A stretch of 64,000 bases of DNA from Mermis nigrescens (Eukaryota > Nematoda > Enoplea > Mermithida > Mermithidae), in the NCBI GenBank assembly GCA_036768485.1, contig JAVLUZ010000142.1, forward strand, positions 1,763,904 through 1,827,903, given 5' to 3'. Shown here piece after piece: positions 1 through 64,000 of this stretch. Numbering within the stretch: the stretch's first letter is position 1; the number at the start of each line of letters is the position of its first letter. The notes beneath the pieces were generated by a model. The model searched no databases, was not told the DNA's origin, and saw only the letters and a list, made by a program, of their open reading frames with translations. The translations under genes and the position numbers were made by a program.

Positions 1-930
1 CGGTCGTTTATAATAATACTTGGCATCTTTTGAACGATCCGTAAAATACATTAGGACTATTTTTTCAATTTTTCTCAACAGCCAGGAAATCTAATTTTCA
101 GTGTCTGAAGTAAAGTTTTTTTCTGGTAGTTTTGCAATTTTTAAGCCGAAATGCGTTAAACCTGTGTTTATCCGCAATTTATGATTGTTTTGAGCGTTTC
201 GAGCGCTAAATGTTTGATTTTTTAAAATCATTTTTCATATTTCATTCTGTCTTATTTAGCCGAAAAATTTTTCGCTATTGAATTAGGACCTTCTAAACCG
301 CCTCGGGTATGCTCACCTCAAGAAAATGTAATTTATTATAATTAGGCAGATTGTCAAAGCCTTGACAAAAGTTTATAAAAAAATGTAGATTTGTGGTGGC
401 CAATGCATTAATTTTTGGGGGTAACGAAGTGACTCCAGCTTACACATCGATGACTTTAGTTTTTTAAATTTATTAATTTTACAATTAGCTGATAAGGAAT
501 AAGCGGTCATTGAGAAGAAATTCCGAAAGTAGATTTTTCCATTATTTTTCCCTGTGTCACGTTCCGCTTTTCATCATCGAAATTTAGGGACTCTATCAGA
601 ATTTTCGCTATTGCGTCACGCAATCTTATTCTCGGAAATCCTGAATACATCACAATCCGTATAATTCATAAGGCCCACCTGAGGAGCCTAATTCCGTGCA
701 CTGGCTACCGTAGATTTCTTAAAAAAAAACCCGAAAAACATGCAAAAAATAAATTCTGGAGGTCTATCGATTTCGATGCTCTACAAATTTTTGGGGCTCT
801 AAATTTGAAAAAAAGAAGAAAAAACCCTAATATCTCTGAAGCCTCCTCCTTCCTACCGTCAAGCTGGGTTTGACTCCGGTTTTGATCAAAAAAAGCTGCT
901 TTTAATAATTTCAATCCCTTATTCGATTCA
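1..930. other. Non-coding upstream DNA
   Basis: AT-rich sequence with no credible reading frame. About 690-870 resembles the degenerate 'ATTCTGG...GGTCT' interspersed repeat seen elsewhere in the window. The pyrimidine-rich run ending in CAG at 928-930 is the likely 3' splice site of the next exon. Confidence 0.5.
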
Positions 931-1337
931 GAAACTCGTCAGAGGTGTCAAATTCCAATAGAGTTTATTAAAACCGGAGGTTGTGCGCCTCTGACGCCTA
1001 GGCCCGAGATGAAGCGCTTTACGAGCGCTCTGAACTTGCCGACAATCGCGGCTCCGGTTTTTTGGGCTATGCCGGGCGTAGGGCCCCACGAATTCGCCAT
1101 TGCTAAGCTATTCAACGATAACATTGTCTCGTCGACCACAACTCGCCGCGCGTTCGACCCAAAATGCTTATTGGGCCAAAAACTGTTGAACAATGGGTGC
1201 CGCTTGATCGTTCGGACGATTCGACGACTATAAATCTCGGGAACCTTATTGCCCAGAATGCGCCGACAGTCAAAAAATATAAATGCGACGTGTGCCATAA
1301 ATGCTTCAGTCGTAGCAACACTCTGGTGACCCACAAG
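931..1337 (+). CDS. C2H2 zinc-finger transcription factor, exon with first finger (partial)
   Basis: The last 100 bases encode the start of a C2H2 finger (YKCDVCHKCF...THK) and end at a clean GTAATA donor at 1338 in phase 0. The same phase is used by the 7659 exon, which supplies the second zinc-binding histidine and a canonical linker. Upstream, 931-1160 is open in another frame with proline-rich, codon-like composition and is preceded by a good acceptor at 930. The finger frame is open only from 1122. Either the exon starts near 1122-1164, or it starts at 931 and one base is missing between about 1155 and 1230. The finger series resembles Fezf or Gfi1 proteins; I cannot choose between them. 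The 5' boundary is uncertain and the 3' boundary is strong. Confidence 0.6.
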
Positions 1338-3814
1338 GTAATAATGCGTTACGGGCATGCTTTCTTTAGCTGCTTGAATCTTTCGCTGCTAGAAGTCTTG
1401 GAAATAAATGGACAAACAGTAAAACAATATAGGTTGAAAAAGAGAAAATGAAATATAAAATTTTATAATCCCTTGCTATAAACTTGTCTGCGCGTTGTGT
1501 GGTAAAAGCGAGTTTACTTCGGTTTGGATTATTGATGGGGTCGTTTGCTGCTGTTCTTTACTTTTACGATGGGGATTAATATTCGGTAATATAAAGGATT
1601 ACCAGCAGACAGGCACGTGCACGAGGGCGTCGTTGTCTAGAATCCCAGATTGAAAAAATCGAAAATTTTTGGGGAAAATGAAGCAATATGAGCGCTAAAA
1701 ATGAAACAAAATTGAAATTCTTCAAATATGCTTGACGTTAGCCATAAACAGTTTAGAACGGCCTAGTTTTGCTATTAGCTTTTACGACCATTTTGGCACA
1801 AAAAGGCTCATTTTTTGACCCCTAAAACCGCCACCCCGGCCATTTAGTGTGCATCTACGATCATTAGCATCAGATATTTTCAAAATCGGCGAATGTTGCG
1901 TTCGTCGCTTGCTTGAATCTTTAAAGAAGGAAAATTTAGTAAAGCTAAATTTTTGTGAAACCTGATGACTGAAGAACATTTTATGACCAGAAGCTCTGTT
2001 GTAAGGTTTGGAAACCAAAAAGATCGTAAGTGTCACAAAAAACCTTCAAAACGAGAAATAAACTAAACCCGTCTTTTGTACCGACGAGGAAGTATGAAAC
2101 AGATAAAATGCATATGGCGAATGCTAAATCTTGTTTAACATACATACATATGAATATTATATTTGGCTTGACACACGGCATTTTAATTAATTAATTAAGA
2201 AAGTGACCATCACAAAAGTAAAATTGAGATAAAAAATGACACAAAAGATGACGTTGATTTTTCTTTTAATGAAATTTTAAATTTAATTGCTTTAGCACAT
2301 GAATAGATCTTCACTTTAAAATGTAAACGACGTGACAATCGAAATGAGATATTTATTAAAAATACATGAAACACGCAAATATTATCATAAAATGAAATCT
2401 GTGTTTTGCGCTTGTCTTTTTGTTCGACCGATGAATTCAGCTTATTTTATTTCCCTTAATTGATAATTTGTCGATCAGACCCGGGATCGCAACATTGGGA
2501 GTGTTTAATTTTTCCAGTGATCAGTCTCCTTCCTTTTTTAAACGACTTATACTAAATAAATTGACATGTATTTTCTTGATCGAATCAACTCCATCCTTCT
2601 GACCAGGTTCTGAACCACCCTAGAGAGAAAACGGAAAAATTTATTTAGGGAAAATAGAACAAAATTATACCCAAAAAAATATTTCTAAACATCTGCAAGA
2701 CTGTATCAAACTGAATTCTGACATAGCCATTTTTACAATATTTCAGCACTTATCCCAATCTTTTTGATTATTTAAGTTAGAAAGCCTTAGGTGTGGCAAG
2801 GGGTGGCGCAGGGAACTTTTACCCTCCAACCAACAGAATAAAACGCAAAAAACGCAAAATTTTTGGCGCTTTGCGCCGATTGGCTGCTTTTAAATGCTTT
2901 TCCTTCATTTCCCACCAGTATTCCTGATTGACATCGTAGATATTCTTATTGTTAGATTACTATGCTCTTGTTTGCATCGAATAATTACGAATATATATAA
3001 TTCTTATACATTTCTTGATGCCAAAATTTCTGAAATTCTTGCGAATTTCAATGGTGCATTTTCTGATGTCTAAAATCCTCAAAATTTTTAATTAAATTTA
3101 TAACATAATTCATTTAAGCATTTTATGTGACAAAGTAAGTACCTATCCAGATTCTGTGCTATATACAAATTAAATCCTCCTATGCATTATTTGATGTCAA
3201 AACTCTGATTTGGGCGATTCGCGATAATTATCTCTAGGTTTCACACTTTCGAAAAATCTTGAGAATGTGATTATTTTAATGCATTTTCTATAGCTGACGA
3301 AATCTGAAATATTTTGAACTGAAAAGATTGGAATTTTCCAACGGATCCAATCATTTCTTAAACAACTCTGCCATCAAAATCTTTAAAAATTTATGTATTT
3401 TATTTTTCTGGTCATTAAAACTAACATTTTTGCATTTCATTACAATTAAATCAACTTCTACCAATTTGCTGCATTTCAAACCTAAAAATCGAGCGCTTTA
3501 TGCGAATTAGAAATGTTTGAATGCATTTTCCATTTTTATGATCTCGCGCTTCCTACGAATCAAATCTAAAGAAATTGGGCGTTTCTGGCGGCTTTGATCA
3601 TTTACTGCATTTTCTCAAACATTTGATACTTAGCAGTGCGAATTTATTTTATTTGTTTTATAGTGACCTACCCAGAATCTATACATCTTTTGTGCTCACC
3701 GTTAGCTTAACAATTTACAGAACAGCGCAGATATAAAACGAAATAAAAACAATTTTTATCGTTGTTATGAGGTGCGCGATGGTGTGAAAGCAAATATAGT
3801 TAAATAATTGATTC

Positions 3815-4015
3815 GTACCCTCCAGAATTCAATTTTTGAATTTTTTTTGTTTGTTTCGCAATTTTTTTGATGCCAATGGATAGTGCTCGATGAGAAACTA
3901 TAAAAATCATGTTTTTTACCATACCTCCATTTTTAAGACCATTATCTGACCTTTGAAAAACCGTGCAGCCCCTAGAATTTCGGTGCTGCCCGCCTACGGT
4001 CGCCACCGCTTATGC
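3815..4015 (-). repeat. Interspersed repeat, family R1 (minus copy)
   Basis: It shares an ordered set of motifs with 6236-6415 (same strand) and with 20466-20750 and 55541-55828 (opposite strand). These are an 'AATTTCGGTGCTGCC' edge, 'ACCTTTGAAAAA', a 'TGATGCCAATGGATAGTG' core and an 'AATTCAATTTTTGAA' stretch. No coding potential is seen. The family looks non-autonomous. Confidence 0.6.
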
Positions 4016-6235
4016 CGAAGGAAAATTGTGGACATATGCCTACGGAGATATACGTGCTAAGCTCGGATCAAACTTTTCATCCGATATCATCGCATTTTTT
4101 CTAGATTGAAAACATACAGTATACCAATTCGCTAATAAAAATCGCACTCGTATTTGCGCCTTTTTTTCGAAATAATATCTGTATCCGAACGGATATTATT
4201 GAAAACTCCGTTTTTCCTACCGAAAAACCGGCTTGAATTTCGCGCCGCTTCTTTCGCCTAGCGGGCTACGCAAATACTAAATTTTTAATAAGTATAATCC
4301 AGCACCTGTTTTGTTCTCCTAGATAAGCATCGTCTCATCGCACACAAAAGAGGCGCCCATTTTTCACCGTCGTATCGCATCCCCGGTGCATCGTACAGTT
4401 CGGTAATAACCGGGCGAATAATACGCCGCTTTTTCGGTACACGTACCAACTTAATATACTCAAACGCTAGCGGGAAGCGTACGGGTTTACTGTAATAGTC
4501 GCGTGTGCAAAACATTAAGGGTTACTGTAGCCGGGACGTTCCTTTCAACCGCTCGAAAACAATACGGGCCGCGCAATTTTTATTACTCTTTCGACTAAGC
4601 GCCGGCCTAATTGAGAGCATTTCCGGCCAATTTTTTCGCTCCTAACGGTCCACGCCTAATAAATTATACAAAATAAGCGGCGATATGCGGAGAATGACGC
4701 AAACCAATATGCGTAGGATGCATTTTATGAAAAGAATTCTAAATTTCCTTTCAATCCCCTCATTTCGACCTCGCCATTGTTACGCGTTAAGCGCGTTAGT
4801 GTAAAGAAGCGTAGCACGAGGCGCTTTTCTCACTTCATTATTATGTCACGGGATATTGTGCGTGTTGGATAAAGCTCAAGCGTAACAAAGGATTATTCGC
4901 ATCGCATTATCCGCGTTGGCTACAGTAAGCTGGAGATTTTAAGCCTATAAAATGATACTTGGAGTTTATTACGAGAATATCTGGATAAGCTGTCCCAAAA
5001 TGCGGATCTAAATGAAGTAAATTGGTTGGTTATGATGTATTAGAGGGCGGCAAAAGCATTTAGCTTGCCCCATCGACTTAAATAGCCCTGTTTAAGCTAC
5101 ATACATAGTTTAGACGAAAAAATACGGCATGCTTCCGTGCAGTGGCGGATCTAGAATTTCGCTAAGTGGGGGAGGGGGTTGGGGGACGGTACCCTAACTT
5201 TTCCGGAAACAGTCGAAATAGGTCCAAAAATTTGCCCGTCACGCGCGGAACACCGTTTTGTCGGCGTTTTACATTGTATACATCTACTTTAAATCACTTT
5301 TGACGCAATATTTTTCCGAAAAATTTAGAAATTTTCGATATCTTTGCGCGAAAAATATCATTAGATTTTCATGGCTTCAGTAGTAATCTGGCGCAAAGCG
5401 CCGGAAAATTAGTGAAATTTAGGCGGATAGACGTTAAGAAGCTTGATTTACTGCTTGACGCAAAATGTCGAAAATTTTTGATTTAAAATAGGAAAAGCTG
5501 AGCTAAAATGAATAATTTCTCCCGTTCAAATTATTTTAAAACCTATTCTATGAGCAAAAAATGGCTTTCGAATGTAGAAATTGTAAGAATTAAAATAAAA
5601 AATTCGGAATAAAAATAAAAATTTATTGCAAATTACATATCCATGCTTTATGTATCTCGCCAAATATTTTTGGCCATCTATTCCGCCCCTGTTTTCATGC
5701 ATTGCACTTCATCCAGGGGAGGATTAAAGCGGTAGGGAAGTTGGGGAGGAGGTGACCGCTCCCTCATTAGCCCGAAATAGTTACTTACTTTCGTTTGCAG
5801 CCTAAAAGCCTAATTTTTTATTAGGAATAGGTTTTTATAATAATTTCAAGAGCAGATTTTGCGTTTTCCGCATTGTTTTATTCTATTTTCGAGCATAACT
5901 CTCAAACAGTTTTGACGCTCCGCGTCATTTGCTACAAAATCGAATAGTAATAGAGGCTTTTTCATCTTAATTTCACAAATTTGTTGGCGCCGGATTCTCG
6001 TTAAAGTCAAACAAATTTGATTTTTTTAGCTCCAAAACTTCGCAAAATTAGGAAATTTTTCGATAAAATATTGTGTCAACAGCGATTTTAAATAAATGTA
6101 GACAATGTAAAACGCTAAAAAAATCTGTTCCGCAAATGAAGGGTAAATTTTTTATCTACTTTTGACCTCATCTGCGCATAGGGATGTGGACCCCCACCCC
6201 AGGAGGCCGAATACCCCTCCCCGAGAAACCAAACC

Positions 6236-6415
6236 CCCTATTATTCAATTTTAAAAATTTTTTTTCGTTTTTTTGCAATATTTTGATGCCAATGGATAGT
6301 GCGCGATGAGAAACTTTAAAAATGGATATTTTTCCGCTATACCACCATTTTTAAGACAATTTTCGACCTTTGAAAAATACAGCACTTCAGAATTTCGGTG
6401 CTACGCACGTAAGTT
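6236..6415 (-). repeat. Interspersed repeat, family R1 (minus copy)
   Basis: It carries the same core (TGATGCCAATGGATAGTG) and the same 'CGGTGCTACGCACG' edge as the 3815 copy, in the same orientation. Confidence 0.6.
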
Positions 6416-7379
6416 TTTGACTCTTTTCGAAAAGTTAGGGTTCCGCCATCCATCTCTCAAATAATTTTCAAACAATTTGCCCTTTGATTTCTATTCAACA
6501 TTCGAAATTTTCCACCGTAAATTTTTAACAACGCGAAGCCTTCCTTTTAAAAAAATATGAAATCTTAAAAATATTTTAAGCTTTGATCTCAAATTTCCGC
6601 ATCAAAAACCGACCTAAAAGCTTTTACCATCGGGGTCAATTCAAATGGCATCACTGCCCAAGTGACCTTCTGTAGAACATAATTTTAATGCGTTTTCTTC
6701 CTATTTTTTATCGTTTTTTATCGTTCTTTTACTACTTTTTGCATGACTTACATTAATGGTCTAGCGTCAATAAAATTTCAATTCTTTGTTTGTAGAATAA
6801 TCTCAATTCTAAAATCTATTTGACGGAAATAAAAATGGCTTTTCAGTGATCCATTGATTTTAAAAGATTTTCGTTATACCGGCGATAATCCTGGAGTTAC
6901 CTTTGTTTTTTTAAGTCAAAGGCAAATATAAGTAGGAATCGCTTATGCGATTTGTCATGTTTTTTTTTAATTATTATCATAACACTTCTCTCAAACAATT
7001 CTTTGTATACAATCAAAAACCTCTTACTCTTCTTAACCAGAGGCATGACATCAGGGTGTATTTAATAAATGCTAATAAGATAGATCTGAGCAGAGTAAAA
7101 AGAAATTTGAAGACCCAGTGGGCCATCAAAGGTATCAGACCGTCAAACTCGCACCAATGACCGGCAATGCTGTTTTCTGATGTTAGCATTTGTGCGAGAG
7201 TCCTAAAAATATGCTAATTTTTCATAATGCATCATATCAATTAATACACACTCAGTCTAGGTTAAAATGAGACTAGATGTACTTTTAGACATACCATGAA
7301 ATTAGGAGAACGTAAAATCGCCAAAAACTAATTGACCAGGAAGCCGACCTATTATACGATAATGCGAAGAATTTACTAT

Positions 7380-7545
7380 CCACGGGCGTGAAGAGGAGCT
7401 AGTCCGCCCCCTGAGAATTCGTAGACCCCAAAAAAAAATCAATAGAGCCCCGAAATTCAATTCTTGGCAAATTATATTAAATACGTATTTTTGCCGGCTA
7501 TACACACGCCTGAGACCCCTAGAATCCGGCTGCTGCTCACAAATG
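7380..7545 (-). repeat. Interspersed repeat, family R1-like (minus copy)
   Basis: The edges 'CACGGGCGTG' and 'GAATCCGGCTGCTGCTCAC' are the reverse complement of the family's '...GCAGCCGAATTCTGG' and 'CCCATGTG' edges. The interior is diverged. Confidence 0.5.
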
Positions 7546-7658
7546 GATATTACTTGATTTTTGTCTGTCATTCTTTGAGTTTTTTGATTATATTAATGAT
7601 GAATTTTTCATGATTATTTGCATTGTCTTTAATTTTGTCCTATTTTGCCATTTGTCAG

Positions 7659-7757
7659 CGTATCCATAGCGGCGAAAAACCATTTGTTTGCGAACATTGC
7701 GGAAGAGCTTTTCGACAGCCCGGAAACCTTACTCGTCACCGACTTACTCACACTGCA
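7659..7757 (+). CDS. C2H2 zinc-finger transcription factor, middle exon
   Basis: A 99-bp exon (33 codons, phase 0 at both ends) between a TTTGTCAG acceptor and a GTACGT donor. It completes finger 1 and encodes the canonical linker HSGEKPF followed by all of finger 2 (CEHC...H...H, with the helix region RQPGNLTRH). The linker shows that the fingers are tandem DNA-binding modules of a nuclear transcription factor. The spacing FRQ...RH...HT...KP resembles fingers 2-3 of Fezf proteins, which is a family impression and not a proven orthology. Too short to appear as a free-standing reading frame, it is identified by motif and splice sites. Confidence 0.88.
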
Positions 7758-10829
<3,072 letters not shown>

Positions 10830-10929
10830 NNNNNNNNNNNNNNNNNNNNNNNNNNNNNNNNNNNNNNNNNNNNNNNNNNNNNNNNNNNNNNNNNNNNNNN
10901 NNNNNNNNNNNNNNNNNNNNNNNNNNNNN
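10830..10929. other. Assembly gap (100 Ns)
   Basis: Exactly 100 Ns, a placeholder for an unknown distance. The first base after it is also the first base of homology to 30288 onward, so the left edge of the duplicated block is hidden in the gap. Confidence 0.97.
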
Positions 10930-11703
10930 TTTCGGTCTTCGGGTAAAACGAAGGGACAATCTTATTTAAAACAGATGTGCATGAAATGTCATCGTATATA
11001 TTTACAAGGTGGCCCATAAAAAAGGCTACATCTTTTAAAACGTCATAACATCGGCTGATCTTAATATAAAATTTTAAAACCAGCTGCATTAGGTAGGTGA
11101 ACATGTCTTTATTTGATCAACGTTAAAAATTTTGGCCATCTTTTAGCGGTACCTGCAATACGGTGATTTGTTTACACCTACTGTTTAAACCCTATGGTTT
11201 CTGCATTATTATACATTACTATGTATGTTGGTATCCTTTTTGACATTTTTACAATATATCCTGTCACAAAAATTAATAAGCAAATTTTTAAATCTCCAGA
11301 ATAGACGCGCGTCCTTCTGAGTGCAAAAATTTCAGGATATCGTCAAAAGAGGGTGCAAATTGATGGCAGGACCAATGACGCTATCGGCGTTTAAATAATA
11401 TTAAAGTAGGGTGTAAACAAATTGCCTTAGCGCCCGGAGCACTGGGAAATGACCAAATTTTTCACACTTTTGGAAAGAAGAGACTTCTATCTATCGAATA
11501 CAGTTAGTTTGAAGCTTTGAAGTCTACGTGAGTCGAAGTTATGACCCGTCAAATCGGAATGTACCCTTTTTTTGGGCCACCCTGGATATCGCCATAAAAT
11601 TTGTTTTTCTCCGTTTTTCGAGATGGTTAGTTCGAATATGTGTAGTAATATAAGAAAGAAATGTCCGTAAATTCATTCTCTAATAGCATCGGCCAGTATG
11701 GAT

Positions 11704-12599
11704 TAGTGTTGTAAAAGATAAGGATTTTTGCAAGATAAAAGATAAAGATAAAGTTGAAATTTTGAAATTTAGAAGATAAAGATAAAGATAAAGATAAAAA
11801 ATTTAGAAAGAAAAAGATAAAGATAATTTGCAAGATAAAGGAAGACAAAAAGATAAAGATAAAGTGTACACATGTAAATATGGTCGCCTGGACCTGGGAG
11901 AACGATGTTTGTGAAGTGCAATAAACGAGAGTGGGTGATGTAAAGCAGCCAACTGAATGCCCTAATTTTTACACCTGAGATCAAAGAGGTGATAGGCATT
12001 AAGCACACATGAATATAGGTTCGGGGGTTTGCCCGCGGTATGTGACTGACCCACGTACTACTACTACTACCACTGGCAGACAGCAAGTCACTTCTTTCTT
12101 TTCACAAGCATCAAAACCCTGCTCTGTGCGCCTGTACAAAGTATAGTCGCAACAATTATTTATTTTTTCAAACTTCTCTATGTTCCCTAGACTTGGACTT
12201 ACATTAACGTCGGTGCTAGCAGTAGTACTCCCGCTTAAATTGGCATCACTTCCGCTTACTTATGTTGATATACAGGCATTAGTTTGGGCCACACGCTATA
12301 GGGTTTAAACAATCGTTTTCTTTTCTTTTCTTTTATTGTATCAGTAAAACTTGAATGCTTCTAAATGTATTTCACGTCAAACCTGCATTTTGGATTATAT
12401 GTCAACTTATGTACATACTTTATCTTTTTTGCAAGGTAAATTCCTATCAAAAAGATAAAGATAAAGGTAAAGATAGCCTGTGATTATTCCAAAGGATAAG
12501 GATAAAGATAAAAATTCGTCATGATAAAGATAAAGATATCTTTATCTTCATCTTTATCATGCTAAAAAGATAAAGATAAAGACATCTTTTACAACACTA
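11704..12599. mobile_element. Non-autonomous hAT-type element (MITE)
   Basis: 896 bp with perfect 16-bp terminal inverted repeats TAGTGTTGTAAAAGAT, flanked by the 8-bp target duplication GTATGGAT at 11696-11703 and 12600-12607. Copy 2 of the block has the unoccupied site as a single GTCTGGAT at 31054-31061. The 8-bp duplication and TA-GTGTTG type ends are hallmarks of the hAT superfamily. The interior has no transposase and is rich in GATAAA/TTTATC simple repeats near both ends, so frames seen inside it are low-complexity artefacts. Confidence 0.93.
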
Positions 12600-12607
12600 G
12601 TATGGAT

Positions 12608-13033
12608 CTCATCCAGCCAGCTTTTTAGATCCAAAGTTGCTTGAAAAGGTATAAATAATTGAAATTGTTCAGAAACAAAATTAAACCACAGTTTCTATCT
12701 ATTTCCAAGCACTATTGTTGAACTTTTTCTTCAAATTCTTGCCATCGTTTGTCTTATTTTTTGTATACAGTTGACGACTTGTCTTTGTCTATTATAGGGC
12801 ATGTTGGCCTAAACTCAACTTTCTCTACGTTCATGCCTGCTCATCACCATTAAACTCACATGGCTGCATTACATCTTGATTCCGAATTCCTGACTCTGCA
12901 TCCATTTTTATTACATTTAACTGAAATAATAAAGCATTTTTCAGAAAAGAAAGCTAACCCACATTTGTATCTTGCACCATATTATTCTTTATCAACGTTT
13001 TTTATTTTATTTTTTATTCATCGTATCCTTCAG
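12608..13033 (+). other. GPCR gene 5' region and candidate 3' splice site
   Basis: The pyrimidine-rich run ending TATCCTTCAG (AG at 13032-13033) lies 7 bp before the receptor ATG and is conserved in copy 2 (CCTTCAG at about 31455-31461). This is the form of a 3' splice acceptor, so the first coding exon is probably preceded by a 5'-UTR intron or a trans-splice site. The open frame upstream of the ATG has no ATG and is best read as intron. Confidence 0.5.
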
Positions 13034-13040
13034 CATAAGT

Positions 13041-14045
13041 ATGCCAACATCGAACGACTCACACGATAACGCAAATGTGCTTGACGATGACTGCAGTGGT
13101 GACGACTACTTATTCAACCTGATTGGCGGCGTCATCATCGAAATATCCTCCATCTGCGGTATAATGGGCAACGTCTTGTTCCTGATTACATTGTGTTGGG
13201 CCAAAAATTTCAAGCGGGATCCGGCCATTTTATTCGTCGTCAGTTTAATAGTCGCCGATATAGGCTATTTGTCAATTATGGTCACTCACATTGGGCTGGA
13301 AAAAATAATCATCGCATGCATTTATTGGGGCGTTTATGAACAAATTGCCGATTATTCCAGCATCCTCTTCTGGTACGCCACTTTGCTCAATTTATCTCTC
13401 ATTTGCACAAGTCGCTGGATAGCAACTCAATGGCACAAGCAGTTCAAGCGTTTTTTTACCATTCGACGTGTAACCTGGCTCATTTTCATCAGCTGGTCCA
13501 TCGCGTTGATCGTCAGCGTTTTACCCCTGATGGGCGTCTGTTGCGCCGTCATCTTTGATCTATATGTGGACGAGGTTGAAGTGATGGAGGAGAGAAAACG
13601 TCGTAATATCTTGAAAATAATCACATACGCGGCTAATGGTGTACTGACCATTTACATGTTGGTGGTTTACGGTAGTGTTGTTAAGTATCTGCGGCGCCAA
13701 AAAACGCAAATTAAGCCGCTACAAAATGCAGCTAATCTGGCGGTAATTGAAACGATGCATGCTCCGAATAGCGGGAATAATTATCGTATCGGGATTAACA
13801 TCAGGAGCGACAATTCCAAGACGAAAAACGCCAAATTGAGCAAGCAGCTGATGATCGTTTCCGCCATCTTCGTCTCGTTGTGTGGCTCGTGGACCCTGAA
13901 TCTGTTTTTTCGCTCAAAATTGACCGCTTCGATCGAGCAAGTGATGTACATAACGAATTCAAGCATGGCCCCATTGCTTTTCTTCATCTTTGTCGAACAC
14001 GTTCGCAAGGATTTCTTCAATGTGATCAGAAAAATTTGTCACTAA
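13041..14045 (+). CDS. Rhodopsin-type seven-transmembrane receptor (GPCR), intact copy
   Basis: A 334-aa single-exon coding sequence from ATG CCA ACA to TAA. Hydrophobic segments fit seven membrane helices. TM1 carries a GN pair (GIMGN), TM2 an LIVAD motif with the sodium-site Asp, and the end of TM3 reads TSRW where class A receptors have DRY. TM4 is near WLIFISWS, TM5 follows the second loop, TM6 carries CGSW, and TM7 has SSMAPLLFF in place of NPxxY. The N-terminus is short, acidic and has an N-glycosylation site (NDS), with no signal peptide. It is likely a plasma-membrane receptor for a peptide or small ligand. Altered DRY and NPxxY mark it as divergent, and the ligand cannot be inferred. 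Confidence 0.85.
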   Translation: MPTSNDSHDNANVLDDDCSGDDYLFNLIGGVIIEISSICGIMGNVLFLITLCWAKNFKRDPAILFVVSLIVADIGYLSIMVTHIGLEKIIIACIYWGVYEQIADYSSILFWYATLLNLSLICTSRWIATQWHKQFKRFFTIRRVTWLIFISWSIALIVSVLPLMGVCCAVIFDLYVDEVEVMEERKRRNILKIITYAANGVLTIYMLVVYGSVVKYLRRQKTQIKPLQNAANLAVIETMHAPNSGNNYRIGINIRSDNSKTKNAKLSKQLMIVSAIFVSLCGSWTLNLFFRSKLTASIEQVMYITNSSMAPLLFFIFVEHVRKDFFNVIRKICH

Positions 14046-16625
14046 CGTGTTTGGGGGACCTGAATTCTGAAGGCTTGATTGCCCGAAAAGTCCAAAAATA
14101 AAAAGGCCGAAAAATTGGTGTGCGCATTCGCATTTTTCGATGTGTTTTCGTGATTCCATCGAAGACTTAATTATGAAAAATGTTCAAAATGCGTAGGTTG
14201 TATCACAAGCTATAACGTACTCATAATTTCTTTATAAAGCGCTGGTTCAAAAAAGTTGCAAAAAGATTAGAATTTAGGAGTCGTGTACAAAATTTTTGAT
14301 ATCTGAGGCGATTCCTAACGTGGACATATCCGAAGAAATTTTGGAAAAAATAAGACGAAAATGAAGTAAAAATTTAAAAAATTATTTATTGCAATATTAA
14401 CCAAAAACGGCATCAACGACGACGTCTTTATGTTATTTTATACCTTTAACTGCCGTCTTCATAGGAACTGCATGTTAAAAGAAGCTAACCGAATGATTTA
14501 GACCGGCTCCCGACACGTCATGCTGTGTTCCATCCCATTCATTTCCACTGCCTATCCTGCCGCTTATTAATTGATCAATTATCTTGTGCACAATGATTAT
14601 CGAGCAAACAAGACCTGATCGCGAGCGGATTTGGGAATACATGGACGAAAATTTTGGCAATGGCGCAAAGAATTCGATCTGAAACAGTCTGATTAACTTT
14701 ACGGCATGACATAACATTTTCAGCTTATGTAAAACTCACGTATTTTTTACCAGACTCAGTTGTCCGTACTTTAGGCATTTGTATTTTCAGAATATAATAT
14801 GTAGATCAAATTTTCAACATATGATTTTTAATTTTCGGCTACTTTGTGTTCATGTCATCAGCAAAACACTCCGCCCTTAAAAGAAACAATTATCCCAATT
14901 TTCTAAATGGTCAAATTTTTACGGAACACAGTCGATTGAAAACCTAAATTTTTAGAATTTCCAAGCTATTAATTTATTTCGAGTATTCTTTTCGCAGAGT
15001 ATTGTTTTTGATTAAAAGGATACATCTGTGCTGTTTCTGGAGAATCTATAAATTCTGCCTTTTTTCCTTGATTCAGTGTTTTCACTTAACGCACTGCTGT
15101 CGTCATAGCTTGTCGTTCATTTTAGCAGTATCTCTTTTGAGAGGGTAAGCTTCGAGTAATTTAATCTATTTCACGAAAACTTGTGCGGGGCTCTGTTATT
15201 TCCAGAAAGTCAACAGTGAAAAAATTATGCGCGGTAAAAATTCATTATTGGTACCTATACACAATGGCGTAATTACTACAGGAACTACATTTTTAATCCA
15301 TTTACACTGATTCAAAAATTGCAATCTATGCACATGGTTTCGTGAAATAAATTATTAATTTTCCGAGCTTGTGGTTTTAAAAAGCATATCAATTTATTAG
15401 TAGTGTACAATTTAAGAGTTAATGTTGTACGTACACACGTAGATGTGCTTTAATCTTTAAATATGGTCAACCATGTTTCTAGGATGTAAGCTGCAACATT
15501 GGTTAGAGCTTGTCCGGAAATGTGATAGGTACCTAATCTATGAGTGTGAATCTTGATTTTTGAATTTTATGCAAATCACTTTATTCAAAAGAAAGCCCTG
15601 CATAACGCTCAAACAGATTGATAGGGTTAAACAAACATACGGGCATGTCCAGTAAGTAATTATGATCTGATTTGCATAAAGAAAAATAGACAGAACACAC
15701 CCGGTCGCATTTTTAAAGTTACGATAAAAGAGGAAAACTGCAATCACAAATCTGCATAATACGAGGGATGTTATAAAAGTTCGTTTTAGCTGTTTGATAA
15801 CTTTTTCTGTATAAGAGATATCAAGATATGGTTTTTTGCATATGGTGACGCAAATTCTGCTTTACATTACTAACGTCACTATTTTTTCTATCTTTTTTCA
15901 GCTATTCTAGAAAAATTTTCTAAAATACCTCACTTCTTTCGTTAAGAAAAACAACTTTTATCTTGTCGCAGCCTATATTACCGGCATTTAATGCACGACA
16001 CACATGTAAAAAATATATGACACTAAGATCCTACTTTGCCCTACTTTCTTATTTTCGGGAGAAAAGCCACACATTGGCAACAACTAGGCGAACACGAATA
16101 ATTTTTAGAAGATCTCACTCAATATGCCCTAGGACAATCTTTTCGGATCTTGTTTTTCTACGAATTAAAAAAATATGAAATAAAAGGTAAACTCATCTCC
16201 ATCAGGAAAATCAAAGTATTTAAATAATGCATGAGCGGCAGCCGAATTCTGTGGGGGTCCGAGTGCTTAGTAAATAGAACCATTCTCTTTAAAAATTTTA
16301 GCACATTGTGACAAATTCGTTGTATTAAAATTTGTAACTTAAATTCTAAATAAATTAAAATTATTTTACGAAAAAATTCTCGTAAGTATAATATTATTTT
16401 GTCCTTTGCATTACTAAGTTCACTTTACGAATAAAGATGAAATCAATTCTACTTAATTTAGAGAATTATTATGCCATTTGTATGGAAGAGGTTATTATCA
16501 GAGGGTGGACTTGCGAATTCACATGTGCATTCATGCCAAGTAAATATACATATAGCGCACTAAATACTTTTGTATGGCAAGCGTTAGTGAGGTTCGGTAG
16601 TCTGGGTCCAGAAATTATCATATAA
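14046..16625. other. Non-coding duplicated DNA downstream of the GPCR
   Basis: No credible gene. The stretch is matched by 32458-34566 and 55151-55943 in copy 2. The point where copy 2 is interrupted by the Polinton-containing insertion corresponds to 16128-16145 here. Confidence 0.7.
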
Positions 16626-17311
16626 AGCCTCGTATCCAGGATATTTCATTGAGGGATTGCAAACTCTGAAGTCTGATGTCTTTAGAACCATTAGGAGTCA
16701 ACAAAAAATAAGAACCTTTTTGAGCTTTTCTCGATGAGCTGTGAACAATGGCGTAGAAAAATTTTCAGAATAATTTTAATAATTTCTCACTTTGTTTCAT
16801 AATCATACAAACTAAATTTATCATTCAAACTGCTTGCATAACCGATTTCCTATCACTCAATTCTAATACAACTACTCAACTTTTGTTTTTGTACTCAATC
16901 TTTCTGTTTTGCAAACAAAAACAATAGAGAAAATGAATAATTATGTGCGAAAAATTCGAAATGTCCTCTAACTTAAATTTCAGCAGTTTTATGCTGGTTT
17001 CAATGGCAAAAAGTGTACATAATCAATAAATCCGGCGCGAAGCACCGAAAAATTTGGACGTTTTAATGCTCTTGTAATCAATTTCGAATTTTTTTAAAGA
17101 CAAGAAATGCAAGTTTTATCTCGCAGAAAATTTCATCAAGAAAAAGATGTTAAAATGTAGAAAATTATCGTTTTAATTGGATTAATGGCGCGAAGCACCA
17201 AAAATTTGAGCATTTTTACGCTGGGAACATCAAAAACTTTTACACTTTCATACTTGAAAACTATAAAAACAATTTCAGGGGGATCCCCCCACCCCTAGAT
17301 ACGGGCCTGCA
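16626..17311. repeat. MITE-like element with short inverted ends
   Basis: It begins GCCTCGTATCCAGG and ends CCTAGATACGGGCC after a G/C-rich run, giving inverted ends of about 14 bp with mismatches. The same element is at 59646-60335 in copy 2, so it was present before duplication. It contains two copies of the GGCGCGAAGCACC motif. No coding capacity. Confidence 0.55.
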
Positions 17312-20300
17312 TGTGTCAAACAATCAGGTAGAAATCAATGGTAAGGTGCTACAAATATAACTTTTTGGCATCTTTCTGCAGCTCTATCTACCACCAGAGA
17401 TACAATGCAAAAGAAGTTTCTAAAATTTTCTCATGAATTGTAGATTCATGAAAATTATGCTCTGCGCAGCTTTGCCAGATTTGGAACACAAACATATCCG
17501 TCGCCCTTTTCTCTTTGCAGCAGAATCCCTGCCAATGGAAGTTTTTTAGTTACTCTTCATAAAAATGCAAATCAAACACTTTGACCTTTCATCAGCATAT
17601 TGATTTCTTTTATTTGAATTCTCAGCAGCATATATAAAAAACGAGAAAAAACAGCAAGTGTAAGAAACCGTAATAAATGTTATATCTATGTGATGATTTC
17701 ATGGTGACTACAATCAGTCATGAGTGGGAGTGTGTGAGCGTGGTCCGTGGATTATAAATAAGCAGAAGCCAAATTCTGGGCCTAAGGGAGAAAAATCGCT
17801 ATAGCATAATACAAAAAATTCAATACTGGAGGAGGTCTATTATTTTCGGGGCTCCACCAGATTCTCGGGAGATACCATCAAATTTCCAGACTTCCATGCC
17901 CGATTGTGGTGTGCACCATCGAAAGAATACAGAATACACCCCTAAATTGAATGTCTTAAAAGTTTTCCGGCTTTTTCACGATTTTTTGATGCCAATGGAG
18001 GGAGCTTGTTGAGAAGCGTAAAAAACCAGCATTTTTCCCATTCCATCATTTTTTGGCATTCTCCTAATATGTTCACTATCTTGGATAATTTGGTCGCATT
18101 TGTACGTTTTCTTGAAGGTGCTTGGAAGATGAGCACTTGACCCTATTGAATTTAGCGGAATTGATGTGACTGCAGAGCTGTCGATTTATCAAAATATCGC
18201 ATCAAATTGTGCTGTTTTGAGCATTTGTAAGTAAGTTTTGCTTCAAAAAATGACAACTCTTAGGCTTTTTGCACCATATATTTGTTCTTTAACTATATTT
18301 AATTCAACGTACTTGAATTTTTTCAGTTTTTTTTCTGGAGAGAATAAGCATCGTTTGGAAGCCTTGAAAACAGTGCATTCCACATGTGCCTATCATCATT
18401 TAACCAGAAAGTGAGACGTTATAGAAGTTTTGCGGGCTGACCCCAAAATGGTCACTGCCCATGTATCAATATGAACCACAGTTAACATCGCCTTCCATTT
18501 TTTTGATATAGATTGTGCTCTTAAGCATTCAACTATAACTTTCATAATGAGGAACCGATTTTATGAGCACAATCGCGCAGTAAGTGTTTTAACAGTCATT
18601 TTTTATTATCACTAATTTACCTTAACTTGACTATATTCCATAGGTAAAAATAATTCAAAGGTCAGAGACTTTGAAATTTATTTCCCTGTAAAATGAAACA
18701 TATAGTGTCTTGCAAACTCACTTTTTTATGAATTTTTCGGGCTCAATGCGTTGTGATGACCCAATTGACAAATTTAAATTTGTAATAAGTTTTATTTTTC
18801 GAAAAATTCATAAACAGTAGATGCACTTTGGTACAGTATTTTCTACGCATTTAAACTTTTATACTTTATTTGAGTATTAAATTGTGAAGGATGTTCTTAA
18901 CTTTTAATTTTTTTGGGACAGAAAATTTCTTTTCATTCTAAACTCCTGCTTTCCTACAAAGCATAAATTAAATATTGTCAACCTGGCTCTTCAAAAGTTG
19001 TATCAAATTAATATTATGATCATATAAATAATGTGTCAAATAGCCTGTTCTCAGATTTCTACGGAAAACGCATGGAAAATATGCAACCTTAGAACATTAG
19101 AACAAAAGAATTTTTTATGTGTGTGAATCGTCTCAGAAATCATAGAATAGAAAAATCTTCAAATGAGATAATTCTGAATGATAAACGTTCTAAAAACGTC
19201 TATTTAAAAATCTAGAGTATAGCTTTATCTATCAGAAGGTTTTGCAATGAATCTCCCAAAATGTGAAGTGTTGATGAAATCGTTTGATAATTCTTGATCT
19301 TTAGGAACATACAGCATCATGCAGTCAGACTTTATATTTGTTAATGCTTGACACCTAACATCTCTTTCATTAATGGATTCCAAAAGAAAAACAAAAGTTA
19401 TATAATTCTAAAATTATAACTGAAAATATAAAAAAACTGAAATTTCTAGTTGCGCGGGTTCACGCAGTAAGTACAGTGCGGTGCCTAATCTTGTTTCAAC
19501 CACATGAAAAAGTGATATAGAGAAATGCTGTTTGTTACAACAAGAAATTGTCATTTTAAAAAGCAGTTCTAGTAAAAGTTCCTCTATAAAAATTTGGAAT
19601 TGTGAAATTTTCAATCCTTTGTTGAAATTTTCCTCAATATCCTATAGGTTTATGCTGTAATAGTCCTTTGACTGCTCCGCTTGGAATGAAGTTCTGGAAA
19701 ATGGAATGTTTTACCTTGTTAATTAAGATGTTAAATTCTGAGCCGTCAAGTTTTTAAATTCCTTCGTTTAAGCTCATCTTTTGATGCATTTCCTCTGTTT
19801 TGACTCGAGTTAATCACAAGTTTTATCCCAATGTAGTTTGACAGCATAATTCTACCATCAATTTTCTGGCAAAGAAAATTTTACGGAGTATTCAATTTTT
19901 TGGTAAGAGCGGCAAAGATTTTAAAAAAAATGTAGTCGATAATTTGTAACCTCTACAAATTGTACTACAAGGCTTAAAAATGGAAATTCAGAATGACTCT
20001 TATGCTAGAAGCGGAAATGATGGATCATTAATAAGTCAGAAATTTCTCTATTTTGTCAAAAAATTGGGTGTAAAAATGCTGACTACAAAATATTCAAAAG
20101 CAAATTTCATGCGAAATTCGGTGAATCTATGTGTAGTAGAAGAAACAACGAGCTTTAAAAGACTGTTTAACACAGAAAACGACAATGTATTACAAATGTT
20201 AATCTCGAACCTAAAAACTAACTGAACAATCAACAAATCAGCCTTCTTGTTTGACTAAATTGTGACCATGCTTGGAATTTCTAGTTGTACATATTTAGTA

Positions 20301-20465
20301 TTGTCTACTTTTGTCATTCAGCTTGCTGGCTAGTCATCAAGACAAGACTTTAAAGATACTGCGTTATTTAGATTGAAATCACCCTAATTGATGATAATTA
20401 GTGTATCGAATTCGATTTGGCACAGAAACGTTTGTTCGCTATATTTAACATCAAAGTGCATAGCA
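17312..20465. other. Non-coding duplicated DNA
   Basis: AT-rich with no supported gene; matched by about 60340-63478 in copy 2. It includes a diverged R1-like repeat at about 17760-17925 (copy 2: about 60780-60940). Confidence 0.6.
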
Positions 20466-20750
20466 TAGGTGGGTAGCACCGAAATTCTGGGGGGATGAAA
20501 AAATTTCTGGATGAGGGGTGAAATAATTTTCAAAGGTCAAAAAATGGTCTTAAAAATGATCGTATGGCGAAAAAACACCATTTTCAGATGTTTCTCATCG
20601 AGCACTATTCAATGCCATCAATAAATCGCTAGAAAAGCAACAAAAAAATTTTAAAAATTCAATTCTTGGGGGGGGGTATTTTGATTTCTGGGGAGAATTC
20701 CAACTTCTGGAAGGTGCTTACCCTCGAAAACCCCCTCACGACCACGTGTG
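20466..20750 (+). mobile_element. R1 interspersed element, recent insertion in copy 1
   Basis: 285 bp beginning TAGGTGGGTAGCACCGAAAT and ending CACGTGTG, flanked by ATAGCA on both sides (20460-20465, 20751-20756). Copy 2 has the unoccupied site (single ATAGCA at about 63479). There are no terminal inverted repeats and no open frame. The form fits a SINE or another non-autonomous element. Confidence 0.8.
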
Positions 20751-23700
20751 ATAGCAAGGCTAGCGTTAGTCTATTTCATTTTCCACTGGAGATCAGAGTT
20801 TTTATGATTTTTCTTATGTCCTTGCCAAAAATTTGTAGTTTCTAAAAGAGTAGAATTTTCAAGTGTCGATTTGGAACTTTCTTATAAAACAGCGAAAATG
20901 AATAATCGACAGTTTCGAGTCAGAGAAAGGGTGACTTGGAAAGCTCAGGCGAACAAATACGCATATCGAGAATAAGACTGGAACTTCTAAGCCTTTAAAA
21001 CTAAAAGTATATGATCTTCATCTCTAAAAATTAATCGAAAACTCTTTGATTTTAAAAATGAAGTATTTGATTTTTCGATCATAAAATGCATTTCATTAAA
21101 CCTGGCTTTTACTTTTGAATTATATGAGCATGTAGATCTTAACTTTGTGCCTTTAGAAATTTGTTATCGTATTATTTGGCGTAATTTTAGCACCTTAACA
21201 CCTCATGGAATTTATCTTTATTCTTTCGAAGTATCATTGAAAATATGCTTCCCCTCAGTCTTGATTTGCAGTCTATAATTAACTTTAACAATCTAAAAGC
21301 AATCTTTTGTACAGTCTTCGTTGTTCAAACATCTAGAATAATGAAGTCAGTCATGCTTAAATCTGTTGACGGCTGCATTGATTAACATAACTAAGTGCAT
21401 ACATGCGTTAGCGGACCCTAAATTCTACGGTGTTCAAAAAATATCCAGTAAAAAAGTGCATTGCATAAAAAGCTAAGCATATGGTGCTGAATGCAGTTTT
21501 TATTGCCTTCTGTTGAGCTGTGTTAGTATCAAGAAGTCGTTGAAAACGAGGGTCTTCCAAAATTGCGGATCTTTTGCATTTTGGGCTTCCCTAAAATTAA
21601 AAAATTGAATTCTTCGGGAAAAATAAGGCAAAATGCAGGTTAAGAACCAAATAGAATAGAAAATCTTGTTGGAAGCGCTCTAAATTGATTAAGGTCTGTA
21701 AAGAAAGACAGTTGCAATGCTATTTTAGCATTTATACCAATTTTTGACATCTTCCAGCCCAAAAAAGCTCTATATTTGACCAATCAAATCGGCTGGCCGC
21801 CAGACCGTCCGTGATGTGTATGCATATCTGACCCTCCAGTAGTATCCCATGCTGACGCAGCTGTAGTGTAGAAACAATCTAAATATGTATCTTGCTGTCA
21901 TTATCTATTAAAAAGACCTATGCAGACGAAATATAGTAAAGTACAACGTCAAATTTTATAACTTGTATTCACAACGGATTGTGGAGGAATGTCCATACCT
22001 CCAGAGTTGAAACAACTCTCTCTCCTTTATTTGATTAGAAGCATGCTATTAATTTTTTTGAAATTTTCCTGTGTTTACCCGCGATCTTGTGATGTATATC
22101 GACAAACCTCGATTCAAAAAATCAAAAATTGTGTTTTTTCTTTCTACTTTGGCACTCTAAGAACATTTAGAAGTTGTCGGATTTTTCCTAGTCAAAATTG
22201 CGGCTGTATCATATAGCCATATGTACACAATTGAGTGATTTTGTGAGTTTGTTGTTTTGCTGGTCACCTTTTTAATAAAAATGCCCCTTTTCTTTATCCT
22301 GTCTTGTTTTCTCATTTTTTTTCTATTTTTTCCTGGAAATTTACAAGATTACATCCGACTTTGTCATGAATTTATTTTTCCTTATTGAAGGTATCATTGC
22401 TGACAAAATAATGCATACATGACCTGTTGTGATGTTGTTGGTGTGATCAGGAGAGAAGTAAAGGATAATATATGTATACGTGCAAAAATATTCTTGACCG
22501 GCAGAAACTTTATACAATTATAGCAAAAATGATTTATTTGTGATTTTGTGTGCCTACGCAGTGATTAATACATGTCAATGCGAGTGCAAATCAATGTAAA
22601 TTAATCTTCATATTTCTCAAAATCAAAAAGTTTATTCAATGATATTTGTAAATTATTGGCGAAAACTAACCGCTGTTCAGCGCATGTGCGCTTAAAATTC
22701 AAAACTGCAATCCTACTTTAATAACAAAACAGATTTAAAAACTTCAAAATACTTAGGCGAGAGGGAACAAAAAGTAACGTTTCATTTTGTCTCACGTCAT
22801 CTAGTGAAATTACAAGAATCACGGAGGTGCATTCCAGATGTTCAAAATTCCTGAAACTAGTCAAGAAAGTTCATTGCATCGACCAGGAGTAAGTGCGGAA
22901 ATCCTAGATATTTATTAAATTGAACATAGCCGTCAAAATACAATTTTTACGATAAATAAATCAATTGAATTTTTTAAACCAATTTGGTTCAAAAAGATTA
23001 AAAATCCTAATAATTATGGTAAAATCAACATTATCAGTTCTAATTGGATCAGCATAATGTCCGCTTGAGTTAATTTTCCAAAACACTCCCGACAAAAGCT
23101 TGTGTCTGCCTAGACGATACAAGAATGCAATTTTTATTGACTTTATAAATTTTTTAAACTTATCAATCACATTATCGAAGAACCAAAACATTATTGCAAA
23201 TTATGTAGATAAATAGGGCTAAATATTGGCAAATGAAGATATTAGCAAGAGCTCAAAACGTTTTTTCGCCTCACAAAACAGTCAAAAATTCATTTTTATG
23301 GAAATATTTCCATATTAAACAAAATAAATCGCCAAAAGTCTCACAGTATATACATAAAAGTAAGCTCTAATTAGCTAGGACGTTGTCCTAGTTCACAGTA
23401 ACGCGTGGAATCTATACATAAATTAGATCAAAAAACTTGCTTCATGGAAGTTTTCCGCTCAAAAATTCAAAAGGTTACGTCGATATGGAGACGGGTCCAG
23501 TCGCATCAGTGTGTAATACATTTCTATTTACCTCATTCAACGACTCCATAGTAAATAAATCGGTTATACATAACTCATTAAAATTATTTTAATTGAAATC
23601 TTGCACAATTTATGAACAAAGATCGCACACTTTCATATTCGTTCGCATAAGGTTGTCGAAGAGGTGTATTATTTTTTTGAAAAGACAAAAAATTGTTTCC

Positions 23701-24324
23701 GTTGATCTTACTTTATATGTATATTATGCAGAATGTCTGTTTTACATACTTATCTACATAAGTAGGGCATCAATCTGCCTTTTAGAGTCAACGTCTTAGA
23801 GTATTGATTCGAACTGTGATTTGTCAAAGAATAATCATACCAGAATTTAAGCGTTAAATAATTTTAGCGCTGAACATCATGGTGCAATTTATTAAGTCTT
23901 AAAATTAGAATCCGTAGCACGGCACAACTATGATAAAGTCGCCTATTTTGTCCGTTTTTGCTATAATTTTTTTCACTTCTACCAAAATTCTTATTAATGC
24001 GTGTACTCGGTCTACTAGACTAGTGACATTCATGTAATATTCATTTTCACAATTTATCATTCATTAAAAAGGCAAAACGTCAATGCCTTGACATATTCAT
24101 TATATTTATTATATCCAGCCAGCAGCTCTATCTTTTATATGTTCTTAATGATTTATGTACGTCTATTATTTTTATTTCAGTTTTGTCTTTTTTCAACACT
24201 AGCTGTGCGAGAAGATATTCTGACAAAGGCCTCATTAGTTATCTCCAACTGAGTTCATTTTTTGCGGCAAATGTATTGTAAATTAAGCTCGATTATTTTC
24301 GTCCCTCACTGATCGTGTCATTGG
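20751..24324. other. Non-coding DNA
   Basis: AT-rich, with no gene, RNA gene or clear element recognised. Homology to copy 2 can be followed to about 21262, where the window's second copy ends. Confidence 0.5.
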
Positions 24325-24415
24325 GATTGTATCATATATAATTGTATCATATTTTGTATCATATATAATTCCATCATTATAATATTGTATCATATATAAT
24401 TCCATCATTATAATA
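24325..24415. repeat. Short tandem repeat
   Basis: Repeats of GTATCATATATAATT, including two nearly perfect units of about 33 bp that add CCATCATTATAATATT. Confidence 0.85.
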
Positions 24416-27379
24416 AAACTGCGTCGAACATGAAATTCTCACAGAGCCCGTCACAAAATCAATGGAAAATTTTTTTCCATACTTTATAGATAATTTTCAT
24501 ATGCATCTGTGTTAGCTTAGCCATATCAAAAAGTACACTGGTATGGCTTGTTTCACGCACTTTTTATTTTGCCTTATCCTATCGGCATACTGTTGGCCAT
24601 AAGTTTGCCTTTTTTTCATCGGGCGGCATCCCGCAACTATCAAAATATTTGCATATGTGCTAAAATACATGCTTACTGTGGTCATGCATATGAAGCAACA
24701 AAAACCCGGTTGGGGTTGGATGGGGAAAAATAGCACGAGAAATTCAATTCTGGAAGGGTCTATCGATTTTTAGAGGGCTATTCAGATTCTCAAGGGGGAT
24801 ATAGACCACACATATGGCCTAAAGGAGGTCTGGGGATCTCTGGACCCCTCGCAATCTGAAAGACCCTGTCAGTGCTATTTTTGGAAATTTCCATCGAATA
24901 CTACACCTCACAATTTTATTGCTGCCTCATGTGCAGCCCAGAGCAAAGCCCTTGTTTGACTGTAAGAAATTTACAACGCGTGAACTTCTGTTGTCTCGTG
25001 ATCAGTAGTTTTTCTATTGGTTGGAAATGCAAGTAAAACAACTTTTTCTTGGACGAGAGCGAATATTAATGTAGTGAGTATCTTGGAACAACTAATTTTG
25101 ATTATTTTTCTGTTGACCTTCCGATTGATAAAATTAATTCTGCTTTACCTAATTATTGTGCTTTTCATTCAATTTATCCGATATAAAAATTGAGGCAGAA
25201 AATTTTCTTGTTTACTAAAAAATTCAGTTTCGATATTTTTTACCATTCAGAAAGCACATTAGTGATCACATCGAATCGTACGAAGAGTCATAATTGGATA
25301 AGAAATTGCAAAACGCATTATATCATAGACTTACATAATAAAATTACGATGTTTGAGGCCAAACATTTTATTAAGGAGAATTATCAGTAGTCAGATCCAT
25401 TCCAAACAGCGATTAAATCCACTCAAGCTTGAGAAATCAGTTTCTATTATCGTCAGACTTAATCAATTACTACTAATGACAGATATTCGCAATATTTGGC
25501 TTATAAATACGCAGATCCTTGGAACCTCTTCCATTTACAGCGAGGCCCTGCTACTGTTGCTAATTTTCTTTACTATTACATACATATGCGTCAGAAAAAC
25601 AGTTTTCCATCACTCTAAAATTGATTTCTTGTCGAAAGTTTGAAGCTATCATAGATGCACACTATGGCCAGTATGAGGGTCAGCCAGAAAGTTTATTCGA
25701 TCCGAAGTGTTCTCAAAAGCAAGTATAAATTCTAAAATGAGCATTGAGACTCTGTTGATTTCCAGTTCTAATGACATAGAGCACTTTGCCTGAAAATTTT
25801 TCGTTTCTATGTTTGTATCTTATATTCTTATATTACGCCTTTTCTCATCAGAAAATTTGCCATTTTTTTAATTCTGGGAGTCTTGCGCCTTTGTCTTGAT
25901 TCGCCTAAAATGCATGTCTAAGTCGCTACATGTACGAGATACCAAAGTTTTGGGAAATCGATATTTCGTTCAAAAATGTCAAGAGCATACCTCCTGACCA
26001 GCGACCGAATTCTGAGGTCTGAATGGTTTAAAGGCCGGGAAATAAAGAAAAAACATGCCGAAAATTCAATTCTAGGGGTCTGCCGTAAAGTGTATGTGGT
26101 ATTTTTCATTCTTGGGGTCCATAGTTCATACCCTAAGTCCGTTGCACGCCCACTTGAAGGGAACAAGATTGTTTAAGTGTGCAAAAATATTCATTGACGT
26201 CGCTCATTAGACTCTTTGGCATTAAAAATAACAGAAAGAGCAAATAATTGAAATATAGAACTCGAGTGCTTAAATTAATTTTGCTGGGTATGCCAAAAGC
26301 TACTCGAAAGTTTAAGCCGAATTTGTTCACGACAGGTATTACATCACCAGTTGTATGGTTTTTTGATAACTTATGTACCGAGTGGTTAAAAAACTAATGG
26401 CATATTGATCCCTGTAGCATCTCTGATACTTGATCAAATTGAATGCAATTTAAGTTTTCTGAGAGCCTGTTACATCTGCAAGGAAGTGCTAAAGTTTGAA
26501 TTATAATGGCTGAATTGCTTTTGGTTTACACTAAATTAAGCAAAAGTCGTTTATTTTCGTCTTTTTTGTAGATTTTCGCCTAAATAAGCGCATCTTTACA
26601 ACAGTGTAACTCCCCAACAGAAAAAGATAATTAAACGCAGTTTACTTCAAATGAAGCCAAAATAATTTTTCTACTGCTCTGTTTATTTTTATTTTGAGAG
26701 ATTTAGTCCGTGCGGAACAGTAACATCTTTATCACGGGTTGTTGCATTCCTACATTAACGTTTTCAATTTGCCAGCAGTTGCCAAAATGTGCAACCTTTG
26801 AAAATGGATCAATTATTTTTGAGTCAATACCCTACAGTAAGTCGTACCCGTGATAGACAATTAAAAGCGCTCTGTAAAAAAGAAATTACATTTAAGTGTC
26901 TTAAAATTCAGTAAAGTTACAGGCTTTTATGGATAAATAATGCTTCTGTCAGACGCTTTCATTACTGAAAAACCACTTCTGCGTAATTCACTGTTGACCA
27001 ACAGCGGCTCAATCTGTATAAATAAAACTTTGGTATTTTCTTACAGAGGTCATAAGGTTCTTAAACAAAGCAAACCGCATTTCAATAGGTTAAGTATTAA
27101 AAAAGTTATAAGGTGCAATATGTAATTCGTTTTTTAGCCACCCTACATATTTTAAACAACGTTGTGTAAGCAACAAAATCATCGATTAGCGCATTAGCGC
27201 TTACCTGTAATATATCTAAAAACCCCCAACATATGTATGCCCCACAGCTATAACAGCACACAACTGAGAGAAGCGGTCTTTTTCAAACGATAGCTATTAA
27301 AAACATTTGCACATTATAACATAAAGCGATCATTGACAGTTTTCCTAACAATTTTCGGGCAATTCACTTGAAAACACTT
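24416..27379. other. Non-coding DNA with diverged R1-like repeats
   Basis: No supported gene. Diverged R1-like segments occur near 24730-24850 (GAAATTCAATTCTGG, GATTCTCAAGGGGGATAT) and 25995-26155 (CGACCGAATTCTGAGG, AAATTCAATTCTAGGGG). Confidence 0.5.
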
Positions 27380-28800
27380 CGGGTAACCAAATTTATTTAT
27401 AAAAGGTTGCAGATGAAGGATTGTTCAAACGTACTTTTCATCTCTAAAAATTTGCATTAGTTTTTGAGTTGGAGTGTAATGAGTCCTAAAATCTGGTGAC
27501 GAAAAAATATTTTTTAACTAATTTTTGCCTTTTTTAGTCTGACATTTCTCCGGTAATGAGTCGGAAAATTTTTTTAGACACCTGACCGCTTTCGTAAGAA
27601 GTAGATAGGGAGTTAGTTCAAGCGCTTTAAAGTTTACGCTTTGTTCTTCGACGAAAAAAGCGCGTTTTTACATTTAGTTTGCCAACTTCTTCGATTATGA
27701 GTCGAGTTGGGCAAATTAGTCTGAAATTAAAGCAAGGGTTACACTTTTCAAGATGCGCTTTTTTAAACTTTACACTGGGTTCAATTTGAAGCTGTACGCT
27801 TTAAACTCTGAGGTAAAAAAATTTTTCTGTCTGTTTTTTGTCTTTCAATTTTTAAATTTGTTAATCAAATCGTGCGAACTATTCTAAAAATAAAGTACGT
27901 ATTAGCGATTAATAAATGCACCTGTTTGCGTTTCTCTACACTTCATACTGGATTACTGCTGAAGGTTTGTAAAGTACCAGTTCTGTGGTAAAAAACGTTT
28001 TTGCAATAATTTTGATTGCTAACTTTTCCATCTATGACGTAGGATGTTCGGACTGAAGTAAAAATAAATAACTTCCTGAGGGTTACACATCGAAGTCGAT
28101 GAATTTCTTTACACTCGAATTTGAGTTAAATCTGAAGGGGATGTGTAAAGCTTAAATTCGGATTGAAAACATGTTTCTGCGTCGTGTTCGCCCTTATCTT
28201 CTTCTGATATGAGTCTAGCAATGACTATAAATTTAAGAATGCTTTATGGCTAAAGGCACACGCGTGCTATTGCTTGAATTAGTTCGTACTTAATGGAGAT
28301 GTAAACCAATTTGCACTAAGAGTTAATTCTGCCCTAGAGCGTGTGGGGGCATGGTCAATTTTCGAATTAATGCTATTCTTGACACGAAGATTATAAATCT
28401 CACAGTAAATCAGGATTACGAGCTCGACTGCAGTTACTTTAAAGTTTTTAGTTCCGCAAAGTATACACTGAAGGTTAAATTTAGGTCCAGGCCATTCTAC
28501 AAAGTAAACTTTTTACAAATGCTCGAAATGACATCAGGAGTACTAATCTAACATTAGATTTTCTTCGACTTATTCTTTGTGTGAAGTTTACACTAAAGAT
28601 TAATTCTAATTTTAAAACCTTGTGGAAGATAACTTCGAAAACCGTTCTCTATAACATCAAAATAATGAGTTTTGTGTGCAATCTAGATATTAATTTTACA
28701 GAGCAACCTCGTTTTCGGCATCGTTTTACTGTTTCATTTTATTCAGCAAGTGACTGTATGAGTTTACTGATTGATTTAAATATATCATGCTAACAAAAAG
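27380..28800. repeat. Satellite-like field with GTGTAAAG/CTTTACAC motifs
   Basis: Degenerate long-period repetition. It has recurrent GTAAAGTTTAC, CTTTACAC and GTGTAAAG words and recurrent 'TATGAGTC' segments after a TTCTTC run. The vocabulary matches 56930-59470. No genes. Confidence 0.55.
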
Positions 28801-28805
28801 TGAGT

Positions 28806-28880
28806 TACTAGCAAGGCAAATGCTCCGGCGGAACAAAAATTACGAATATACTTGGAATTAAGGGTTATTAAAATAAAACA
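28806..28880 (+). repeat. Arm fragment of the foldback family
   Basis: TACTAGCAAGGCAAATGCTC, followed by a match to the terminal arm of the foldback at 55944-56708. Only one arm was recognised here. Confidence 0.6.
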
Positions 28881-29126
28881 CCAACAATTATTTGTAAATT
28901 TTACCGTTACATTACTATACAGGTTTATTACAATAGTTATGCAAAACAATAAATGCGATAAAAACCGAATTATTCATTCAAAATTTTATGCATCCATTTC
29001 CCAGCAAAGGCTTGGTGGGTATTTATTGCAACGGTGCAACTTTAATATTCAAAACAAATCGCCTCATATAATTGGTTGCTCCATCGAGAATAAAAGAAAA
29101 TTGACTGTCGCCAACTTTTTTCCTTG

Positions 29127-29288
29127 GTCTGTTTCACACAAGTTTGGGCATAAATTTTAAAATCTGTGTCCGATAATATGCCGACAGATTGCGATTATAG
29201 CATTGATTTGATATATAAATATCGTAATCCGTCGGCTTACTTTTGCAAAAATTTTTGAAATTTATGCCCAAACTTGTGTGAAACAGAC
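29127..29288. repeat. Small hairpin MITE
   Basis: Terminal inverted repeats of about 34 bp: GGTCTGTTTCACACAAG at the left and the complement at the right. A second inner inverted pair (GCCGAC...GTCGGC) sits near the centre. About 162 bp, no coding capacity. Confidence 0.8.
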
Positions 29289-30287
29289 TATTGCGATCGG
29301 TTTCAAGAAGTCATTTTATAAATAATTTTCTTACCATGAATTATTTCACGATTTTTTTGCGTACGGGTAGAACTTGATAAGAGAAACTTTGAGAAAAACT
29401 GTTTTCTGTTTCCAACCACCGATTTTTCCACCCTTTGACTTCAAAATTTTTCATTATTCGCAGACTCTAACATTGTAGTCCTGCTTACGTCAGACATAGT
29501 TGAAATCATCTTACTATTGACACGTCAGATGTTATGAATTTTCATATCATATCGGTAACACTGCCTAATTTGCCAGTGAAGATTTTAAAATTTTATTTCG
29601 CTGTACTGGAAAACGAAGGATGGCAGGAGAGCAGTGATCCCGGATTTGCTGACAGGTCGGAATCACAACTTTCTCCAAAGCTGTCTGATAGGTCCTGTGA
29701 AACTGTTTTTTTATACGTCAAATAGTGTTCTTTTCGCCGTTTAACACTTAAAATGCGTTTTGAAGCAGAGTTTTCTCCAAAAAAATCAAAAAGTATCATG
29801 TTTTGGCTGTAACAAGTAGAAAAAATTATTTAAATGTCGTTTAATGCACAACCTGACGCGAAGGACCGCAAAATATAGAATATTCAGATAACTAAGCATG
29901 TTGAAGAGCAAATAAGCCCGCCGGCTAACTCTCACAGTCTTACTTAACGAGTACTAGATTAAATTTATAAGAACTTTCATAAATTTTCGTTCAGACTGGG
30001 AAATGTTTTACGTAACTGTTCTTTACTCAAAAACACCGGTGTAAAGGCTTCAAAATTCTTGCTGTGTACGAAAACTGTTCTGACGCAAAAATAAGGCCTT
30101 TAGATTGTTATGAAAGTCAGGTAATATCATCGAGCATTAAAAACAAGTGCGAGGCGACAAAAAAGTCGCCAAAATCGTGATAGATGATGACCCTATCGAC
30201 TTGGAAGACACAATTAAATTCAGTGATAGATACAGTCGATTGATGCCACTTCATAATCCTTGAAAAAGAATAGTTCAAGCACAAGAA
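29289..30287. other. Non-coding DNA before copy 2
   Basis: No supported gene. The sequence left of 30288 does not match that left of the gap at 10830, so the duplication boundary cannot be read directly. Confidence 0.5.
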
Positions 30288-33200
30288 TTTCGGTCTTCGG
30301 GTAAAACGAAGGGACAATCTTATTTAAAACAGATGTGCATGAAATGTCATCGTATATATTTACAAGGTGGCCCATAAAAAAGGCTACATCTTTTAAAACG
30401 TCATAACATCGGCTGATCTTAATATAAAATTTTAAAACCAGCTGCATTAGGTAGGTGAACATGTCTTTATTTGATCAACGTTAAAAATTTTGGCCATCTT
30501 TTAGCGGTACCTGCAATACGGTGATTTGTTTACACCTACTGTTTAAACCCTATGGTTTCTGCATTATTATACATTACTATGTATGTTGGTATCCTTTTTG
30601 ACATTTTTACAATATATCCTGTCACAAAAATTAATAAGCAAATTTTTAAATCTCCAGAATAGACGCGCGTCCTTCTGAGTGCAAAAATTTCAGGATATCG
30701 TCAAAAGAGGGTGCAAATTGATGGCAGGACCAATGACGCTATCGGCGTTTAAATAATATTAAAGTAGGGTGTAAACAAATTGCCTTAGCGCCCGGAGCAC
30801 TGGGAAATGACCAAATTTTTCACACTTTTGGAAAGAAGAGACTTCTATCTATCGAATACAGTTAGTTTGAAGCTTTGAAGTCTACGTGAGTCGAAGTTAT
30901 GACCTGTCAAATCGGAATGTACCCTTTTTTTGGGCCACCCTGGATATCGCCATAAAATTTGTTTTTCTCCGTTTTTCGAGATGGTTAGTTCGAATATGTG
31001 TAGTAATATAAGAAAGAAATGTCCGTAAATTCATTCTCTAATAGCATCGGCCAGTCTGGATCTAATCCAGCCAGCTTTTTAGAGCCAAAGTTGCTTGAAA
31101 AGGTATAAATACTTCAAATTATTCAGAAACAACATTAAACAACACTTTCTAACCATTTCCAAACACTATTGTCGAACTTTTCTTTAAATTCTAGCGATCG
31201 CGTGTCTTATTTTCAGTATGAAGTTGACGACTTGTCTTTGTCTATTATGGGGGAATGTTAGCCTAAACTCAACTTTCCCTACATTCATGCCTGCTCATAA
31301 CCATTAAACTCACATGGCTGTATTACATCTTGGTTCCGATTTCCTGACTCTGCATCCATTAAAGCATTTTGTGAAAAGAAAGCTAACCCAGATTTGTATC
31401 TTGCACCATTTTATTATTTGTCACGTTTTTTAATTTATTTTTTATTCTTTGTGTCCTTCAGCATAAGTATGCCAACATCAAACGACTCACACAACAACAC
31501 AATCGTGCTTAACGATGACTGCAGTGATGACGACTACTTATTCAACCTGATTGGCGGCTTCATCATTGAAATATCCTCCATCTGCGGTATAATGGGTAAC
31601 GTCTTGTTCCTGATTACATTGTGTTGGGCAAAAAATTTCAAGCGGGATCCAGCCATTTTATTTGTCGTCAGTTTAATAGTCGCCGATATAGGCCATTTGT
31701 TAATTATGTTTACTCACGTTGGGCTAGAAAAAATAATCATCGCATGCATATATTGGGGCATTTATGAACAAATCGTCGATCATTCCAGCATTCTCTTCTG
31801 GTACGCTACTTTGCTCAATTTATCTCTCATTTGTACAAGTCGCTTGATAGCAACTCAATGGCCCAAGCAGTTCAAGCGTTTTTTTACCATTCGACGAGTA
31901 ACCTGGCTCATTTTCATCAGCTGGTCCTTCGCGTTGATCGTCAGCGTTTTACCACTGATGGGCGTCTGTTGCGCCGTCATCTTTGATCTATATGTGGACG
32001 AGGTTGAAGTGATGAAGGAGAGAGAACGTCGTAATATCTTGAAAATAATCACATACGCGGCTAATGGTATATTGACCATTTACATGCTGGTGGTTTACGG
32101 TAGGGTCATTAAGTATCTGCAGCGCCAAAAAACGCAAATCAAGCCACTACAAAATGCCACTAATCTGGCGGTAATTGGAACAATGCATGCTCGAATAGCG
32201 GGATTAACATCAGGAGCGACAATTCCAAGACGAAAAACGCCAAATTGAGCAAGCAACTGATGATCGTTTCCGCCATCTTCATCTCGTTGTGTGGCTCGTG
32301 GACCCTGAATCTGTTTTTTCGCTCAAAATTGACCGCTTCGATTGAGCAAGTGATGTACATGATGAATTCAAGCATGGCCCCGTTGCTTTTCTTTATCTTT
32401 GTCAAATATGTTCGCAAGAATTTCTTCGATGTGATCAAAAGAATTTGTCACTAACATGTTTGGGGAACCTGAATTCTGAAGGCTTGATGGCCCAAAAAGT
32501 ACAAAAATAAACAGGCCGAAAAATTGGTGTACAGAGCTGAAATTCGAATTTTTCGACGTGTTTTTGTGATTCAATCAAAGACTTAATAATGAAAAATTTT
32601 TTAAAATGCTTAGGTTGTATCACAACCTATAACTTACTCATAATTTTCTTATAAAGCACTGGTTGAAAAAAAATTGCAAAAAAGATTAGAATTTAGGAGT
32701 CGTGTTCAAAATTTTTGATATCTAGGAGAACAATTAAAAAAATTATTTATTGCAATATCAACCAAAAACGACATCAATGACGACGTCTTTATATTATTTT
32801 ATACCTTCAACTACTGTCTTCAAGGGAACTGCATGTTAGAAAAAAGCTTACTGAATGATTTAGATCGGCCCCCAACCCATCATGTTGTGCATCCATCCTA
32901 TTCATTTCCACTGCCTATCTTGCCGCTTATTAATTGATCAATCATCCTGTGCACAATGATTATCGAGCAAACAAGATCAGATCGCGAGCGGGCATTGGGA
33001 ATAAGCCATTCATTTCCAGAACGTTGCATATCAAACTATATTCTTCCCAACAATTGTCGAGTAGACACATGGACGAAAATTTTGGCAATAGCACAAAGAA
33101 TTCGATCTGAAACAGTCTGGTTAACTTTATGGCATGGCATAACATTTTCAGCTTATGTAAAACAAACATATTTTGTTACCAGACTCGATTTTCCATACTT

Positions 33201-34566
33201 TAGGCATTTGTATTTTCAGAATATAATATGTAGATCAAATTTTTTCATATGATTTTTAATTTTCTGGTACTTTGTGTTCATGTTATCAGTAAACAGCAAT
33301 CATTCCGCCCTTATAAAGACAACAATTATCCTTATTTTCTAAATAGTCAAATTTTTATGGAACACAGTCGATTAGAAACCTATATTTTTAGAATTTCCAT
33401 GCTATTAAAATATTTCAAGTATTCTTTTCACAGAGCATTGTTTTTAATTAAAACGATACATCTGCGCTGTTTCTGGACAATCTTTAAATCCTGCCTTTTT
33501 TCCTCAATTTAGTGTTTTCAGTTAATGCGCTGCTGTCATCGTAGATTATTGTTCATTTTAGCAGTATCACTTTTGAGAGGGTAAGCTTCGAGTAATTTAA
33601 TGTATTTCACGGAAACTTTTGCGGGGTTTTGTTGTTTTCAGACAGTCAACAGTAAAAAAATTATGCGCAATAAAAATTCATTATCGATTATTATGAACAA
33701 TAGCGTAATTACTTCAGAAACCACATTTTTAATCCATTCACACTGATCCGAAAATCGCAATCTATGCACATGGTTTCGTGAAACAAATTATTAATTCTCC
33801 GAACTTGTGGTTTTAAAAAGCATATAAATTTATTAATAGTGTACAATTTAATACTTGATGTTGTACGTACTCACGTAGATGTGCTTCAACCTTTAAATAT
33901 GATCGACCATGTTTCTAGGATGTAAGTAGAAACATTGGTGAGAGCATGTTCGAAAATGTGATAGGTACCTAATCTATGAGTGTAAATCTTAATTTTTGAA
34001 TTTCATGCAAATCACTTTAGTCAAAAGGAAGCCATGCATAATGCTCAAACAGATTCATAGGGTTTAAAAAATATGTGGGCATGTCCAGTAAGTAATCATG
34101 ATCTGATTTGCATAAAGAGGAATAGACAGTACATGCACAGCCGCATTTTTAAAATTACAATAAAAGAGGAAAACTGCAATCACAAATCTGCATCATACGA
34201 GGGTTGTTATAAAAGTTCGTTTTAGCTGTCTGATAGCTTTTTCTTCATAAGAGATATCAAGATATGGTTTTTTGCATATGGTGACGCAACTACTGCTTTA
34301 CATCACTAACGTCACCATTTTTCTATATTTTTCCACCTTTTCTAGAAAAATGTTTCAAATACCTCATTTCTTTTGTTAAGAAAAACAACTTTTATCTTGT
34401 CGCATCCTATGTTAACAGCATTTAATGCACGGCACACATGTGAAAATTATATGACACTAAGATCCTACGTTGCCCTACTTTCTTATTTTTTGGGATAAAG
34501 CCACACATTGACAAAAACTAGGCGAACACAAATAATTTTTCGAAAATCTAACTCAATGTGTCCTAG
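30288..34566 (+). repeat. Segmental duplication, copy 2, first part
   Basis: Colinear with 10930-16128. It lacks the hAT element of copy 1 and contains the broken GPCR. Homology stops at TCCTAG (34561-34566) and resumes at 55151 beyond the Polinton. Confidence 0.9.
31469..32454 (+). pseudogene. Second GPCR copy, frameshifted
   Basis: Paralogue of the 13041 receptor, with the same ATG context and nearly the same sequence through TM5. Compared with copy 1, 19 bp are missing at about 32190-32203 in the third intracellular loop, which shifts the frame to a stop at 32246-32248. The truncated product (about 259 aa) would lack TM6 and TM7. The TM6-TM7 coding sequence is intact in another frame from about 32245 to the stop at 32452-32454, so the lesion is recent. 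Called a pseudogene; a short intron spanning the site would be the alternative, but copy 1 reads straight through. Confidence 0.8.
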
Positions 34567-34850
34567 TTTGGTATTTTCGGGATAATGTTGAACATTTGCA
34601 TATTTGAAATAAAATTAGTCACAATTCTCCTAACTCACTTGTGCGACATCATAGTTACGGCTTGGACACTATAATGAAAATAAATCATACCATACGATTG
34701 ATGCTCAATTTTTCTCCAACATTATCATGTTTGTTGCACCTACGCAGTTTATTTTCGTTTAAATGAGTAACAAAACGGACAGCACACATTCAAACTTTTT
34801 TACAGAAAAAATAAACTCACACAGTTTGAAAATGCATTATCTCCTAAAAG
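34567..34850. other. Unmatched flank left of the Polinton
   Basis: Present in copy 2 but not in copy 1, as is 55056-55150 on the other side. The Polinton therefore inserted into sequence that itself differs between the two copies. No gene seen. Confidence 0.6.
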
Positions 34851-35812
34851 AATATAAGTAGTATACCCTGCTTCTCTAGACCAATATCTTATAGCGTTGT
34901 AGTGTTATAAGATAGGCAGATCTGCTCCCTGGCCCTAAATCGAGATCGCGCCAGGGAGCAAATGGGCCGGGGGCTTGCCCAGACCTGTCGGAGTGGGGCG
35001 CGCGCCTAGTCTAGGGACAAGAGCCCAGGGCCAGGGGCAGGGGATGCAATAACACAGGGGTTATTACCCAGGGGGTTATTATCCTGGGGGTTAATTTTGA
35101 AGAGGAGAACCAGCGGTCGGATTGGGCTGAAATTTAAAGAGTATCTTGAAGTGTATGTTAGGTATGCTGTGTACAGAATTTCAAACGACGCAGCCTACAG
35201 GATACTAATTTACTTTACACTCTCTCGTATTGCACTATATTTCAAGAACTATAGGGCGCATTGGATTGAAATTTTAGGAGTAGGATGAATACCCTATTTG
35301 CAAACTATTTGGAGTAAGTACCTACAGTATATCGATTATACTTTACACTCCCTTTACATCCCAATAAGCAAAAATGGAATTATCCTAAAATTTTCAGACT
35401 ATGTTAGGTAAAATTTGATAGTACAAAATTTTAGCGCGCAACCTAGAAGTATGCCATTTACACTGCTTTTTCAGCTGATGGCGTCAGCGTCCCTAAGGGG
35501 CAGTGTTATAACATATACAACGTTATAACATAGGCAGAAGCTGCTCCCTGGCCGAAAATCGAGAAGTGTGAGGGAGCAAATGGTTAGGAGGGCCTGCCCA
35601 AGCATGTTCAGAGAGTAGGAGACCTAGCTAGACCCACCTGGGTGGGAGTCCTAGCCAGACCCACTTGGAGGGAACTACAGTAAGTAATCTTCCCTGGCTT
35701 GGGTCTGCCCGAACCTGCCCTACCAGAAGGAATTTTTACACTTGGTTCTGAAACAAGTTGTTCCGCGCCACTATGCAAAACACCAACTGGGGGTCATTAT
35801 AGCTACATGGAA

Positions 35813-36529
35813 CTATTTTGTCATCAGGGCATAGTGATTATTATCTACGCGCAAATTGATTATTTTTCCGGCCTTAGACCCTTCAAAAAACAAAATATTG
35901 TGCGAGTATACTCTAATTTGATAGTCTGGTACTAGAACATTTTGAATTTTTCAACGGCATCCAGACCGTAATTTTCTTTATCAGTGTTAAGATCAGCTTT
36001 GTGCAGTAAATCTAAAGCAAGTTGCTTTTGTAGCGTGCAACAGCTTTTATCTCCTTTTCTAATAGACTCCCATGTAGGGCTCTCTGTCCAGCTTTGCTAT
36101 TCCTGTGACAACAGCTCTAGGTATTGATAAATTATGGGTTGATGCAATTTTAATGTACGCTCTCTCTGCCCATTTGTGGTTGTTTGTCTACTACGACTAC
36201 TTGAAGATCATATCTTCGTCAAAGCTAAGCTCCTTAGTGCACTGTTCTATGTTTTCTATAATACTGAAAACTTTATCGGCGTTCAGATACTGACGCTGAG
36301 TGAAGGGGACTAATATAAGGAAGTCATGGCACGAATGCCCAATTTGCATGCCTATCAGACTGTCTGCGGGGTAATGCTTGAGTATCTGCTGGATAGCTTG
36401 CTCAAAGATCTCTTCTATATCAGGACAGTCATCAAGATTTTGGAACTTCAGCCAAAACGTCCTTGCGATTGACTTAAACCTACGAACAGAAGTGAATAAG
36501 TGTTCGCCTAATTCAACGTACTGATCCAT
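35813..36529 (-). pseudogene. Inverted-repeat gene, left copy (frameshifted)
   Basis: Homologue of the gene at 53310-54025. It starts at ATG 36529, conserved in both copies, and is open for 110 codons to about 36197. A one-base loss then creates TAG where the right copy reads on. The remainder to the TAG at 35813-35815 is recognisable in another frame. The upstream TATAAATA box lies 44 bp before the ATG. The product resembles the domain preceding many Polinton polymerases (a '...RAVV...' helix and terminal 'HYALI'), which I relate only tentatively to OTU-like folds. No catalytic Cys is visible at the expected place. Confidence 0.7.
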
Positions 36530-36565
36530 TTTTGAGGAAAACCATAACATATACTGCTTGACCCT

Positions 36566-36573
36566 TATTTATA
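36566..36573 (-). promoter_or_regulatory. TATA box of the left inverted-repeat gene
   Basis: TCTATAAATA on the minus strand; first T 44 bp before the ATG at 36529. Conserved at 53267 in the other inverted repeat. Confidence 0.75.
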
Positions 36574-36655
36574 GACAAAATTATTGCGTTAGATGGTAAG
36601 AATCCAAAAACTAGGAATGATGTTTATAAATGGATGGAATGCTAAAAATTGTAGT

Positions 36656-36934
36656 AGTATAGAGGGGGATCGCAAGCGTTTTTCGCAGGGGCCGCTCTAT
36701 CCTTAAGCATTACGAACAAAGCAAACTACAGTCCGACGCATAACCACATGCGCGATTTCAAGTTGTTTCTAAAAAGTTAAAGTGATTTATAAGGCGGATG
36801 CCGTTGGCAAAGTGCCAAAAAAAGATGGCAGCACATATGCGGTTTAACCCGTGAGTTTAATGTTTTAAATAGGACATATAAGCGGATTTAATGCACGTTT
36901 TTGTCAAAAAGCGACTAGTTTTAAGCATAGCAAA
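36656..36934. other. Inner flank of the left inverted repeat
   Basis: No gene. About 36660-36800 is the inverted counterpart of 48500-48750, sharing segments such as CCACATGCGCGATTTCA, and is shortened here. Confidence 0.6.
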
Positions 36935-37190
36935 GTCTATAAATATCAAAAATTATTTCTGAAAATTGTCATCCCGACTAAGATCAAAGTCTATAAATAA
37001 CAAAAATTTTCCGTCAAAAATTGTCATCCGACTATATCAAAAGCCTATAAATATCAAAATTTTTCGCAGAAATTTGTCATCCGACTATTTCAAAAGTCTA
37101 TAAATATCAAAAAGTCTATAAATACTAGAAAGTTTATAAATATCAAAAGTCTATAAATCTCAGAATTATCTCAAATTTTATAAATATATA
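36935..37190 (+). promoter_or_regulatory. Tandem array of TATA boxes upstream of polymerase B
   Basis: TATAAATA or TATAAATC boxes start at 36938, 36992, 37046, 37099, 37117, 37135, 37152 and 37179. The first four are spaced 53-54 bp apart as a tandem repeat (AAAGTCTATAAATATCAAAA then a GTCATCCGACTA block), followed by 17-27 bp spacing. The last box is 41 bp before the polymerase ATG. The array looks like an amplified core promoter. Confidence 0.8.
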
Positions 37191-37219
37191 GCTTACGAAT
37201 ACATAGTTTTCTGGAAACT

Positions 37220-40200
37220 ATGACTACAAATGTCAAAATTCCAGGGTTACTGGTCTCAGCGGGGCTAACAAATAGCTTCCGTCGGCCGACGCCAGTAACT
37301 TTTTTGGAGGCCGGCTCAAACCGATCGCAGCGCAAGCTGCACACATGCACAACATGCAATAAAACATATACACGACCTAACAAATTAAAAGAGCATGAGG
37401 AATCTGCGCATGTAGGTGCTAGGTACCGTTGCCCTTCATGTGCAGTACTTTTCAAGTTTCCTAAGAATCTTGTTACACATTATGAGAATAAGCACGCAGA
37501 AAATAATTGCATGTACTGTAATTCGTCAGATCTCTTCTCGGACACTCATATGAAGGCATGTTTACTAGTAAAAGCTAATCCAGGACCCGAATTAGAAAAA
37601 GTTGAGCCCGTTCAAATATCAGTGATGCCTGAGGACAGTCTTCTCCCTGAAGATTTGTCCGACTACCCTAATGATGTTAGGGAGGAAGTCAGGAAGTACT
37701 GGTATCTGATTCGTACAACTAAAAGCATAAATGATTTGCTAGATCACGCCTATAATTATCGCTGGGGAACTGGCGATTATTTAAAAATGCTGAGCGATAT
37801 TTTCATTCAAGAAAAAGAGGCTTTCCGCGTTGATGCGGCTTTAGGATATATTTTGAAAAATCGGGAAACTGGAGTAAGCAATTATTGGTACGCCTGTCAA
37901 AATAATTTTACTCTTCTAGGAAAACCAGTACTTATCAGGAACAGCGATGACGTAAAAAATTTAGCAGAAAAACTTCAAGAAATTGATATTGAGGAAAAAT
38001 TCAGCCGCCCAGATACAAAATGGGGAATTCAGGCTATTACAAACGTAGAATTTTTTGTAACTCCCCAGAAAAATTTCGTTGCTGGATGCACAGATATTGA
38101 ACTTCCGATAGAAACTAATGCATATCAGCGACACACTTTACACATGACACAGGATAAGCATAGAAATAAATTTCGCGATAACCTATGTTTATTCCGTTGC
38201 TTAGCACAATGTCTCGTTGGAAACTTTGAAGCAGACATAGTTTACAAACTTTTTGTACAGTATTGTCAAAAGAAAAATATTCAGGCTAACATTGAAAATT
38301 TTAATGGCGTTCCATACACCGATCTTGAAAAAATAGAAAAATGGTTTGAAATTGATATTCAATGTTATCACATTGATGTAGATAAACAGACAGCTGTTTG
38401 CTGGAAAAATACGATCAGGAAATATGACAAACTATTAAACTTAGACGTTTCAATGACTGCTTCTGATAAGGCACACTATAGCTATATAATAAATCTCGAT
38501 CAATATGCGACAAGATACGTCTGTATCAATTGCAGCAGACTATTTAAAAAATCAGAAAAATTACATGATCATGCGAAAAATCACTGCAATAAAGGGGAGA
38601 CAAAGCATAAATTTCCAGGCGGAGTCTTTCAATTAAAGAAAACTATTTTTGAAGAACTGGCCGACCTTGACATTCCCATAGGAAATCAATTTTGTTCTTA
38701 CTTAGCCGTATACGATTTTGAGGCACTTCTATTAAGAAAAGAAAAAATAAGTTCAACTAAATTACAATTTATCACTCAGCATCAACCGATTTCATGCGCA
38801 GTACATACAAATGTACCAGGATTTGCACCAACATGTTTTATTAATGAGGATCCTGATCAGCTAATCATACAATTACTGCAGCATCTCGAAAAAATTCAAA
38901 CAGCGCAAAGCGCCCAACTTTTACCTTATTTTCACAATATTTTCAAAGCTCTAGATCAAAAAATTCATAATCAGGAAGTATATGTTAAAGAACACGAAGA
39001 TAAGGATGTAAGACGCGAAATAGGATTCTTAAATCAGCTTAAAAAAGTTAAGACCAAGCTACATAGGTATTGTACTCAGTTAACTTGCCTTGGGTTCAAC
39101 TCGGGCAAATATGACCTAAATTTAATTAAGCGTAACTTATTTCCAGCACTCATACAACAAGTTCGCAAGGATCCGCAAAATAATAAATGGCCAAAAGCTA
39201 TTTTGAGAAATGGCACTACACTTTGCCTATCAACAAATCTTTTCAAATTTCTAGACATCAGCACCTATGTAGCTCCAGGTTTCAGCTTAGATGCATTCAT
39301 GAAAGCATATAAGGCGAGCTTAGTAAAAGCTAAATTTCCATACGAATATTTAGACTCCTTTGATAAATTATCTGAACAAAAGCTGCCTCCCCCTGAAGCT
39401 TTTTATAGCACCCTGAAAGAAGAATGTATAAGCGATGAAGATTATGAACAATGCATAAATTATTGGAAAAAATATAACATGAAGACTCTAAAAGACTATC
39501 TCATATTTTACAACATTCGAGATGTTGTACCATTCTTAGAAGCATGTTTGACCATGGCCCGGCTTTATTGGGACAGATTCAGAATAGATATTTTCAGGGA
39601 GGCAATGTCCCTACCAGGTATCACTGAGCGCTACCTATTTAGAAGCATTCCAGAAACCCAATTCGCTCTCTTTGCATCTTATTCTAAGGATTTGTACTAT
39701 ACACTAAAATCAAGCATGCGAGGAGGACTTTCTATGGTCATGACACGACTTGCAATAAAAGATGAGACATATATCCGCAACAATCCCAAGAAACCCGTCA
39801 AAGCGATAATTGGACTAGATTTTAATGCACTATATTTATGGGCGCAAGCCATGGATATGCCAACAGGCTACTTTGATCACTGGATTCCTGAGAAAAACGA
39901 TAAATTTCATAAAATCTCTTCCGCTAAGCCAATATCAATCGAATATCTAGAATACGAAAGTCAGAAAATGAGCCAGCCAATTCAGCATTCAGGAAATGGT
40001 AAAGAAAAAACTGTAGGACCCAGATGCTTACCTGTTGATGGGTTTTGCGCTAGCAACAAATACAGTATATGAATTTTATGGCTGCTACTGGCATGGCCAT
40101 GACTGCCTAGCAGGTGCACGCAATAAGGAAATCGACCCAGAGGAGGCACAAAACTGGATTAAGGAGAAGGAATCATACATTAAGTCTCTAGGATACAATC

Positions 40201-41457
40201 TCATCACTATATGGGAATGCCAATGGCATGAAATACGTATGGAATACTTAAAAACACAAAAGCTTAGGCACTTCTACTCATAAAAACTGGATTAGCACTA
40301 AGGAAATGACACAAGCAATACTTGATGGATCCATCTTTGGCTTTGCCAAGGTAGACATTTCAACCCCTAATCATTTAAAGGACCTATATGCCGACTTTCC
40401 ACCAATTATAAAGCATGCTGAAATCAGTCGAGAGGACGTCGGCCCTCTAATGAAAGAATATGCTGAAAAAATGGGTTTATTAAAAAAGCCACGGCAAAAT
40501 CTAATAAGCAGCTATTTTGGAAAAAATATCATGTTATCTACAGAAATGATAAGATTTCTTGTTAATCATGGCCTTACATTAGATAAAGTTCATGAGGTAA
40601 TACAGTATGAGAGAACAAGGCCATTTGAAAAATTTCGAGATATAGTAACAAAGCATAGGCAAGAAGGGGATGAAGACCCAGAACTTGCTATGCTGGCTGA
40701 TACATTCAAACTTCTTGGAAACACAGGTTACGGAAAGACACTCACTAACAAAGAACAACACATAGATGTCTCATATGCCGACTATGAAAAAGCAGCTGAA
40801 TGCAGCTTAAGTCCTTTCATTAAAAAAATTAAGCATATTACTAACAACTGTTATGAAATACATATGCGTAAAAAGCAAATAACCTTAGATTTACCGATTG
40901 TAGTAGGCCTTTTGGTATATAACTGGGCAAAAATTCGCATGCTAGAATTTTTCTACGATGTATTATTGAAATTCTTTGACAAGTCAGATTATCAATGTAT
41001 GCAGACTGACACAGATAGCATTTATTTAGCTTTGTCTGCAGAAAATTTGTTAGATATAGTAAAGCCGGAAAAAAGGCAAGAGTTTGAGCAAGTTTATTCA
41101 CACTGGTTTGTAACATCTAAAGCAACCAAAAGAACACCCGGTTTACTAAAAGAGGAATTCAGAGGAACAGCTATGTGCTGTTTAGCCGCTAAAACGTACA
41201 TTGCTGTAGATGAGACAACAAATAAAATCAAGTCTAGCAGTAAAGGCTTAATGAAGAAGGTAAATAAGCTGAGCTTCGAGCAGTACAGCAATGTCTTGCA
41301 AAATCAGGAACCACAAGGCGGAAAAAATATTGGTTTCCGCATGCAACCAGATAATCAAATATGGACATACATACAAGAAAAGCAGGGACTACCATACTTG
41401 TATGTTAAAAGAAAAGTTTTATCTGATGGAATAACAACAGTCCCATTAGATATATAA
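37220..41457 (+). pseudogene. polB: Protein-primed family B DNA polymerase (two frameshifts)
   Basis: About 1,400 codons, the usual size for Polinton PolB. Two C2H2-like fingers lie at residues 43-64 and 71-92 with a third partial cluster at 97-114. An OTU-like segment has DNLCLFRC at 320-327 and HYSYI at 419. Exonuclease motifs are DFE (499-501), N627...D632 and YxxxD (764-768). Motif A is GLDFNALY (D867). Motif B (KLLGNTGYG, about 40706-40732) and motif C (TDTDS, 41005-41019) lie in the last segment. The frame breaks at about 40041-40050 (T run) and about 40245-40262 (A runs), each consistent with one extra base. All catalytic motifs survive. It would replicate the element by protein priming. 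Confidence 0.92.
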
Positions 41458-41506
41458 AAATTTCAACTTAACAAAATTTCTGAACACTGTAAATTTTCTA
41501 TGCCTT
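41458..41506. other. Spacer after polymerase
   Basis: Short AT-rich spacer before the inverted-repeat structure. Confidence 0.5.
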
Positions 41507-42075
41507 AACATGTATAATTTATTTCAAACATTGCAAACTATTCTGTAAGTTTCACTCCAAATGCACATGAATTTGTGCCCACTTGACTCATATTACAGGA
41601 ACATTGACACAATACTGAGTTAATTTTAGCGTAAAAAAATAAAGATTTTTCTCAGCACATTATACAAGAAAGGAGCAGCCTGTTGAAACAGGATGTTTTC
41701 CATGTACATATCGTGCCTTGTGAGGAGCAAGTGCCGGCGATGTGTATGTGGTTCTGTGGTACATTCTCAGCTGTACCCCGCGATCCGGGTTAGTGGCAGT
41801 TGGGGTGTATACCTGTATGAATGTTGTAGTATGCGAGCGCTACCTCCCCAAAAGGAGTTCGTGGGCGAGCGTATACTTGTTTGAATGATCTTTCTTGTAC
41901 ATTATGTTAAGAAAAAGTTTTAATTTTTTTACGATAAAATGCCTCAGTTTTGTATCAATCTTCCTGTGTTATGAGTCAAATGGGCACAAGTTCATGTGCA
42001 TTTGGAGTAAAGCTTTCAGAATAGTTTGCATTGTTTGGAATAAATTTTACGTGTTTAGGTGTATAAATTTTGCAG
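41507..42075. repeat. Large imperfect inverted repeat with GC-richer loop
   Basis: The left arm (about 41507-41660) and right arm (about 41895-42075) are complementary over roughly 150 bp. They share, for example, CTCCAAATGCACATGAA in the left arm and its complement near 41994-42012. The loop of about 230 bp is GC-richer and has no recognised RNA or gene. It sits between the polymerase and TBP genes. It could be a nested foldback element or a structured replication/transcription region. Confidence 0.75.
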
Positions 42076-42197
42076 TATTTAGAAATTTTTGTATATATGG
42101 TCAAAAAATAAAATTTTCAGCTTTTCAGCTGGAAATGACTCACCATTGTGCCAACCTCCCCGTGGTGTGAGTCGGACATTGACAAATGGGCACAGAA

Positions 42198-42385
42198 GTT
42201 TGTAAAGTTTGGAAAATTTTTTGTAAAGTTTGGAATATTTTTTGTAAAGTTTGGAATATTTTTTGTAAAGTTTGGAATATATTTTACATGCTTAAGCATA
42301 GTACTTTTGTAAAGTTTGGAAAATTTTTTGTAAAGTTTGGAAATTTTTTGTAAAGTTTGGAATATTTTTTGTAAAGTTTGGAAAT
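42198..42385. repeat. Iteron-like tandem array with central palindrome
   Basis: About eight units of TTTGTAAAGTTTGGAATATT (20-22 bp) in two blocks, separated by a segment containing the perfect 12-bp palindrome ATGCTTAAGCAT at 42288-42299. Related arrays lie downstream of the other two TBP copies (50166-50265; 51540-51775). The one at 51540 also has ATGCTTAAGCA at 51648-51658. Position conservation implies a function, such as an origin or 3'-end element of the TBP gene. Confidence 0.8.
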
Positions 42386-42389
42386 TTTG

Positions 42390-42905
42390 CTATTTAATTT
42401 GGCATTGCTCGAGCATTGTTGAAACTATTTTATATGCTATATGCAATTCATGCTCTCTTTTTGCACCAGTGAGAATCATTTTTCCGCTTGTAAAGAGCAA
42501 AAATGTCACATTTCGAAATTTGTACACTAAACCAGGGAATAATTCTACTTCGTACATGCATTTTCTTTTCACTAGCTCATAAAATTTGCAAAGATTAATG
42601 CGAAATCCTAAATTAGCAGAGCCTACAAACAGCTGAGGCGTTATTTCCAGCAGCAAATTCTCCATGTTCAGCATATTGATGAATACTTTTATCACATTTT
42701 CACCATCTTTTATAGTTTTTGCTCCGAGACATACAATTTTACCCGACCTGAAAATCAGCAGTGTAGCCTGGGGTAATCGAAATATGATGCCTGGAAATTT
42801 CTGCCGATTATACTGCGCTGTATTTGGTAATTTCAGGTAGATGTCATCTAGATCAAGCACATTTGGTAGGCATGTAGTCAACACAATGTTTTGTATGGTA
42901 ACCAT
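42390..42905 (-). CDS. TATA-box-binding protein (TBP) homologue
   Basis: 171 aa made of two imperfect repeats, which is the TBP saddle without an N-terminal extension. Repeat 1 has IQNIV (4-8), KFPGIIF (36-42) and LLIFRSGKIVCLGAK (49-63). Repeat 2 has VGSANLGF (94-101), ELFPGLVY (121-128) and LLFTSGKMILTGAK (136-149). Phe37, Phe52, Phe123 and Phe138 align with the four TATA-intercalating phenylalanines of yeast TBP (99, 116, 190, 207). The repeat-1 dyad Asn is kept (N6); its repeat-2 partner is Leu92. It is divergent from animal TBP, so it is not a fresh host copy. It is divergently arranged with the integrase (46 bp apart) and has its own TATA box. Inferred role: core-promoter recognition for the element's TATAAATA promoters. 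TBP is not in the known core Polinton gene set. Confidence 0.92.
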   Translation of the reverse strand: MVTIQNIVLTTCLPNVLDLDDIYLKLPNTAQYNRQKFPGIIFRLPQATLLIFRSGKIVCLGAKTIKDGENVIKVFINMLNMENLLLEITPQLFVGSANLGFRINLCKFYELVKRKCMYEVELFPGLVYKFRNVTFLLFTSGKMILTGAKREHELHIAYKIVSTMLEQCQIK

Positions 42906-42910
42906 TTTTT

Positions 42911-42918
42911 AATAAATA
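42911..42918 (+). promoter_or_regulatory. Weak TATA-like box of the integrase
   Basis: AATAAATACT, one mismatch from the element's consensus, starting 41 bp before the integrase ATG and lying immediately after the TBP start codon. Confidence 0.45.
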
Positions 42919-42939
42919 CTTTAAACTCTTCTTTGTCTA

Positions 42940-42947
42940 TATTTATA
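42940..42947 (-). promoter_or_regulatory. TATA box of the TBP gene
   Basis: TATAAATA on the minus strand, first T 42 bp before the TBP ATG, in the 46-bp space shared with the integrase gene. It would allow TBP to regulate its own transcription. Confidence 0.75.
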
Positions 42948-42951
42948 AACG

Positions 42952-44004
42952 ATGGAACCATTAAAGATACAGTGGACTGAGGTGGGCAAGCCGGGCGCAT
43001 TTGCAGGTATCAATAAACTGCAAAAAGTTAGCAAAGCATCAAATAAGCGAGTAAAAGAATTTTTGTCTAAACAGTTTACTTATCAATTGCATAAACCAGT
43101 GAGGAAGCGATTTCCTAGGCGGGCAATTATAGTTTCAGGTCCTAATCTTCTGTGGGATGTAGATCTTCTTGATCTTAAAGAATTTAGGAATAAAAATTAT
43201 AAAAATCGATACATATTGATGGCTATTGATGTTTTTTCGCGTAAAGCTTATGGACAGGCAATGACTAATAAAAGTGCTAAGACTGCATCACAAGCTTTTG
43301 AAAAAATATTGCCCCTTAACATCCCTCAGGCAGTGCGAACTGATCATGGTAATGAATTTAAAGGGGAATTTAATAGATTGCTTAAGTCATACAAAATCAA
43401 GCATATATTGACAAGTAGTCCCGAGATTAAGGCTAATTTTGTGGAGCGATTTCATAGAACATTCCGTGACAAGCTCATGCGATACATGACATACTATTCA
43501 AATGAAAATTGGACAAAGGTATATAAAAGCATCATTGAGAGCTATAATAACACGCCTCATAGTAGCCTTAACAATACAGCCCCAAATGATGTAAATTCTG
43601 AAAATACAGGAGAATTATTAGCATTTATGCTAAAAAATAGAAAAATGTGTAAACCAGAAGCAACACTTCCTATTGGACAACTTGTGAGAATAACTTCCCT
43701 CAAAAGCGGTTTTGCAAAAGCGAGCAAGCACACATATACTGATGAGCTGTTTCGTATTAAAGAGGTGTCAGACAGTTGTCCTAAAACATACAAGTTGGAA
43801 GATTTGATGGGAGAACCAATCATTGGTGCATTTTATAGAAAGGAGCTCCAAGTAGCTGAACCAGGGGCTGAAATGCATAAGCGAGTCGCAAAAGCTATAA
43901 ATACTGGTAAAGGGACATACAAAGTAAAATTTAAAAATTGGCCAAATAAGTTTGACACAGAGTTAACAAAGAGAGAACTTAAGTTTTATGAGCAGCCAAA
44001 ATGA
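42952..44004 (+). CDS. int: Polinton integrase (retroviral type)
   Basis: 350 aa with an rve-type catalytic core. Likely catalytic residues are D71 (in WDVDLLD), D131 (in TDHGNEF) and E165 (in NFVERFHRTF). The N-terminal part ends in the Polinton-type 'YQLHKPVRKRF' segment. The C-terminal approximately 50 residues resemble a degenerate chromodomain (YKVKFKNWPNKFDTEL). It would insert the element and generate the 6-bp target duplication. Its stop overlaps the ATPase start as ATGA (44001-44004). It is clearly different in sequence from the two decayed integrases at 48760-49814 and 52125-53181, which belong to another lineage. Confidence 0.93.
   Translation: MEPLKIQWTEVGKPGAFAGINKLQKVSKASNKRVKEFLSKQFTYQLHKPVRKRFPRRAIIVSGPNLLWDVDLLDLKEFRNKNYKNRYILMAIDVFSRKAYGQAMTNKSAKTASQAFEKILPLNIPQAVRTDHGNEFKGEFNRLLKSYKIKHILTSSPEIKANFVERFHRTFRDKLMRYMTYYSNENWTKVYKSIIESYNNTPHSSLNNTAPNDVNSENTGELLAFMLKNRKMCKPEATLPIGQLVRITSLKSGFAKASKHTYTDELFRIKEVSDSCPKTYKLEDLMGEPIIGAFYRKELQVAEPGAEMHKRVAKAINTGKGTYKVKFKNWPNKFDTELTKRELKFYEQPK
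43896..43903 (+). promoter_or_regulatory. Possible internal TATA box upstream of the ATPase
   Basis: GCTATAAATACTGG within the integrase frame, 105 bp before the ATPase ATG and so outside the usual 32-44 bp window. It could serve the ATPase or be only coding sequence. Confidence 0.25.
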
Positions 44005-44639
44005 TTTTAGAACATCCATTTACATGCATTGTTTCTGGTCCAACAAAATCAGGTAAAACAACATTTGTGAAAAAACTTATAGAAAACCGTGAAACAATAA
44101 TTGACACAAAAATCACAAAGATCTGGTGGTGCTTTACAGAAGATCAACCATTATATAAGAAGCTTAAAAATGTCTCATTTATCACTGGATTACCTGACTT
44201 TAGCAGGCTTAAGGAGGCCAGCCCAACACCCCAGTTACTTATACTTGATGATCTTATGCAGGAAAGCAAAGGAAATGCACAAATTATACAACTATTCACA
44301 CGAGGTTGTCATCACTGGAACGTTAGTGTGGTTCACATTGTGCAAAACCTATTTTTTGATGGACTACGCACTTCTCGCATAAATTCTGATTACATAGTTT
44401 TGTTTAAAAATCCTGCCGATCAATTACAGGCACAAGTTTTATCTAGACAGCTTTATCCTAACAATCAGAAATATTTTCTAGAAGCTTATTCAGATGCAAC
44501 TTGTAAACCTCACGGTTATCTTTTCATTGATCTAACTCAAAATATTTTGGACACTTATAGGTTAAAAGCGGATATTTTCAATAAGCATCCTACTATTTAT
44601 GTACCAAAGCCTATAAATACCGATAGAAATATTAAATAA
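44001..44639 (+). CDS. atp: A32-like DNA-packaging ATPase (FtsK/HerA superfamily)
   Basis: 212 aa. Walker A is GPTKSGKTT (residues 13-21) and Walker B is LLILDDL, followed by the family's glutamine/asparagine-rich sensor strand (VVHIVQNLFF). The family drives genome packaging in Polintons, adintoviruses, virophages and large DNA viruses. It overlaps the integrase by 4 bp (ATGA), suggesting stop-start coupled translation. The C-terminal codons contain the TATA box (44612) for the next gene. A fragment of a second-lineage ATPase lies at 50841-50979 (-). Confidence 0.94.
   Translation: MILEHPFTCIVSGPTKSGKTTFVKKLIENRETIIDTKITKIWWCFTEDQPLYKKLKNVSFITGLPDFSRLKEASPTPQLLILDDLMQESKGNAQIIQLFTRGCHHWNVSVVHIVQNLFFDGLRTSRINSDYIVLFKNPADQLQAQVLSRQLYPNNQKYFLEAYSDATCKPHGYLFIDLTQNILDTYRLKADIFNKHPTIYVPKPINTDRNIK
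44612..44619 (+). promoter_or_regulatory. TATA box for the 44649 gene
   Basis: CCTATAAATACC, 37 bp before ATG 44649, embedded in the last codons of the ATPase (encoding PINT). Confidence 0.75.
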
Positions 44640-44648
44640 AAATGTAAG

Positions 44649-44999
44649 ATGGCTCCAAAACGACTAAAACAGAACATAACGTGTTTACACGTACTAAGTA
44701 ATGCGAAAAAACCTCAGAGAAATGCGCTTATAAATACTGCTAGCAAAGACCAGATTCTCTGCATATGTGATTGTGCTCACAACTTTTTAAACGGTAATAT
44801 TCCATTCTCTGAGAAGGAAATCAACACACTTCGAAGGTATCAGAATCAAATTAGATATTTGGCAAATAATAAGCAGGCAACAACAAAACAAAGAAAAAAC
44901 ATTATATTACAAAACGGTGGTTTTCTTCCTTTATTACTCACACCCATACTTTCAATTGTTGGCAGTCTATTAGCTGATGCAATAGTTGGTAAAAAATGA
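44649..44999 (+). CDS. Conserved small Polinton protein with C-terminal hydrophobic helix
   Basis: 116 aa. It has a basic N-terminus (MAPKRLKQN) and a Cys-containing middle segment (ILCICDCAHN). Next come a charged helix with a Lys/Arg cluster (KQATTKQRKN) and a strongly hydrophobic C-terminal helix after QNGGFLPLLLTPILS. This layout, placed between the ATPase and capsid genes, recurs in Polintons and adintoviruses. A core- or membrane-associated virion protein is plausible; the function is unknown. Its stop overlaps the next start as ATGA (44996-44999). Confidence 0.75.
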   Translation: MAPKRLKQNITCLHVLSNAKKPQRNALINTASKDQILCICDCAHNFLNGNIPFSEKEINTLRRYQNQIRYLANNKQATTKQRKNIILQNGGFLPLLLTPILSIVGSLLADAIVGKK

Positions 45000-45565
45000 A
45001 GCACACTGAAAAGATAATTTTAATACCTAGTGAATTAACTGAACATACAAAGCCTGTTGACACCCTGCTTGGCTCCTTAGACAGAGAAATGCAAAAAATT
45101 TTGAATGGAAAGAATGTACCACAAGATGTAAAGCTCATAAAATATAATCAACTAATTGGCAGATTTATGCGATTGCAGGAAAAGAAAAAGCAACCATATA
45201 AGGTAAACATCATAGACAGCAAAAATGACAATGATGAGGAAATCCTTGCTGATGTTCCAAAATCGAACTATCAAAAGGCTAAAATGCTTCTACATTATAT
45301 TCGCAGCAATCCTAGTATTGAAATCGACCCTAATGGCGAGCTTGTTATACATGGTCAAAAAATTCGTGGTTCAAGCATCACAGATATACTACACGATTTG
45401 GCACGTGAGCGAAAAAACATAAGCAAACATCCTGGTACAATAGAATTACTAAAAGCACTTAATCGAACAAATGTTCCAATTGAAAGCATTGCTAATAAAC
45501 AGGGAAGGCAAATTTTTACAGCAGCGCGAACTAATGTAGATTTTGATTGGGAAGAAAGTCTATAA
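44996..45565 (+). CDS. Conserved Polinton protein of unknown function (189 aa)
   Basis: Mostly helical and charged. It has a segment of the form 'LLGSLDREMQKILN...VKLIKYNQLIGRF' at the start, an acidic linker (NDNDEE), and a C-terminal globular part of the form 'AKMLLHYI...GELVIHGQKI..SSITDIL'. I recognise this organisation from Polinton-type elements next to capsid genes, but no enzymatic motif is visible. It is joined to the preceding gene by a 4-bp ATGA overlap. Its last codons overlap the TATA box of the next gene (45561). Confidence 0.72.
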   Translation: MKHTEKIILIPSELTEHTKPVDTLLGSLDREMQKILNGKNVPQDVKLIKYNQLIGRFMRLQEKKKQPYKVNIIDSKNDNDEEILADVPKSNYQKAKMLLHYIRSNPSIEIDPNGELVIHGQKIRGSSITDILHDLARERKNISKHPGTIELLKALNRTNVPIESIANKQGRQIFTAARTNVDFDWEESL

Positions 45566-45568
45566 ATA
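45561..45568 (+). promoter_or_regulatory. TATA box for the pX-like gene
   Basis: AGTCTATAAATACT, 39 bp before ATG 45600. It overlaps the stop codon of the upstream gene. Confidence 0.78.
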
Positions 45569-45599
45569 CTCATTATTATATATGAATAAAATTACAAAA

Positions 45600-46040
45600 A
45601 TGCATGTTCAATTTCACCCAGACGATTACAATCTTTGGCTGCAGTATTACACTGGGCAGGCGGGCTATGGGTTGGAGGGGTTTAGGGGAATTCCATATCA
45701 GCGGGGGGTTGGTCTTGGTAGTTTTTTCCGTTCACTTTTCAGAATGGCTGTTCCTGTTTTGCAATCTATTGGTAAGCAAGTAGGAAAACATGCTTTAGTG
45801 GCAGGTGCAAATATAGCGTCCGATGTGGTTCATGGAAAGCCCCTCTTTCAATCAACTAAAGAACACTCAAAGCGAGAAGCTGCTCAGCTTTTTGATGAGG
45901 CCTCTAAAGCCCTTCAGCAGCAAGGGGAAGGTCTTGGTTATCGCTCAAAGTCTATAAATACTAGTGTAAATGATGCTTTTTATAATAAAAATGGCTCTCA
46001 TAGACGTAAAATCAATTCCAAGCACAAAAAGCGAACTTGA
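45600..46040 (+). CDS. pX-like minor virion protein
   Basis: 147 aa. A hydrophilic start (MHVQFHPDDYNLW) is followed by a glycine-rich stretch (GQAGYGLEGFRG). The hallmark follows: GVGLGSFFRSLFRMAVPVLQ and a Gly/Ala-rich amphipathic helix ending 'ANIASDVVHGKPL'. The C-terminus is very basic (HRRKINSKHKKR). It resembles the adenovirus-pX-like proteins of adintoviruses and Polintons, thought to be membrane-active or DNA-associated virion components. I chose ATG 45600 because it is 39 bp from the TATA box, the usual spacing here. ATG 45582 in the same frame is the alternative. The 3' end overlaps the capsid gene in another frame. Confidence 0.75.
   Translation: MHVQFHPDDYNLWLQYYTGQAGYGLEGFRGIPYQRGVGLGSFFRSLFRMAVPVLQSIGKQVGKHALVAGANIASDVVHGKPLFQSTKEHSKREAAQLFDEASKALQQQGEGLGYRSKSINTSVNDAFYNKNGSHRRKINSKHKKRT
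45953..45960 (+). promoter_or_regulatory. TATA box for the major capsid gene
   Basis: AGTCTATAAATACT, 38 bp before ATG 45991, embedded in the pX-like coding sequence (encoding SINT). Confidence 0.8.
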
Positions 46041-47282
46041 CCTTTTTACAGTTCCACCTACCCAGGTGGTGATAAAGCGAGGCTTCTGGCATGAAATCCA
46101 GCCAACGCATCCCATTACTAATGAGGGACCGTATGAGTTCAGAATTCCGCCTGACCCGCATTACCTACAACTGAGTAAAAACCACATTTATATGCTATTA
46201 AGAATTAAAAAACCAACGGTTGCAGTAGGCGCAGCTTTACCTGACTATGCTCCCATCAATCTTATAGGTAAAACTTTTTTCAAGCAAGTAAAATGCTTTT
46301 TAGGCGGACAATTAGTTTTTGACAGCTCTGATAAATATGCTTACAGATCTTATTTTGAAACGGAGCTAAATTATGGATATGATGCAAAACATTCACAATT
46401 ACAGTCATCCCTGTACTTTCATGACGGGGGCAGTAAAGTCGACACAAAAGATAGTGAATCATTCAAAAAGCGTTCAAAAATGTTCAAAGATGAAAATATT
46501 GTTGAAGTTTCAGCTCCACTGCACATTGACATGTTTTTGCAAGACAGATATCTAATTAATTTTACCGATTTTTGCATAGAATTACATAGAAACAGCAATG
46601 CCTTTGTTTTGCAGTGCTTTGAAGATGTAAATTTAGTACTACAAGTTCTACAAATGAAATTTTTTATTCGAAAAGTTGAAATTTTGGACAGTGTAAATCT
46701 GGCAGTCGAGCAAACTATGCTTGCTCATACAGCAAAATATCCCATAAGACGTGTGGCCATGACCAACTTGCATATATCAAATCCTGCGAGAGAAACGCCT
46801 AGCTACACATTGTTCACTGGTCAGTTACCTAGGCGTATTGTATTTGCTTGTGTTGAGGGCAGTGCTTATCGAGGTAGTTTAGCAAAGTCACCTTTCAATT
46901 TTAAACCGTTCAACATACATGACGTAAAAGTAACGTGTGGTGGTGTAACGTTTCCTGCATTTCCACTTAGCATTTCATTTGAGCACAATATGTACTTACA
47001 AGCTTTTAATCAAATGTATGAAGCATTAGATTTAGGACGCGAAGGTAATTTTATTAGCAGAGATGAATTTAAAACAAGTCACTGTTTTTTGTTTTTGACC
47101 TGACTCCTGATGAAGATGATGGCGGACATTGGGATTTAGTCCACGAAGGTACAACTAGCATTCATATAAAATTCAGTAGCAATTTGCCCGATTCAGGTGC
47201 TGAAATTATTATATATGCTGAGTTTGATAATTTGATAATGATCGATAAAAATCGTAACACTTTTCATGACTATAACGCATAA
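45991..47282 (+). pseudogene. mcp: Major capsid protein (double jelly roll), -1 frameshift near the C-terminus
   Basis: The Polinton major capsid protein, about 430 residues expected. It starts MALIDVKSIPS and contains the conserved 'KRGFWHEIQPTHPI' region and the two jelly-roll halves. The reading frame hits TGA at 47101-47103, but the conserved end (FDLTPDEDDGGHW ... AEFDNLIMIDKNRN) continues in the -1 frame to TAA 47280-47282. The shift falls at TTTTTTG (47085-47091), which has the form of a -1 slippery heptamer X XXY YYZ in the correct phase. Either programmed frameshifting, a one-T loss, or a sequencing error explains it. It would form the hexameric capsomers. Confidence 0.9.
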
Positions 47283-47284
47283 AC

Positions 47285-47707
47285 ATGAATACTATTGAAA
47301 TAATCAAAATTCTCAATGCTGCTTTTCAGAACAATACATTTTTAGGTGTTTTTCCATTAGATCTTGTACCGCATATCAAAAATTATCCAGCTGCCCTGGT
47401 AGTGAATCTGGACGATAGCAGAAAACCTGGCTCTCACTGGGTTGCCCTCTATTTTAATCAAAAAGGCCACTGTGATTACTTTGACAGCTATGGAAGAAAA
47501 CCGTATGAGCTTAAACATTATATACAGCTCAATGCAAAAGCATTCACTTACAATAATGCAAAAGTTCAAGGAATATTTAGCATTTCATGTGGTCATATGT
47601 GCATCTATTTCCTAGTTTGCCGTGCACATGGTATCCCATTTAAAAACATTATCGCATCAATGCAAAATGAAAAAATCTATAAATACTTTAATAAGCTTAG
47701 CTTGTAA
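47285..47707 (+). CDS. pro: Adenovirus-type cysteine protease (maturation protease)
   Basis: 140 aa and intact. The catalytic triad is visible as His51 (GSHWVALYF), Asp67 (YFDSYGR) and Cys102 (SCGHMC), with Gln95 as the likely oxyanion residue. This is the C5/Ulp1-like protease that matures virion proteins. The ATG follows the capsid gene stop after 2 bp (TAA AC ATG), suggesting reinitiation after capsid translation. The TATA box for the next gene (47678) is inside its last codons. Confidence 0.93.
   Translation: MNTIEIIKILNAAFQNNTFLGVFPLDLVPHIKNYPAALVVNLDDSRKPGSHWVALYFNQKGHCDYFDSYGRKPYELKHYIQLNAKAFTYNNAKVQGIFSISCGHMCIYFLVCRAHGIPFKNIIASMQNEKIYKYFNKLSL
47678..47685 (+). promoter_or_regulatory. 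TATA box for the penton-like gene
   Basis: ATCTATAAATACTT, 32 bp before ATG 47710, within the protease coding sequence. Confidence 0.75.
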
Positions 47708-47709
47708 AC

Positions 47710-48495
47710 ATGGATACCAAACAATTTTATATCACGCTTCCGAGCAATTCCCAAGAAACAAATACTGCAGCCAGTATTTGTAACAAACCTACCTAGACAA
47801 ATCGTATTGAATGCGGCGAGTGGGAGGTTGGTTTGGTTGAAATAATTTATGCAAATACATGGCACAATGTTGCCGAGGACCAGAATATGATACAGTTTTA
47901 TGACATTAAAAACAATGTGCGAACAAAAATTGTTAATTCCTCGAGCAAGGTACTTAAATATAGATGATCTTGATTAAGACAATCACTAATGGGAATAAAA
48001 ATGATTAGTCATTAAATGAAAAATTTGAATACTTGCAATACTTTGGCATAAGGTATGATGATAATAAGAAATTCTGTCACCTAAAAATTAATACAGAATA
48101 TATTCGAAGTGTAAAGTTAACAAAGCATTTACTATATATGATGGGATTTCTGGAAAGCCAGCTTAGCAATATAAATTATTCTGTGGCGCAAGATTTGACC
48201 ATAGTAGCAAACCATTCTCCTGATATACTAGGTGGAATGCATAATTTTTACGTATATTGTGATATAGTTGAGCCTCAAATTGTTGGAAATATTTTTGCAC
48301 CACTTCTGCAAGTCGTAAATATTGAAGGAAAGTATATGGACATCATAAATCACTCATATATTAGTCCGCATTATATTCCTGTACTCAAAAAATCATTCAA
48401 TACTGATTGAAGTAAACATTAAAAGCGATCAAGACCAACCTGTACCTTTTGAGTTCGGAAAAACTATCGTAAAATTACATTTTAGAATGACTTAG
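47710..48495 (+). pseudogene. Penton-like minor capsid protein (single jelly roll), decayed
   Basis: It begins with the family start (MDTKQFYITLPSNSQ) and then has an in-frame TAG after 28 codons. Further recognisable pieces lie in other frames: GEWEVGLVEIIYA near 47820, an open stretch to 48410 with FYVYCDIVEPQIVGN, and an end with VPFEFGKTIVKLHF before TAG 48493-48495. At least three frame or stop lesions are present, more than in any neighbour, so this is genuine decay and not one sequencing slip. The intact family forms the capsid vertices. Confidence 0.85.
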
Positions 48496-48759
48496 ACTCA
48501 TCCGACTTATAAATCACTTTAACTTTTTAGAAACAACTGAAATCGCGCATGTGGTTATGCGTTGGACTGTAGTTCGCTTTGTTCGCGGTTCGGCCCCCAG
48601 TGACCCATACTTTTTTCTTTTCCCGAAGGTAGCCAAAGGCGGACCTTCGGGCCAGCGGCCCTGCGAAAAATGCGGGGGCGGCCAACCTGTAATGCTTAAG
48701 GATAGAGCGGCCCTGCGAAATGCGCTTGCGACCCCGCTCTATTCTACAATTGTTCAAGA
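48496..48759. other. GC-richer segment at the start of the second-lineage block
   Basis: Inverted counterpart of 36660-36800 with an extra GC-rich stretch (48590-48700). Frames here are short and I see no protein family. Confidence 0.6.
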
Positions 48760-49814
48760 ATGGAGAAAATAGTTAAGAATCTGTACTACGATCCACAAAG
48801 TGGATACACTGGCGTTAATCAACTTTACACTCGCATCAAAAAGATTCGCCTGACTGTTAAATTAGGACAAGTACGTGCCTGGCTAGAAAAGCAACCCACC
48901 TATACTTTACACCAACCTGCACTCAAGCATTATTCATGAAATACAGTTTTAGTAAGCAGCATTGATGAGCAATGGCAATGTGATATTGTAGATTTGCAGT
49001 CTTTAAGCAAGTTTAACGATAATTTCAAGTATCTCTAGAATTGCATAGACATTTTTTCAAAATACGCATGGTCTGTTCCTCTAAAATCCAAAAGTTCAAA
49101 ACATGTTCTGACCGCTTTTCAAAGCATTTTAAATTCATCTAATGGAAAACCGTACAAGCTGCAAACGGACGCAGGGACCGAATTTACAAACAAGGAGTTC
49201 CAGAAATTTATAAAATCTGAATCTGTCGATTTTTTGACAACCAGAAGCAAAACAAAGCTAGTGTAGTTGAACATTTTAATCGCACCCGTTAAAGAACGCA
49301 TGTGCGGTACTTCGCCAAGAGCAATTTGTATAAATTTATTGACGTATTACCCAACTTGATGAAAAATTATAATCACTCCAAGCATCGTACAATAGATACA
49401 TTGCCAGCTAATGTGACCGTAAAAAAATGAGACGGAAATTTTGAATAGAGCATTTTGGATTGATAAAGAGAACGTTGTCTTTAAATTTAATATTGGCGAT
49501 AAAGTCCGACTGAGTAAAAGTTAAGCGCACTTTTGAAAAAGGATTTTGGCCTATCTTAACAGAGGAGCTTTTTGTAATTAAAGAAAGATATGCTCGAACC
49601 CCTCTCGTCTATGTGATAGAAGACCAAATGGGCAAAAAAAGGAGGATATTTTATATGAGCCCGAACTGCAAACAATTGTAACAACAACTCATGATTTGTA
49701 TGCAATTGAAAAGATTTTGAAAACGCGTAAGAAATAAAACCGATTATTTAGTACGGTGGCGAGGGTACCCAGAAAAGTTTGATTCCTGGATCTCGAACCT
49801 AATAAAGTTATGAA
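48760..49814 (+). pseudogene. Second-lineage integrase, decayed (plus copy)
   Basis: Recognisable end to end but broken by stops and shifts (first stop after ...LKHYS). Preserved pieces include WLEKQPTYTLH, EQWQCDIVDL, QTDAGTEFTNKEF and a C-terminal canonical chromodomain signature (VRWRGYPEKFDSW). It is not a copy of the 42952 integrase. It is the inverted twin of 52125-53181. Confidence 0.85.
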
Positions 49815-49848
49815 TAGTAAGTAATTGTATCTCTAATTAAAGTCTAAA

Positions 49849-50165
49849 ATGGAGATCAGCCGATGTTTTTTCAATCATATGTTGCATCGTTTGTCACTGT
49901 ACACTTACTTGTCTGATGATGCAATTGGAGATTATTTTTGGCCAAAATGAGCGAGCAATATAAGCAAACATTGCTGGAATTTGATGAAAATGCTATGTTG
50001 AGCTTCTCAAAGTATATCAGAAAACGATTAAAAAAGGTCGAGATTTACATATTATTTAAATTATGGGAATTTTTAAGCCCGGAGGCCAGATTTTATTTTG
50101 CAAACCTATACACCACACACACAGACGAGCACCTAATCTCATCCATGTCTAAGGTTTTAATTTAA
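49849..50165 (+). pseudogene. Unknown small gene of the second lineage (plus copy)
   Basis: About 105 codons, starting MEISRCFF. A stop after ...GDYFWPK is a frameshift, because the twin at 51785-52087 reads through it in frame. The later part (SEQYKQTLLEFDE...SFSKYIRKR...SPEARFYFANLY) is helical and charged. No family recognised. It lies 35 bp after the integrase pseudogene and may have been its second cistron. Confidence 0.6.
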
Positions 50166-50265
50166 AGTTTTGCAGAGTTTGGAAATTTTTTTGTAAAGTT
50201 AGGAAATTTTTTGTAAATTTTGGAAATTTTTTTGTAAAATTTGGAAAATTTCACGTAAGTTTGGA
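50166..50265. repeat. Iteron-like array near the second TBP copy
   Basis: About five diverged TTTGTAAAGTTTGGAAATTT units, equivalent to 42198-42385. Confidence 0.75.
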
Positions 50266-50269
50266 AAAT

Positions 50270-50781
50270 ATATCATTGAATTTCGCATTGTTTAAGTATT
50301 GTTGAGACTGTTTGCGATGCGCTATATGCCTCATGCTTGTGTTTTTTACCTGTACAAATCATTTTTCCGCTTGTAAGAAGCAAAATTTATATTTCTAAAT
50401 TTGTATACTAAACAGGAAACAATTCTACTTCGTACATGCATTTCCCATTTACCATCTCATAAAATTTACAAAGATCAATGCGAAATCCCAAATCAGCCGA
50501 GCCAACGAACAGTTCAGGCTTTATTTTCAACATTGAATTATCCACCTTTAGTATGTGGGTGAATGCCTTTATTGTATTTTCGCTCTTCTTGTATCGTTTT
50601 AGCTCCAACGCATACAATTTTACAAGATCTGAAAATCAGCAATGTTGCCGAGTTAATCGACAATACCTGGAAATTTTTGGTGATTGTATTGCGCAGTATT
50701 TGGCAATTTCAGATAGACATCATATAGATTTAGCGTATTCGGCAGTGCTGTAGTTAGCACAATGTCCTGTATTGTGACCAT
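50270..50781 (-). pseudogene. TBP homologue, second copy (decayed)
   Basis: Reads from ATG 50781 with pieces of both saddle repeats. The repeat-2 start (KPELFVGSADLGFRIDLCKF) is intact in one frame, and the end continues in others. Inverted twin of 51025-51539. Confidence 0.85.
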
Positions 50782-50797
50782 TTTCAATAAATACCTC

Positions 50798-50805
50798 TAT
50801 AAATA
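50798..50805 (+). promoter_or_regulatory. Orphan TATA box near the palindrome centre
   Basis: CCTCTATAAATACA upstream of the second TBP copy on the opposite strand. No gene follows; it may mark a deleted divergent gene. Confidence 0.5.
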
Positions 50806-50840
50806 CACATGATCGTTTTTCTTATAAAGCGGTTGGTTTT

Positions 50841-50979
50841 ATGAGAAGCACCACCAAATCTTAATAATTTTTGTATCAATCAAACATTCTCTGTTCTCAA
50901 TCAGTCGCCTAACAAACGTTGTTTTGCCTGATTTTGTTGGCCCTGAGACAAGACAGGTGAAAGGATGTTGAAAAATCAT
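50841..50979 (-). pseudogene. A32-like ATPase fragment (second lineage)
   Basis: About 46 codons from ATG 50979, with Walker A GPTKSGKTT and flanking residues closely like the 44001 ATPase (HPFTC.VSGPTKSGKTTFV..LIENRE). Ends by truncation near 50841. A TATAAATA box (51001-51008, minus) precedes it by 29 bp. Confidence 0.88.
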
Positions 50980-50986
50980 TTTTGTT

Positions 50987-50994
50987 TATAAATA
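50987..50994 (+). promoter_or_regulatory. TATA box of the third TBP copy
   Basis: TTTATAAATAAT, 38 bp before ATG 51025. Confidence 0.7.
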
Positions 50995-51000
50995 ATGATT

Positions 51001-51008
51001 TATTTATA
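51001..51008 (-). promoter_or_regulatory. TATA box of the second-lineage ATPase fragment
   Basis: TATAAATA on the minus strand, 29 bp before ATG 50979, back to back with the TBP box at 50987. Confidence 0.55.
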
Positions 51009-51024
51009 TAGGTATTCATAGAAA

Positions 51025-51539
51025 ATGGTCACAATACAGAACATTTTTGCTAACTACAGCACTTCCGAATACGCTAAATCTAGATGATGTTTATCTGAAA
51101 TTGCCAAATACTGCGCAATACAATCACTAAAAATTTCCAGGTATTGTATTTCGATTACCTCAGGCAACATTGCTGATTTTCCGATCGGGTAAAATTAGTA
51201 CGCATTGGAGCTAAAACTATACAAGAAGGCGAAAATACAGTGAACGCATTCACCCATATACTAAAGATGGATAACTCAATGTTGAAAATAAAGCCTGAAC
51301 TGTTCATTGGCTAACTTGGGATTTCGTATTGATCATTGTAAATTTATGAGATGGTAAATGGGAAATGCATGTACGAAGTAGAATTGTTTCCTGGTTTAGT
51401 ATACAAATTTAGAAATGTAACCTTTTTTGCTTTTTACAAGCGGAAAAATGATTCTTACAGGTGCAAAACACAAGCATGGGGTGCATATAGCCTATATAAA
51501 GGAGTCTCATTAATACTTGAACGATGCCAAATTAAATGA
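51025..51539 (+). pseudogene. TBP homologue, third copy (decayed)
   Basis: MVTIQNIF start and both saddle repeats are recognisable, with a TAA after about 26 codons and later shifts. The end retains YEVELFPGLVYKFRNV and a C-terminus ending ERCQIK. The TATA box lies 38 bp upstream. It is more like 50270-50781 than like 42390-42905. Confidence 0.88.
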
Positions 51540-51775
51540 TAATTTTCCAATCTTACAAGAAATTTTCCAAACTTTACACAAAGTTTTCCAAACTCTACAA
51601 AAATTTCCAAACTTCACATAAAAATTTCCAAACTCTGCAAAATCCCTATGCTTAAGCACGCGAAATCAATTCCAAACTCTGCAAAAAATTTTCCAAACTT
51701 TACAAAAAAATTTCCAAAGTTTACAAAAAAATTTCCAAACTTTACAAAAAATTTCCAAACTCTGCAAAACTTTAA
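51540..51775. repeat. Iteron-like array near the third TBP copy
   Basis: Complement-strand units of TTTCCAAACTTTACAAAAAA type, with ATGCTTAAGCA at 51648-51658 between two blocks, as at 42288-42299. Confidence 0.8.
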
Positions 51776-51784
51776 ATTAAAACC

Positions 51785-52087
51785 TTAGACGTGGATGAGA
51801 TTAGGTGCTCGTCTATGTGTGTGGTGTAAAGGTTTGCAAAATAAAACTTGGCCTCGGGACTTAAAAATTCCCATAATTTAAATAATATGTAAATATCGAC
51901 CTTTTTATCGTTTTCTGATATACTTTGAGAAGCTCAACATAGCAGTCTCATCAAATTCCAGCAATGTTTGCTTATATTGCTCGCTCATTTTTGGCCAAAA
52001 ATAATCTCCAATTGCATCATCAGACAAGTAAGTGTATTGTGACAAGCGATGCAACATATGAGTGAAAAAACATCGGCTGATCTCCAT
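51785..52087 (-). pseudogene. Unknown small gene of the second lineage (minus copy)
   Basis: Twin of 49849-50165. It is open for 60 codons from ATG 52087 and then breaks after SKYIRKR, where the other copy reads on. Each copy thus preserves what the other has lost. Confidence 0.6.
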
Positions 52088-52124
52088 TTTAGACTTTAAT
52101 TGAGATACATAATTACTTACTATT

Positions 52125-53181
52125 TATAACTTTATTAGGTTCGAGACCCAGGAATCAAACTTTTCTGAATACCCTCGCCACCTTACTAAATAATCGGTTT
52201 TATTGCCTTTCTTACGCGTTTTCAAAATCTTTTCAATCACATACAAATCGTCAGTTTTTGTTTCAATTTTTTGCATTCCGAGCTCATATAAAATAATCTC
52301 GAGATTTCAGCCCATTTGGTCTTCTAATACATAGACGGAGGGGTTCGCGCATATCTTTCTATAATTACTAAAAACTCCACTGTCCAGTTAGGCCAAAATC
52401 CTTTTTCAGAAGTGCGCTTAACTTTACTCAGTCGGACTTTTATCGCCAATATTAAATTAAAAGACAACGTTCTGTCTATCAATCCTAAATGCTGTATTCA
52501 AAATTTCCGTCTCATTTTTTACGGTCACATTAGCTGGAGATGTACCTATTGTACGATGCTTGGAGTGATTATAATTTTTCATCAAGTCGGGTAATACATC
52601 AATAAATTTATACAAATTGCTCTTGGTAAAGTACCGCCACATACGTTCTTTAACGGTGCGATTAAAATGTTCAACTACACTAGCTTTTGTTTCACTTCTA
52701 GTTGTCAAAAAATCGATAGATTCAGATTTTAGAAATTTCGGGAACTCCTTGTTTGTAAATTCGGTCCCTGCGTCCGTTTGCAGCTTGTACGGTTTTCGAT
52801 TAGATGAATATAAAATGCTTTGGAAAGCGGTCAGAACATGTTATGAACTCTTGCATTTTAGAGAAACAGACCATGCGTATTTTGAAAAATGTCTATGCAA
52901 TTCAAGAAGTACTTGAAATTATCTTTAAATTTGCTTAAAAACTTCAAATCTACAATATCATATTGCCATTGCTCATCGATGCTGCTCACTAATACTTTAT
53001 TTCGTGAATAATGCTTGAGTGCAGGTTTGTGTAAAGTATCGGTGGATTGCTTTTCTAGCCAGGCACGTACTTGTTCTAATTTAACAGTCGGGCTAATCTT
53101 TTTGATGCGAGTGTTAAGTTGATTAACGTCAGTGTATCCACTTTGTGGATCGTAGTACAGTTTCTCAAGTATTTTCCCCAT
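52125..53181 (-). pseudogene. Second-lineage integrase, decayed (minus copy)
   Basis: Starts at ATG 53181, 34 bp after a TATAAATA box. Its first 100 codons are open (YDPQSGYTDVNQL, EQWQYDIVDL). The middle is frameshifted. A stretch of the catalytic core around 'VVEHFNRTVKERM' is open at 52457-52708, and the chromodomain end lies near 52131-52190. Confidence 0.87.
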
Positions 53182-53207
53182 TCTTGAACAATTTTTAGCA
53201 TTCCATC

Positions 53208-53215
53208 TATTTATA
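53208..53215 (-). promoter_or_regulatory. TATA box of the second-lineage integrase
   Basis: TATAAATAGA on the minus strand, 34 bp before ATG 53181. Confidence 0.7.
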
Positions 53216-53266
53216 AACATCATTCCTAGTTTTTGGATTCTCACCATCTAACGCAATAATTTTGTC

Positions 53267-53274
53267 TATAAATA
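53267..53274 (+). promoter_or_regulatory. TATA box of the right inverted-repeat gene
   Basis: TCTATAAATAAG, 43 bp before ATG 53310, divergent from the integrase box at 53208. Confidence 0.75.
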
Positions 53275-53309
53275 AGGGTCAAGCAGTATATGCTATAGTT
53301 TTCCTTAAA

Positions 53310-54025
53310 ATGGATCAGTACTTTGAATTAGGCGATAACTCATTCACTTCTGTTCGTAGGTTTAAGTCAATTGCAAGGACGTTCTGGCTGAAGTTCCCAA
53401 ATCTTGATGACTGTCCTGATATAGAAGAGATGTTTGAGCAAGCTATTCAGCACCTACTCAAGCATTACCCCGCAGACAGTCTGATAGGCATGCCAATTGG
53501 GCATTTGTGCCTTGACTTCCCTATATTAGTCCCTTCAATCAGCGTCAGTATCTGAACGCCGATAAAGTTTTCAGTATTATAGAAAACATAGAACAGTCCA
53601 GTAAGGAGCTTAGCTTTGACGAAGATATGATCTTCAAAGTAGTTGTAGTAAACAAACAACCACAATTGGGCAGAGGAGCGTACATTAAAATTGCATCAAC
53701 CGATAATTTATCACTACCTAGAGCTGTTGTCACAGGAATAGCAAAGCTGGACAAGAGCCCTAAATGGGATTCTATTAGAAAAGGAGATAAAAGCCGTTGC
53801 ACGCTACAAAAGCAACTTGCTTCAGATTTGATGCACAAAGCTGATCTTAACACTGATAAAGAAAATAACGGTCTTGATGCTGTTGGAAAAATTCAAAATG
53901 TTCAAGTACCAGACTACCAAATTAGAGTATACTCGGACAATATTTTGTTTTATGAAGAACCTAAGGCCGAAAAAATAATCAATTTGCGCGTAGATAATAA
54001 TCACTATGCCCTGATTACAAAATAG
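53310..54025 (+). pseudogene. Inverted-repeat gene, right copy (frameshifted)
   Basis: About 238 codons in two frames. The first 82 codons run from MDQYFELG to a stop near 53555. A one-base loss at about 53533-53540 (the left copy has one more C) moves the rest to the frame that is open at 53627-54025, ending ...HYALITK. The protein looks like the domain found in front of, or beside, Polinton polymerases. Function unknown. The left copy has a different single-base lesion, so neither copy is intact. Confidence 0.72.
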
Positions 54026-55055
54026 TTCCATGTAGCTATAATTACCCCCAGTTGGTGTTGTGCATAGTAGCGCGGAACAACTTGTTTCAGAACCAAGTGT
54101 GAAAATTCATTCTGGTAGGGCAAGTTCAGGCACACCCAAGCCAGGGACTGCTTAGGCACATGGGCAGGTCTGGGCAGGTTTCTAATTTCCCATGTGTCTC
54201 GGTACAACTTGTTTCGGAATATTACTCACTGTAGTTCCCTCCAAGAGGGTCTGCTAGGGACTCCCACCCAGGTGGGTCTGGCTAGGTCTCCTACCTCTGG
54301 GCATGCTTGAGCAGGCCCTCCTAACCATTTGCTCCCTCGCCCTTCTCGATTTTCGGCCAGGGAGTAGCTTTCTGCCTATGTTATAACATTGTATATGTTA
54401 TAACACTGCCCCCTAGGGACGCTAACACCATCAGCTGAAAAAGAAGTGTAAACGGCATACTGTAGGTTGCGCGCTAAAATTTTGTACTATCAAATTTCAC
54501 CTAACATAGCTCTGAAAATTTGAGGATAATCCCATCGTTGCTTCTTGAGATGTAAAGGGAGTGTAAAGTTTAATCGATATACTGTAGGTACTTACTCCAA
54601 ATAGTTTGCAAATAGGGTATTTATCCTACTTCTTAAATTTCAATTCAATGCGCCCTATAGTTCTTGAAATATAGTGCAATACGAGAAAGTGTAAAGCAAA
54701 TTGGTATACTGTAGGCTGCGCGCTTAAAACCTGTACATAGCATACCTAAGATAAACTTAACATACTCCGAAAATTTGAGCCCGATCCGACCGCTGGTTCT
54801 TCTCTTTAAAAATAACCTCCAGGATAATAACCCCCGGGTAATAACCCCCTGGGTTATTGCATCCCCTCCCCTGGCCCTGAACCCTTGATTTCAGGCTGAC
54901 GCGCGCCCCCTCCCCCGGGCAGGTGCATGCAGGCCCCCACCCACTTGCGCCCTGGCGCGACCTCGATTTTGGGCCAGGGAGCAGATCTGCCTATCTTATA
55001 ACACTAAAATGCAATAAGATATCGATCTAGGGATGCAGGGTATACTACTAATATA

Positions 55056-55150
55056 TTCCTAAATAGGGAAAACTTCAATTCATAAATCTATTTCTTTAGT
55101 TTAAACACTACATTATTCACAAAAAATAGTATTTCAGTAGATAAAACGGA
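55056..55150. other. Unmatched flank right of the Polinton
   Basis: Copy-2-only sequence between the Polinton end and the resumption of homology to copy 1. Confidence 0.6.
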
Positions 55151-55943
55151 ACATCTTTCCGAATCTTGTTTTTCTACAAATTAAAAAATATGAAACAAGT
55201 GGTAAACTCTTCTCCGTCAGGAAAATTAAATTATTTAAATAATGCAGGGAGCGGCAGCCGAATTCTGGCGGGGAGTCCGATGTGCTTAGTAAGTAAAACC
55301 ATTCTCTTTAAAAATTTTAGCACGTTGTGACAATTGCTTTGTATTAAAATTTGTAAGTTAAATTCTAAATAAATTAATTTTAAGAGTAATTTTTGTAAGT
55401 TCAGCTTGCCTATAGATGATATAATTTTGTCCTTTGCATTACTAACTTCACATTGCGAATAAAGATGAAATCAATTCTACTCAATTTAGACCCTTTGTAT
55501 ACCATTTGTGTGGTAGAGGTTATTATCAGAGAGTGGACTTCATAGGTGGGCAGCACTGAAATTCTGCGGGGGGGTGGAAAAATGTCTAGTGGAAGAAAAA
55601 ATTTTCAAAGGTCAAAAAATGGTCTTAAAAGTGGTTGTATGGCAAAAAACACCATTTTTCGACGTTTCTAATCGAGCACAATCCAATGGCATCAAAAAAT
55701 TGCTAAAAAAAGCAAAAAAAAAATTTATAGGGGAGGGGAATTTTGATTTCGGGGGTGGGGTTATTTCAACTTCTGGGCGGTGCAGACCCCCCCCCCCAAA
55801 CACCCCCCCCTACCACGCCCATGTGTGGTGGACTTGCGATTGCACATGTGCATTCATGCCAAGTAAATTTACATATAGCGCACTAAATCCTTTAGGATGG
55901 CAAGCATTTGTGAGGTTCGGAAGTCTGGGTCCAGAAATTATCA
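55151..55943 (+). repeat. Segmental duplication, copy 2, second part
   Basis: Colinear with about 16141-16620, interrupted by the R1 element at 55541-55828. Confidence 0.88.
55541..55828 (+). mobile_element. R1 interspersed element, insertion in copy 2
   Basis: 288 bp beginning CATAGGTGGGCAGCACTGAA and ending CATGTGTGG, with TGGACTT on both sides (55534-55540, 55829-55835). Copy 1 has the unoccupied site near 16506. Contains C- and G-homopolymer runs. The 55574 frame inside it is not a gene. Confidence 0.82.
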
Positions 55944-56708
55944 TACTAGCAAAGAAAAATGCTTCGATGGAACAAAAAAGATGAATGTACTTGGAATTGT
56001 GGATTATTAAGGATTTAAAAGGAGGGGACTAGTGAAAATCCACCTAAAGTCGCAAAATCTGCTAAGAACTCACACTTTCTCTAAGCAACGCGAAAAATGG
56101 AAGAGTATTCTGCGGCCAACAGATTGAAATAAATATTTAACCATAGAATGATTGAAAAAGCAGCACATTAGCTATGCAGTAATCTATGGGAAATGATGTT
56201 GAGTAAATTAATAGTCTTTCTAATCCAATTGAATGAATGGTTTAAAACAGTAGGAAACGCGTAAGTTGACTTGAAACAGACTAAATGTAGGTACACTAGC
56301 ATGCCCTTAACGATTGTGTGCACTAATCAATCGGCCCCTGCTTTGCTTTATTTAATGCTCAAAACAAAATAAAACAACTTTAAATACAATACCACTTAGT
56401 TTTCTGTCAATCAGGATACGAAGCAAGTCAGCGTTGCTACTTGCCAGCAATTTAAAAAAATAAACATTACAGATTTCGTTTATACACTCTTATTTGAAAC
56501 TTTGAACATTATTTAAAAAGGATACTTTTTTAGTAGCCGCAGAATATACTTCGATTTTTTGCGTTGCTTAGAGAAAGTGTGATTTTTAGCAGATTTTGCG
56601 ACTTTAGGTGAGATTATTCCTAGTCCCCTCCTTTTACATCCTTAATAATCCACAATTCCAAGTATATTCATCTTTTTTGTTCCATCGGAGCATTTTTCTT
56701 TGCTAGTA
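55944..56708. mobile_element. Foldback element with about 155-bp inverted arms
   Basis: Ends TACTAGCAAAGAAAAATGC and its complement. The arms (55944-56100, 56553-56708) are near-perfect complements around a loop of about 450 bp without coding capacity. TA at both ends may be the target site. It begins the 3.7-kb stretch that copy 1 lacks. Confidence 0.85.
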
Positions 56709-59640
56709 CACTACTTTTAATTAGCTTGATTTCAGTACATCAGTCAGTAAAAACATACAGTAACATGCCACATATAATGACAACAGTCCAAGAACGCGAA
56801 AAACAATATTGTTTTTAACTTCAGCATTATCCTTTTTAAACAAGACAACCTTACATTATTTAAAACAGATCAAAGTTTTTCAGCAAAAACTCGAAAACTT
56901 TAAGCAAATATCAAATGTAAGGAACACTAATGCTTAGATTTAGAAGTAAAATAAATTTGTAGTATAAACTACATATTAAGAACAAATGAATAGTGCAAAC
57001 TTTACACAACTACTAGGTGTAGAGAAAACTAACAGTCAGATTCCTAATTCTGATTTTACGTAGAATATTTTGCAAAAAATTAAGCCTCCGCAAGGCTCTA
57101 GAACTAAAGTTAATATGCATTGTAAAGCTCACACAACCACAGAGTGTAAAGAAGACTTTAGTAGGATTCGTAATTCTAATATTACTCAGATATTACGATA
57201 AAAATTTCAGGAAAAAATTGAGTCTCAACAATAAACCGAGCACAAATAAACATCATTTGCAAACTACTTTACACCACTGTTGAGTGTAAGCAAACGCGCT
57301 CAACTAGCGTCTCTCATTTGATGCCTGGTACATTTTTAGACTTTAGAAAAAGTCAAGCTTCAACAAGACTATAGAACTAAAGTTGATATGCAGTGTACAC
57401 TTTACACAACCAAAGAGTGTAAAGAAAATTTCAGTCGTATACGTAATTCTCATATTACTCTGATATTACGATCATCATTTATGAAAAAATTAAGTCTCCA
57501 CAATGGCCCGCGGACAAATAAATATCACATGTTAACAACTTTACACCACTGTTGTGTGCAAGCAAACTGGCGTATCACATTTGGTTTCTGGTTCATTTTT
57601 AGACTTGAGATTATGTCCAGACTCATAACCCAGAACTTGACAGGAAAGAACAAGACAAAAACACGGTCAAGACCCCCATATTTTCACTTTACACCTCCAG
57701 AAAAAGCTAAATATTGATGTAAACAAACGCAATTCGCTGTGACGCGTGCCCCTTAGAAAGTTCTTTATTTTTATCCTATTCGAGCTCGCCCGACTTCTGA
57801 ACAGAGAAAGTGGCGAACAAAAAATGGACAAACATGTATTTTCCTTTGTCCACCACATTGTAAACTTCAAAAATCTGAACCTAACGCCCCATTGAATGTA
57901 AATAAATTCGGTTCGGGCCAGTTTGTTGCCCTTCGATTGTAGTACGTTTGTATATGCCAAACTTATGTTTCGCAAAATATTTGATATGATTTACCAATCA
58001 AAATACGAAAAACCCTGTTTTTTCGCTATTTTTACACCTCAGATTTCGAACTTTACACCCAATAAACAACTCAATATTACGTTTTTTAAACGCGGCATGC
58101 TTCGACGTGTAGCCATTAGAAATGACTTTATTTCTATTTTATTCAATTTATCCTAACTCATAACCGAAAAAAGTTGGCAGAGAAATCTTGAACAAAATCT
58201 GTTTATTTACTCATCCACTACAGTGTAAAGTTTAAAACCCTGGTACTAACTTCGTATTGATTGTAGAAAAGTATGCTGGTAAGCACAATATAGCCCTCGA
58301 TCCGTAGTACACTTCGGTCAGAAAACGTTTCCTAAAACTCAAAATCGGAGTTGTTGGCAGACATAAACTAAGTCGAAAACTCGGCAAAAATGTGTCATTT
58401 CACCCCCAGATTTTCGCACTCTTCAGACTCCCATTCGAGAACTAAGGCGAAATTCAAAAAGCAAAAAAGTGTCTATCTGCAGAACCTAAATAGATGAATA
58501 AGTCAAATAAAGTGCATGGTTTTACCAAAAGAATTGAATAAAATGAAAAAGTCTGCATTTATAAGATTCGAACCCATCATTCATGTTTTAAGACCGCATC
58601 CGAGAACGGAGTTGCCAACCTTTGCGCCAACTCGACATATCGACAGATTTCAGCTTGATTATACAATTTTGAAAAATATTCATCATTCTACTGAATTTTA
58701 CGAATAGTGCATTTATGATGATAAAAATAATTATTTATTAAAGACGAGTCATAAACCTCTGAAATAATAAAAGTCTGATCAAACAATATGCAATACGGAG
58801 TTATCTATCGGCATTAGAAAAAGAGATGTATAATTCAAAGTTCACCTCTTCATACCTCAACAAACACTGGCTGTAGAAAAGTTTAAAGGTCAGATTAGTT
58901 ATTCTGACCTTTCGGAGAACATTTTTAAAAAAATATATCATCCACGACGCTCTGGGCGCAAAAATGATTTTCGGTGTAAACTTTACACTTATGCTAATAC
59001 CGCAATATTGGGTGTATAGAAACAAAATAAACTGGGATCTGTAACGCTAAGGTCAGGGCACTTTTTAAGCAAAATTAGCATGTTCCGCCTACTTAGTGGA
59101 GTAGTTGAAGAAATATCGTTTTTCGTGTCGGACCCTTTACACTAAAACGATGACAGATCAAAAAATATTGCGTTAAAAGAGACAAAAAAATTGTTCCTCG
59201 AGATTTTGTAACCCTCTACATTGTAAAACCAATTGGACTGCACAGAAACCAAAATTGATTTAGATAAGCTGAAAACAAGCAAAGAGTAAAACACCCGTAT
59301 ACTTTACATTTTTGTGCAAGAACCATTGGGTGTAAAGAAATTTTAAGGTCAGATTCGTAATCTACACATCTGAGAGCAACATTTTAAAAAAATTGGCCCT
59401 CCGCAAATTATTTGATTTTTCGGTTTACACTTTACACACTCATTGCTAACTCGGTATTGAGTGTAAACAAAAAGAATAGACGGGCATCGAATTTTTTAAC
59501 TATCCATCGATTAAAAAAACCGCACCTCCCAGATGTGTGCCATTGTAGCAGTGAGGGGGGACACAAATTTCGCACTCGCTGTGATAAACATATAAGAAAA
59601 AAGGATAGCCAAGTATATAGGTAGCGCTATCACACTAACT
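56709..59640. repeat. Satellite-like field with CTTTACAC...GTGTAAAG hairpin motifs
   Basis: Degenerate repeats of roughly 250-400 bp, clearest at 56990-57560. The recurring unit is CTTTACACAACCA(N)GAGTGTAAAG, then AATTCTNATATTACTCNGATATTACGA, then AAAAAATTAAGTCTC. The words persist to about 59470. It is absent from copy 1 and similar in vocabulary to 27380-28800. Apparent frames (57388-57717, 57667-57975 and others) are not credible genes. Confidence 0.65.
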
Positions 59641-62600
59641 ATGATACGGCCTCGTATCCAGGATAATTTCAGTGAGGGATTGCAAACTCTGAAGTCTGAT
59701 ATCTTGAGAACCATTAGGAGTCAACAAAAATAAGAATCTTTTTGAGCATTTCTCGAAGAGCTGGGAACAATGGTGTAGAAAAATTTTCAGAATAATTTTA
59801 ATAATTGTCTCACTTTGTTTCATAATCATACAAACTAAATTTATCGTTCAAACTGCTTGCATAACCGATTTCCCATCACTCAATTCTAATACAACTACTC
59901 AACTTTTGCTTTTGTACTCAATCTTTCTGTTTTGCCAGCAAAAACAATAGAGAAAATGAATAATCATGTGCGAAAAAATTAGAAATGTCCTCTAACTTAA
60001 CTTTCAGCAGTTTTGAGCGGTTTCAATGGCAAAAAGTATACATAATTAATAAATCCGGCGCGAAGCACCGTAAAATTTGGACGTTTTAATGCTCTTGTAA
60101 TCAATTTCGCATTTTTTTGAAGATAAGAAATGCAAGTTTTATCTCGCAGAAAATTTTATCAAGAAAAAGATGTTAAAAATGTAGAAAATATATCGTTTTA
60201 ATTGAATTAATGGCGCGAAGCACCGAAAATTTAAGCATTTTCACCGCTGGGAACATCAGAAACTTCTTACAGTTTCATACTTGAAAATTATGAAAAAAAT
60301 TTCAGGGGAATCCCCCCAACCTCTAGATACGGGCCTGCATGTGTCAAACAATCAGGTATAAATCAATGGTTAGGTGCAACAAACATAACTTTTTGGCATC
60401 TTTCTGCAGCTCCATCTACCACCAGAGATACAATGCAAAAGAAATTTCTAAAATTTTCTTAAGAATTGTAGATTCATGAAAATTAGCTGGAGCTCTGCCA
60501 GATTTGGAACACAAACATATCCGTCGCCCCTTTCTCTTTGCAGCAGAATCCCTGCCAATGGAAGTTTTTTAGTCGACTCTTCATAAAAATGCAAATCAAA
60601 CACTTTGACCTTTAATCAGCATATTGATTTCTTTTATTTGAATTCTCAGCAGCATATATAAAAAACGAGAAAAAACAGCAAGTGTAAGAAACCGTAATAA
60701 ATGTTATATCTATGTGATGATTTTATGGTGACTACAATCAGTCATGAGTGGGAGTGTGGGAGCGTGGTCCGTGGACTATAAATAAGCAGAAGCCAAATTC
60801 TGGGTCCAAGGGAGAAAAATCGCTATAGCATAATACAAAAAATTCAATAGAGGAGGTCTGTTAATGTTCGAGGCTCCGCCAGATTCTCGGGAGATACCAC
60901 CAGATTTTCAGACTTCCATGCCCATGTGTGGTGTGCGCCATCGGTAGAATGCAGAATACACCCCTAAATTGAATGTCTTAAAAGTTTTACGACTTTTTAC
61001 GATTTTTTGATGCCATTGGAGGAAGCTGGTTGAGAAGCGTAAAAAAACAGCGTTTTTCCCATTCCATCATTTTTTGGCATTCTCCTAATATATTCAGTAT
61101 CTTGGATAATTTGGTCGCTGTTGTACGTTTTCTTAGGTGTGTTTTTTAAAGGTGAGCGCTTGACACTGAGAGTCGCTATTGAATTTCGCTAAATTGATGT
61201 GACTCCAGAGGTGTCGATTTGTCAAAATATCGCATTAAATTATTCCGTTTTAAGCATTTGTAACTGAGTTTTGCCTCAAACAAATGACAATTTTTAGGCT
61301 TATTACACAAGATATTTATTCTTCGACTAAATTTAGTTCAATTTACTTAAATTTTTTAAATTTTTCTGTTCTAGAGAGAATAAGTATCGTTGATAACCTC
61401 TGAAAACGGTACATTCCAATGTGCCTATCATCATGTAGCTAGAAAGTGACACATTATAGACGTTTTGCGGGCTAACCCCAAAATGGTCACTGCCCATGTA
61501 TCAATATAAACCATTGTTAACATCGCCTTCCATTTTTTGATAGATTGTGCTCTGAAGCATTCAACTATGACTTCCATAATGAGGAACCCGGTTCAATGAG
61601 CACGATCGCGCAGTAAGTGTTGTACCAGTCATTTCTTATTCTCACTAATTTACCTTAACTTGACAAAATTCTATTAGTAAAAATAATTTGAAGGTCAAAG
61701 ACTTTCAACTTTGTTACTCTGTAAATTGAAAAATGTAGTGTCTTAGAAACTCACTTTTTTATGAATTTTTAGGGCTCAATGCGTTGTGATGACACAAATG
61801 ACGAATTAAAATTTGGAATTTATCATATTTTCCGGAAATTTCATTGACAATGTTCTGTTAGATGCACTTTGCCTCATATTTTTCACGTATTTAAACTTTT
61901 ATTCTTCATTTAAGTATCAAATCGTGAATTATGTTCGCAACTTTCAATTTTCTTGGAACAGAAAAATTCTTGTCATTTCAACCTCCTACTTTCCTGCAAG
62001 GCATAAACTATATATCGTCAAAGTGGCTCCTCAAATGTTCTACCAAATTAATTATGACCACTTAAATAAATGTAAAATTGCCTATTCTCAGATTTTTACG
62101 AGAAACGCATGAAAATTATGTAATCTTAGTTCATTTGAATTAAATATTTTTGTGTATAGCGAGTCGTCTCAGAAATTATAGACTAGATGAATTTTTTAAA
62201 CAAGATGTTTCTAAATTATAAGCGTTGTAAAAACGTCTATTTTAAAATATAGTTAGCCTTAGGTCGTTTTTCGATGAATCTCCTGGTGTGTAAAATTATG
62301 ATGAAGATGTCTGATATTTTTTTTATGTTTAACAAACATCTTTTACAGCATCGAGCGGTCAAACTTTACATTTGTCATTGCTTGACACCTAGCATACCTT
62401 TCATTGCTGGAGTCCGAAAGAAAAATGAAATTTATATATAATTATCACTAAAAATATAAAGAAAACTGAAATATCTAGTTGTACGTGTTCTTGCAGTAAG
62501 TACAGTGCGATGCACAATCTTGTTTCAACTACATGAGAAAGTGATATAAAGAAACTCAGCTTGTTACAAGGAGCAATTGTCATTGTAAAAAGCAATTCTG

Positions 62601-64000
62601 GTAAAATTTTCTCTATAAAAATTTGAAATTGTAAAATTTCCAATCCTTTGTTGAAGTGTTTTTTAATATCCTTTAGGTTCATGCTATAATAGTCCGTTGA
62701 CTCTAAAATGGTATAAAAGTGTTACGGAGGTAGAATACTACTTCGCTTGGAATGATGTGCTGGTAAATGGAATGTACGAGTATTAGCTTATTAATTAAGA
62801 TGTTGAATTGTGAGTTGTCAAGTTTTTAAGTTCCCTCGTGTAGTTAATCACAAGTTTTATCCCAACATAGTTCGACTGTACCTTCAATTTTTCGACAAGA
62901 AAAATTTTATGAGGTCTGAAGTGAGTCATTTTCAATTTTTTGGTGATAGTGGCAATGATTTTCAAACAAATGTAGTCGGAAATTTTTGACCTCCACAAAC
63001 TGTACAAGATGGCTTGAAAATGGCAAATTCAGAACGACTCTTGTGCTAGGAGCGGAAATAAATCATCATTAATAAGTCAGAAATTTCTCAATTTTGTAGA
63101 AAAATTGGGTGTAGAATTCTGCCGACAAAATATTCAAAAGCAAATGTCATGCAAAAATCAGTGAATCTTACAGAAAACGCAATGTATTGAAAATTTTATT
63201 CACGAACCTAGAAACTAACTGGGCTACCCTCGTATTAAATAAGCAAATCAGCCTTCCGTTTGACTTCATTGTGACCATGCTTGTAATTTCTAGTTGTACA
63301 TATTTAGTATTGTCTACTTTTGTCATTCAGCTTGCTGGCTAGTCATCAAGACAAGACTTTAAAGATTATGTTATTAAAATTGAAATCGCCCAAATGATGA
63401 TAATTTATGTATCGAATTCGATTTAAAATTTAAGCATTTGCACAGAAATGTTTGTCCGCTATGTGTAACATCAAAGTGCATAGCAAGGCTAGCGTAAGTC
63501 TATCTCATTTTCCACTGGAGATCAGAAGTTTTCCATGATTCTTAATGTCCATGCCAAAAATTTGTAGTTTTAAAAAAGTTGGAATTATCAAGTATCAGAT
63601 ATACAGATTTGGAACTTTCTTCTAAAAGGGCAAAGATAAATAATCGACAGTTTCGGGTCAGAGAAAAGGATAATTCGGAAAGCTCAGGCGAGCAAATGCA
63701 CAAATCGAGAAGAAGACTGGAAGTTCTAAGCCTAGGAAACTAGATGCATTTTACCTTTATCTTTAAAAATTAATCGGAAATTCTTTGATTTTGAAGATAG
63801 AGTCTTTGATTTTTCGATCATAAAATGTATTTCATTAAAACTGGTTTTTACTTTGAATAATTAAAGCATACAGATCATAAATTTTTGTCTATAAAAAATT
63901 TTGTTGTCATATTTTTTGGCTTAATGTTGCCAACTTCTACACCTCATAATTTATCGTTATTCTTCCGAAGTATCATTGAAAATATGCTTTCCTACAGCAT
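59641..64000 (+). repeat. Segmental duplication, copy 2, third part
   Basis: Colinear with about 16626-21262. It includes the MITE-like element (59646-60335) and lacks the R1 insertion present in copy 1. No gene is supported, and homology continues to the window edge. Confidence 0.88.

Follow-up and report, generated by a model that had tools for sequence, protein, structure and literature searches.

A Polinton of the nematode Mermis nigrescens that encodes a protein of the TATA-box-binding protein family and carries candidate TATA promoters before most of its genes

The window analysed here, a stretch of 64,000 nucleotides of the Mermis nigrescens genome, contains a 12,095-bp Polinton of the organization designated by us as type A (positions 36653-48747), which is bordered by a 6-bp target duplication (AATTGT) and is nested in a larger element with terminal inverted repeats (TIRs), a point absent from the original prediction made for this DNA. 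The ends of the inner Polinton are AGTAGTATAGAG and, less exactly, GTAGAATAGAG; its TIRs begin with AG, and the right end departs from the left one in the first bases. The other arm of the outer element shows this AATTGT site in its unoccupied state. The latter (34857-55049; target duplication AATATA) is a decayed palindromic relative of the type B elements described below, and the alignment of its TIRs comprises 1659 identities, 126 mismatches, and 104 gap positions. To the right, it forms a palindrome that contains relics of integrase as well as two decayed copies of the gene of TATA-box-binding protein (TBP), recognized by similarity at about 50276-50781 (minus strand) and, in the other palindrome arm, at about 51038-51536 (plus strand). 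A short ORF of the outer TIRs (36197-36550, minus strand; 53307-53638, plus strand) is conserved in type B copies and has no match in Pfam. Rhodopsin-type GPCR ORFs without visible introns are present in the host flank (12972-14045 and 31394-32248).

The genes of the inner Polinton are arranged in the order PolB (plus strand), TBP (minus strand), integrase, ATPase, three small ORFs, capsid, protease, and a penton-like gene (all on the plus strand). The integrase (rve; 42952-44004), the A32-like packaging ATPase (44001-44639), and the adenovirus-type cysteine protease (47285-47707) were assigned by Pfam matches above the cut-offs. The PolB gene (37220-41457) is split into three frames (37220-40072, 40017-40283, and 40306-41457), none of which gave a polymerase match in Pfam, and its naming is based on the ordered motifs YDFEA, DFNALY, NTGYGK, DTDSIY, and KTY alone, the patterns of which we take to be those of protein-primed PolB. 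The change of frame between 40017 and 40306, with about 250 bp between the long pieces, occurs at about the same place in the window and in all six type A copies mentioned below, and may represent an intron, a frameshift, or a shared old lesion. The major capsid protein gene (MCP; 45970-47282, frame broken near 47103) was named via relatives of its product, one of which, the 79% identical protein P0045, was modelled with a pLDDT of 74.5 and resembles the capsid proteins of PBCV-1, Sputnik, and mavirus (TM 0.5-0.64), as expected of a double jelly roll fold; P0045 is without any Pfam match, and PF21738 scored below its cut-off in two relatives. The broken gene at 47710-48410 is similar to a 251-aa ORF that follows the protease gene in another element of this genome (L048), and presumably encodes a penton-like minor capsid protein. 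Thus PolB, MCP, and penton genes of the window copy are broken, likewise a point absent from the original prediction, while those of TBP, integrase, ATPase, and protease are open. The placement of the TBP gene inside a Polinton, as originally predicted, is borne out by the rve, ATPase, and protease matches, the PolB motifs, the capsid fold, the TIRs, and the 6-bp duplications.

Between PolB and TBP, an inverted repeat occupies positions 41473-42089 (200-nt arms, 81% complementary, and a 217-nt loop). Tandem 21-bp repeats (TTTGTAAAGTTTGGAAAATTT; 42199-42388) adjoin the 3' end of the TBP gene, and arrays of this kind also occur at 50168-50267 and 51544-51769, bordering the 3' side of all three window copies of TBP. 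On its other side, the TBP gene is separated from the integrase gene by a divergent region of 46 bp (42906-42951), in which the box TATAAATA is located at position -42 on the TBP strand.

The intact, intronless TBP gene (42390-42905) encodes a protein of 171 aa. The original prediction quoted several peptide strings of this protein and named no strand; they are all present in the uninterrupted translation of the minus strand, and the plus strand contains several stops in the same frame. The protein matches the TBP family profile PF00352 in two stretches (E 5.9e-42, 141.9 bits, cut-off 22.9). Its AlphaFold2 model (mean pLDDT 91.3) has the saddle fold of TBP, with TM scores of 0.92/0.88 to DNA-bound human TBP (1cdw), and the identity in the structural match is 34% for human TBP and 40% for Sulfolobus TBP. 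The four phenylalanines proposed to intercalate DNA, F37, F52, F123, and F138, align to F99, F116, F190, and F207 of yeast TBP and are invariant across the 10 copies of alignment A4. The profile, the predicted fold, and the four phenylalanines identify the product of 42390-42905 as a member of the TBP family; the binding of TATA itself is predicted.

With cellular TBPs (animal, yeast, and archaeal), the element protein shares the two-repeat saddle, the intercalating phenylalanines, and the TFIIB stirrup, but it is minimal, lacks an N-terminal extension, and differs in the basic TFIIA-contact residues and in two groove residues. Positions aligned to yeast E186, E188, and L189, which we take to be TFIIB contacts, are kept and form a part of a eukaryote-like stirrup of the EEL type (E-x-E-L-F-P-G). 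Yeast K138, Y139, and K145, presumably contacts of TFIIA, are replaced by V, F, and M, with the loss of basic residues. Among the residues assumed by us to be the polar residues of the yeast TBP minor-groove surface, N69 and T215 are kept, while T124 and N159 correspond to L60 and L92, because of which the affinity of the element TBP for TATA could be changed or weakened. Residues of this kind are not required by PF00352, and their changes lower the claim of canonical specificity.

A search of the 524-Mb assembly (860 contigs) with the TBP protein resulted in 2160 candidates, of which the best 150 were scored; all of them match, at 75-100% identity, and 140 are without a stop, in a list that favours the best copies. 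Twenty copies spread over the identity range were retrieved with their flanks. The ATPase gene adjoins TBP or is near to it in all 20, and the divergent gap between the start of TBP and that of integrase or ATPase is 43-49 bp. Six copies (L020-L025) have the type A order PolB, TBP, INT, ATPase. The remaining 14 (L026-L039) are of type B, with the TIR ORF, a chromodomain integrase, TBP, and ATPase, followed, unless rearranged or cut, by ORFs, capsid, and protease. Both ends could be assigned for four type B elements of about 9.1-9.8 kb each: L028+L054 (9,089 bp, target duplication TCCACA), L026+L055 (TTGCTT), L033+L058 (CTCTGG), and L029+L056 (CTTGGG, judged by eye). No PolB match was found in the type B loci, these four complete elements included. 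Ends were sought in three more type B copies, with none found for L031, only the right one for L035, and only the left one for L038. The copies L030, L034, and L036 are palindromic type B derivatives, similar to the outer window element. Their arms both contain at least integrase and ATPase, and in L030 and L034 also TBP.

The association of TBP with capsid genes is visible also from the capsid side. When the best 109 of 2432 capsid candidates were scored, 57 had a listed TBP 1.7-3.1 kb upstream, in each case on the opposite strand. The pairing took in the 150 matches of the TBP search, 82 of 150 matches of a TBP profile search (two host exons and places already counted were left out), and all 109 capsid loci. 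The remaining 52 capsid loci have no TBP among the matches listed; they include three with a 99% identical capsid (C423:30847, C696:163406, and C190:557431), so some relatives may lack TBP.

The TBP copies are under purifying selection. In the window copy and 20 others, of which L033 was entered without its first Met, 197 of the 210 pairs were usable (0.05 < dS < 2), and in all of them dN/dS was below 1 (median 0.154, range 0.08-0.47). The youngest pairs, of small dS, are among those with the highest values (0.39 to 0.47), as expected after insertion. Hence, TBP belongs to the regular genes of a large Polinton family, being subject to selection and syntenic, and is not a stray capture. The original description of the locus as a Polinton that encodes its own TBP is supported by this selection, the synteny, the pairing with capsid genes, and the distance to the TBP of the host, which is encoded by two exons on contig C73: the host protein is 75% identical to yeast TBP, while the window TBP is 37% identical to either of them. 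Further support comes from a second Polinton family, represented by L048 and L049, with a different TBP beside its capsid genes.

This second family was found by the TBP profile search (best 150 of 2552 candidates scored), which revealed further open TBP frames of about 175-201 aa. In L048 and L049, TBP follows capsid, protease, and penton genes, and in L050 it is located near a capsid fragment. The loci L042-L047, L051, and L052 are of uncertain class. A fragmentary integrase match is present in five of the six loci L042-L047, and in these six as well as in L052 the TBP has as its neighbour an ORF judged by eye to be F-box-like. Genes of the window Polinton other than TBP had no match within 4 kb in L051 and L052.

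A tree of 38 sequences was built from the window protein, eight of the 20 retrieved copies, 12 archaeal proteins, seven of 11 IMG/VR proteins, seven TBPs of the other families, the metagenomic protein P0165, and the TBPs of the host and of yeast; L043-L045, L047, and L053 were left out. The window family, L050, and P0165 form one clade (support 97/91), and L042/L046, L051, and L052 another (99/96), whereas L048/L049 group with the TBPs of host and yeast (92/91). Of the seven TBPs from IMG/VR, five constitute a clade of their own (100/99) and two are long branches standing alone; the window TBP is not among them. Thus, repeated TBP genes of three lineages are present in the genome, and two of these lineages neighbour capsid genes of Polintons, which corresponds to one or more captures. 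The location of the third lineage on mobile elements is less sure than that of the two beside capsid genes.

Outside this genome, P0165 (52-53% identical, on a 1,670-bp contig) is the only TBP of the window type among the 120 of 174 matches listed, while capsid relatives of up to 79% identity are common in metagenomes. Searches of IMG/VR with P0001, INT, MCP, and alignments A4 and A3 yielded no close relative, and those with alignment A2 only distant viral TBPs. Of the cellular TBPs, the archaeal ones show the highest identity to the window TBP (up to 43-45%). An archaeal origin was nevertheless not accepted, since the stirrup for TFIIB has the eukaryotic EEL form and the backbone of the tree is weak. 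Nor is an origin from giant viruses or mirusviruses supported by the tree, although its deep branches have weak support and long branches come together.

Apart from its coding content, the inner Polinton is distinguished by the distribution of TATAAATA. In addition to the box in the divergent region, seven boxes form an array of about 250 bp before PolB (36938-37186), and single boxes, all on the plus strand as well, precede genes of the right part. The one at 44612-44619 is located inside the ATPase ORF, 37 nt before the ATG of the ORF starting at 44649. Those at 45561-45568 and 45953-45960 are parts of GTCTATAAATAC; the former precedes two candidate ATGs of the ORF 45543-46040 by 21 or 39 nt, and the latter the capsid gene by 17, 20, or 38 nt, depending on the ATG chosen. 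The box at 47678-47685 lies 32 nt before the penton-like gene. As these four boxes overlap the coding 3' ends of preceding genes, one sequence serves there the protein and, likely, a promoter. With 48744 (not 48747) taken as the end of the inner element in counts and upstream tests, the element contains 14 boxes, compared with a mean of 1.8 in 200 dinucleotide shuffles (highest 8), while the host flanks contain 10 versus about 11.6 expected, that is, without enrichment. A longer form, GTCTATAAATA, occurs six times in the inner element and is absent from the 43.8 kb of host flank.

Six of the ten genes of the window element (PolB, TBP, ORF116, ORF165, capsid, and penton) have a box at most 60 nt upstream of the first ATG; the starts of MCP and ORF165 had initially been picked with the boxes in view, and the test was rerun with the first ATGs. 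Random windows contain a box in 0.4-2.7% of cases, and the binomial P for six of ten genes is 8e-8 under the harshest background; with PolB left out, it is 2e-7 for five of nine. An extended box, CTATAAATAC, is present at four of the six genes. The distance from box to likely ATG is 32-42 nt, and therefore the transcripts would have very short leaders. No exact box was found upstream of INT, type A ATPase, ORF189, and PRO, with a one-mismatch box at INT; these genes may be co-transcribed.

A similar pattern appears across copies when boxes at most 75 nt upstream are considered: PolB 4/4, TBP 22/23, capsid 15/15, ORF116 19/21, TIR ORF 17/17, ATPase 14/23 (all 14 in type B or in the window relic), and ORF165 5/12. 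No box was found at this distance from INT (0/8), ORF189 (0/18), PRO (0/13), chromodomain INT (0/10), and the penton fragment (0/4). These counts are not independent, because the copies share ancestry and include palindrome repeats and decayed ones; only the within-element test is independent. In L048 and L049, which belong to another TBP lineage, the 4 kb covered contain no TATAAATA, against a chance expectation of about one. The ORF beside the different TBP of L042 is preceded by GTCTATAAATA, and the box thus also accompanies a TBP other than that of the window.

An intact TBP gene together with TATA boxes before most genes makes it likely that the element supplies its own promoter-recognition factor. 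In our opinion, the Polinton-encoded TBP-family protein probably binds the TATAAATA boxes that precede genes of the element, where TFIIB and Pol II of the host would be recruited by it. It would be made from the divergent TATA promoter, bind the boxes at PolB, capsid, penton, its own gene, and two further genes, and bring in TFIIB and Pol II by means of the kept TFIIB-contact residues, leaning little on TFIIA, the basic contact residues for which are lost. Through the 46-bp divergent region it could feed back on its own gene, and it might allow expression of the element where host TBP is limiting or engaged elsewhere. Binding, TFIIB use, feedback, transcription, and independence from host TBP are all inferred by us from sequence. 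The original suggestion that promoter recognition is partly independent of the host is made likely by the boxes and the kept TFIIB residues, but host TBP could bind TATAAATA as well.

Since TATAAATA should be acceptable to ordinary TBP, another explanation can be considered, in which the boxes are read by host TBP, and the Polinton protein competes for TFIIB or TATA promoters, lowering host transcription or shifting it to the element. Kept TFIIB contacts and lost TFIIA contacts, if their presumed roles are right, would suit such a competitor. We nevertheless consider it unlikely, as TBP shares the divergent TATA region with element genes next to which it is found in every retrieved copy, and the majority of genes of the window element have the box, which is unenriched in the host flank. 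Marginally less probable still is a role of the protein in bending DNA at the PolB array for copy-number control, the start of replication, or packaging, rather than as a general promoter factor. Seven boxes before PolB do exceed the need of one promoter, and a 21-bp repeat array borders each window copy of TBP, but single boxes at a similar distance before several other genes resemble core promoters, and TBP is kept in the four complete 9-10 kb elements that have no PolB match. A recent capture of the gene as a retrocopy from the host, or its persistence as a neutral passenger, as its lack of introns and the higher dN/dS of the youngest pairs might suggest, is highly improbable and is rejected in view of its low identity to host TBP, its purifying selection, the relative P0165 outside the genome, and the tree, which contradicts a recent retrocopy.

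With Polinton/Maverick elements (Polintoviricetes), the window element shares the TIRs, 6-bp duplications, rve integrase, A32-like ATPase, protease, double-jelly-roll capsid, and PolB motifs, and it adds to them a set of candidate TATAAATA promoters and a TBP gene of constant position. Polintons are thought to depend on host promoters, and to our knowledge a core transcription factor does not belong to their gene set. The presence of a second TBP-family protein in one genome is known in animals from TRF1, TBPL1, and TBPL2, which are host genes. Virus-borne TBP-family proteins also exist in giant viruses and mirusviruses, but their carriers are much larger, and the structural matches in BFVD are 8-21% identical among the 50 matches listed.

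In passages retrieved by term, a TBP is mentioned in mirusviruses (59% of genomes; PMC10132985), in Yellowstone phycodnaviruses (PMC4602308), and in Cymbomonas viral elements that lack polymerase and double-jelly-roll genes (PMC10675990). A passage of PMC10328495 deals with the nuclear-escape hypothesis and with how shared transcription proteins originated. The passages retrieved by term from the Polinton/Maverick literature (PMC4028283, PMC4642659, PMC8097293, PMC10120064, and PMC11071308) contain neither TATA nor TBP, and no Polinton TBP is reported in the titles and abstract openings of the literature searched, with an earlier mention elsewhere being possible. As far as these sources go, a TBP of their own is not known for Polintons.

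A wider interpretation of the probable action of the element TBP on its own promoters can be put forward only tentatively, and we would sooner doubt than assert it as a whole. Animal Polintons may have private promoters, composed of a self-encoded, retuned, TFIIA-light TBP and the extended box (CTATAAATAC, often after GT) at most genes, which would be kept even in compact elements without PolB, with several TBP lineages taken up by different Polinton-type families. Such elements could be a living example of a step on a possible path from Polinton-like viruses to giant viruses, in which the promoter factor came first and the entire transcription apparatus followed.

The occurrence of an own TBP with matching TATA boxes makes it testable how virus-like transposons control their genes in the nuclei of animals, and whether the gathering of transcription genes began at a still nuclear stage in the Polinton-like ancestors of giant viruses. 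The natural TBPs of this genome, many of which are 36-45% identical to each other and to that of the host, additionally provide material for studies on the evolution of TBP specificity and cofactor use.
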